Part shown: in pieces, positions 1-64,000 of the stretch
How the letters are laid out: each line of letters starts with the position of its first letter
Numbering within the stretch: position 1 is the first letter of the stretch
NCBI RefSeq assembly: GCF_964355755.1
Contig: NC_092678.1
Span: forward strand, 7,226,922-7,290,921
Length of the DNA stretch: 64,000 bases
Source: Antedon mediterranea
Taxonomy: Eukaryota > Echinodermata > Crinoidea > Comatulida > Antedonidae
Direction: 5' to 3'
Translations under genes and position numbers: made by a program
The notes under the pieces: model-generated
Database searches by the model: none
The model's input: only the letters and a program-made list of their open reading frames with translations
What the model was told of the DNA's origin: nothing

Positions 1-940
1 TATAACGTTATTATTCCGTTATCGAGAAAAAATTCAATTCAAGCAGGCTTACTTACGTTTTATAAAATATTCATTGTAAATTCCTGTTTAACATAACAAT
101 CCTAGTTATTGTCTTGGCATCAATACAGTCCTGCTTATAATGTCTAAGTGTTGATCTTAACGTGCTACTCTCATAAATGAACGTAATCATCTATATATAC
201 TTCCGTGCGAACCGGATTCGGATTGAATTGAATGTGAGGGCGCACACATCGTAATCTATCTATATATAAATTTACGTAAGGGCAAAATTCGGTAAATCGC
301 GCCTTACTTCTAGAATGTTTACTCGATGGTATATAAAGTTGGTTCGTACTTTCGATACTGATTTTAACCACCTGATGTAACCCTGTTTACTAATTAAATG
401 GAGTTCGATAATTAGTTATTGACGATTAAAACGAATTTAGGTTCAACGATTTGCCCCAAATAGGGGTGTTTTCCGATCGTGGTATAGGGCCTACACTGTC
501 CAATGCATGTCTATCTTGAAAAATACCCGCATACAATAATACGAGGATGCTTCGCATTTTCCTATCTCCTCCTACGATAATTGTTTTTAATGGATGAAAA
601 CCGGTTAAACAGCTCGAGTACAGCATCATAATGTTGAAGACAGACCTATTTTCTTAAAAACATACTATTTTGATAGATTTAATATACATTTATACAAATG
701 TATTGATTTCCGATGAATGGAACATTCCAATAATAACTCTTTGCTTTAACACAAGTACCACCAGCTGTAGGTAAATTTATTGGCCCTTGGGTAATTAACC
801 TAAAACCTATATATAGATAAGTATTGCAATACTTGGACATTACTGTAAATACGTATTAACATTTGTGGTCGCCGTTGAATTTACTGTGAGTGTGGGTACT
901 GTTAGATGTATAACACAATCATGTACAAATAAACGTATTA
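1..940. other. Gene-free AT-rich stretch
   Basis: No open frame with coding character, splice-site-bounded exon or repeat boundary was recognised. A degenerate third start of the following duplication ('tgtgagtgtgggtactgtta') lies at about 886-940. Confidence 0.5.
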
Positions 941-1406
941 CTGTGAGTGTAGGCCCTACTGTTATATAGAACGTGCAATATACAAATAAACTGTACTACT
1001 GACAGTTGCTTCTCAACGTTTGCATTAATTAATAATTACAAAGAATATAAACGTTGTAGTGGTACGTGTATCGTTACATGTACATGCTATTTCAATCGAC
1101 TATGACAGTGACAGTTTTAACAAAGTGTTAAGTCGCAAATGTGTTACTGTATCAAGTGGTATATTATTTATAGGCCTGTGAGTAGGCCCTACTGTTATAT
1201 AAAACGTACAATATACAAATAAACTGTACTACTGACAGTTGCTTCTCAACGTTTGTATTAATTAATAATTACAAAGAATATAAACGTTGTAGTGGTACGT
1301 ATCGTTACATGTACATGCTATTTCAATGGACTATAACAGTGACAGTTTTAACAAAGTATTTAATCGCAAATGCGTTACTGTATCAAGTGGTATATTATTT
1401 ATAGGC
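941..1406. repeat. Tandem duplication, two ~233-bp units
   Basis: The unit starting 'ctgtgag...aggccctact' at 941 recurs at 1176 and both copies end at 'tatttataggcct'. The copies differ by few substitutions and short indels, so the duplication is fairly recent. No coding frame is shared between units. Confidence 0.85.
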
Positions 1407-1705
1407 CTATCAAAGTGAAAAACATATTTCGTTACTGAGTAGATAAATAATATATTAAAATATTGTTCTTCTTTGTACCCATATCCTCTTCCCCATCCCT
1501 CAAAACTAATGTTACACACAAAACACAAATTGGGTTTGTTTAAATGAGTCCAAATAACAAATTTGGACTCATTTTGTGACAAGTTTCTCTTTCGGAAGTA
1601 ATTCCCAGTGTGCTAATTTCAATAACTATTATCGTCCTGCAGTACGTACAAGCATTTTTTTACGCTGAAATTACTGTGTATTCGAGAACCATCTGTGGGC
1701 ACGAC

Positions 1706-1742
1706 CTAGATGGTACGCGAGCGAAGCGAGCGTACCATCTAG
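1706..1742. repeat. 13-bp-arm perfect inverted repeat
   Basis: The arm ctagatggtacgc (1706-1718) is matched by its reverse complement at 1730-1742 around an 11-nt GC-rich loop, in a strongly AT-rich region. It could be the remnant of a small palindromic element; no function can be assigned. Confidence 0.7.
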
Positions 1743-1892
1743 TCTACACAATTAACACAATACAACCAAATCAGAGAAGTTAGAGGCCGCAATGGACAAT
1801 ATAACGAAAAACATATTAATATTAATTGTGTATCAATATTTTCACAAAATCAATCAAATCGGGCCGTACACAATAGATTCAAATGTGTGTTG

Positions 1893-3062
1893 TTATAAAG
1901 ATTCAATCAATCATTCAATCGTTCGATTTATATAGCGCCATTCCAACATTCATTGCTCATGGCGCTGTAAAAAATCAGAAAAGGTGAGTTTTGAGTAGTG
2001 ACTTAAAGTGACTCAATAATGATGTGTGTTTAATGTTCAAGGGTAGGTGGTTCCAGAGCCTAGGTCCAGCAACACTGAAAGTCCGATCTCCCCAGCTATG
2101 TTTGCTCCTTGGAATGTCCAGTAGCACCTGATGACTAGATCTTAGTTCTCGCTTTCCCTTCTTGACTGTCAACAATTCTGAGAGATATTTTGGAGCGCAA
2201 CTATTTAGGCATCGGAACACCAGCAGCAGGATCTTAAATTTAACACGTGACTCCATGGGTAGCCAATTTAACTCTTTGAACAATGGTGTGACGTGATCAT
2301 ACTTCTTGGCACACATCACCAAGCGAGCTGCCCAATTTTGCACCTTCTGGAGAGTCCGCAACTGCTTCTTTGGCAGACCATACAGCAGGGAATTTCCCAT
2401 ATCAAGCCGACTGGTAACAAAAGCATGTACAATCTGCTCTGTTGCACAATGGTTCAAGTAACGTCTGATCTTGGCGATGTTACATAAATGGAAAATAGCA
2501 GATCGGCAGATTTTGTTGATATGTGATTCCATGGTCATTTTACAATCAAGTTGTACACCAAGGTTACGAACTTCTGATGATGGATTGACTAGTACGCCAC
2601 CAATATGTAGGCCATCAAACCGGATCTTTTTTCTCTGCTGAACAGAACCAAATAGGATCACCTCGGTCTTTTTATCATTTAGCTTGAGGAAGTTGGAGCC
2701 CATCCATTTTCTAATCTCAGCAGTGCATGCTTCTAACCGTTTTACGGCGGACAGAAACTTGGTCTGGCAAGGCTTGACAGAAACATAGATGGAAAACAGC
2801 TGTGGTCCAAGCACCGAACCTTGTGGGACGCCACATAATAGAGGAAGGTCATCTGAAACATCACCAATGCAGACGGCCTGGGTTCTGTTCCTTAGATATG
2901 ATGTGAACCAAGACAATGCTTGATCTCTTACCCCAATATCATGTGACAATCTATGAAGAAGCAGTGAGTGATCTACTGTGTCAAAAGCAGCCGATAAGTC
3001 TAGTAAAACTAGAATAACAAGTTCTTGATTATCTATTGATGTCAAAACGTCATTCTTAAAGA
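1893..3062 (-). mobile_element. 5'-truncated CR1/L2-like non-LTR retrotransposon
   Basis: This is a LINE fragment read on the minus strand. It holds the C-terminal two thirds of a reverse transcriptase, a short 3' UTR with an inverted 'cagcgcca...tggcgctatataaat' tail (about 1928-1975) and a terminal array of gattgaat-like octamers (1893-1928), typical of CR1/L2-clade elements. The 5' side stops abruptly near 3062, where the frame runs into a stop, as expected for 5' truncation during target-primed reverse transcription. Confidence 0.85.
1975..3062 (-). pseudogene. Reverse transcriptase fragment lacking its YADD motif
   Basis: The frame is uninterrupted for about 360 codons. RT motifs seen: [12 protein letters not shown], the [10 protein letters not shown] turn, then the thumb and C-terminal region ([22 protein letters not shown]). 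Between GPQLFSIY and SVKPCQ about 25 residues normally present in this family are missing, and they include the Y/F-A-D-D catalytic loop. The protein cannot be an active polymerase although the frame is still open. An alternative-start ORF begins at 3045, but no ATG start is expected in a truncated LINE. RT origin is certain; clade assignment (CR1/L2 versus other Jockey-superfamily lineages) is less so. Confidence 0.88.
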
Positions 3063-3181
3063 CTTACTGTCCACGTACATTATAACTATAACTTTAAAAG
3101 TATGTGTTATTTATTTAGTTTTATCTACATTTTGTATATGCTTACATACTTTTTCAAATAGCTTCAATAATATATAATAAT

Positions 3182-3475
3182 AATACCACATTTATATAGC
3201 GCCCTTTTCATGAGTAATCATGCTCAAAGGCGCTTTACAAGCATTATTACCCCAGTATTTTTGTTGGATCAAACACGTATGAAAACATACTCCCATAATC
3301 TTTATCTAACCGGGTACCCATTTATAAACCTGGGCGAAGAGAGGCAAACGTAAGTATACCCTTTTAAAGTATCTTGCCTGCAGATACAAGCAATACGGCG
3401 AGAGTTGGATTCGAACCTAGGTCTGACGATCGGTAGTCCAACGTCCAACACACTGCGCCACACGCCCCCGAAATC
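3182..3475 (-). mobile_element. tRNA-derived SINE (family A), with LINE-type tail
   Basis: Read on the minus strand, it begins with a tRNA-like head (gtggcgcagtgtgttgga as box A, ggttcgaatcc as box B, about 3405-3472). A body follows with 'tttgcctctct...ccaggt' and 'gtgtttgatccaa', then the 3' end 'gggcgctatataaatgtgg' and (att)n. The 3' tail matches that of the LINE at 1893-3062. Further copies lie at 15035-15320 (+), 34245-34400 (+, 3' part) and 43140-43315 (-). Confidence 0.8.
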
Positions 3476-3905
3476 AAATGTTGATATAAAGTTTGCGGTA
3501 CACATGTATATTCCTTCTAAAAAGAACTGTTGAGTTTCTCGACGCTTCGATCAATATGCTTTAATCGTCCTCAGGAGTAATAACTTTATATCAGAATAAA
3601 TTTAATTTCTGACCGTTTTTATTAAATTTTTGTTTAGTTTTAATCTAGTCATTTATCTTTGTAACTGTATTGTTAATGTTAGAACGCACCCTTTTATAAA
3701 CGTGTGCTTTTGATCCAAAAGCGGCGTTCGATCGAATAAAGTTTGAGTTTCAGTCCCTTTTTCCCGACCAAGCTATGACGTCCCGCTTTTTGAAAAATAA
3801 ATGAATATTAATAATAAATCTGGAAAAGTACACTTTTGAAACAGTGGCACGCTTTTTGAGGGAATATGTGTTCAGAGTAAACAAAATATATGCAAGAAAA
3901 TTATA

Positions 3906-4374
3906 CACTGTAAAAAATTAGTGTTTAGATCTTAAACATGTATTTTGTACCCATTTTTCCACACATTTAACCTTAAACATGTTTAGATATAAACATGTTT
4001 AGGTTCTAAATACATTCTAAATTCTGTATTTAACTCAACGCATCAGTGACGTGTTGATTGTTAAACATGTTGAGCAATATAGACACGTTTAGGTTTTAAA
4101 CGTGTTTAATTTACCATGTGTTGAGCTGCTCATGTGTAAAGCTTTTTTTTTTCGTCACAGTAAAATCATATGCACGCAACGCTAAACACGTACCTAAACA
4201 TGTTGACTGAACATAATATTGACATGTTGACTGCTAAACGAGTGGAGGAAAACAACAACTATAAACACGTTGAGGTTGGCACGCTAAACATGTAACTACA
4301 TGTTAAAAGCTAAATGTGTAGAAAAAGTGGGTACAAAATAGATGTTTAAGATCTAAACACTATTTATTACAGTG
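3906..4374. mobile_element. 469-bp MITE with CACTG termini
   Basis: The ends are inverted repeats of about 65 bp starting CACTGTAA and ending TTACAGTG (shared core: gtgtttagatcttaaacat and gtacccat/gtgggtac). The interior is made of repeated AAACATGTTTAG-like palindromes. No transposase frame is present. No clear target duplication was found, so the superfamily is left open. Confidence 0.75.
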
Positions 4375-4954
4375 AGTAAACATAGGCCTAAAAAATATAA
4401 CAGTAGCAACAAAAGAATCAATGTGTTTAATGGTGAAGAGTGCCAGGAATTATATATGATACATTTCCTGCCTAAATTCAATAGGGTTCCTTCCCTAAAA
4501 TGTCTATACATAAATCCATTTCTAAAATATGGTAAGCAGAAATTCGCTATTTATATCTCATCATTGAATGTTTATCATCACGGTGCTCGCATGGGTTTAG
4601 AGGAATTATAAGTTGTCAATAGATTTCTGATAATATCGAATAATAGTCCGATAGGTACAATGGGTGCATAACGCGTCAGCTACAGACCATGAAACGCATT
4701 ATTCAATTCAATTGAATTCAAACATTTATACTCTCCCTCCTTTTATAATCAGAGAATAGAAATGCCAGCCTTGTGAACACAACTCTAAATGTGTCTTCAG
4801 ATTGAAATGGTACACTATAAATAGACTCCGGTGTCATGACACTATACCGTATGTTATATTTTATGTGATGCAGTAGAGTAAGGGATTAGTTATACAGTAG
4901 TTTGGTTTTGAATAAAGCGTTGGCAAAGTACCCCAATGTTGTTACCATAATAAT
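4375..4954. other. No gene recognised
   Basis: A 79-codon frame begins at 4372, but it runs out of the MITE end and shows no motif, so it is not annotated. The rest is AT-rich unique-looking sequence. Confidence 0.4.
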
Positions 4955-4957
4955 TAG

Positions 4958-6632
4958 GTTATATGCATTATCATGCATATAACCTCTTGATTCTGTCAAA
5001 ATCTTTATTTATTTATTGGTTATCCGCCTCAAGCGGATAACCTTTGTTATTGTAGTGTTACTTTTTTTTTTTATTATTCTTCTTTCTTTCTCCGATTTTG
5101 TGTACGCGTTTTCTCTTGAACGTGTTAACATAACATTTTGTAACTTGGTCAACATATAGACAATTAACTGAAGATGTACTGCGAAGCTTTTTGACAATGT
5201 CAGATCCGCGTAGCGTAAGTTACGCGCGATTTTCTGAAAATCTTAAATCGGTCATAACTTCGAAACCGATAAATATTTTTTAACGAAATTTTCAGCCACG
5301 TTTTCTTCACATCAATGGCTAACTTTTTCGCTCTTCAGCAAATTTTTGAACACTAGAAAGTCTGCGCGTAAACTGCGTTTGAAATTTTAAAATGCTCCTA
5401 ATTTGTGCACGCTGTTTCTCTGTAACGCGTTAACATAACATTTTGTAACTTGTTCAACATATAGACATTTTACTGAAGTTGTCCAGCCAAGCTTTTTGAC
5501 GATGTCAGAGCCGCGTAGCGTAAGTTACGCGTGATTTTCTGAAAATCTTAAATTGGTTATAACTTCGAAACAAATGAATATTTTTTAACGTCATTTTCAG
5601 CCACGTTTGCTTCACATCAATAGTTAACTTTTTTAACGCTATCGCAATTTGTAACATTAGAAAGTGCGCGCGTAAATGGCGTTTGAAATTTTAAAATGCT
5701 TCAAATCAATTTCTGATTAAATTAGAGCACGATTCAGGTCATTTTAAGCGTTTAAAAAATTGCCACTGGTGCGCACATTTTTACGCGCGCACGGCGCAGG
5801 GAACAGGTATGAGCATTTCTTTTACACGATTTGTGTTTTTAAATCTTCTGTTAACAATTTTACGTTATTTTATTCACTTTTCAACTTGAAATGGCGTTCT
5901 ACGAGCACGTTAAACATGACAGGTTGCGCACGAAAACGTCAACAAATTGTGAAAATGTTCCAAAATATGTCTACTTTTAAAAATGACACAGTTCATCAGA
6001 ATGCAAGGTTACCACCATTTTTTATTTTAATTTCTTGCAGTGTATGAATCATAGGTCTGATTTATTATAGTGTTGAATGCTAAAACGTGTTTGATGGCTA
6101 CATTATTTGCATATTAAATATAATTTTTGAAATATTTATCATCAAACAAACATAAACTTATTCAAAGAGCAAAACAATAAACATAACATTTATCTTTTTT
6201 CTTTACATGTTAATATATAAAACTTGAAAGTATGTACTTTCATAAAATATCAGCGTTTAAAATTTTTGAAGATTTCATCATAGTAAAATTTATGATTTAA
6301 GTTTGATATGTAATAATCAACTTGCATCGAGGGGGTTCACGACATACCGAATGAACGAGGACTCTTTCTTCGGATTTTCGTCAGCAGGTGGTCATATGGC
6401 TCGATGTGTAATGCAACCGACTTTGGTATCAGAGGTACCGGGTTCGAGTCCCGTCACGGGAAAACAATTAATTAAAAGGGTTTAGTTGGTTATTACACTG
6501 AGAGGGCAGTTTTAATTTTGAATAGCCTACTTTTTTTGGAAAAGTCATAACTTGGAAGTACTTGAATACGCAAGATACGCTTTGTTGCTGGCGGATAACC
6601 AAACTCGTCCTCAAGTGACGAGTTTAAGTTCT
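4958..6632. mobile_element. Hairpin-ended non-autonomous element
   Basis: It starts with a ggttatatgca/tgcatataacc hairpin (4958-4985) and a second hairpin, ggttatccgcc-tcaa-gcggataacc (5018-5042). The right side has a ggcggataacc copy (6591-6601) and an aaactcgtc...gacgagttt hairpin (6602-6625). Inside is a ~306-bp tandem duplication (5095-5395 and 5402-5700; 'aacataacattttgtaactt' occurs in each) and a tRNA-like segment. No transposase is encoded. Related copies follow directly (6711-9541). Confidence 0.6.
6390..6465 (+). other. tRNA-like segment inside repeat
   Basis: The run ggctcgatgtgtaatgc resembles a D-arm/box A, and ggttcgagtcccgtcacggg forms a good T-arm/box B with a closing stem. 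The anticodon arm is degenerate. It looks like a tRNA-derived internal pol III promoter rather than a working tRNA gene. Positionally equivalent segments occur near 7700 and 9110. Confidence 0.5.
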
Positions 6633-6637
6633 AGTTA

Positions 6638-8118
6638 GGTTATATGCATGATATGCATATAACCTCTTGATTCTGTCAAAATCTTTATTTATTTATTTAT
6701 TTATTTATTTATTCTTTCCTTAGCACTATTTTGTCCGTGCATTATCTTGGCATCAGTTTCATCTAGCTAAGTCAAGTTTTCAGAGTATATTCCTTATGGC
6801 CAGGAATCGATGTGGTTATATTTTCACGATGCGTAATCAAAAATTACGCGGTCTACGCGCGATTTTACGAAATCACGTTTGTAATCATATCTTCACAAGC
6901 ATGAATCACAATTAAACAAAATTTGGTACTCATAAATTTCAGGTCATATTTCATCATATGGCAATTAAATTACGTGCGTAGCGCATATAACGCTTGCGTA
7001 CGCGCGCTTAAAATGTTCAAAATTGTCAAAATTTATTTTCGATGAAATTAGAGTACGTTTCAGGCAATTTTAAGCGTTTAAAAAATTGCCATGAGTGCGC
7101 AGATTTTTGCACGCGCACTGCGCGTTAAACGTTAATGCGCACTCTTTTTGCCCGATTTCTGTTTTACAATCTTTCTTTAATAATATCATCATATTTGATT
7201 CAGGTTTCAACTCGAAATTGCGTTATACGAGCACGTCAAAAGTGACTGGCTACGCACGTATAAGTTAACAAAATGGTGAAAATATGCTAAATTTTAAAAT
7301 TAATATATATCGTCAGAATGCAGGGGAACACCTATTTTTTATTTCATTTTCTTGAAGTGTATGTATCATATGTATGATTTATTATCAAATTAAGAGAACA
7401 AAAGTTGATTAAGTCATCATTAATTGCATATTAAATTAAAAAAACATAATTTCGACAATCAAACAAATTATGACATTTTCTTAGGCCAAAATAACAAACT
7501 TAACATTAACTTTCTTCCTTCAAAAATTCATATATTAAAGTTAAAAGTATGTAGTTTGACAGTGCATCATTTGTATACATTTTAAAGATGTCATCATAGT
7601 AAAAAATTATAATTCATTTCAGTATGTAATAATCTATTTGCATCAAAGTGGTTACTGCATAGTAAATACACGGAGGAATTTTTCTACAACTTTTAGTCAG
7701 TTGTGTACGGCTCGGTGGTCTGTGCTCGTGTCTATGGCATTCAAGGTACCGAGATCGAGTCTCACCTTGGGAAACGAAATAAGATTTTTTTTTTATTATC
7801 CGTATTGTTTGTTCAAATTTATTTCTTAGTGTATAGATTATACACATGATTTATAATGAAATCTAGATAAAAATTTACTTATGTCTTTATTATTATGTAA
7901 CAACAAATGTGGTTTATGACATTATACGCATATGGATCTTTGATCGGATTGTGATACCGGCTATGGTGTTCGCGTTAGCAAGGTCCTATCATATATTATA
8001 AATAATTAAAGATTCTGAGAAAATCAATCAATCAATATATCTTTTAAAAATCAATTATCTTTATTTAAATCAATGCATATAACCTATAATTCGTCATAGT
8101 GACGAATTAAATCTAGTT
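6638..8118. mobile_element. 1.4-kb hairpin-ended repeat, copy 1
   Basis: The head hairpin gttatatgcat-gat-atgcatataac (about 6639-6663) is followed by a microsatellite (tttatt)n. The repeat body runs from 'attctttccttagcac' (6711) to an aattcgtca-tag-tgacgaatt hairpin and 'aaatctagtt' (8118). No protein is encoded. A body with the same layout but lacking the head hairpin follows immediately as copy 2. Confidence 0.7.
7700..7775 (+). other. tRNA-like segment (copy 1)
   Basis: gctcggtggtctgtgc resembles the D-arm/box A of an elongator tRNA, and gatcgagtctcacc resembles box B. The acceptor stem is not convincing. It is probably a tRNA-derived portion of the repeat. Confidence 0.45.
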
Positions 8119-8123
8119 TATTT

Positions 8124-9541
8124 ATTCTTTCCTTAGCACTATTTTGTCCGTGAATTATCTTGATATCAGTTTCATCTATCTAAGTCAATTTTTCAGAGTA
8201 TATTCCTTATGGCCAGGAATCGATGTGGTTATATTTTCACGATGCGCAATCAAAAATTACGCGGTCTACGCACGATTTTACGAAATCACGTTTGTAATCA
8301 TATCTTCACAAGCATGAATCACAATTAAACAAAATTTGGTACTCATAAATTTCAGGTCATATTTCATCATATGGCAATACAATTACGTGCGTAGCGCATA
8401 TAACGCTTGCGTACGCGCGCTTAAAATGTTCAAAATTGTCAAAATTAATTTTCGATGAAATTAGAGTACGTTTCAGGCAATTTTAAGCGTTTAAAAAATT
8501 GCCATGAGTGCGCAGATTTGTTCACGCGCACGGCGCGTTAAACGTTAATGCGCACTCTTTTTGCCCGATTTCTGTTTTACAATCTTTCTTTAATAATATC
8601 ATCATATTTGATTCACGTTTCAACTCGAAATTGCGTTATACGAGCACATCAAAAGTGACTGGCTACGCACGTATAAGTTAACAAAATGGTGAAAATATGC
8701 TAAATTTTAAAATTAATATATATCGTCAGAATGCAGGGGAACACCTATTTTTTATTTCATTTTCTTGAAGTGTATGTATCATATGTATGATTTATTATCA
8801 AATTAAGAGAACAAAAGTTGATTAAGTCATCATTAATTGCATATTAAATTTAAAAAAAATAATTTCGACAATCAAACAAATTATGACATTTTCTTAGGCC
8901 AAAATAACAAACTTAACATTAACTTTCTTCCTTCCAAAGTTCATATATTAAAGTTAAAAGTATATAGTTTGACAGTGCATCATTTGTTTACATTTTAAAG
9001 ATGTCATCATAGTAAAAAATTATAATTCATTGCGGTATGTAATAATCTATTTGCACCAAACTGGTTACTGCATAGTAAATACACGGAGGAATTTTTCTAC
9101 AACTTTTAGTCAGTGGTGTATGGCTCGATGGTCTGTGCTCGTGTCTATGGCATTCAAGGTACCGAGATCGAGTCTCACCTTGGGAAACGAAATAAGATTT
9201 TTTTTTTAATATCCGTATTGTTTGTTCAAATTTATTTCTTAGTGTATAGATTATACACATGATTTATAATGAAATCTAGATATAAATTAACTTATGTCTT
9301 TATTATTATGTAACAACAAATGTGGTTTATGACATTATACGCATATGGATCTTTGATCGGATTGTGATACCGGCTATGGTAGTCGCGCTAGCAAGGCTAG
9401 GTCACGTCCTATCATATATTATAAATAATTAAAGATTCTGAGAAAATCAATCAATCAATATATCTTTTAAAAATAAATTATCTTTATTTAAATCAATGCA
9501 TATAACCTATAATTCGTCATAGTGACGAATTAAATCTAGTT
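8124..9541. mobile_element. 1.4-kb repeat, tandem copy 2
   Basis: It matches copy 1 almost base for base from 'attctttccttagcac' (8124) to 'aaatctagtt' (9541), with an offset of about 1,413-1,423 bp and only scattered differences. Without a second head hairpin, the arrangement looks like a head-to-tail duplication sharing one junction, not two independent insertions. Confidence 0.8.
9108..9186 (+). other. tRNA-like segment (copy 2)
   Basis: Same position and sequence as the segment at 7700-7775 within the duplicated repeat, with a few substitutions in the D-arm region. Confidence 0.45.
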
Positions 9542-9714
9542 AGAATTTACATTTTAAAAAAACAACTAAAACCGCCTTCAAACATCATGTCGAGATAACA
9601 ATAATTTATGATCAAAGAAACCTACTAGACCACCAAAGAATGATCATGTTGATTGTTTATTTTTGCCGTACGACCCAGTTAATTAATTAATAAGAATATT
9701 ATCTACCCTATTAC

Positions 9715-9960
9715 GCCATTGTTATGATATGCGCATGCGCTAGGCGACTGGCCCGTCGACTGCTGGCAAATTTCAGCATTTTGGCGTTCGAGTACCGGGG
9801 CGAACGAGTGGACGTATGACGTCATAACTGCGAAAGTTTTACCTAAATCATGGCGGAGAATGATCTCGCGATGATTTTCTGAATGTGGAAAGTGAATTTC
9901 AGTAAAAATATATTTGTGAAATCTGTGAAATATTGATTTGTATTGGTTTTTAAATAAAGC
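9715..9960 (+). promoter_or_regulatory. Candidate TATA-less promoter with NRF1 and CRE sites
   Basis: A GC-richer island in AT-rich DNA carries a perfect NRF1-type palindrome TGCGCATGCGC (9730-9740) and a full CRE, TGACGTCA (9817-9824). About 30 nt later comes an ATG in good context (9850, atggcggagaa), but its frame closes after nine codons. The arrangement resembles an animal housekeeping promoter and 5' leader. No downstream gene on the plus strand could be linked to it. Confidence 0.4.
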
Positions 9961-9999
9961 TTGTAATGATACAGGCTATGGCCTGGGTCTTATCATTAG

Positions 10000-11447
10000 C
10001 TGGGGCGGATCCAGAGGGGGGGTCCACGGGGTCCGGACCCCCCCTAAATTTTAAGGGTGCCCTTTTTTTAGAGGTTCAATATTTTATTCGTGTGACATAT
10101 TTGTGTGTGCACAGAGTAGGCTACACTAACCCCAAAAATAAAAACAGAAATTTATCACAATGAGCGCGATGTTAAGTTACGGCGGCCGATCAAAGAGCAT
10201 CGTGAGAGGTGGTGACGCGTGATGATCTCTACTTAAACTTCTAAAAATAGATCGTTTCACATACTACAGAGGGCGCATGTAAACTTTTTACGATTCAACT
10301 CCGCGTACGTTACCATGCGCGCTATGTCATTGACGCGATTATTTGTCCATTGGTAAACACATTTTTATGTATTATTATTCTGAAAATAATTGAACTGTAA
10401 ACATAATTCTTTTGAGTATTTGTTTATTTACATATCATTCAATCAGATCAACAATTTTTTATTTCCATTACAATTTACATCCAACCAAACATGTAAAAAA
10501 TGTAGTTAAAATATCGTACTATCTAGCGCGTACGACCATACGCGGTAGATTGTTTACTCCAAAATCATCGAACGGTCCTTACACTATTCAACATTGTTTT
10601 TGTAGTTGAGCCTCTCATGACCTGGGATTTGTTTGTCTTCCTACGCCAAGATAATATAGTTCTACAAGCCATGTGCTTTTTTCTCTGAGAAATATTTATT
10701 ATAAGTGCCAAAAAAATGTCATCGTAAGCCAATCAAAGCTGAGCTTTCCCGTGATCGGCAGAGCTCACGGTTGAATGATTTTGGATTCTGGCTATTTGAT
10801 TGGTGGACGCGAATCACCCACAGCGGAATGTTTTCTCTCGCGTGTACCAAGAAGTCACGTGATCTCTCTGTACTGAAACGGTACTACACAAATTCAGAGC
10901 AATGAATTTGTACGAATTCCGTTAAATAAACAACTCTATATATTTTATAAACATTTAATAACAAATTTTATTGATATTTCCAATGTTGATATATAAAAGA
11001 AATTACTATAAAACGTAATTATATGTAATTATTTTAGCGAAAAATGGCGCAATTTGTTTACAACGTTCGTGGCTAAAAACGATCATTTTCGGCAATGTTT
11101 AGACCCTATATTTCGAAAACTACAAGTCCGATTTTCGTAATTCTTTCTTTATTGGAATATTGAAACAAAATACCAACAGATAATGTTTAAATTGGTTGAA
11201 AAATAACAACTTTTAATTTTGCATCGTTATCCCTGCTAATAAAGTGTCATTTCCGCCGAACAAGGTGCCATTTATCATGGATTTTGCGTGCGAGAGTGCC
11301 ATTTCCGGCCATCTAAGTGTGTCCTGTAACAAAATTCGCTTCGCCACAACCCCCACCATGGGGGGGCTGTGGCTCAAATACTCAATATCTGATGTGCCCT
11401 TTTTATCGGCGGACCCCCCCTCTCAAAAATGTCTGGATCCGCCCCAG
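10000..11447. mobile_element. 1.45-kb DNA transposon relic, CTGGGGCGGATCCAG termini
   Basis: The left end ctggggcggatccagaggg (10000) and the right end tctggatccgccccag (11447) are inverted repeats, continued inward by G-run/C-run blocks (gggggtcc / ggaccccccc). Such G-rich GGATCC ends are seen on hAT-type MITEs. No transposase frame remains, and flanking 8-bp duplications are not evident. Confidence 0.65.
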
Positions 11448-12440
11448 ACTAGGACGCTAGCCTTCGTTCAGATTAATTCAATTTCAGGATCAACCCATGA
11501 AATGTCCCGCTTCACGTAAATGTCGATATGTTGACAAAGTTACGAAATGTTTACACGTTTTAGAGAAACGCGATGCACAAAAATAGGGTGGAAAAAAAGA
11601 ATAATAGAGAAACAAAAATGTTGATGATGATCTCATACAATCACAAGGATCTTATCCACCCAAAATTGCCTGTATTCAATAACAACTTTCAGAAAACGGT
11701 CCATTTCTATGGACGTAAAACGAAATTCATTGTTAAATATCTCATTGTTGGGTATATGACAACTATTGTGCCTTCTAGGGTTTTATTATTAGAATTTCAA
11801 AGGCTATTTATATAACAAGAACATTTCTCATAATATCGCATAACAATTAAGATAATCCACTTCTACAATCGAATAAATAATTGAACAAATAACGTTATAG
11901 TGGGATGGTGAGAAAATATCTCATGGGTTGAAACATTAACTGCTCTATTTAACGAGCCTGATCATGGTAACCGTTACTCTTTTAGTGCTAACCCAGGCAA
12001 CAAGCAGTTCCTGTTATCGGTCTGTGAGTAGGATTTTAGCCGAAGTCGGTTTTATGATCGCAATCATTCACATGACTCCAATCAATTACCACAAAACAAT
12101 GTACAGTATATCATTCTAAAATCGTATAGTGGGCATGATAATGTTATTTTCCTATTTTAATTCTAGTTTAATTTATATAGGCCTACTGTGCAGATCTTTA
12201 TTCAAAACATAGAAAAACAAATATATTTAAAATAAATGAATAATCTTTTTTTATTTTCTATTAATTTCCATATAACATATTTATTATTTTGTGCATATCA
12301 TTACATAGCATACAACAAAAAGCTTTCCATTTTCATCCTGACATAACATACCAATTTGCAAAAATAAACTGTAATATCGTAAACATATTTGATCATATCA
12401 TTTTATAACAAGATACCTGTACTCTATTAAAGACCATACA
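11448..12440. other. No gene recognised
   Basis: AT-rich sequence. An 80-codon frame at 11573-11815 has no recognisable motif, splice context or repeat kinship, so it is not called. Confidence 0.4.
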
Positions 12441-12454
12441 TAATATTGCTGTAA

Positions 12455-13365
12455 AATCCTGACATAACATATCTGCACTTAATTGTACAAAGAGGCACTC
12501 TAACATTCTGACATAACATGTCTGCACTTAATTGTACAAAGAGGCACTCTAACATTCTGACATAACATATTGCACTTAATTGTACAAAGAGGCACTCTAA
12601 CATTCTGACATAACATATCTGCACTTAATTGTACAAAGAGGCACTCTAACATTCTGACATAACATGTCTGCACTTAATTGTACAAAGAGGCACTCTAACA
12701 TTCTGACATAACATATCTGCACTTAATTGTACAAAGAGGCACTCTAACATTCTGACATAACATATCTGCACTTAATTCTACAAAGAGGCATTCTGACATA
12801 ACATATCTGCACTTAATTGTACAAAGAGGCACTCTAACATTCTGACATAACATATCTGCACTTAATTGTACAAAGAGGCACTCTGACATAACATATCTGC
12901 ACTCATTTTACAGAGAAACTCTACCCTCCTGACGTAAAATATCTGCACTCATTTTAAAAAGAGGTACTCTAAGTTCTAACACTCTGACATAACATATTGG
13001 CACTCATTTTACAGAGAAACTCTACCATCCTGACAACATATCTGTACTCTTTTTAAAAAGAGGCACTCTAACATTCTGACATAACATATCTGCACTCAAT
13101 TAGACAAAGAGGAACTCTAACATTCTGACATAACATATCTGCACTCAGTTAGACAAAGAGGCACTCCAACATTCTGACATAACATATTATCTGCACACAT
13201 TTTAAAAAGAGGAACTCACATAACATGTTTGCAATCATTTTACAAAGAGGCACTAACCAACTCTAAGATCCAGGCATAACATACCTGTTCTTATTGCATA
13301 AACAGAAACTTTAACAACCTGAAATAACATATCTGCACTCGTTGTACAAAGAGGCACTCTAAACA
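12455..13365. repeat. 49-bp satellite array (~19 units)
   Basis: The unit is ctgacataacatatctgcac followed by ttaattgtacaaagaggc and actctaacatt. The first third is nearly homogeneous (12455-12900). The remainder is increasingly diverged and has internal deletions. It lies directly downstream of the ATPase-fusion stop codon, so it would be 3' UTR or flank of that gene. Because 49 is not a multiple of 3, reading frames rotate through the array and give spurious 64-67-codon ORFs. Confidence 0.9.
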
Positions 13366-13372
13366 TGTTTAT

Positions 13373-13870
13373 TTACAGCATACCATCATTCATTGTACAA
13401 AGAGAAGCTCTTATCTCTTGGAAAGATTCACCACTAGCAGTGGTCTTTATAACCCGTTTTCTAACTTCAACTTGAGGATTACTTCCCTTCAAATGCGCAT
13501 CAATAGAATCGGCCAAATTATGATGAATTATCCAGCAGTCTCGTTCTCGAAGTTCAATAAGAACATCAAATGAAGGATCTCGTTGACGCTCCAGAACCGT
13601 TTTGGTCTGTGATTTTCGCGTTTTTACCTCTTCTTTGCCAAGAATAACACTATGCGCGCTACCGGCAATTGGTCGCAATGACGGATTACGATGAATATCT
13701 GCGCAGGATTGTCCATGTGCTGTTGCTATGAGCTGTACGCCTCGTTCAGCAATGCTCTGCGCTGCTTGTGCTTCTTGGATGCTACCCATCTCATCAATGA
13801 TAATGACCTCTGGGTTGTGGTTTTGTACAGCTTCAATCATAAATTTGTATTGTTCACTCCTAGGATGTAC
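13373..13870 (-). CDS. ATPase fusion, last coding exon (Walker B)
   Basis: 498 nt including the TAA stop. It encodes the Walker B VIIIDE, the sensor-like AERGVQLIATAHG, the TKTVLER signature and an 80-residue tail. AATAAA overlaps the stop codon (13373-13368). The last ten codons resemble a diverged unit of the adjacent satellite. Confidence 0.9.
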   Translation of the reverse strand, partial: VHPRSEQYKFMIEAVQNHNPEVIIIDEMGSIQEAQAAQSIAERGVQLIATAHGQSCADIHRNPSLRPIAGSAHSVILGKEEVKTRKSQTKTVLERQRDPSFDVLIELRERDCWIIHHNLADSIDAHLKGSNPQVEVRKRVIKTTASGESFQEIRASLCTMNDGML

Positions 13871-16800
13871 CTAAAATAGACATAGAGGAGGTTGGTGTCA
13901 AGAAACAACTACTCTGTTTAAGTGATGACATCAGAAATGTTGTCTAGAAACCTGGTTTACCGACAACGTCTGACACCCACCTAGCTTTCGACTTGCGACA
14001 ACCTACTGTAGAATCTAATGTCATCTGCAGACAGTGGGCCATGTGTCTTCACCCGATTCCTCGACACTGCTTCTAGGTCCAGGTAAAGACTACTGACACA
14101 ATGTGCGCAGGTCCTCACAAATCGCAAAAAACTCCCTATTGTTGTTACCAACCCTAGTAAATTTTATTTCTAAACTAAAGCTCTGTCTACACTATCAAAC
14201 TACTAACAAAAACTATGGTAGCGCTATACCCAAATATGGTAGTGATATGACATCATCATGTCCATATATGGACACATTTTTTTGTTGCATAAAGTTTGAT
14301 AGTGTAGACAGACCTTTACAATTCAAATGAATGTTATTCAATTCAATTTCTAATGAATGTCAAGCTCTGTCTACACTATCAAACTTTATGTGACAAAAAA
14401 ATGTGATGACATCATATCACTACCATATTTGGGCATATCACTACCATATTTTGGCACATATCACCATTTTTTTGCTAAACTATTTTGATAGTGTAGACAG
14501 AGCTTTAAAATAATCAGTATTAAAATATATCTATTTTATTTGTCATTTACCTGAAGTCGTCTAGCACTACCCAGAGAATCATGCAGACTATCCCCATCTC
14601 CACCAATCTGTGAACAATTCAAAACAATAACGAATAACTATTAATGTATAAGTAATGACGAGTATGGGTTCGGTCTGTCATGGTCATAGGCAAGATGAAT
14701 TGCCTTATACTCAAATTGCCATGGCCTTCAGATGGGACGTAAAGCTGTTGGTCCAGTGTACATACAGTTTTAAAGAACTTAAACTTTAAAAAAAGGCCTA
14801 CGGTATCTGTATTAATATTAATCCTCAAGAAATTCGGATTAGGTATACGGACCCATGGCAGAGATGAACCAGTGCACCAGGGTTACCCCCTACTCTTCCA
14901 AAAGATTAAATGGGTTCTGTGAACACGAGCCAGATGCGAGTCCTTATTCGAGAATATTTTTTCTACCACCAAGGAGAACTTGAACTATTGTGCGAATTGT
15001 ATTGTTAAAGTTTGTGGCTCACTTGCTCTGTGATGGCAAGTGGTGCAGTGTTTTGGATGTTGGACTACTGATAGTGAGATCGTGGGTTCGATTCCAATGC
15101 TCGTCGCATTGCTTGTACAGTATCCTTAGACAAGACACTTTACTTACATTTGCCTCTCTCTACCCAGGTGTCAAAATGGGTACCTGGTAAGGTCAAGACA
15201 CAACTTTGCGCTCATTACTAGCTGCATTACGTGTTTGATCCAAGAATGACAGGGTTAATATTATGTACAGCACTTTCACAACATTATGCGCTTTATAAAT
15301 CCAGGATATTATTATTATCCACTCAGCCACACAATTTGTCCCCAGTGTGTTTGGCTGGTGTGCTCACTGAATTTCCAGTTACGTACAGTATGAGAATTAT
15401 TATATTTACATATAATCATTACCTCATTTGACGTGTCAACAATCATCACTCGTCGTCTCATGACATCACTGAGCAGTCTAGCATATTCCCGCAGGACTGT
15501 TGTTTTTCCAACACCTGGGCTTCCAAGTATAAGAACAGATTTGTGGCTTGCCACAATGTCAAATATCATATCTAAGCAGCCATAGATGGCACGTCCAACT
15601 CGTGCAGTCAGCCCTACTGGTTTTAATTGCTTGTTTACAATGTTGCTGTAGTAGTAAAAAGTTTTTAAATGAGTTGTTTTTCTAGTTATTATTCAATATC
15701 ATGCACCAGTACTACATAGGAAAAAAGTTATCCAAGTTGTGAATATATGAACATTTTGTGCATAGATGGATTCAATTTGTTCTAGGCATTGTTGTGAAGA
15801 CACTGCTTTGGTGGATTGCATAGTGCACAGACAAATGAACGCCATTTGGCGGCAGATACGAAATGAAGAAACCCTTTAAAGAGATTGCAATATGTCGTCC
15901 ACATTTGTGCGTAATTCAGCTCAGTCCAACAGGCTGCAAAACACATTCCCACAAGAATGTTGAATTCAAGTTATAGCATTCACCGCGATATTGAAACTGC
16001 AAAAAATATTTTACCGTTCTTTTGTTTCAACCGATTGTAAACAGTATGCGTAACATGATTCGAGGAGTACGCATCAAAATGATTGCAACTTCGTTGAAGA
16101 TACGTATGCAATACAGTTTTCAGTTTTATTTTATTTTTATTTTTATTTTATTTTATTTTATTTCATACTCATCCAACAGCGAGTAACCCGCCAATTACAG
16201 GATGGATAAACTATTTAGTTCCTTTCAATTCCCGAAATGTAGCACATGTTCATCTCGAAGCATTTCAACAGTACCTTACACGATGAAGAGTGCCCTCTAT
16301 GCCTGCACGTCGATCTGATGAGAACTCTGTAAACTTGTTGCCAGAAAAAATGTCCTCAACTTGATGAGAAGTAATGACTGTGTCAAGTAAATACCTTGTC
16401 ACACACTTACCAGATTCCAGTTGATAATATCTATATGAATAATCAAAATGTTATTTTTTTAAATTAGTTGTTTTTCTATTCATTATTTAATATCATTAAT
16501 TTATCCATTCAGCGAGCTGGCTCACCCCGAGTTCCTGATACTATTTATAAATAAAAAAAACTTGATTTGAACTCGCAAGCATATATGTTCGCGCAAAGTT
16601 GATATACATATTCAACCCTACAACCCTAAAGTATTAGGATTAGTATCACAGATATACATAGTATAGCATAGGTGACATTAGATGACCATCCATATTCAAA
16701 TTTTGATATAGTGAACAAATAATATCTGAAACTATTATTAAAAGGTACTGTAATTTTCTGAGCAAGACACATTTTTGAAACACACCTTGCATGCGGCTTC

Positions 16801-19800
16801 CTTCCAATGTCTAACACGACCTCAATTAGAAGATCAAGGGAATATATTCCATCTTGCTGATGGAGAAAAAATAGCACCTCTTTGATTTCATCTGGAAAAA
16901 CATCCAGAAATAACTGCATATCTCTTTGATTATTCTCTTTAACACTGTCCAGCATTTTCTGGGTTATGTTTGTTGGATTGACAGATTCCAAATCCTAGAA
17001 GAACCAGAATTTTGATGTTGTTAAACATTAAAAAAACAAGGGCTGGCATTTATCAATCTCTTTGCCAGATTGTTAGGCTTTTTATTATTATGGGTACCTG
17101 GTAATATGTTGGTTACTAGCTGTAAAGTTACGGAAATATGTTTCCACACATGGTTTGATAAAAAAAAAATGACATATTATAATAATGCTTAGAGGTTTTG
17201 AGCATTAAGCATTATATGAAAGCTGTTAAAAAATATGAGTTCCCAGTTAAAATTGTGTTTATTATAAAACCTCAACCTTTTCATTAGCAACCACTTATTT
17301 TTGGATAGTGGGGCATTGTTTGATACATATAGGAAATTGACCAATGTAAATTTGAGGCATTTTTCAATCAACATATTTTACTACAAGTAACGAAAATGAA
17401 ATTTTTTTACATAAAAAGTCATTGAAAAAGAAATTGGAAAAAGTCCAGTAGAAGCGCCACTGTTTAAAAAGGGGCTTATTCTGTGGGGTTACTTTCAATG
17501 TTGTTGCCAAGGTTCGTATATTGTTAAACCTGGAGCTAACCTTTAAGTAAAATTTCACACTGTACCTCACTACCCTCTGGAAGAAAAAATGCTATGCCGT
17601 TGTTGTCAAACTGAAGGAAACGTGCTGTGTTCTCTTTCACCAACTGAGAAACCGATGTAGAAACTTTGTTTCGTTTGCTCAGTGGAACAGCTTGTGAAAA
17701 CTTTTGTTGGCTTCGAACTTCCTTGAATAAACTGCCCTCTTGTGGAATTTTCTTAACATCTGTAGCGCTATACCCTGATGCAGCCCTTAGTGTTAAAAAT
17801 TTGGGATGACCAGTTTCTTTGATATCTCTGGCAACTTCTAAAACTGCTCTGCAAGCCTGACCAAAACTGATTAAATCTTCAGTAGTTCTTAGAAGTCTAA
17901 TGAAAATATGAAATAACTGTAATAAAGAAACTATTATACAGTATGTTTACATACATTTATGTTGTCTGTTTAGTTGATACCAAAGAACTTATAACACAAG
18001 AATCTCCTGTTCGTCCGAAGCGCGTAACAATTTCGAAAGGCATTGTGGGATAGAATAGAGCTATGGGTAGCGCCATTGTGAGCCATGGAGTAGGGTGCCC
18101 GCATCAAATTAGAAAGTCAAAATCATAGAGGGGATCTGCTAATACTCTAGGGGGGATAGAGTAATTGACTGAGGAGTAGGGCGCCCGCATCAAATTAGAA
18201 AGTTAAAATCATAGAGGGGATCTGCTAATACTCTAGGGGGGATAGAGTAATTGACTGAGGAGTACGGCGCCCGCATCAAGTCAAAATCATAGAGGGGATC
18301 TGCTAATACTCTAGGGGGGTAGAGTAATTGACTTCCTAGTTTGGAGGGGGCGCTGCTCCATGCTGTGAAATGGCGTTGCCCAGTTTGACCTTTTAACCAT
18401 GTACTTCCGATACTGTGTTTTGAATGCAAATTGAAGAACAGGAGATTCTTGTGTTATAAGTTCTTTGTTGATACCAACAGTTCCAAACCTGTATATATAA
18501 CATCTATTTACTTTAGTATTCTATTGCTTGTTTACAGTATATTTTGTACTGTTTCTAATAAATGTGAATACAAAATTGACTTAAAATAAATACCAGTAAA
18601 AAGATTCAATTTATTGTCCAATCATATATATAAGGAATGAGGCAGTTTGATGTTACCAGCAGAAAGGTAGTTTTACAATAGAAACTACTTTTTAAATTTA
18701 ATTAAAATTAATTTCCTAATTATTTCAATCACTTTTGATCAAAAAGTGAATGGAAGTGGGTCTTCCCATTTCCAATTAACAAATAATTCAGGAAAATTAA
18801 GGCTTTATCTGTGATGTGAAAACTGTGTGGGATAATAATTAGAAAGTAACATACTTTTTATTATTTAATGAAAAACAAAGACTACTTTTTTTTACCAATG
18901 GTACTGTATGAACTTACGTAAGTAAATTACGGTAGACAGCTGGAACCATTGTTGTGACAATGTTTTTCAGATGAGCCTCTTTTGGATAGGTGACATTTAA
19001 GAATTCGCAAACCTGCTTGAAAGTTACTGCAGCTATTTGTTGTTTTGTAAGAATTTGGAAACATATCTGTGGAAAAAAAATCATAAAAAGAAAGTTAGTC
19101 TTAGGACTATTTTGTCTTAGACCATGTTGAGGTTGTTGTCCATAGACTATTGTGTCTAAGGCAACGTTTAGCTTGTCTTAGGACTCCCCATGTTTGGGTA
19201 TACATGTAGGTTGTCTCAAACCATGTTTAGGCTGTATTAGACCATGTTTAGGCTGTCTTAGACCATGTTTAGACTGTCATAGACCATGTTTAGACTGTCT
19301 TAGACTATATGTTTAGGCTGTCTTAGACCATGTTTAGACTGTCGTAAACCATGTTTAGACTGTTTTAGAATATATGTTTAGGCTGTCTTAGACCATGTTT
19401 AGACTGTCGTAGATTATGTTTAGGCTGTCTTAGACTATATGTTTAGGCTGTCTTATACCATGTTTAGACTGTCGTAGACCATGTTTAAGTTGTCTTAGAC
19501 CATGTTTAGGTTGTCTTAGACCATGTTTAAGTTGTATTAGACCATGCTTAAGTTGTCTTAGACCATGTTTAGGCTGTCTATGTCTATGTTTACTAGGTTG
19601 TCTTAGACCATGCTTTTAAGCAACTTAAAAGTTGTCTTAGACCATGTTTAAGTTTTTCTTTTTAAAGTTTGCTAGTGTAGATAAGTGTACCTTTGTATCA
19701 AAAATGTATGCAAGTTGTATCTGAAACTGGTCATACAGTGCTTTGGACATCAACCTGACATCATGGCAAACCTGTAAACAAATGTTGAAATTGAGTTTAT

Positions 19801-20845
19801 CAAATAACTTTTATACTAAATAATGGTTTTAGTTTTTCACACGTTCCTGAATCTGTTTTTAAAAAAAGAACTTGAGTAAATGTAGGCCTACCTTCAGAAT
19901 ATTTGGATCTTCAAGAAGTTCCTTAAGGCACTCTTTTTCCTTAATATGGAGATGGCCATCATTCCCATTGGGGAATTCAATAACACAAACATCTGCATCC
20001 CATGATGCCATGCCAATCCCTGTAATAACATATTTGGTGTTGTTGTAGAATCCCTCTGTATGTAAGGCAATGATTGGCTGTTCATAGTCGCGCTTGTTCA
20101 TCGTAAGAAATTTAGAAACTACATCTGATGTTGAACGGTCAACTACATCAATACTGTCACGTATATCCTGATGATCACTGACATCATCTGGAGAAACAAC
20201 TTGACAATCACTGGTGCCGTTGTGCAGTAGAAGCTGGTTACTGACAGATGAAACGACATCAGACTGCAAGTATTGCTGTTCTTGTGTCAATGCCTTTTTT
20301 TCAGTAGCTTTAGTTGAGCTTAGCACCGAGACATTTTTCTTGTTGCTTATATGAAACTCTTTCAATGAGGTCAAAGATTCGCGAAAACTTTCAATCGTTG
20401 TTCCCAGCCCAGGTTTATTTTGACCTTTTGTTTTTTTACAGTAGATAGAATAAAGCTCTTCCAATTTTACAAATTTGTTGGGACGTTGAAGAATTATGGT
20501 TTTTAACTTAACAATGTTCTGTTGCTTATTATCAAAGCCGTCTTGTACTTTTACAACTTGTTTTGGGGGTTTTCCTGGCACTTTGTTAATTTGTTTGATA
20601 TCACTTTGAAGAAGTTTGGCATTGGTTATTTCCCTCCCTTTGACGTTAAAATATTGTGGAAAGAACTTCACGCTTACCAGAAATTCGGCAGAGTTAAAAC
20701 CAAACATTTTAAGAATTGTAAAATTTGGTTTAATGGTGTTACGAAATCTACTGTATAGTTGATCAATCGTATTTGGACCCGTCTGAATTAGTATGTTCTG
20801 TATTGCAACAATATTTGCATTTCTTAGCTTGATTTCGTTTGACAT
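13373..20845 (-). CDS. Egalitarian-like exonuclease-fold / SpoIIIAA-Ycf45 ATPase fusion protein
   Basis: Nine coding exons (minus strand): 20845-19892, 19771-19691, 19067-18918, 17896-17566, 16994-16786, 16430-16275, 15645-15423, 14607-14551, 13870-13373. All junctions are GT-AG and phases agree except for one extra base in the third exon; corrected length is 885 aa. Residues ~10-67 and ~105-172 look like two helical winged-helix modules of the Egalitarian/EXD1 N-terminal kind. Residues ~255-400 look like a 3'-5' exonuclease fold (LHTEG, VCHDVRLMSKAL, FDTK), with His262 where DEDD nucleases have the first Asp. Residues ~560-830 are a full SpoIIIAA/Ycf45 module: pre-ATPase region (IEVVLDIGRKP, DRRAGIEGTLHR), Walker A GSPGVGKT (668-675), VDTSNE, Walker B VIIIDE (D746/E747), AERGVQLIATAHG and the TKTVLER signature. 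I infer an RNA-binding, ATP-driven protein; substrate unknown. The ATG at 20845 is preceded by an acceptor at 20882, so a noncoding first exon lies upstream. Confidence 0.85.
14176..14318. mobile_element. 143-bp MITE in last intron, copy 1
   Basis: The ends TAAAGCTCTGTCTACACTAT and its inverted match frame an interior with cccaaatatggtagtgatat. Same family as 14362-14505. Confidence 0.75.
14362..14505. mobile_element. 144-bp MITE in last intron, copy 2
   Basis: Terminal AAGCTCTGTCTACACTATC inverted repeats. The interior is in opposite orientation to copy 1 and already carries two 'catatcactaccatatt' units. This is the family whose interior is amplified in p38 intron 5. Confidence 0.78.
14551..14607 (-). 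CDS. ATPase fusion, coding exon 8
   Basis: 57 nt, 19 codons (IGGDGDSLHDSLGSARRLQ), matching the short I-A/G-GDGD segment that follows the TSNE motif in Ycf45/SpoIIIAA proteins. Phase 0 on both sides. Confidence 0.87.
15035..15320 (+). mobile_element. SINE family A copy
   Basis: tRNA-like head (gtggtgcagtgttttggatg; gggttcgattcc), body with 'tttgcctctctctacccagg', 'gtgtttgatccaa', and the 3' end gcgctttataaat followed by (att)n. It lies in the intron between coding exons 7 and 8 of the ATPase fusion gene, antisense to it. Confidence 0.78.
15423..15645 (-). CDS. ATPase fusion, coding exon 7 (Walker A)
   Basis: 223 nt. It encodes GLTARVGRAIYG, the P-loop GSPGVGKTT and the VMIVDTSNE strand, ending in phase 0 before GTAATG. 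Confidence 0.9.
16110..16215 (-). mobile_element. SINE family B 3' fragment and (TTTTA)n
   Basis: A (tttta)n tract and 'gccaattacaggatggataa' match the 3' end of the SINEs at 48395-48560 and 52650-52850. No tRNA head remains. Confidence 0.5.
16275..16430 (-). CDS. ATPase fusion, coding exon 6
   Basis: 156 nt. It encodes the Ycf45-type pre-ATPase segment ending SSDRRAGIEGTLHRV. Two GT donors lie close together; only the inner one (GTACTG after 16275) leaves phase 2 as exon 7 requires. Confidence 0.83.
16786..16994 (-). CDS. ATPase fusion, coding exon 5
   Basis: 209 nt, ending in phase 2 before GTGTGT. It carries the start of the SpoIIIAA/Ycf45 homology (FPDEIKEVLFFL ... LIEVVLDIGRKPHAR). Confidence 0.85.
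17566..17896 (-). CDS. ATPase fusion, coding exon 4
   Basis: 331 nt, entered in phase 2 and left in phase 0 before GTACAG. It encodes the end of the exonuclease-like region (LLRTTEDLISFGQACRAV) and a linker to the ATPase module. Confidence 0.82.
17981..18467. mobile_element. 487-bp TIR element with internal ~83-bp triplication
   Basis: Perfect ~30-bp terminal inverted repeats (caaagaacttataacacaag ...) sit between direct repeats TTGATAC (17974-17980 and 18468-18474). Inside are three tandem units of 'cgcccgcatcaaattagaaa ... ggggatctgctaatactcta'. No transposase. The 7-8-bp target duplication fits a hAT-type MITE. It is inserted in an intron of the ATPase fusion gene, so the 79-codon ORF inside it is not a gene. 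Confidence 0.85.
18918..19067 (-). CDS. ATPase fusion, coding exon 3 (frameshifted)
   Basis: 150 nt, where 149 would keep frame. The first part reads ICFQILTKQQ in the frame set by exon 2. From about 19020 the sensible reading (VCEFLNVTYPKEAHL), which matches the phase of exon 4, is in another frame, and an in-frame TAA lies just upstream of it. The switch point is a run of four T (minus strand) at about 19020-19023. This is either a 1-nt mutation or a sequencing/assembly indel. Confidence 0.7.
19105..19665. repeat. Minisatellite, ~21-22-bp unit
   Basis: The unit gtcttagaccatgtttaggc is repeated about 25 times with substitutions and a few 24-28-bp variants (gtcttagactatatgtttagg). It fills most of the intron between coding exons 2 and 3 of the ATPase fusion gene. 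Confidence 0.9.
19691..19771 (-). CDS. ATPase fusion, coding exon 2
   Basis: 81 nt, 27 codons, phase 0 at both ends. It encodes the second exonuclease motif region (VCHDVRLMSKAL ... FDTK), with the conserved H-D retained. Confidence 0.85.
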
Positions 20846-20882
20846 TTCTGACAAGTTTGTGTAAATATAATGTCTATGAAAT
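19892..20882 (-). CDS. ATPase fusion, exon with start codon
   Basis: The 3' acceptor (ttttcag) ends at 20883. The coding part is 20845-19892 (318 codons, phase 0) and ends before GTAGGC. It encodes both N-terminal helical modules, a Ser/Asp-rich linker (~180-245) and the first half of the exonuclease fold. An in-frame TTG nine bases upstream of the ATG is not a credible eukaryotic start. Confidence 0.85.
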
Positions 20883-21175
20883 CTGAAAATAAATTTAAAA
20901 ATTGTGTATTAAAACAATATTTTGCATAATTTTAAACAAATTATAGTAGCCCATGGCCTATGAATTAACAAGCAATTAGAGAAAAAAAAAAGAAGAAAGG
21001 CCTGGTTTTTAAAATATGGCAGCCTAAGCCATAGAGTACAGTAGTCGTTTCATTGCACTGCGACTTCGACTGTGAAATTACTAAATACAGATGTCCGTCA
21101 CACACGCCTCATGGATGGTAATGTAGGCTGGCTCTTTTAGGCCTACTACTAGCCTAACTAGGCCCTGGGTGGGCC

Positions 21176-21905
21176 TGTCACACCAAAATCAGTCCGGGCC
21201 AAAATCGGTCCGACGGACCATTTTGGCTGCCAAATACAGTCCGGGGGAACATTTATGGCTGCCAAAACCTGTCCGACCGGACCAATTTTGGCCGCCAAAA
21301 CTGGTCCGGCCTGGATAAAATCGGTCCGGGCAGTAGGACTGTTTTTGGCCGCCAAATATGGTCCGGTCCATATATGGTGCGCAAAATGAGTCATAATGTA
21401 TATATCATTTTTTTAAAAAGGCCATGATTAGTCATTATATTACGGGGTTTATTTGTTATTTTAATATTATAAATTAAGCCTGTTTTTTTTATTGTCATTA
21501 TTAGTAGTAACTCATCAATAATTATTACTAATTGTTTGCTTTTTGTATACAATACAATATGTATCTTTGCCTGTTTTTAATCCATTTTGTTCTTTTTTAA
21601 CATCTTCGATTCCCCACGCCAAAATCGGTCCGGCAAAAATTGGTCCGGCCGGATCGATTTTGGTCGCCAAAACTAGTCCGTCGGATCGATTTTGGCGCTG
21701 AACAGCCGCTAAAACAGGTCCGGCTAGGCCAAAACTGGTCCGGCCTTTAAAATCACTTATTTATTCTTTAAAATGTGTTAAGAAGCCTGCAAACAGTTCA
21801 AATGGTTAAAGTAAACTGAGCTTAAAGTAAATATACTAAATATTACCGTACAAACGAAAAGAAATTATCGAAACACTAATTAAAGAAACTCTACAGTAAT
21901 CGGAT
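21176..21905. repeat. Left inverted terminal region of Ginger1-like element
   Basis: Two blocks of ggtccgg-rich sequence (21176-21405; 21612-21760) and an inner part 'aagcctgcaaacagttcaaa ... gaaaagaaattatcgaaaca' that matches the inverted right end. A ~200-bp AT-rich stretch (21405-21610) separates the blocks and could be an insertion. Confidence 0.72.
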
Positions 21906-22974
21906 TTGGGGATATTCTATTGTTCAGTTCGTTTAAAAGTAATAGCGCCCTCTAGCAATTTTATATTATGTCTATCTTAGATATTAATGTACAAACTGAA
22001 TACGTCTTGGGCGTATTTAATAATGATTAATAATAAAATATAGAACGTTAATTATTATTAGTATTATTATTTTAGGTTGTTGTCATTACTGCTATCAGTA
22101 TCTTTTTTTTTGCCTTTGTAAGAAATTACACCTGCCTTATTTTTTTTTCCAGTCCACATTTTGGGGTGCAATAAGTGGCCACCAAGGGTCTCTTATTATT
22201 AATAGTAGTATAAAACAACAACGATAATAACAATCGATATGGGTAGCAATACTAACGATTAACGAATTTAGCTATACGACGAACACGAGTTTCGTAATAG
22301 TCTTAGCGAAAAAAAAAGAAGGTTATCACCCCAAATTATAGACTTTTAAGAATTCAATTACTTATTACGCTCTAATAGTATCACTGATTGGTGTACGCGT
22401 GGGTTGCGTCATCATCTTATAGTGCCGTAATCAAGCTATAGCGAAAAATAAGAGGGCTAAATTTGCCATTTTCTCAAAATTATCCAAAATATGAACTTTT
22501 TAGAATCCAATTATTACGCTCTAATATAATTATTTGTAATTTAAAAAAAAATCTTTACACCGCAACTGAGGACCGCAGCTGAAAAAGCTGTGGCACATCT
22601 AACGTGGATGGGATGGATGCGAACGACTAAGTCTATACACCCATTGTCACTCACCTCAAAATGTTATAACATAGAGCTGAACGTACAATATACAATGAAT
22701 TATTTGACTAGCCTATACGTTTATTTCAATCTTGCAAAACACAATTCATATATTTAATTCAAAATGTATGAGTCCTAAATAGGCCTACTGTATTTGATTA
22801 TTACAATAATATATTACCTGTCTGTTTCATATTTTTATACAGTATAAATACTGTAATTTAAAACAATAAAATTCACTATACATCAACTAAGGTAAACATA
22901 TCAAAAACGGTACGCTTAACCAGGGCCTTGCATGCAAAATCGCGCATTAACATTTTAAAATGCTTAAAATTACA

Positions 22975-24425
22975 CTTTGATCAATTTTAGAACATGATTT
23001 AGGCCATTTGCGTGTTTAAAAAATACTGCGTAAAAAACATCGAAACGGCCCAGAAAAGACAGAAAATTTATTATGACAGAAGGCATGCACGACCAACTGG
23101 ATTCGAATGCGGAACATATGTATTGATGAAAGATCTGCGAAGGCAAAAAAGGAAGGGAGAAAAACTGGGGGAAAAAATGGTTAGGTCCATACAAAATTAC
23201 TTCAAAACTGGGAAAGGGATCATATTCTCTGATAGGGCTAGATGACGACAGTGGTATCAAACGTGTTAACGGGATACTTCTGAAGCCATATATCTTTTCA
23301 CCAACTTCTTCATCAAAACATGATTGCCCCAACACTCAAAAGTCTGGCAGTACTTGACCATCCGTTTCGCCACTAATCGTCAATGGAAGCAACCTGCGTT
23401 TTAAATTGTCAAATAATCTGCCCGAAAAAGCTGCAAATGAATCAATGGAACACCACAATGCTGAGAAATATAAGGAAGAAGGGCCCTCTCAAAACGTTAG
23501 ACAGGACAAGCATCTTGATCAACAATTAGATGATGTGATATTCTGTGGTTCTTACGAGGCTAGTTCACCAAACCCAGTAGATGCACATTGGCAAGCAGTA
23601 AAATGATTTTTGTTTGGAATCGACGTTAAAAATATCATACAAGACGTGAATACAAATCAAAGAGAAATGAACAAGGCAGCAAAACCCACGAAAACAGCCA
23701 GGATGCGCGGAGACGGGAACTGCATCTTTAAGCTTGGTTCCCACTAGAACGTAACGCAAGGACGTAAACGCAACACAAGCGTTTTAACCAATGACAAGCG
23801 AAGTTATAGACAGTTAGCAATCACAAGCGAATAAGCCATCGCTTGTGATTGGTCAATTCACTTGCGTTGCGTTACGTCTTTGTGTTGCGTCGCTAGTGGG
23901 AACCACGCTTTAGAGCGCTTAGTTACGTTCTTGTTGGTGTCACCATATGATTGTGAGGGACCATATTTTAGAGTTTATGTCCAAAACAAACGTATCTTTG
24001 AAAACATCGACAGCAGATCATTCGAAAAATTCATAAGTGATACAGCTATGTCTAAAGATGGAACATGGGGCTCCGAGTTGGAAATTTGAGCATTTGCAAC
24101 AATGACGAAAACCATTGTCTACAAATATGGCACATGAAAGAATCAACCACATTTTCAATGGCTGAAGTATTGCCCATTAACAAATAGTGATGCTGAAATT
24201 TCGGAAAGAAATGTATATCTTTCAACTGTTTGTGCTCATTTTGAGCCAGTTTTGGACGTTGAAAAACAAGAGGGGGGTTACTTGACACATCGGAACGAAA
24301 TTACATCCGCAGACCATACCATCCAATTTGCAAGTATCTCGCTCGCAAATATTGGGACTACATCACCGAAGAAACCTTAAACGCTGTTTTTTGGACAATT
24401 ACGCAGATGAAGCTACACTGCAAGC
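22975..24425 (+). pseudogene. Integrase tail / OTU protease pseudogene (Ginger1 relic)
   Basis: Pieces in shifting frames correspond in order to the intact protein at 30811-36635: the GPY/F region (KRQKIYYDRRHARPTGF..., GPYK in a shifted frame, about 23040-23210), a linker (PVDAHWQ near 23575), the OTU start RMRGDGNCIF (23700-23730), then RSFEKFISDTAMSKDGTWGS and AHFEPVLDVEK (up to about 24270). Frameshifts, in-frame stops and a 179-bp MITE interrupt it, and the DDE core is absent. The sequence just before it (22925-23020) matches the repeats at 5-9 kb, marking a breakpoint. Confidence 0.85.
23731..23909. mobile_element. 179-bp MITE in OTU relic, TTA target duplication
   Basis: The ends agcttggttcccactag and ctagtgggaaccacgct are inverted repeats. 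Subterminal gcaacgcaa-type repeats fold into a long hairpin. It is flanked by TTA (23728-23730 and 23910-23912), which fits PIF/Harbinger-type MITEs. It interrupts the codons right after the GDGNC motif. Confidence 0.85.
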
Positions 24426-25199
24426 TTTATCTATTACTATTATATCGTAAATGATATACAAAATATTAAGTACTTTATGCAGTTACACAAAGTATACTGT
24501 TTATAAAATGTAATTTTGCATTATCATGTGGATGATTATAGGCCAACTGTACTTTTCTATACGAAATAGATGGCGCATAGTAGGTCTAGTATTGGCTAAA
24601 CTTAATCATATTAACGACACAATCTAGCTATTTTTAAATGCGAAATAATTAAAAAAACCTAAAGTTTTAGGAGGGACATTTGTTGATGTATTGTCCCCCG
24701 AAAAATGATAATGTTCCATAATAGTTATTCACTTTGACCAAATATGGATCAAAACAATTTTGTTTTCCTGCAAAAACTGTACCAACAGCCAATGGGTTTT
24801 TGGTTTAATATAACCGTTTGTTTTTTCTTTTATAAATATAAGTGAGAACATTTTTTTCTTTTTCTTTTTTTGGCAGAAAGCCAGGCCAAGTAGTCCTAAG
24901 TGCTCTTTTATATCATGCTCGTCTAAATTCGTGTCAAATTAATTTACTATCGTATCGGCTGAAACCATGAGTAGGCTATTTCTGAAATGTAAATTTTTTA
25001 TATGTATGCAGACAAAGAATAACTGAAATTTAATTCCTCACTTTGAAGAATAAATAGGTGATCATTTTATAATTTTACTGACATTTCATTTTAAAACAGA
25101 TGCAGTACGTTAAAATACGACCGCAAAACGTTGATGTTGAACCCTCTTTTTTAAACCCTTCAGTGCAATTTAAAGTTATATATTAAATATTAATAAAAA

Positions 25200-25310
25200 C
25201 AAATTCTAAACCGCCCGGTAATATACTGAAAATGTATTAATTTAAAACGATAAAATGAGGAAATACAGTATGTGAGAATATATAATCAGGGAAGAGTTAA
25301 ATTACATAAT
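25200..25310 (-). mobile_element. Headless tRNA-SINE 3' fragment
   Basis: 'ttctaaaccgcccggtaata ... aacgataaaatgaggaaa' matches the non-tRNA part of the tandem repeats at 37686-38180. The tRNA head is missing. Confidence 0.65.
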
Positions 25311-25678
25311 CAAACCTTAATTAATCAAAATATATGAATACAATGAATGAAAAGTCCTCCTTTACTATGCTAAGAATTTTATAATGGAATAATGGAAGAT
25401 TCCGAACCGAGCGCCGATTTATTCTTGCACATTTTTAATCTCTCCGTTTCGATAATTTCTTTTTGATTTAACGATAAAATTAGTATATTTACTCTAAGCA
25501 TAGTTTACTTCAACCATTTGAACTTTTTCCAGGCTTCTTATGACATTTTTATGGATAACTTAGCGATTTTGAAGGCCGGACCTGTTTTGGCCTGGCCGGA
25601 CCTGTTTTAGCGGCTGTTTCAACGCCAAGATCGATCCGACCGGACCAGTTTTGGCCCCGGACCAAATTTCGCGTTACA

Positions 25679-27080
25679 GCCCTACCTAGCTAGCTAGGCC
25701 TACTACTCTACTACTGTCTGGCAAATCGCATGGTGAATCAAAAGAGAGAATTATTTATTATAGCCTATAATGCATAATTATTATTTACCTATAGAGTTAT
25801 TAAATCACTTCTCTTCTTTGCGTGTTCTTTACAAATGAGGCAAAAGTCTGTGAAAATTTACCAAATTTCCATGGGAAATTCCCGCGAATGACGTGCCAGT
25901 AATTTAAATTGACGCCCTCTATAAATAAGTTCCACAGGAAAAACAAAAGAATACGGTAATAGATAAATAATAGTTATTTTATTTTTTAAATTCATGTAAC
26001 CACAAATAATAGATATCAGTGTATTTTTTCACTCTTCCTTGATTTAATAAATAAAAGAGAACAACTATTTATAATTTAATAGCCCGGCTGGGAGATCGAC
26101 TAGAATGTTTAAAATTTACCCCGGATAAACTTTAACACTGTATTGACGGTGTATTTATTACCCATAGAGATATTCTTGTGAGCTCTATGTTATTATTAGG
26201 CCTACTGATCATTCATTCGAATGTGGGCTACACTAAAATAAAACCCGTGACCCCACCGCTGCCGTAATTCACGTTTTGTATCGGAACGCATAAACAATCC
26301 TATTTTTATTCGGTCGGGTTATATCTGATCAGAATCCGGTCTCAGGATAAATTTAAAATCAATTCCCTCCATTTATTGAAAAAGAAAAGCTAAAATTATC
26401 ACAACGATCCCTAAGTTCATTTTTTTATCAAATAAAAATGAATTGTAGGCCCTTTGTTTGTATGTATAAGAATATCACAAGATGTTTTAAATCTCAGAGT
26501 ATAGGCTAAAATATGTCCTAGATAAAGAATTTATATTATAAAATTGTTATTTACAAGGCCTAATATTATATTTAAAAAAAAATAAATATAGGCCTAAGTT
26601 TACAGTTACGAGAAATTAACACCTTAAGTATACATTCAATGATAATTATTTCTCATATAAGCCCAGGCCTACTAGTTTACTACTATAGATGTCAGAGTTA
26701 AATTTACGGAGAAATGTTTCAAAATACTCTCATGTAAAGTACTGAAGAAAGAAAATTGATAAATGTTTTAAATATGCATTGATATTCTGAAGATACAAGA
26801 TAAATTACATATTATTAGGCCTATAACAAATTGAAATTAAAGCGAATGTTTAGCCTAGATGTAAACATGGAGTAAAGTTACTCCATGGATGTAAATCATA
26901 GGAAGCAATTATTATTATATTATTCAAAGTTTAAATAATTGTCAGAAGAAATTATAATTATGCATTATAAATTATAAAAACATCCTGCAAAGTCTACAGC
27001 TAAGCTAGATCCCCACGGTGTTTGGTGGTAGTTGTCGGGGGACGGACGGAGGAGGAGGTGGTGAGGAATTATAGCGCCGG
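25679..27080. other. No gene recognised
   Basis: AT-rich sequence with frequent 'aggcct' words. No coding frame, TIR or tandem array was identified. Confidence 0.4.
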
Positions 27081-27084
27081 TGTA

Positions 27085-27158
27085 AGATTTAAATCTGTCC
27101 GGTGTTTGAAAGTGTCCACTGGACAATTTTCAGCATTGAATATTGTAATACTAGCTGT
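27085..27158. repeat. Dispersed element shared with p38 5' flank
   Basis: 'ccggtgtaagatttaaat ... gtgtccactgg ... ttttcagcattg' is matched, inverted, at 42295-42378 upstream of p38. It lies directly before the candidate exon at 27164. Confidence 0.55.
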
Positions 27159-27163
27159 TGAAA

Positions 27164-27279
27164 ATGGCCGCAACCACCCGGGCAGCTTTCATCGATAAAA
27201 AAGTAGGACCATCGAGACATCGACATCATATTAACCCCGTAAAAACTAGGGCACTGGACGTTCACCAACTCCCGTTAGG
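27164..27279 (+). CDS. Candidate first coding exon of an unidentified gene
   Basis: An ATG in good context (gaaaATGGCC) opens a basic, non-repetitive 38-codon reading (MAATTRAAFIDKKVG..., then HRHHINPVK) ending at a plausible donor (TTAGG|GTAATT, phase 2). A GC-rich purine tract (27040-27060) lies upstream. If unspliced, the frame stops one codon later. I do not recognise the peptide. No matching second exon was found before the foldback at 28.3 kb; the downstream part may be far away or outside the window. Confidence 0.4.
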
Positions 27280-27573
27280 GTAATTATAATTCCTTAGAAT
27301 ACCAACTTGAATCGCAAAATATCAAGTGGATTGAAATAAATATTACTATTATTATATCTGGAGACATATAGTCTAATCAAATTAAATTGTTTGTTTTTGA
27401 TTGAGTATATACAACCTGTTGTCAATTTGAAGTAAATCGACAACTTGAAAAATATATAGCCTACTGTATTATTATTTCGAGGGAATGAATATCACTAAAT
27501 CATATAGGCATAGGGCCTACCTATTTCGTTATCTCGAAATATTATTTCATTCGAAATTCGAATTACTACTTCG

Positions 27574-27640
27574 CGAGAGAACGAAATAATTTCCCTCGAA
27601 ATTATTTCGTTCTCTCGATCATCATCATCATCATCATCAT
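27574..27640. repeat. Perfect hairpin followed by (CAT)n microsatellite
   Basis: cgagagaacgaaataattt (27574-27592) pairs with aaattatttcgttctctcg (27599-27617) across a 6-nt loop, then (atc)n to 27640. Looser copies of 'ttcg.tctcgaa' lie on both sides (27480-27740), suggesting a decayed foldback element. Confidence 0.75.
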
Positions 27641-28294
27641 TCCTTGTCTCGAAGTAGTAATTCGTTTTTTATATTATTCAGTTCTTGAAATCTTATTTTG
27701 TTCTCCCTAAATATATTCGTTCCCTCAAAATATTTTTCAGTTCTCAAAATATTATTTTGTAATATTCATAATACTGCTACTAATTTAATAATATCAACTG
27801 ATAACAAAAGTTCTTTAAACAAGTAAGTTCGTCATTGTTAAAGTCAGTTCTTTTTCATTATATTTTTTTCACAGATGCCTGATTTTTGTTTTTATTTAAT
27901 AAAACATTGAATTGGTTAGTCACAATATTTGCTTTGTTTCTAGAGACTTTACATTATTTATTTATTTATCTAAAATACATTTGAAAAATATTGTTGATGC
28001 ATATTACCAAAAAATATTTGTTTTTTATATTTTATATGGCAAAATAAACACCTTAATTGCGCATCATAATTATTCGTTCACTCAAGGGTATTTCGGTTTT
28101 TTGTTTTTTTCGAATATTAGGGTATTTCGTTCCCAATACAAACAGTCCAATACCGTTATACATCAAATTCATAGAATAATGGCTTATATTGAAATGAAGC
28201 GTTTAAAACGTCTTTGCCACAATGTCTGTACATGCAGCTGAGTTTAAAAAATCGCGGTTGTATTTTTGTTTTATATGGACATATAAACATAGAA

Positions 28295-29265
28295 ACCACC
28301 AGCTAATACCAGAAATACCAACAGCTTATGTATCAATTTTTAAAATCAACACCAGCTAATTTAGAACGGTCAGCAGATAATGTAGTAACGAAAATTGCCT
28401 CACAGCTAATGTTGAAAATATTGTATAATTTAAAAACCTGTCTACATCATGTGAAAATGCATTTCTTTACTTACCGGTAGCTATCCATCTATCCACGTCT
28501 CGTAAGTGACCAACCAACAACCACTTCTAGTAAGTAACCACCTCTATTGAACGACCACCGTCTCTGATAATCGCCCACCATCTCTTAACGACCACACCAC
28601 TCGTCAAGGACGAGCTATTTTAAAGGACCACCACCTCGGCTTCTCATAATCAACCTCATGACGGACTACCTCTCTTAACGACCACGCCTAAAGTGTCGAC
28701 CTCTCTATAAAAAAAAACGTCCACCTCTCCACTGGGACCACTTCTCATAATCGACTACCATCCGTAACGACCACCTTTCGCAAATTACCACCTCTATTGA
28801 GGTGGTCACTTACGGGAGGTGTAGTCGGTAAAAGAAGTGGTCGTCTACGAGCGGTGGTAGTTTATGAAAAGCAGTCCCTTATGAGAGGAGGTTACCCCTT
28901 CAGGAAGTTGTCCATTGTGAGAAGCGGTCCTTTAACAGAGGTAGTCCCTTTTAAATATTAAAGGTGGTCGCTAACAAGGGTAGTTGCTTACGATCAGAGT
29001 GCTACGTTTTGAAAGCCGATCACTTACGAGAGGTGGATAGACTGACAGCTAAACTAAGTAGAGAAATACATTTGCACATGATTTAGACATTTAGGTTTGT
29101 AAAATATATAATTATTATTTTATTAGCTGGCGATATTAACTACATCAGCTGTGAGGCAATTTTCGTTACTTCATTACCTGTTAAGTTGTATATTAGCTAA
29201 TGTTGATTTTTATTTAATAAATAACTGTTGGTGTTTCTACATTAGCTAGTTCTAGGTTTTACTAC
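28295..29265. mobile_element. ~970-bp foldback element
   Basis: Left arm 28295-28799 and right arm 28800-29265 are inverted copies: outer 'accaccagctaatacc', then 'acgaaaattgcctcacagct', 'aatcatgtgcaaatgcattt', 'ctatccatctatcc', and inner degenerate repeats of cgaccacctctcgtaag. They meet at accacctc-tatt-gaggtggt. No protein is encoded. A single diverged arm occurs at 32186-32965. Confidence 0.85.
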
Positions 29266-30155
29266 ATGGGTGGATTTTGACAGTTTCGACGACATTTGCT
29301 GCCGTTTTCTACACTAGCGGTTTTGAACAGGGACTAGTGTAAAGGAAATGCCACAAGTTGTGTTTTTTTATTTTTTTTTATTTATTGTTTTGTGTACTAA
29401 AGTGGCAGCATAATCAGTATTTATTTTTACCAGATGTCCAGCAAGGGTAATGTCCCATAACTCAGGCCACAATTGTCAGGTCAACCTCAAAACAGCGGCT
29501 CTCGGGAGATATTAATTACCGGTAGTCGTGTTAACTGTCATCTGTTATTTGTCAGGAGAAGGGGTGCGAACTTGCCATATCTCAAATTAAGATTACGCTT
29601 ACCATGAATATGATTTCATTACAAGAATTATATACCACAGTATGTTACGTAATTTAATTCTCTTATTTTAAAAAATAACTAAATAAATTAGTATATGATT
29701 CTAGTATAAGTATTATAAAAAATGTTTCTATTTAATATACAGGGAGCGGGGGTTGCCTCATAGCCTGAACGGTTTTAATACGAACTTATGTACTATAATA
29801 TTATTTTACGTAGATTACTATTTAATATTATTTTATTTATTTAACAACATATTTATACAGGATTATACACAATCAAGTAGAAATATACTTGTTTTGCATT
29901 GTGGTCCTGTCGACAAAAACGGATACAAATTTAAATACAATTTCAATTAATATTATAATATAATTTGAGATGAACGTATAATATGTAATAAAGAATAACT
30001 ATATGATTATATTTTATACTCCTATCTGAATGTGCTATTTATTGTGTAATAGAACGACTGAAGCGTTTACCAATAAGAGTATCTTCGAAATTTAATTTAA
30101 TAAATGGCATTTCCCTCCAATAGTTTTTTTCTCTCATTTTTTGTGTACTTGCCAC
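29266..30155. other. No gene recognised
   Basis: AT-rich sequence. A 65-codon ORF at 29753 has no coding signature. Confidence 0.4.
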
Positions 30156-30585
30156 TGTAATAAATTACCATTCCCTAACCATGAACATTCTAGAATAAGA
30201 TGTTTACATTTAAGACATCATGTATAATTAATATAATAACAATCAGGAACATTCCAGTATGCTATTAATAGAAACTGTAATCAAATAGAATAAGAAGTAT
30301 AAAGAATGATATAGAAGGATAGGAACATCTTGTATATAAAGGGATGTAAAACTATTGTCATGTTGTTGGATATTAGAGGTTGGATATTAGATTGTAAAAG
30401 TTATTGTGAAGCTGTTGTTTAAAATGCTTACTGGGTTGTTGAAAGTTGAAGTTGATTGAAATTAAAGATTTGTTTTTGAGTTATTTTACAACTTTGTGAA
30501 TTTGGTGTGTATACTTTTATGTCACAAGGGAGTTTCTAAAGTATTTTCAACCGCTCGGAAACATACGTAAAAGGAGTTCGTGACA
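30156..30585 (+). mobile_element. Candidate solo LTR (430 bp)
   Basis: It begins TGTAATAA and ends TTCGTGACA, with flanks GCCAC and TCCAC (5-bp target duplication with one mismatch). It contains a TATA-like box (tgtatataaaggg, about 30332) and an ATTAAA signal (about 30460), in the order U3-R-U5. No internal retroelement sequence follows. It ends 225 bp before the start codon of the integrase-OTU gene and so could serve as, or perturb, its promoter. Confidence 0.55.
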
Positions 30586-30810
30586 TCCACTTAAGGCACA
30601 AAGTTTAAATTATAGGCCTACACCTGACAAAACTGTTTGCTCTTTCTTCTAATCGGCAATTGGTTAAAACAAATGTAGCAAGAAGCTGATTGGCTCAATG
30701 TTTGTTCAAAACCTCCTACATTTAAAAAATCATTCACTTTGCTTGCAAAGTTCCAATCACGGTGTTGTTCGTTACAATCTGCCTTCTTTCTATTTTTACT
30801 TATTATCATT

Positions 30811-31058
30811 ATGGCCGATCATGAGTTTGATGCCTTGAGAAACTATCTACAAAACAACGTTTATCCTGTAAATTATTCTGAAATATTAAAACGAAGTTTG
30901 CGACGGAAAGCCAAGAACTTTACAATTCTTCGTGATATCTTGTATTACAAACAACATTCTGGTAGATTGTTGCGTGTATTGTTACCGAAAGAAAAACACG
31001 AAGTGTTAAACAGTATCCATAAGCAGGCACATGGTGGTCACTTGGGTGTCAACAAAAC
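30811..31058 (+). CDS. Integrase-OTU exon 1
   Basis: 248 nt from MADHEFD to GVNK, donor GTAAGT after 31058 (phase 2). It contains the two histidines of the H2C2 finger. Confidence 0.88.
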
Positions 31059-34000
31059 GTAAGTTTAAAGTTTGTCAATTAAATAATATTTAAGCTTCGA
31101 TAAGTTTCTGGGTGACTTTAAAACTGTTTATATGTTTGGCCAGGTGGAATGCCATCCTGAGATGAGTATTAGTAATTAGTACAGCATTGTTTTTAAATGA
31201 TTTTATACGTAATTTTACTTTCTGTGGACCACAGAATTCGAAACAAATGATTAAATGAATGAATTAAATGAATAATAACTAATACTTATCAATTGAAAAA
31301 TGTATAATGACCGTGTACATTATGAAGTTAGTATTTTATATATAGATTCAAACATATTTTTATACCTCCATGAATGAAAAATATGTTAAGTCGATAATAA
31401 TTTCTACTCAATATATTATCGCAATTAATTGTATAAATATATTGAAGTTGAACATAAAATATCACATGTAAAAAATACAAAACATATATTGGCATTCAAT
31501 AATTAATCAAAAATGTTCCGAATATGAGCACTGTTTCAATAATTTGACAGATTATTATTATATAATTTACACAGTGCTACACAACGCATATATCTTTAGT
31601 TCAAAATTAAGATATCTCTTTTAATAAAGATAGATTATTTCAATTGAAAACTAAGATGTCTTACTTTTTAAAAGAAATATCTATGTTAATAGATATTTTT
31701 TTGTAGGCTTATTACACCTCGAAAAACCAAGAAGAATACAGTACAACTAGCTCTATCTATAATAGTAATGTTTTAGTTTTATAACAGTTCATATACGGTA
31801 CTCTACACGTGCCCACTGCATAACTAACACAGAAAAAAATCCACTTGTGATATTCCGAATGGGACAAGAATCTTCCATTCTAAATATCTTGGTAAGTAAG
31901 TAATATAGAGATATCCCTCATGAGAGATATCTTAGTTTTAAATAGTGATACAAATACTTCCCGAATGAAAACTTATTCAGGTCTTGGTATAATAAATATG
32001 TTCAATATTAGTTGCTCATTCATAATGCAAAAAGCCATATCAGTATTAACTTTCGTTCGTTTAAAATGTATACTTATGAAAGAAAACACAATTTGACAAA
32101 AAAAAAGGTAAGGAAGAAGACTTTTATTATGTAACTTTAAAGTGGATTATTACATTTTTTTTTAGGGAATACTTCTTTAAAAAAAACGCATTTTCAATAA
32201 CAAAACTAGTTTCCAATCCCCCGGTAATGGAGTAAAACCACCTGCAGCTTATGTAATGAAAAAAATTAACACCATGTAGAACGATCAACAACGAATGTAG
32301 GAACGAAAATTGCATCCCAGCTAATGTAGGACTATCGCCAGCTAATGTAGAAAATATATATTTTACAAACCTAAATGTCTAAATCATGTGCAAATGCATC
32401 TGTTTACTTAGCTATCCATCTATCCACGTCTCGTAACCGACCAACTTTCTAAAACGACCACACATCGTAAGCAACCAACTCTTTTAAGGGACCGTTTCTC
32501 ATAATCGACTTCCTCTCTCGTAACGACAACTTTTTTGGGTGACCACCTCTATTAAACGGCCATCGTCTCTGTTAAGGGATCGCTTCCCATAATCGACCAA
32601 CTATTGTAAGTGATCACATCCTCTCATTATGGACCGCTTCTCATAATCGACCACCTCTCGTAGTAAGCGACCACCTCTCTTAACAACCACAACTCTCGTA
32701 AGCGACCGCTTTTTATTTTCGACCGCCTCTCGTAAGTGATGATCTCTTTTAGAAGACCACCATATCTCTAAATGGACCGCTTCTCATAATATACCAACTC
32801 TTGTATAAATCACCTCTCTTAAGTGACCACTTCTAATAAACGACCTCTCTGTTAGGAGACCGCTTCTCATAATCGATCACATATCGTAAGCGACCACCTC
32901 CCTTATCGACCACATCTTTCGTAAGTGACCACCTATTTTAAAGGACCACTACCTCTCGCAATCTACCATTGTGGCTCACTAAAAAGTACCCGGTTTCCTT
33001 AATAGGGTGTCCTCTACATTTTAAAAATAAATAAATTTAACCAGTATGTAGTGTTAAAACGTATATATTTCCCCTTGTTTATTTTTTAAAAAAAAGTGGC
33101 GATTTTTATATCTACTCTGTCGCACATTCACCAAGCGTACACAATAATTCTAGTAGGACAATTAATTATTTATACTTTTCAAGTTAGTTTTTTATTGCCT
33201 GAGTGAATTATTACCAGATTGAGGGCGTAGTTATTTTGTATGGGAGGCTGCACTCAATTTGAAGTTTATATGGGGGTATTTAGAATGTAAACACGGTACA
33301 ATCAGGGAGATGTAAATCTCCCTGGTACAATGTGACACGGAATCATCACGGACTGATGGACATTTTTCATAGAAGGTATCTTTTCCCTTTTCAATATTCA
33401 TTTATCATTGTCAAATAAAAAAACTAGAAACATAGATAAATATTAAAAGTGAATTAATCAGTTGTGCCCAGTGCTTGCCTTAAACGAAAAGTTAAAATAT
33501 ATGGAACGCCAAACTGTAATGTTATTATAATGCATTGATGAGAATGGTGATGTGAACTGCGGTAATAAATAATAAATAATATTAAAAAACAAAATAAAAT
33601 TAAAATATTTAAAGAATCCATAATACAGTTTTAAGGTCAATAGTAAACCTACAAAGAGATTGAATATCATCAATACAATAAACACATTTTTTTTTTTTTT
33701 TAACAGTTGGAAAAAGATACGCGAAAGGTATTATTGGAAGGGGTCATTTGATGGTGTTCGTAATTTTATAGCCGCCTGTGATCAGTGCCAACGGAAAGAA
33801 GTTTTAAAAAAAGCAAAAGTGCCACTTCAACCTATACCCGTAACAGATACTGCTTTCAGACAGATCGGTATGGATATTGTTGGGCCTTTGGTAAAGACAG
33901 AAAATGGTAAGGTATCTCATGACAAATTACTGAAAAACAAAAATGCTGTGACTGGATAAAAAAGCTAAATCAAAACGTAAAAGTAAAAAGCAAGAAGACA

Positions 34001-36635
34001 TGAATGAAATACGTTCAGAAAACTTTGTAATTCATTCTTCAGGGCCTAAAATTACAGTTAATAATTAGTTCTGTTCGGCCTTTATTGTAATAGGGCTGAA
34101 CTTAAATTTATTATTGTAAAGGCACAAGCGCAATTTCTGTGAGGTTTCTTGAAATTGTTAACTAAACTAAAATTATGACAGTTCTCTTTTTTACACTGTC
34201 AACAAAAACTAGATTTACCAAGAATCAGATGCTCTTATTATTGTCACCGGATTTACATCGATTATGGCTATACTGTAATAATCTTTATTTCTGCCTGTTT
34301 TAATTTGATCCAAACCATGACTGGGGTAATACTGTTCAGCGCATAGAGGTTTTACAACATTAGGCGCTATGTAAATCCACGATATTATTATTGTTCTTGT
34401 TCTTATTATATTTATTGATATTAATATTGTTATTATTATTGTTATTTCATTCGTACAGTTCGGGTGTTGTACATCTCATCATGACATTTTGACACTACTA
34501 TTATTACGGCTTATTATATTATTATTTGCTGTGTTTCAGGTAATCGGTACTTACTTGTATTTACGGAGTACCTTACCAAATGGGTGGAAGCTGATGCAAT
34601 TCCAGATAAATCTGCTAAAACAGTGCTGAGATCTTTTATTGATTTTGTCTGCAGACATGGAACACCTTCTATATTGATTACAGACCAGGGTAGAGAGTTT
34701 TGTAATGAGCTGAATGACAGCTTCTGTAAGCTGATTGGGGTAGACCACAGAGTTGCCTCACCATACCATCCTCAAACAGGCGGGCAAACGGAGCGCTTTA
34801 ACAGAACACTTTGCACAATGCTTATGACGTTGACCAACGCAGACCAAAATGACTGGGATATACAACTCCCATACGTGTTGTTTGCCTACAGAACATCCGA
34901 GCACAAGTCTACGAAATGTGACCCATTCTCATTAGTTTACGGTAGAAAGGCTGTGTTGCCTGTAGAATTACGTATTCCCATCGTTTCGTCTAATAAAGAT
35001 GACATATCCGGAACTGTTCCTTTAAAAATAAGAGTGGACGCTTTTTTGAAACTCAAAGATTCAAGGAGAAAGGCATCAGAAAATATCAAAAAAGCACAGA
35101 AAAAGCAAAAACATTATCATGATGCTGGTGTTAAAAGCAACACGTACTATGCAGGAGATCAAGTGCTCTTGCAGAATTCCAGAAATTTGTCAAGAAAGGG
35201 AGGCAAACTTAATGCTCGATGGACTGGTCCATATATTATAGAAAAAGTCCTCACTCACAATACATATCGACTAAAAGGAAGAAGGGCTATTGTTAACGGA
35301 AACAAGATCAGACATTACAAGTCCGATAAAACAACCTCTTTGAACTGTCCATCATCAAGCACTAAACAGAAATGTAATACCAATGATAAGCATCTCCCTC
35401 CAAAGAAACGAAAGCGAACGCCAGACATCCCACCTGAAGTAACGCACCATGATAACATACCTACATCCAAGAATGGTGATATCACACCGGATGATCACAT
35501 TATTAACATACCTACATCCAAGAATGTTGATGATAACGATAACAGACCTACATCCAAGAATTATGATATCACACCGGATGATCACATTAACATACCTACA
35601 TCCAAGAACGATGATATCACACTGGATAATCACGATAACATACCTACATTAGACAATGATAATGTCGCACCGGATGATGACCATGACAACAGTAGGCCTG
35701 TATCTGATAGTGATGTGGTATACCTCAACACGAAAACTTCAAGAAAGTTATTCTTTCCTGTCGATGCCAATTGGCAGCTTGAAAAGGCAGCACCATTTGG
35801 TATCAATGTCAAAAATTTTCACAAAACTCACTTAAAATGTGAAATGGACAAGGCAGCCAGGCCTACTAAAGTTGTTAATATGAGAGGGGACGGCAACTGT
35901 CTTTTTAGGGCTTTGAGTTATATTCTCTTTGGTGTCCAGAACTACCATGTAGTTGTACGGGATTACATACTAAACTATATGTCCATGAACAAAAACCTAT
36001 TTGAAAAAATTGAATCCAGATCATTTGAACGATACGTGGAAGACACGAGAATGGGGGAATATGGGACATGGGGTTCGGACATCGAAATCATGGCATTTGC
36101 GACCATGTCAAATACGAATGTTTATGTTTACAGTAAATATGGAAGAAGGAAAGGGCTTCCACATTATGAATGGTTGAAATATGCACCAATAAGTAATCAG
36201 TTTGGTGATTTAGTATCTGAAAGAAACATCTACCTATCAAACTTATGTGCACACTTTGAGCCTGTCCTGGATGTAGACAAGAAAACTTATGACGCTGAAT
36301 TAAAATACACTCGTACACCATACGCACCAATCAAAAACCACCTTGCACGGAAATACTGGGATATTGTATCCGATGTGACCCTCAATGCTGCTCTGGTAGA
36401 TAATTACGAAGATGAAGCGGTAATGCGTTCCGAAGGCATTATGGACGTTATATACGTATCTGAATTCACGGACACACATTATGACATTGAAGCAGTCAAC
36501 CATCTAAAAGATGATATCGATCCAAATATATTCAATTTGCTTTGTGACATGGAACATTTCCCGGAAAGGATTCATCAGAGCAACAATGAAGTACCTGGAC
36601 AATTATATGTTGATTCATACAACGTCACTCTTTAA
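30811..36635 (+). CDS. Ginger1-type integrase-OTU protease (intact, 3 exons)
   Basis: Exons 30811-31058, 33707-33906 and 34540-36635 join in frame (847 codons + stop). Order: a Gypsy-type N-terminal region and H2C2 zinc finger (HKQAHGGHLG in exon 1, CDQC in exon 2), the DDE core with D139 (GMDIVGPL), D198 (ITDQGREF) and E234 (GGQTERF), exactly 35 residues between the last two, GPY motif at 379-381, a Lys/Thr-rich linker with repeated PTSKN units, and an OTU cysteine-protease domain with D600-G-N-C603 and H721 (AHFEP). DNA joining and deubiquitination are expected from the families. The frame is clean although the gene sits among decayed copies, so it is either a recent transposon or a domesticated gene. 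No TIRs like those at 21.2/25.7 kb were found around it. An upstream in-frame ATG at 30739 adds a hydrophobic stretch and is less likely. Confidence 0.88.
32186..32965. mobile_element. Single arm of foldback element in intron 1
   Basis: It shares the outer 'aaccacctgcagcttatgta', 'acgaaaattgcatcccagct', 'aatcatgtgcaaatgcatc' and the cgaccacctctcgtaag repeats with 28295-28799, but no inverted partner follows. Confidence 0.75.
33707..33906 (+). CDS. Integrase-OTU exon 2
   Basis: 200 nt. The acceptor follows a 13-T tract (33688-33706). It encodes the zinc-finger cysteines (CDQC) and the first catalytic Asp, then donor GTAAGG. The H2C2 finger is thus split by a 2.65-kb intron. Confidence 0.88.
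34245..34400 (+). mobile_element. SINE family A 3' part in intron 2
   Basis: 'tttgatccaaaccatgactg', 'gcgctatgtaaatccacgat' and (att)n match the SINE body and tail; the tRNA head is missing. Confidence 0.6.
34540..36635 (+). CDS. Integrase-OTU exon 3
   Basis: 2,096 nt from the acceptor tttcag. It carries the rest of the DDE core, GPY/F, the repetitive linker (35449-35690) and the whole OTU domain; stop TAA at 36633-36635. Confidence 0.92.
35449..35690 (+). repeat. In-frame minisatellite in linker
   Basis: About five units of roughly 50 nt (ataacatacctacatccaag; gatatcacaccggatgatca) encode IPTSKN-DITPDDH-type repeats between the integrase and OTU domains. Unit lengths stay multiples of 3, which implies selection on the frame or recent expansion. 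Confidence 0.85.
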
Positions 36636-36739
36636 CTGTAGGCCTACCTATGACCGGTAATCTCAACATACACAGAAGCATTAAATGGTGAAAAGGGTAT
36701 TTGTTTACCTTATAGAGGTAAGTTTCGTTAATGCTTTGA

Positions 36740-37030
36740 TTTTTTACAGGTGCTTCCGTCAAGAGGAGATTGTCGGCTTTGTCTGAAACTCATCGACGAA
36801 GAAATACCAATTGCATTTGTCGGACCAGAAAGAAGAACATAGATTCACCACAGCGGCTAATTAAAGCGTCACCATCTTTCATTGAATCAACGGAAGACGA
36901 ATATCTGAGCATAAGTACGTCAAAGGCTCAAGGGGTCTAATGGCAGGTAACAACAGATCAAATACAGTGTGTCCAGTGTAAACATGCAATGATGTGTCAT
37001 GCGCCCTGCTTTGATCGCTACAAGGATTAA
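36740..37030 (+). pseudogene. Possible piggyBac C-terminal zinc-finger remnant
   Basis: After an acceptor-like tttttacag, a frame with one in-frame stop ends in CVQCKHAMMCHAPCFDRYKD, which resembles the Cys-rich C-terminus of piggyBac transposases (CxxC...C...PCF..Y). A CRLC motif appears in another frame about 200 nt upstream. It could instead be a decayed 3' exon of something else. No piggyBac catalytic core was seen nearby. Confidence 0.35.
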
Positions 37031-37685
37031 AAAATTAATTAAAAAGCAGATTGTATAAAAGAATAACGCGACTAAAGGTCCGGTAAGGTAAAAGTACGTG
37101 AATTAGATTGTAACTAGTGTTTATTTTTATTGTATTTTTATGTTTAAAAAACTTTTTCATATTTACAACTCATATGATTCTGTTTCATAATGTTATGCAA
37201 TTTTCTTCTATAATATGTTTTCTTTGGTCAAAGGGGCACATACAAACGTGCAACCTACCCTCGCTATGATCATCAACCTTGACGTGGTAGCGAGGCTTGC
37301 GTGCTTCCAATGTATTGGTAGCCAGACCAATGATGATCAATAACAAAGTAAAATAAATACAAACACACTTACTGAAACAAGTTTTAATAGCAATAAATAA
37401 ATAAATAAATAAATATTTTTCTGTAACTATTGTTCATTATTATTACACTATTATTATTTTATCCTGTTAATATAAGTAATGATCAATGATATATAATTTA
37501 TGTTTACAAAACTCGTTCATATTTACAACTCATTCTGACAAGATAACAACATTTAATATTTTTGTAATTCACAATTCATACATTTATTTGTAATGTATTC
37601 ATGAATTTGCTTTTCCTTCATCCAATCTACATAGTAGATATATGAAACTATTGTTCTAACCACGTGACTATGTAGCATAGAACAT

Positions 37686-37912
37686 TAATTCTAAACCGCC
37701 CGGTAATATACTGAAATTTAATTAATTAATTTGAAACGATAAAGATGAGGAAATCTGTGAGAATGAGTTAAAGTCGCCCCAACCGAGACTCGAACTCGGA
37801 CCGCCTGCTTGATATGCAGATGTCCTAACCGTTAGACCACTGGGGCTTTCACGGTTCGAACTCGATTGGATAGCGACTCTTTAACATTCTCGGCGTGGTA
37901 CGGCGGAACAGC
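37686..37912 (-). mobile_element. tRNA-headed SINE-like repeat, copy 1
   Basis: On the minus strand: 'gttccgccgtaccacgccg' leader, a 71-nt tRNA-like cloverleaf, and a body ending 'ccgggcggtttagaat'. The same order is repeated in the next copy. A headless copy lies at 25200-25310. Confidence 0.75.
37776..37846 (-). tRNA. tRNA-like cloverleaf, anticodon AUC (Asp codon), probably SINE head
   Basis: All four stems pair: acceptor GCCCCAG/TTGGGGC, D-arm GTC-TAACGGTTAG-GAC, anticodon stem TCTGC/GCAGG with loop ATATCAA, T-arm CCGAG-TTCGAGT-CTCGG. The anticodon in standard position is AUC, unusual for tRNA-Asp (normally GUC). Being embedded in a repeat argues for a tRNA-derived element rather than a working gene. 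Confidence 0.5.
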
Positions 37913-37944
37913 ACTAGTCCTCAGTTGTAAACACAACAGGCATA

Positions 37945-38180
37945 GAAATAAATTCCAAACCGCCCGGTGATACACTGAAAATGATTTAATTAATTTTTGA
38001 AACGATAAAGATGAGGAAATCTGAGAGAATGAGAAAAAGTCGCCCCAACCGAGGCTCGAACTCGGACCGTCGGCTTGATATGCAGTTGCCCTAACCATTA
38101 GACCACTGGGGCTTTCATGGTATTGTTCTTTAACTCGACCGGATAACGACCCTTTAACATTCTCGGCGTGGTACGGTTGG
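37945..38180 (-). mobile_element. tRNA-headed SINE-like repeat, copy 2
   Basis: Direct tandem copy of 37686-37912, about 260 bp apart. Both copies are flanked by 'ctttaacattctcggcgtgg', so the duplicated unit includes more than the tRNA head. Confidence 0.75.
38042..38112 (-). pseudogene. tRNA-like segment, degenerate anticodon stem
   Basis: It matches the 37776-37846 cloverleaf in acceptor, D and T arms, but the anticodon stem (CTGC / GCCG) no longer pairs fully. Confidence 0.5.
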
Positions 38181-38186
38181 AACACA

Positions 38187-38223
<37 letters not shown>

Positions 38224-38332
38224 CAGTAACAAGTGTACATTATTGTAAATATAACAAATACATATATATTATATATATATATATATATGTATATGTATTT
38301 GTTATATTTACAATAATGTACACTTGTTACTG
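38224..38332. repeat. Perfect ~45-bp-arm palindrome with TA core
   Basis: cagtaacaagtgtacattat ... at 38224 is repeated in reverse complement ending at 38332, around (ta)n. A further (ta)n tract is at 38190-38219. Confidence 0.9.
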
Positions 38333-38334
38333 AA

Positions 38335-39060
38335 CTATGGAGAATTTTTTTTTTCCGAAATAAAAGAAGAATGAATGAATGAATTTATTTTCAATCTTTC
38401 TACATAACAACAAATATATAGTATAACAGGGGAGTAGCGGAAAAGCAAAAGTAAAGTAAATTTGAACCAGCCAAACATGTATGAAACATTATCCAGTAAG
38501 CACATTTTATAAGAAGCTTTTGTTTATTAAAATGGGTTTCTCTGAAATTCCAGAAGTTTATTAAACATTGAAAATAACACAATCGCCTTTAAACAAAATG
38601 CTGTTCAAAAAAAGAATCGGTTGAAGCAAGCGTTCTTATAACATCCGATAAAATGAAGGTTCAATAAAGTAGCCCTATTAACAAATGTATGAGGTCTCAG
38701 GCCTATCCCATATTAATTATTTTTATAGATACATTAATTTTAAGATTCCAGATACCGAATTGTTGTTTTTTTACATAACAAGTCATTTTTTCTTTGAATA
38801 TAAATTCTGATTTAAGGACAAAATACTAAAATAAATACTTACACCAAAGGTGCATAAAAACGTGTTGATGTGGCGCTATATCGATGTCATTATCTTTGCA
38901 TTCACCCTAGACGCACATAGTGTGACACCCCTACCATATTCTCGATGTGACGATCAATGTACCAATTAACATAATACTTCAGTAAAACTGATTATGTTTT
39001 TTCAAGAGATCAGCTATATCGTGTTGATTATAAAAAGGTGCAACTTTTAATTGATTGGGG
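38335..39060. other. No gene recognised
   Basis: AT-rich sequence starting with a (gaat)n tract (38371-38385). No coding frame with recognisable content. Confidence 0.4.
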
Positions 39061-39069
39061 ATTAAACAA

Positions 39070-42000
39070 GTAAACTATTTATTCTTCTTGTCTTTACTCG
39101 TACAAAATAATATAACGGTCGCTAATTGGAAGTGTTTAAACTAAAGTGATCTATAATTGGAAGAGGACCCGTACAATTACTTGTTTTTTATCACATGATT
39201 ATAAACTATTTATTCTTCTTGTCTTAACTAGTATTTATTCTTCTTGTCTTTATTCATACAAAATAATATAACGGTCGCTAAATGGAAGTGTCTTAAAGTA
39301 AAGTGACCTTTAATTGGAAAAGGACCAGTACAATTACTTATTTTTTATCACATGATTAAAATCTATTTATTCTTCTTGTCTGTACTCATACAAAATAATA
39401 TAACGGTCGCTAATTGGAAGTGTCTTAAAGTAAAGTGATCTTTAATTGGAAGAGGACCAGTACAATTACTTGTTTTTTATCACATGATTAAAATCTATTT
39501 ATTCTTCTTGTCTGTACTCATACAAAATAATATAACGGTCGCTAAATGGAAGTGTCTTAAAGTAAAGTGATCTTTCATTGGAAGAGGACCAGTACAATTA
39601 CTTGTTTTTTATCACATGATTAAAATCTATTTATTCTTCTAATTGTCTGTACTCATACAAAATAATATAACGGTCGCTAATTGGAGGTGTCTTACAGTAA
39701 AGTGACCTTTAATTGGAAGAGGACCAGTACAATTACTTATTTTATATCACATGATTATAAACTATTTATGCTTCTTGTTTTTATTCATAAAAAATAATAT
39801 AACGGTCGCTAATTGGAAGTGTTTTAAAGTAAAGTGATCTTTCATTGGAAGAGGACCAGTACAATTACTTGTTTTTTATCACATGAATAAAATCTATTTA
39901 TTCTTCTTGTCTGTACTCATACAAAATAATATAACGGTCGCTAAATGGAAGTGTCTTACAGTAAAGTGACCTTTAATTGGAAGAGGACCAGTACAATTAC
40001 TTATTTTTTATCACATGATTAAAATCTATTTATTCTTCTTGTCTGTACTCATACAAAATAATATAACGGTCGCTAAATGGAAGTGTCTTAAAGTAAAGTG
40101 ATCTTTCATTGGAAGAGGACCAGTACAATTACTTGTTTTTTATCACATGATTAAAATCTATTTATTTTTCTAATTGTCTGTACTCATACAAAATAATATA
40201 ACGGTCGCTAATTGGAGGTGTCTTACAGTAAAGTGACCTTTAATTGGAAGAGGACCAGTACAATTACTTATTTTATATCACATGATTATAAACTATTTAT
40301 GCTTCTTGTTTTTATTCATAAAAAATAATATAACGGTCGCTAATTGGAAGTGTCTTAAAGTAAAGTGATCTTTCATTGGAAGAGGACCAGTACAATTACT
40401 TGTTTTTTATCACATGATTAAAATCTATTTATTCTTCTTGTCTGTACTCATACAAAATAATATAACGGTCGCTAATTGGAAGTGTCTTACAGTAAAGTGA
40501 CCTTTAATTGGAAGAGTACCCGTACAATTACTTATTTTATATCACATGATTATAAACTATTTATTATTCTTGTCTTTATTCATACAAAATAATATAACGG
40601 TCGCTAAATGGAAGTTTCTTGAAGTAAAGTGACCTTTAATTGGAAGAGGACCAGTACAATTACTTATTTTTTATCACCTGATTAAAATCTATTTATTATT
40701 CTTGTCTGTACTCATACAAAATAATATAACGGTCGCTAATTGGAAGTGTCTTAAAGTAAAGTGATCTTTAATTGGAAGAGGACCAGTACAATTACTTGTT
40801 TTTTTATCACATGATTAAAATCTATTTATTCTTATTGTCTGTACTCATACAAAATAATATAACGGTCGCTAAATGGAAGTGTCTTAAAGTAAAGTGATCT
40901 TTCATTGGAAGAGGACCAGTACAATTACTTGTTTTTTATTACATGATTAAAATCTATTTATTCTTCTAATTGTCTGTACTCATACAAAATAATATAACGG
41001 TCGCTAATTGGAAGTGTCTTAAAGTAAAGTGATCTTTAATTGGAAGAAGACCAGTACAATTACTTATTTTATATCACATGATTATAAACTATTTATGCTT
41101 CATGTTTTTATTCATAAAAAATAATATAACGGTCGCTAATTGGAAGTGTCTTAAAGTAAAGTGATCTTTCATTGGAAGAGGACCAGTACAATTACTTGTT
41201 TTTTATCACATGATTAAAATCTATTTATTCTTCTTGTCTGTACTCATACAAAATAATATAACGGTCGCTAATTGGAAGTGTCTTACAGTAAAGTGACCTT
41301 TAATTGGAAGAGGACCAGTACAATTACTTGTTTTTTATCACATGATTAAAATCTATTTATTCTTCTTGTCTGTACTCATACAAAACAATATAACGGTCGC
41401 TAATTGGAAGTGTCTTAAAGTAAAGTGATCTTTAATTGAAAGAGGACCAGTACAATTACTTGTTTTTTTGTCATATGATTAAAATCTATTTATTATTCTT
41501 GCCTTTATTCATACAAAATAATATAACGGTCGCTAATTGGAAGTGTTTAAATTAAAGTGATCTTTAATTGGAAGAGGACCAGTACAATTACTTGTTTTTT
41601 ATCACATGATTAAAATCTATTTATTCTTCTTGTTTCTATTCATACAAAACAATAATAACGGTCGCTAATTGGAAGTGTTTAAATTTAAGTGATCTTTAAT
41701 TGGAAGAGGACCAGTACAATTACTTGTTTTTTATCACATGATTATAAACTATTTATTATTCTTGTCTTTACTCATACAAAATAATAAAACGGTCGCTAAT
41801 TGGAAGTGTTTAATTTTAAGTGATCTTTAATTGGAAGAGGACCAGTACAATTACTTGTTTTTTGTCACATGATTAAAAACTATTATTACTCTTGTCTTTA
41901 CTCATACAAAACAATAAAAATGGTCGCTAATTGGAAGTGTCTAAACTAAAGTGTTCTTTAATTGGAAGAGGACCAGTATAATTACTTGTTTTTATTACAT

Positions 42001-42110
42001 GATTATTATTATATTGTTATTTATTCTTCTTGTCTTTATTCATACCAAATAATATAATGGTCGCTAATTGGAGGTGTTTTAAGCCAAGTTATCTTTGAAA
42101 AATAAAAACT
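39070..42110. repeat. 134-bp satellite array, ~23 units
   Basis: Each unit contains 'aatataacggtcgctaattgg', 'aagtaaagtgatcttt', 'ggaagaggaccagtacaatt' and 'tatcacatgattaaaatct'. Marker variants (attcttctaattgtct; atgcttcttgtttttattca) recur at about 39635/40165/40965 and 39768/40300/41093, spacings near 4 and 6 units, showing block duplication. Units near 41.6-42.1 kb are the most diverged. It ends about 480 bp before the p38 start codon. Confidence 0.93.
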
Positions 42111-42294
42111 AGTTTGGCATTATTAACAAATAGTGGTCGTTAAAAAAAGACAAGTGCATGCGCAATCACGATCAAAACCTGAATCTCAAATCTCAACCAC
42201 GGACGGTATTCAATCCAAGGGTCAGACATTATTAAACGCGCCGGACAGCATTAAATTGTTGGAAAACGCCCGCGAACCCGTTGAAACATGCAAT

Positions 42295-42378
42295 TGGACA
42301 CTATCCAATGCTGAAAAGTGTCCACCCGGACACTTTTGAATGATGGACACATTTCAATCTTACACCGGACAAGAAGGT
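42295..42378. repeat. Inverted copy of element at 27085-27158, p38 5' flank
   Basis: The reverse complement reads 'ccggtgtaagattgaaat', '...gtgtccgggtgg', 'acttttcagcattggata', aligning with 27085-27158. It lies 210-300 bp upstream of the p38 ATG; transcript limits are unknown. Confidence 0.55.
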
Positions 42379-42589
42379 GCTATAGCACTCTTATCTCCAA
42401 TAATGTACCCGGCCACCGTACACGCTTATAAAAAAATACTTCCGGGTTATATTTTTTTACGGAAGCAGGGATATTCCCCGGTTATCAACAACTGTGTCAA
42501 GATTGAAAAATATTACGTAGAGAAAAAGACATTTTTCAATCGTGTTTTACCACAATAATTGTTATTGGTTTGATTCAAATTATACAGGT

Positions 42590-53722
<11,133 letters not shown>

Positions 53723-54600
53723 GATCTAGGAGAGTAATTAGATGAGGTCCCCATTTACACTCATGTTACTTTGAAGCAAGCACAAGTAAAAAAAAATGAA
53801 CTGCCATATAATGTATTGTCTATACACTGTAACAATTATTGCACATATAGGTAGTTACTAAAAAATGATTTTAGAAAAACAGAAAGGTAAAATAGTTTTA
53901 AAGATATACAATGAAAATTAATGTAAGTAATGCCACATGTGTACTGTTGTATGAAAACTAAAATTGTGATGGGTTTTTTCAAGCTGAGATTTGACACAAT
54001 ACCTATCATTTGTTAAAAAGCAATTTTAAATATTTGTACCTCTTTCACATTGCCTACCAAAACTCTGAAGTTTACACGTACCCAATACAAACACCAATGT
54101 TGATGCGCAATTGTGTGTATACTTTGAAGGTTTGCTAGTAAATAATACTCTCTTAAAACTAAAATTTTGAATTTCTTTCCCTTGATTAAAATTTGTTAGG
54201 CCAGCTCAATAAGAATAATAAGTTCAACCAATTATGTCTATATTTAAATTCTTATACTGTATATAGCCAAATACTATGATACTGCGTGAATGTGACTTAC
54301 TATATTTAACATCAATCGCAGGATACTGTCACACATGTGATGAATATTTGTATTGTATTATCCTATTTGACTAGATACGACAAAATCGGTTGATCATGGC
54401 CAATATTGTATTATGGTAATTTGGGTCATATTGGCCCCACCCAGTGAGTATTAATGCACGTATCTTAAACATGCTGTAGTAAATACATTTGTAATAATTT
54501 CAAAATTCTTTTTTTTTTTACTTTTATTATTTTCCTTTTCAGCTAATGTTACTAAAATAAGTCCCCAAATCTGTTATGCAATAAACTTGCCTCCTAAACA
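53723..54600 (+). other. p38 3' UTR and flank
   Basis: AT-rich noncoding sequence after the stop. The best polyadenylation signal is AATAAA at 54580-54585; an ATTAAA occurs near 54720. The transcript end cannot be fixed from sequence. Confidence 0.45.
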
Positions 54601-55217
54601 TATAAAATAAATAAATGGTAATTCACAATTTAACTTTAAAACGAGTAAAATTGAAAATTATGAGGCCTAAAAAATGGTTGTGCGCCAATAAGTTACATTA
54701 GCTACTATATTTCTTATGAAATTAAAGATATATTGTTCCGCTGAAAAAAAGTTATAAAAAAACTGTTTTGTTCAATATTCCATTTTAATGTCACATAATA
54801 GTGACCAAAATTGCATTAACAAAATTATAATTCAAAGCAAAAAATATATATTATATATATATATATATTGTTTGTTTTGTTCTATGAATGTGAATAACTT
54901 GCAAAATGAATTATACTTCATGTTTTTGGAGGACAATATAGATATTTTTTTTAGATGTTTTATTTTTATTTTTGAGAAATACAGTGGCAGACCAAAAACT
55001 TTTTAGGCCTGATCATAAATTAATTTGCCGTACTTAGAAACTATTATCTATCACTGTATATATTGTATATAAATATTAGGGCTAAAATGGTCTACCTATT
55101 TGGTTGCATATGCTACAGACTTAAATCTATATTGTACTAATAGTGTATCAAATTAACAATAGTAAAGTTAAAATATTTAATATTACTTTGGATCAGTGAA
55201 TACAGTATATATATAGT

Positions 55218-55475
55218 TAGGGATATCCTATTTAGGGACCACTCCTAGTTTGGGATACCCTATTTAGGGACCACTCCTAGTTTGGGATACCCTATTTAGG
55301 GACCACTCCTATTTTGGGACACCCTATTTAGGGACCACTCCTAGTTTGGGATACCCTATTTAGGGACCACTCCTAGTTTGGGATACCCTATTTAGGGACC
55401 ACTCCTAGTTTGGGATATCCTATTTATGGACCACTTCTAGTTTGGAATACCCTATTTAGGGACCACTCCTTTTCA
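55218..55475. repeat. ~32-bp minisatellite, 8 units
   Basis: The unit gggataccctatttagggac + cactcctagttt is repeated with few changes. Confidence 0.92.
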
Positions 55476-55544
55476 TTGGGCCATGACCCAGACCCTAAAG
55501 GAGAAACACTTTCCCATTAAATGAAATTACTATGTCCAACACCT

Positions 55545-55675
55545 ATTCAGAGGACACACCTATTCAGAGGACACACCTATTCAGAGGACACACCTATTCA
55601 GAGGACACACCTATTCAGAGGACACACCTATTCAGAGGACACACCTATTCAGAGGACACACCTATTAAGGGGATA
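55545..55675. repeat. 17-bp minisatellite, ~8 units
   Basis: The unit cacctattcagaggaca is nearly perfect and is followed by 'cacctattaaggggatactt'. The PIQRTHLFRGHTYSED ORF is a product of the array, not a gene. Confidence 0.93.
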
Positions 55676-56165
55676 CTTGAATTTCAAAGGTGTCCGCTCA
55701 GTTATTAATCTCCCATCATAGTAACTTTGAATAACATCCTGCTAATGGTAAATAATTCTTGAAAATTAAGTATACAATAGACAAACAGCAGCAATGTAAA
55801 CCAATAAAAAATAAAGTAGTAGTCATTCGCAACTCTTTTAAATCTGCAACTGTTAAGTTGATATTTAGAAGTTATTGCAGGTGCGGCTATGGTATGGACC
55901 TTTCGCCGTCATCAGGCACAATACTGTGGAATGTTTATAGTCACTAAACATGATACTGTCAAGAATCGACTGCAGCATTTCACAATACACCAAGGACAGT
56001 TTATATAAATATCATAAAACTTATACAGTATTATATTTGATGAATTTACACCAGCTGTTTATTTAGTGTGTACAGTACCCAAGCGTGATGTAATCCAGGC
56101 TGCAAATGTGCCATTTATGTTTCGTCGGTCGAAGCCTGGGCTTATAAACAAAACTTGGTCGTCGG

Positions 56166-56299
56166 TGTTATATCTTATGTGTCTTTATTGCATCTTTCAT
56201 TGTGTGTACATACAGATTACCAACCATGTGGTTATATCGTCGATCTACCTTAACCCATAATGCCTTGCTTTCCCTTAGTCTCCCAATCCAGACACTACA
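56166..56299 (-). repeat. 3' LTR of Gypsy element
   Basis: 134 bp, TGTTATATC ... GACACTACA on the plus strand. Same as the other LTR base for base on reading. Confidence 0.95.
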
Positions 56300-56613
56300 T
56301 CTTCCCCCTTCTTTAGCTAAACTCACAACCCAATTAACTCCATACAATATGATATTCATTTTTTTTTTTTTAACTTTAACAATAACAAAACAATTTAACT
56401 TTAAACTTTAAATCAAATATCATCATACATGCATATTATAAATGTTTCCTTGATCACATATCATTTCTTATTATTTCCAAGATTCCTATAATATCAATGA
56501 ACAACTTAGCATATAATAGCACTTAAAACTTTCAACATCTTAACGAAATCTCAACTTCTGGTGAACTTTAAAAATTAACATAACTCATAAATATGACTTC
56601 TTAATTTTACACT

Positions 56614-58615
56614 TTAAAAATCATCAAACCTCTTGGGTTTTCTCTTCTCTCTTACTGGTCTGCTTTTAACTATCATATTTTCATTACTCTTTGTTATTTT
56701 GTCACTTTGCTCAGTATCAACTGGCTTATTCTGTTCAGTGTTATCAATCTTACTGTTACCATTAACTTTACTAGTATCAATTTGTTTTAAATTATCATTT
56801 GGTGTGTTAACATTTGCTTCATTTACTCTTTCATTATAGGATCGAACATGTGTCGAATTCCTTTTGTATCTTACACCCTGTGGTGATTCAACCACTACAC
56901 TATTCCCTTTTTTCTCTATTACTACATATGGTTCTGTGTGATATGGCGTACTCATCTTGTCCCTCTGTGTCACTTTCACTAAAACCTTATCTCCTTTACA
57001 CACATCACTTTCCTTCGCACCTCTCTTCTCATCAATGTACAGTTTGTTCTTTAATTTAGACACGGCATCACGATCAGAAATTTCTTCGTCCATTATTGTA
57101 TTGTCATCTAATTCTGGCAATTTTGTACGCAACTTTCTATTCCACATCATTTCTGCTGGTGTCACTCCGGTAACACTATGTGGGGTTGTACGATATGCGA
57201 ATAGGTACACTCGTAATTCTTTTTTCCAGTCTTTTCCTTCAGCTTGCGCAATGCGAATTCTTTTCATTAGTGATCTATTTTGTCGTTCAACCTCTCCGTT
57301 TGCAGCTGGATGTAATGGTGTTACACGTCTATGTCTGATTCCATTTTCCTTCAGGTAGGTTTCAAACTCATTGGACACAAACTGGGCACCATTATCTGAG
57401 GTAATTGATTTTGGTATGCCATGTTGAACAAACATATTTTCAAGTGTGTCTATAATTTTCTCACTTGTGATTGTCTTCATTAAACTAATTTCATAATAAC
57501 GACTATAATAGTCTACCACCACTAGTACATTATCCTTCGATGGAAACGGTCCCAGCAAGTCAATCGAAATATCTTGCCATGGTCCTGTTGGTAGTTGTGT
57601 TGGCTGCAATGGTTCTGGTGCTGGCATCGAACTTGTTATCTGACACTCATGACATGTTTTAACATAGTCTTCCACATTCTTCTCCATCCCAGGCCACCAT
57701 ACCTTGGTTCTAAGCCTTTGCTTGGTTTTGACTATCCCCAAGTGTCCTTGGTGTGCTAATTCAATACACTGTAATCTATATTTTTCTGGAATTACAATCC
57801 TTCTGTTTCTAAGAATTAAATATCCAAAACATGCAAGTTCTTGTTGTATTGCATTATACTGAATCAAGTCTCTGTCCCATTTATCTGTCCGTATACTATT
57901 TCTCACTTTACTCAATTCAGGATCTTCCTTTGATGCCTCTTCAACTTCACGTGATGATAGTGCACATGGGGTTGCATTTGATGCTACCAATCGAATATAC
58001 ATCTCTGTGTCATCACTGTCATTATTCTGTTTGCCATCAGTTTCTATTGGTAACCTTGATAATATATCAGCAATGTTATTCTTACCAGGTACATACTTTA
58101 CTGTATAAGAATAGGACATAAGTCTCATCACCCACCTTTCAATCCGTGCATTTGGTTTAGACTTTGGTCCATACAGGCCTTCGAGTGGTTTATGGTCAGT
58201 TATCAATTCAAACTGTAGTCCATATAAGTAAACATGAAACCTTTCCATAGCCCATACCACTGCCAATGCCTCTTTCTCCGTTGTTGAATATTTCTTTTCA
58301 GTAGCTGATAATGTTCGGCTTGCATAACTTATAACTCTGGTTTCACCATTGTATTTCTGAATTAAAACTCCACCAATGCCTACATTGCTTGCATCTGTCA
58401 CCAACTGAGTACTTTCTGCATCTAATCTGAAATAGCCTAAACATGTTTCATTAGTTAAGCATTTCGTAAGTTTTACATAACTATTTTCTTGTTCAGACCC
58501 CCAATAGAAATTACAATCTTTTCGCACTAGTCGTCTTAAGGGTTCCGCAACTGTAGCTAAATTTGGAATGTATCGTGCTGAGAAGTTAACTAGACCTAAG
58601 AAACTTTTTACTTCT
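56614..58615 (-). pseudogene. Gypsy RNase H and integrase part
   Basis: This continues the polyprotein in another frame. RNase H motifs (TDASNVGIGGVL, STTEKEALAVVWAMERF), the integrase H2C2 finger (HQGHLG ... CHEC), the DDE core (SIDLLGPFP, TSDNGAQF, ANGEVERQN) and a GPY/F-like tail are all present, ending at a TAA at 56614. The ATG at 58527 is only the first Met in this frame, not a true start. Confidence 0.92.
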
Positions 58616-60634
58616 GCAGCTGTTTTTGGTCTCTTTGATTCTGTTTGCTGACAATATGTGACCCATGAATGTTATCTGTGATACAGAAAATTGACACTTA
58701 TCCTTGTTGAGAGTCAAATTCTTTTCTTTAAATTTCTCAAGCACTACACGAAGTCTGTCATCATGTTCAGTCTGTGTTCTCCCGTGTACAACAATGTCAT
58801 CTGATATGTTAGCTACACCTTCGCATCCACTCAGCGTCTGACTGATTACTCTTTGGTACTTTTCAGGGGCAGCATTTATCCCGAACATCAACCTTTTGTA
58901 GCGATAAAGACCTTTGTTAGTTATGAAAGTTGTGATGTTTCGTGATTGCTCATCTAATTCAATTTGGTGATAGCCGTAATTCATGTCTAATTTAGAGAAC
59001 ACTGTACTTTGATTCATTTCATACAACACTTCATCAACTGTTGGGATTGGATGCCTCTCCCTTTTAACTGCTCGGTTGGCCTGCCTCATATCTACGCAGA
59101 GGCGTATATCCCCATTTGGTTTTGGCACTACTATGACTGGACTTACCCAATCACTTGGTTCGTCTACCCTTTCAATTATGTCAAGAGATTCTAACTCATC
59201 TAATTTATCACTCACTTTATCTTTGAGACTAAACGGTATTCTATACATGCTCTGAACAACTGGTGTTAACTGTTCATCAATAAATAAATGTAACTTATAA
59301 TCTTTTAATTTACCAATACCTTCAAATACCTGTGTATACTTATCTTGTACACTATTTATCACTTGTGGTATTACAATATTTAACACTCCAAGCTTCATTG
59401 CAGTATCACCTCCCAACAAAGCAGGGCCTTTCCCTTTTAACACATATACATCTGCTGTTATTTTAGGCTCAGTATTATTACCTGTACCTTGAAAAATTGA
59501 CATGTTCGTAGTAAATTTTCCTAACAACTCTAATGGTTTTTCTGACCCATATGCATATAACTTTCTGTTTGTCAACTCAGATTTGCATTTAATTTTCTTG
59601 GATTTTAACTGTTGCCATAAATACTGATCTATGATATTAACTGTAGCACCACTATCAACAATCATTTCTACCTTATGTACATCCATACAAACATTTATCT
59701 TTGTAGTTTTAGAATTATTATTTTGTATACCAAAAGCATAGTCATCGTCTTCACTTCCATTTTGAACATTACTAATACCACTACTCTTTTTGTCTTTACC
59801 TAATTTAGTTTTGCAACAAATAGCAAAATGTCCCAAAATTTTACATTTATTACATTTCTTGTCTCTTGCAGGACAACATTTATCCTTAGCCAAATGTCCT
59901 TCTCTTCCACAGCGAAAGCATTTCCGGTTATCTTGTCTATCATTGAACTTTGACTTACTTGTTCTGTTAGGCCTACCACTTGAATTTCCAGCTTGGTACC
60001 TGTTTCTGCTCGTCGTGCTTGATCTTGACCATCTCTCATTCCTCACTGCATTCATGTTTGTTGTTTCCACTCCATTAACTTCTTGTGACATCTCCTTTGC
60101 TTGCTTCTCACTCATTTCAAATGTGCTAGCTATTGCTTTTAAATTGGTTAATTTCAAAGTATTTCCTTTTTCTAGCAATTTTAGTCTCAGTCTATTTGAT
60201 TTGCATTTTTCAATAACATGGTCTCTAATTAACTCATCAACATTCGCATCATCAAATTCACATTTTGCAGCCTGCTGCCTCAATCTGTTTATAAATTGGT
60301 GAATTGTTTCGTCATCACCTTGCGTCAGTTTTCTAAAACAATAACGCTCATACGGTACGTTGGTTTTCATAGCAAATTGTTTATTTAATGTGTTTACAAC
60401 AACATCATACTCATCTGTTCCGTTCTCCTCTGTTAAACAGTCATATATGTCCTGTACAGCCATTCCGGAGCAATGCAATAACAAAGCTTTCTTTTGGTTT
60501 TTGTCTACTACTCCTTTACCAGTAGCATATAATTCAAAACTGCGAAGCCATTTCTTCCACCGTTCAGCCGAAGCGTGCACATCGTGTGGATCATACGCAG
60601 CGATTCCAGTGATTTCAACGTTTACAGCGGTCAT
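58586..60634 (-). pseudogene. Gypsy Gag-protease-RT, frame ends in a frameshift
   Basis: ATG at 60634. Residues 1-200 are Gag (capsid-like), then two CCHC knuckles (about 239-274), a retropepsin motif VDSGA (326-330), and an RT domain (about 500-665) with LDMNYGYHQIELD and SDD in place of the usual F/Y-A-D-D; the Ser is common in this Gypsy lineage. The frame runs into a stop after an apparent 1-nt indel near 58625, inside the segment that joins RT to RNase H. Because the break is in the middle of a domain it is more likely a disabling mutation than a programmed shift. Confidence 0.9.
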
Positions 60635-60730
60635 CGTTACAACAGTATTAAAACAAATATATCGCCAAAAATTACAGTATTGAAACTTCTAATCACTTGT
60701 GGTTCGATATTCTCCTTAACTCGTCGCCAA

Positions 60731-60864
60731 TGTTATATCTTATGTGTCTTTATTGCATCTTTCATTGTGTGTACATACAGATTACCAACCATGTGGTTAT
60801 ATCGTCGATCTACCTTAACCCATAATGCCTTGCTTTCCCTTAGTCTCCCAATCCAGACACTACA
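60731..60864 (-). repeat. 5' LTR of Gypsy element
   Basis: 134 bp, same sequence as 56166-56299. It would hold the promoter for the minus-strand transcript; no TATA box is obvious. Confidence 0.95.
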
Positions 60865-60869
60865 GTCGG

Positions 60870-61835
60870 CCATTGCTAGTGGTTTTTCCAAAGTGGGTGA
60901 AAACTGTTGAAATTGGATACACATTATTACTGTAACAACGTCTATGTGTTTATCAAATATATTGGTAGTGTGTGTTTAGCAATCTGCTGGGCGATATAAA
61001 TTATTTTAATATTCTTTCGTCAATGCCTATATGCTGTGAAAACTATCTATACAATTGTGAAAATGTCATGTTCAGCCTGAATAGGTTTATAATGTAAAAT
61101 ATCATGGGGAAATAAAGATGAAAAGCAGACTTTTTATATAATTATGTGTATTAGGGCCAGCTTGCCAATTTTATTTTACAACTTTAATATTCAAAAATGT
61201 TTCAAATCAGAAAAAATGTCACCGTACAGTAAAAAAAATTATTTGCATAATCTCAAATAAACACAAACATACATTTAATTTATCGGATTTTTAGACATTA
61301 AAACTTCTTTATACATTGAGTGGTTATTTAATTATTGTAATAAAATGGTTTTTGAAGAAAATATTTTCTTTAATAACATTTAAAAATTTTAAAATTCAAA
61401 CAGGAAAAAAAAAAACTTTTTGTGCATTGCAGCAGCATACGTGTTTTCATAAAAGTTTTTTCTACGTACACGGCCGCGGTATACTCAGATGTACCAAATT
61501 GGTAGGTTTAGAATGTGCGATTTTTAACCACAGTACGACTGTACAAAAGTCTAGAAGGAAGAACAACACTCTACACACGTGTTTTTTCGTAGGAAACCAC
61601 ATTCAACCATTTTGGATTGTTTGCGTCGACGTGACAAATAATTTAGGCCCAAAAATAATTGTTATAATGGTTAAAAAAGGAAGACCAAGTGAGTATTTTT
61701 GTGATAATTAATATTCAGGCTAGGCATAGGCTTCTATAAATTCATCATCATACACTAGGCCTAGCCTAGTTTAGGCCTTTAGTTTAGGCTTAGCTAAATA
61801 AGCTTACTATACTACTACTAGCTAGGCCTAGGTAG
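60870..61835. other. No gene recognised
   Basis: A 131-codon ORF (61316-61711) lacks motifs. Its last part contains ATGGTTAAAAAAGGAAGACC before a GTGAGT donor (61668-61689), a possible tiny first exon, but nothing supports it further. Confidence 0.35.
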
Positions 61836-62322
61836 GGGTGTGTCGAAAGCGAAGACCTCGAAAGCGAAGATCGAAGACCGAAGACCTCGAAAGCGAAGAC
61901 CCTACGAAATGGTAGTGTGCACAAAATCCGACCAAAATCATACAAAATCGTGATAACACCTTGAATTTACAGATCCTGAAAAAATATTTCAATTTTAATC
62001 GTTATATTATAAAAAATCATGACTTTATCTATGAACAAGCTCACGTGTTTTCGCCAATGGAGTTAATATGTGATATAGTTTTAGGGTGTGTCGAAAGCGA
62101 AGACCTCGAAAGCGAAGATCGAAGACCGAAGACCTCGAAAGCGAAGACCCTACGAAATGGTAGTGTGCACAAAATCCGACCAAAATCGATGATAACACCT
62201 TGAATTTACAGATTCTAAAAAAATATTTCGATTTTAATCGTTATGTTATCAAAAAAAATGACTTTATCTATGAACAAGCTCACGTGTTTTCGCCAATGGA
62301 GTTAATATGTGATATAGTTTTA
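61836..62322. repeat. ~245-bp tandem duplication with cgaaagcgaagacc repeats
   Basis: Units 61836-62083 and 62084-62322 start 'gggtgtgtcgaaagcgaaga', contain short gaagacc/cgaaagc repeats and end 'gttaatatgtgatatagttt'. The duplicated MNLQILKKYF ORFs are a consequence; no domain is recognised. Confidence 0.88.
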
Positions 62323-64000
62323 CGAACAAACACATCGCGCTATTTGCAAGGCGACGGACACACAAGAAGGACCTCGAATTGAATGCAATATTAAATGTCA
62401 CTTTTTCCGATAACTTTGTATTGTAGCACACGTCGCCTACAATTTAAAGCCATAGCCAACTGTATAGAAAAGTATAGAAATAAACTACAGTAAAGTAAAT
62501 AAATTAAAGTAAGTAAATTGTAAGAAGTAAAGGATGGCCATATGCTTATTTAGCCTAATTTTAGAGCCTATATAGGCCTATAAAAAGTGTCCGTATCATA
62601 GATTTTACACTTGTTTTTAAAAATGTTATACGTACGCGTGAATACAACTTAGAGATCCTTTTTTTTGCATTTAAATATTATTATGTTGACGTATGTTTAT
62701 TATCTATAATATTTGCCTATTGTCTAAATGTATGAATAAATACAATAAGATATTTATTTTCCTTTAGTTATTCTGTATAGTATTTTAAACTTGTACATTT
62801 TCCCCATTGTAGCCAATACTACAGTATTACTGATTTAATTATTCGCCAGTTTAAAAATGTTTTTCTTATGTATTCATAATGGAAAAATAATATTATCAGT
62901 ATCGGTTAGTGTGGTTGGCGAAGCGACAGTACTATGTAAAGAAGAAAAATGTAAAATAAATATTTCATTAACCAACGTATGAACTACTAAACGACAACAT
63001 CCTACCGCAACGTATCGTATTGACGCGCGCGCAACATAAGAAATTAATACTCTTCTATCTATTTTTGCATCCCCTCTTACGATCGAGAATCATGATGAAC
63101 GTAAAGCAGTCGGTGTTGAACACGTCGGTTCCCACTTATGATGACACGCAAGTTTGTTCTTAAGGCGCACTTTGCGTCGATCTGGAAACTAATTCCAGCT
63201 CTTAAAATATTTCCCGGGCCAAATTTGGCAGAATATATTCAAATTATGATTTGACAAGAAGTAAAAAGAACGAACGATATAGGCATCAGCGTTCTGCAAA
63301 TTTTGGTTATAAATCGGTCGTTTCCTGCGACATATCATCTGTTTCACGGCTTCCATAATTCCGAATAATTATGCCGGCATTATGTCAACGTTCACAAAGA
63401 CAAAAGCCATTCAAAACAAAGATTGAAATAAAAAATATTCCCTCCAAAATTACAAGTTGCCGATTTTGTTACGGTTGCAATGTGATTAGTGACGATAGTG
63501 TGTTCACGTTTAATTTATTTTTCAATATTAAAACGGGTGTTTATTCATATCGGTAATTACGTTTACCGACACTGTCAAAAGATTAGTTTAATGAAGTTCC
63601 ACTCCCGCCAACCACAATTTTCCTCATCATCAAATAAAAAACTGACTTTTGTTTTCAAGCATTGCCCGTGGTGAATACAAAAAGAGATACTCTCTATAAA
63701 TCTTTATTAAGTGATGGTGAATGTTTATCGGGCTTAACCACTCTAACCCCCAACCTTCTATCTCACAGGCTTGTGGTTGAGACGACTATTCAACAGTCTC
63801 CCGATTTTCAACAGATTGTCGACGTCCCGCTTCTAAATGTTTGCATCCCTGCCATGAGTGTCCATTAACAAAAGAAAACATAAAATTTTAATTAAGAAAC
63901 AGGTTACCGGTTGTTGACCATTTAAATATAGAATTGACACTAATACAAACAAATCTAACAGAATTATACTATTATAACGGGTTAACGATCAAGAAAAATG
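62323..64000. other. No gene recognised
   Basis: AT-rich. 'cggttcccacttatgatgac' at 63126 matches the p38 intron-4 MITE interior. Short ORFs near 63.4-63.9 kb show no motif. Confidence 0.4.

Follow-up and report, generated by a model that had tools for sequence, protein, structure and literature searches.

A crinoid gene uniting an Egalitarian-like front with a SpoIIIAA/Ycf45-type ATPase

Judged from sequence comparison, a crinoid nuclear gene that is conserved in two genera encodes a single polypeptide in which an Egalitarian-like front is joined to a SpoIIIAA/Ycf45-type ATPase. We consider the identity of the domains and the single-gene status, taken together, to be nearly certain. As the best explanation of this crinoid chimera we propose, with evenly balanced confidence, that it works as an ATP-driven ring that remodels RNA or RNPs. 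The gene was found in a stretch of 64,000 nucleotides from Antedon mediterranea (the window), which also contains a p38 MAPK exon and retroelement-like frames.

A single gene in two crinoid genera

All nine exons proposed in the initial annotation were found on the minus strand, with GT-AG ends at every intron and compatible phases in the splice model (CDS 20845-13373). The upstream limit of the gene had been set at 20882; this is the base that directly follows an upstream AG, and the coding sequence starts with the ATG at 20845. The spliced protein has 885 amino acids and is laid out as follows:

20845-19892, minus strand: coding exon 1, residues 1-318, winged-helix modules 1 and 2 and start of the exonuclease-homology domain
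20600..20833, minus strand: winged helix 1 (Egalitarian-type, ED1-like), residues 5-82, sub-threshold match to PF23713 WH_Egal
20318..20533, minus strand: winged-helix-like module 2, residues 105-176, alignment of copies chosen by eye
19771-19691, minus strand: coding exon 2, residues 319-345, KVCHD...FDTK core of the exonuclease-homology domain, its first K encoded in exon 1
19066-18918, minus strand: coding exon 3, residues 346-395, last part of the exonuclease-homology domain, about 17 residues fewer than in Anneissia
17896-17566, minus strand: coding exon 4, residues 395-505, helices past the exonuclease fold and linker to the ATPase
16994-16786, minus strand: coding exon 5, residues 506-575, beginning of the SpoIIIAA/Ycf45-type half (EVVLDIGRKPHAR)
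16430-16275, minus strand: coding exon 6, residues 575-627, RAGIEGTLHRV
15645-15423, minus strand: coding exon 7, residues 627-701, GLTARVGRA, Walker A and VDTSNE
15498..15524, minus strand: Walker A GSPGVGKTT, residues 668-676, K674 the same in all 38 alignment rows
14607-14551, minus strand: coding exon 8, residues 702-720, IGGDGDSLHDSLGSARRLQ
13870-13373, minus strand: coding exon 9, residues 721-885 and stop, Walker B, His box, TKTVLER and C-terminal tail
13790..13795, minus strand: Walker B DE, residues 746-747, each the same in all 38 rows

The motifs quoted at the outset (IEVVLDIGR, RAGIEGTLHR, VDTSNE and TKTVLER) are all present, as are GSPGVGKTT (Walker A) and IIIDE (Walker B). A public 'uncharacterized protein' of A. 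mediterranea (P0001) is 100% identical to the 885-residue model over 100% of its length, and Anneissia japonica has two proteins (P0002 and P0003) with the same fusion that are 54-56% identical to the Antedon protein. Since an identical public protein exists and the fusion recurs in both Anneissia proteins, over-splicing of two genes is unlikely. The intron at 17565-16995 does fall exactly between the two halves, as would be expected if two neighbouring genes, or sequences joined in assembly, had been taken for one, but the phases fit, no stop codon interrupts the passage from one half to the other, the junction linker is conserved between Antedon and Anneissia (37-40% identity, 91 columns) and the Anneissia proteins stem from a separate assembly; such an artefact is very improbable. 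Bacterial contamination was ruled out by the nine exons and eight introns, the position on a contig of a 354-Mb genome and the p38 MAPK exon in the window.

In an exon-wise six-frame search of that genome, PF19568 matched at least one place, namely exon 9; this figure is a lower bound because the search missed parts of the known gene, PF19568 matching exon 9 alone although the ATPase half spans exons 5-9, and PF01612 missing the exonuclease exons of the fusion gene itself. No second gene copy was present in the 64-kb window at E <= 0.01. The initial annotation spoke of an animal gene fusion, which holds for crinoids, in two genera; no fused relatives were seen in other animals or elsewhere outside crinoids in searches of limited sensitivity. 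A scan of genome contigs with the crinoid pair alone gave 36 pattern matches and no relatives, while a broad alignment led to 80 of 577 loci being kept. Phage records yielded two weak matches, IMG/VR eight loci, and PADLOC three and two weak matches that cover the P-loop region.

The Egalitarian-like front

Both halves match their profiles past Pfam's cut-offs, PF19568 with E 4.7e-15 and PF01612 (3'-5' exonuclease) with E 3.3e-6 in the Antedon protein. When the crinoid profile was compared with the PDB, Egalitarian was hit with 4.8e-14 and 3.8e-13 (PDB 9uju, 9rvy) and EXD1, which has a related exonuclease-like fold, with 4e-6 (PDB 5fiq, 5fis); the best match, Drosophila Egalitarian, covers profile positions 238-432, and the KVCHD...FDTK core encoded by exon 2 aligns to chains of both proteins. 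In a single-sequence search the two tie at 0.0012. To our knowledge, EXD1 has no ATPase. The first description of the front as Egalitarian/EXD1-like thus stands for Egalitarian, EXD1 being the weaker match with the profile, and on this sequence evidence Egalitarian is the solved structure that comes closest to the exonuclease-homology domain. As to the exonuclease-adjacent tetrahelical domain (XAD) of Egalitarian, helices are predicted with low confidence at 378-396 and 400-423 and the profile match stops at 432.

The 3'-5' exonuclease fold claimed earlier is borne out by PF01612, but its residues identify the DEDD domain as a degenerate pseudo-exonuclease. Two of the four exonuclease carboxylates are lost in all three crinoid fusion proteins: the first catalytic aspartate is replaced by histidine (H262, ALHxEG) in each of them, E264 and D322 are kept, and the last aspartate has given way to N or S in Anneissia and to a deletion in Antedon. 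Egalitarian, in contrast, retains LDCEG...AAGD, and excerpts of PMC13186709 describe its catalytic residues as dispensable for RNA binding. The Antedon domain moreover lacks about 17 residues relative to Anneissia. An unseen exon restoring them was sought and none was found, tblastn spanning exon 3 as one gapped match. Structure prediction gave the domain a pLDDT of about 45 in Antedon and about 40 in Anneissia.

The 'two helical modules' seen upstream both look like winged helices, and neither has an above-threshold Pfam match. None of the three crinoid fusion proteins reaches the PF23713 WH_Egal cut-off of 27, winged helix 1 scoring 15.8 bits in Antedon and at best 22.8 bits (E 1.4e-4) in Anneissia P0003; a PDB search with its profile at E <= 10 returned no chain of Egalitarian, and its pLDDT is about 60-74. 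Module 2 is predicted with a pLDDT of about 90 and gave nothing convincing against Pfam, only a weak LRR_4 match. It occurs once in Antedon, three times in Anneissia P0002 and twice in P0003. No further winged-helix copies were found in the 64-kb window with P0002 as query.

In Drosophila Egalitarian one or more winged helices precede the exonuclease-homology domain, an order shared by the winged-helix-like modules of the crinoid fusion. Egalitarian differs in its three winged-helix (ED) domains and in a dynein-light-chain site at the C-terminus, whereas the crinoid protein ends in the ATPase half; an ATPase is not among the domains of Egalitarian described in those excerpts (PMC13186709). A planarian paper reports that the N-terminal domain of Egalitarian is not clear in deuterostomes (PMC12579938). 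The same contig of A. mediterranea carries an unfused Egalitarian-like gene (locus L095, G000 C9:25.79 Mb), whose Egalitarian-type exonuclease domain is 27% identical to the crinoid fusion profile over 154 columns. It keeps the acidic residues (LDCEG, IHDCR, YAAVD) of which the fusion has lost two, is much nearer to fly Egalitarian (1.3e-34) than the fusion is, and has no PF19568 match.

The ATPase half and its relatives

The second half was originally assigned to a SpoIIIAA/Ycf45-type ATPase, and this proved correct for residues 506-885: with a cut-off of 27, PF19568 scores 55.9 bits in Antedon and, in the two Anneissia proteins, 57.6 and 58 bits. All four catalytic boxes (Walker A and B, the Asp box and the His box) are intact, and none of K674, E701, D746 and H772 varies across the 38 alignment rows. 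The roles of the boxes are taken from excerpts of PMC2703783. SpoIIIAA/Ycf45 ATPases of cyanobacteria, Chloroflexota, Bacillota and green plants share the four boxes and, among the matches listed, 45-53% identity across the ATPase region, and differ in having no Egalitarian-like front. The Antedon ATPase does not reach the TIGR02858 equivalog for SpoIIIAA sensu stricto (77.8 bits versus a cut-off of 281.3), nor do any of the four relatives scanned from cyanobacteria, Bacillota, plants and algae. A spoIIIA operon context is absent, the gene lying on an animal contig and containing introns. PF25516 was present in all five and R3H in four of the five bacterial PF19568 ORFs scanned; neither of these C-terminal domains was seen in the three crinoid proteins, whether among the best 25 of 32, 26 and 30 families or in their precomputed Pfam lists, and both were likewise missing from the three plant or algal proteins scanned.

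The predicted fold of the ATPase half resembles secretion and pilus ring ATPases and an archaeal Holliday-junction helicase, in searches that effectively cover residues 536-873 in Antedon and are uninformative on the front half. The top structural match is 5f4h, an archaeal RuvB-like Holliday-junction helicase with 14% identity, which we take to be PINA. On this assumption, it bears a PIN domain where the crinoid fusion has Egalitarian-like modules. PINA is described in part of PMC8775617 as a PIN-domain ATPase with DNA branch-migration activity. The first rank of 5f4h favours a PINA-like branch-migration or helicase motor acting on DNA, in which the exonuclease fold would form a head that recognises structures and whose role would lie in recombination, repair or defence against transposons; we rate such a DNA machine as quite improbable.

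SpoIIIAA/Ycf45-type ATPases are assigned to plastid lineages in excerpts of PMC3087521, which also name an oomycete and Naegleria. Trees of the ATPase half with bacterial, cyanobacterial and green rows, a check suggested at the outset, could be built and singled out no donor. A FastTree of 312 rows yielded distances only (nearest non-crinoid row at 1.49). The crinoid stem measures 2.9 in a quick tree (78 rows) and 2.4 in a careful tree (66 rows), with no well-supported sister. Twelve rows were dropped between the two, namely the long branches L086, L087, P0007 and L061 and eight near-duplicate rows of the green group; locus row L035 was left out on account of an internal stop. In the quick tree the crinoids share an open fork (SH-aLRT 86) with green rows and part of the bacteria but no cyanobacteria, and the careful tree has a crinoid, green and cyanobacterial branch at 89/90, crinoids plus green appearing in the best tree at 64/0. 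AU tests reject neither crinoids plus cyanobacteria (p 0.547) nor crinoids plus other bacteria (p-AU 0.407). Residue signatures, picked after viewing the alignment, favour green rows in six columns, cyanobacteria in three and others in two. Position 328 of the ATPase half is W in 29/29 green, 37/37 cyanobacterial and 9/243 other rows. In the five columns separating green and cyanobacterial rows from the rest, the crinoids side with the former in one, Antedon alone does so in one, the rest are followed in two and neither in one. We claim no donor on the basis of these sequences.

Possible function and meaning of the fusion

The fusion suggests an ATP-driven RNA-handling machine. That RNA is the ligand appears somewhat probable to us; that ATP-driven remodelling of RNA or RNPs is the main job is a more tentative proposition, and a germline role as well as RNA binding by the front are extrapolated from Egalitarian. 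The ATPase half would assemble into a ring, like its structural relatives PilT, VirB11/DotB and PINA, and the Egalitarian-like fronts would encircle it as a multivalent collar that grips RNA, the inactive nuclease fold holding the RNA without cleaving it. Through cycles of ATP binding and hydrolysis, the RNA or RNP held in this way could be remodelled, translocated or released. This would be the same kind of machine as the R3H-bearing bacterial and cyanobacterial relatives, but with an animal RNA grip.

Several observations count against an RNA grip. The sub-threshold WH_Egal score and the low pLDDT of the exonuclease-homology domain do so, the RNA-binding surface may be lost in Antedon on account of the residues absent from that domain, and nucleic acid need not be the ligand given that the plant and algal relatives scanned do without R3H. 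Excerpts of PMC2703783 assign SpoIIIAA of B. subtilis to a membrane secretion complex and not to RNA, which likewise speaks against RNA. It agrees with the possibility that the front serves only to oligomerise the protein or to direct it, for instance to an adaptor or organelle, and that the ATPase acts like Ycf45, its substrate being a protein or membrane. The loss of two catalytic carboxylates and, in Antedon, of about 17 residues points the same way, as does conservation between the genera, which is far higher in the ATPase half (79%) than in the EDs and exonuclease-homology domain of the front (49-54%) or the linkers (37-41%). However, the KVCHD...FDTK fold core and both winged-helix modules are kept between the genera, and the multiplication of module 2 in Anneissia suits multivalent ligand binding; we regard a mere tether as unlikely. 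Returning to an RNA-directed machine, a bolder and rather doubtful version is that a captured ring ATPase of bacterial or plastid lineage and a duplicated Egalitarian gene gave rise to an RNA-loading, mRNA-localising or RNP-remodelling motor without described counterpart, in which ATP hydrolysis on the RNA itself would replace the recruitment of BicD/dynein by Egalitarian.

Both component families are known and their fusion is new relative to the literature searched, where no description of a union of Egalitarian and SpoIIIAA was found, in line with the initial annotation, which knew of none; titles and abstracts on 'protein ycf45' include none on animals. The further proposal of an animal nuclear gene combining a bacterial-type ATPase with an Egalitarian-type module is upheld by the profile matches of both halves and by the second genus. 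A crinoid with unfused and fused Egalitarian-like genes would extend the family, clearly for the exonuclease domain and possibly for the winged helix. The fusion puts a SpoIIIAA/Ycf45-type motor in an animal nucleus. Many bacteria combine this ATPase with R3H, and in archaeal PINA a related ATPase carries a PIN domain; the crinoid gene therefore amounts to a natural experiment regarding the substrate of this motor, and it turns what SpoIIIAA/Ycf45-type motors act on into a directly testable question.

Gene structure and distribution of the fusion

Splicing by hand of nine exons on the minus strand (20845-13373) yields 885 residues followed by a stop, with GT-AG ends and compatible phases at all eight introns. 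A protein search retrieved P0001, 'uncharacterized protein [Antedon mediterranea]', with 100% identity across 100% of the product, which places the window in a crinoid, a feather star. The second feather-star genus, represented by Anneissia japonica, possesses two longer proteins, P0002 (1219 aa) and P0003 (1158 aa), in which the parts follow in identical order and which are 56% and 54% identical to the Antedon query over 88-89% of its length. For each of them the longest contig is given as 594,708 bases, which suggests that the two may be neighbours. Between the genera, the ATPase half is strongly conserved (79% identity), and the linker joining it to the front retains 37-40% identity. Because the join is present in two assemblies, a false fusion is unlikely, and the sequences argue for a single fused gene. 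The one nine-exon gene proposed in the initial annotation is thus borne out by its introns and phases, the full-length identical P0001 and the same fusion in both Anneissia proteins.

The fusion gene is followed closely on its 3' side by a 49-bp tandem array of about 15 copies (12452-13187). The remainder of the window holds the following features.

Other features of the window
1978-3063, minus: LINE-type reverse-transcriptase-like fragment (by eye)
34485-36632, plus: 716-codon open frame, retroelement integrase-like, then OTU-type protease-like (by eye)
37775-37846 and 38041-38112, minus: two tRNA-Asp-like predictions, anticodon ATC, starts 266 bp apart; possibly tRNA-derived repeats
39232-42096: tandem array, 2.9 kb, 132-bp unit, about 22 copies, 91% match
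48574-49194, plus: LINE-type reverse-transcriptase-like fragment (by eye)
50647-53595, plus: p38 MAP kinase gene-like exons (37-residue piece against MAPK14, 6.5e-17; 53.1-kb exon by eye)
After the first p38-like exon: 21-bp tandem repeat
56617-60688, minus: gag-pol retroelement-like, two long overlapping open frames (by eye)

When the whole fusion protein served as query and words were taken evenly along it, 8000 candidates were scored and 2173 matched at E <= 0.001; among the 120 matches listed, only those from the three crinoid proteins span the greater part of the fusion protein, the other 117 covering 34-40%, approximately the ATPase half. A second search with the ATPase half, whose length window leaves out the crinoid fusions, likewise scored 8000 candidates, and no animal name occurs among the 120 matches listed, many of which are nameless. 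A profile query with words taken from the front gave three matches at E <= 10 among 7908 candidates, each from a crinoid; that it returned no Egalitarian or EXD1 proteins indicates limited reach. Since a candidate must have 5-residue words in common with the query and fall inside a length window, diverged relatives in other animals could escape these searches.

An Egalitarian-like front with a degenerate exonuclease-homology domain

In a single-sequence search of the PDB the front half (residues 1-505) matched Egalitarian and EXD1 equally (0.0012). A profile built from all three crinoid sequences matched Egalitarian at 4.8e-14 (9uju) and 3.8e-13 (9rvy) over positions 238-432 and EXD1 at 4e-6, in agreement with the Egalitarian/EXD1-like front originally described. 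According to PMC13186709, Egalitarian combines three winged helices of LOTUS-like type with an exonuclease-homology domain, next to which lies a helical domain, and it binds stem-loop RNA, for which its catalytic residues are dispensable. The first crinoid winged helix scores 15.8 bits (Antedon) and 22.8 bits (P0003) against the Egalitarian winged-helix family WH_Egal, both under the cut-off of 27, and its profile retrieved no Egalitarian chain from the PDB at E <= 10. The second winged-helix-like module, picked by eye in one copy in Antedon, three in P0002 and two in P0003, is modelled at pLDDT about 90 and found no convincing match in Pfam; its PDB matches are a weak one to a C-type lectin (7.2e-5, from five pieces, none significant alone) and a weak one to the forkhead protein FOXP1 (0.023).

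Where Egalitarian has LDCEG the crinoid proteins have LHxEG, and AAGD is replaced by LTYN or LTYS in Anneissia. Antedon lacks about 17 residues in the AAGD-equivalent region; the DNA of exon 3 has a clean gap here, and a search for a lost exon covering it found none. For the Antedon domain, a region covered by three sequences, the model reaches no more than about pLDDT 45, so the fold may be kept only in part. Because two of the four acidic catalytic residues are gone (E264 and D322 are kept), hydrolysis is very unlikely, and the domain appears to be a dead nuclease.

An exon-wise search of the Antedon genome (354 Mb, 18 contigs; window at C9:7226922-7290921) located the exonuclease family PF01612 at seven places, several being exons of one gene, and the SpoIIIAA family PF19568 at one, exon 9 of the fusion gene. 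It overlooked the fusion gene's own exonuclease exons, so that these counts are lower bounds and additional copies may exist. The PF01612 pair at C9:25.79 Mb (L095, C9:25794900-25795407 plus flanks) belongs to a separate gene, at which, given the single PF19568 place, no family ATPase was detected. Its exons, which were joined by eye, give a match to Egalitarian at 1.3e-34 and to EXD1 at 4.7e-10, retain the acidic motifs LDCEG, IHDCR and YAAVD, and share 27% identity with the fusion profile over 154 columns. A Pfam scan of the piece read found PF01612 and no match to WH_Egal. Antedon thus has an Egalitarian-like gene that is not fused and whose acidic residues are intact, despite a passage in PMC12579938 that reports the Egalitarian N-terminal domain as not clear in deuterostomes. 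The simplest history would be that an Egalitarian-like gene was duplicated, diverged and then joined an ATPase.

Origin, domain partners and possible function of the ATPase half

The crinoid ATPase stem is long, its placement differs between the quick (78 rows) and careful (66 rows) trees, and AU tests are compatible with both cyanobacteria and other bacteria as partner. Tryptophan W833 (position 328 of the ATPase half) is shared by the crinoid, all 29 green and all 37 cyanobacterial rows but occurs in no more than 9 of the 243 remaining rows; of these 9, P0058 at least clusters with Prochlorococcus in the careful tree. W833 leans towards Ycf45; other columns point elsewhere. An excerpt of PMC3087521 lists YCF45 for an oomycete and Naegleria, neither represented in our trees, and not for Dictyostelium, yeast or Monosiga. 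Eight viral-collection contigs (IMG/VR; L081-L088) also carry SpoIIIAA-family ATPases, those of L086 and L087 on very long branches.

In open-licence PubMed Central no paper pairs 'Egalitarian' with 'SpoIIIAA'; by title and abstract, the four papers on 'protein ycf45' concern plants and euglenophytes, and among the matches listed for Ycf45 or SpoIIIAA (40 of 80) no title addresses an animal's own gene.

The gene model is kept in two crinoid genera, and its product belongs to two families, with ATPase boxes intact and nuclease residues lost. In the most likely mechanism, the ATPase half would assemble into a ring, RNA would be the ligand of the front, and ATP would drive remodelling or movement of the RNA so bound. 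Alternatively, the front might merely tether an ATPase acting on a protein or membrane substrate, or the protein might be a DNA motor similar to PINA, an archaeal PIN-domain ATPase with branch-migration activity. Among eight relatives scanned, all five bacterial ORFs contain PF25516 and four also R3H, the Prochlorococcus ORF showing none at E <= 0.001; the family ATPase is therefore often joined to a nucleic-acid-binding domain. Neither PF25516 nor R3H shows in the three plant or algal proteins scanned or in the crinoid fusion proteins. Whereas bacterial SpoIIIAA relatives often combine the ATPase with R3H, crinoids combine it with an Egalitarian-like front instead, which may be a functional replacement of the nucleic-acid-binding domain.
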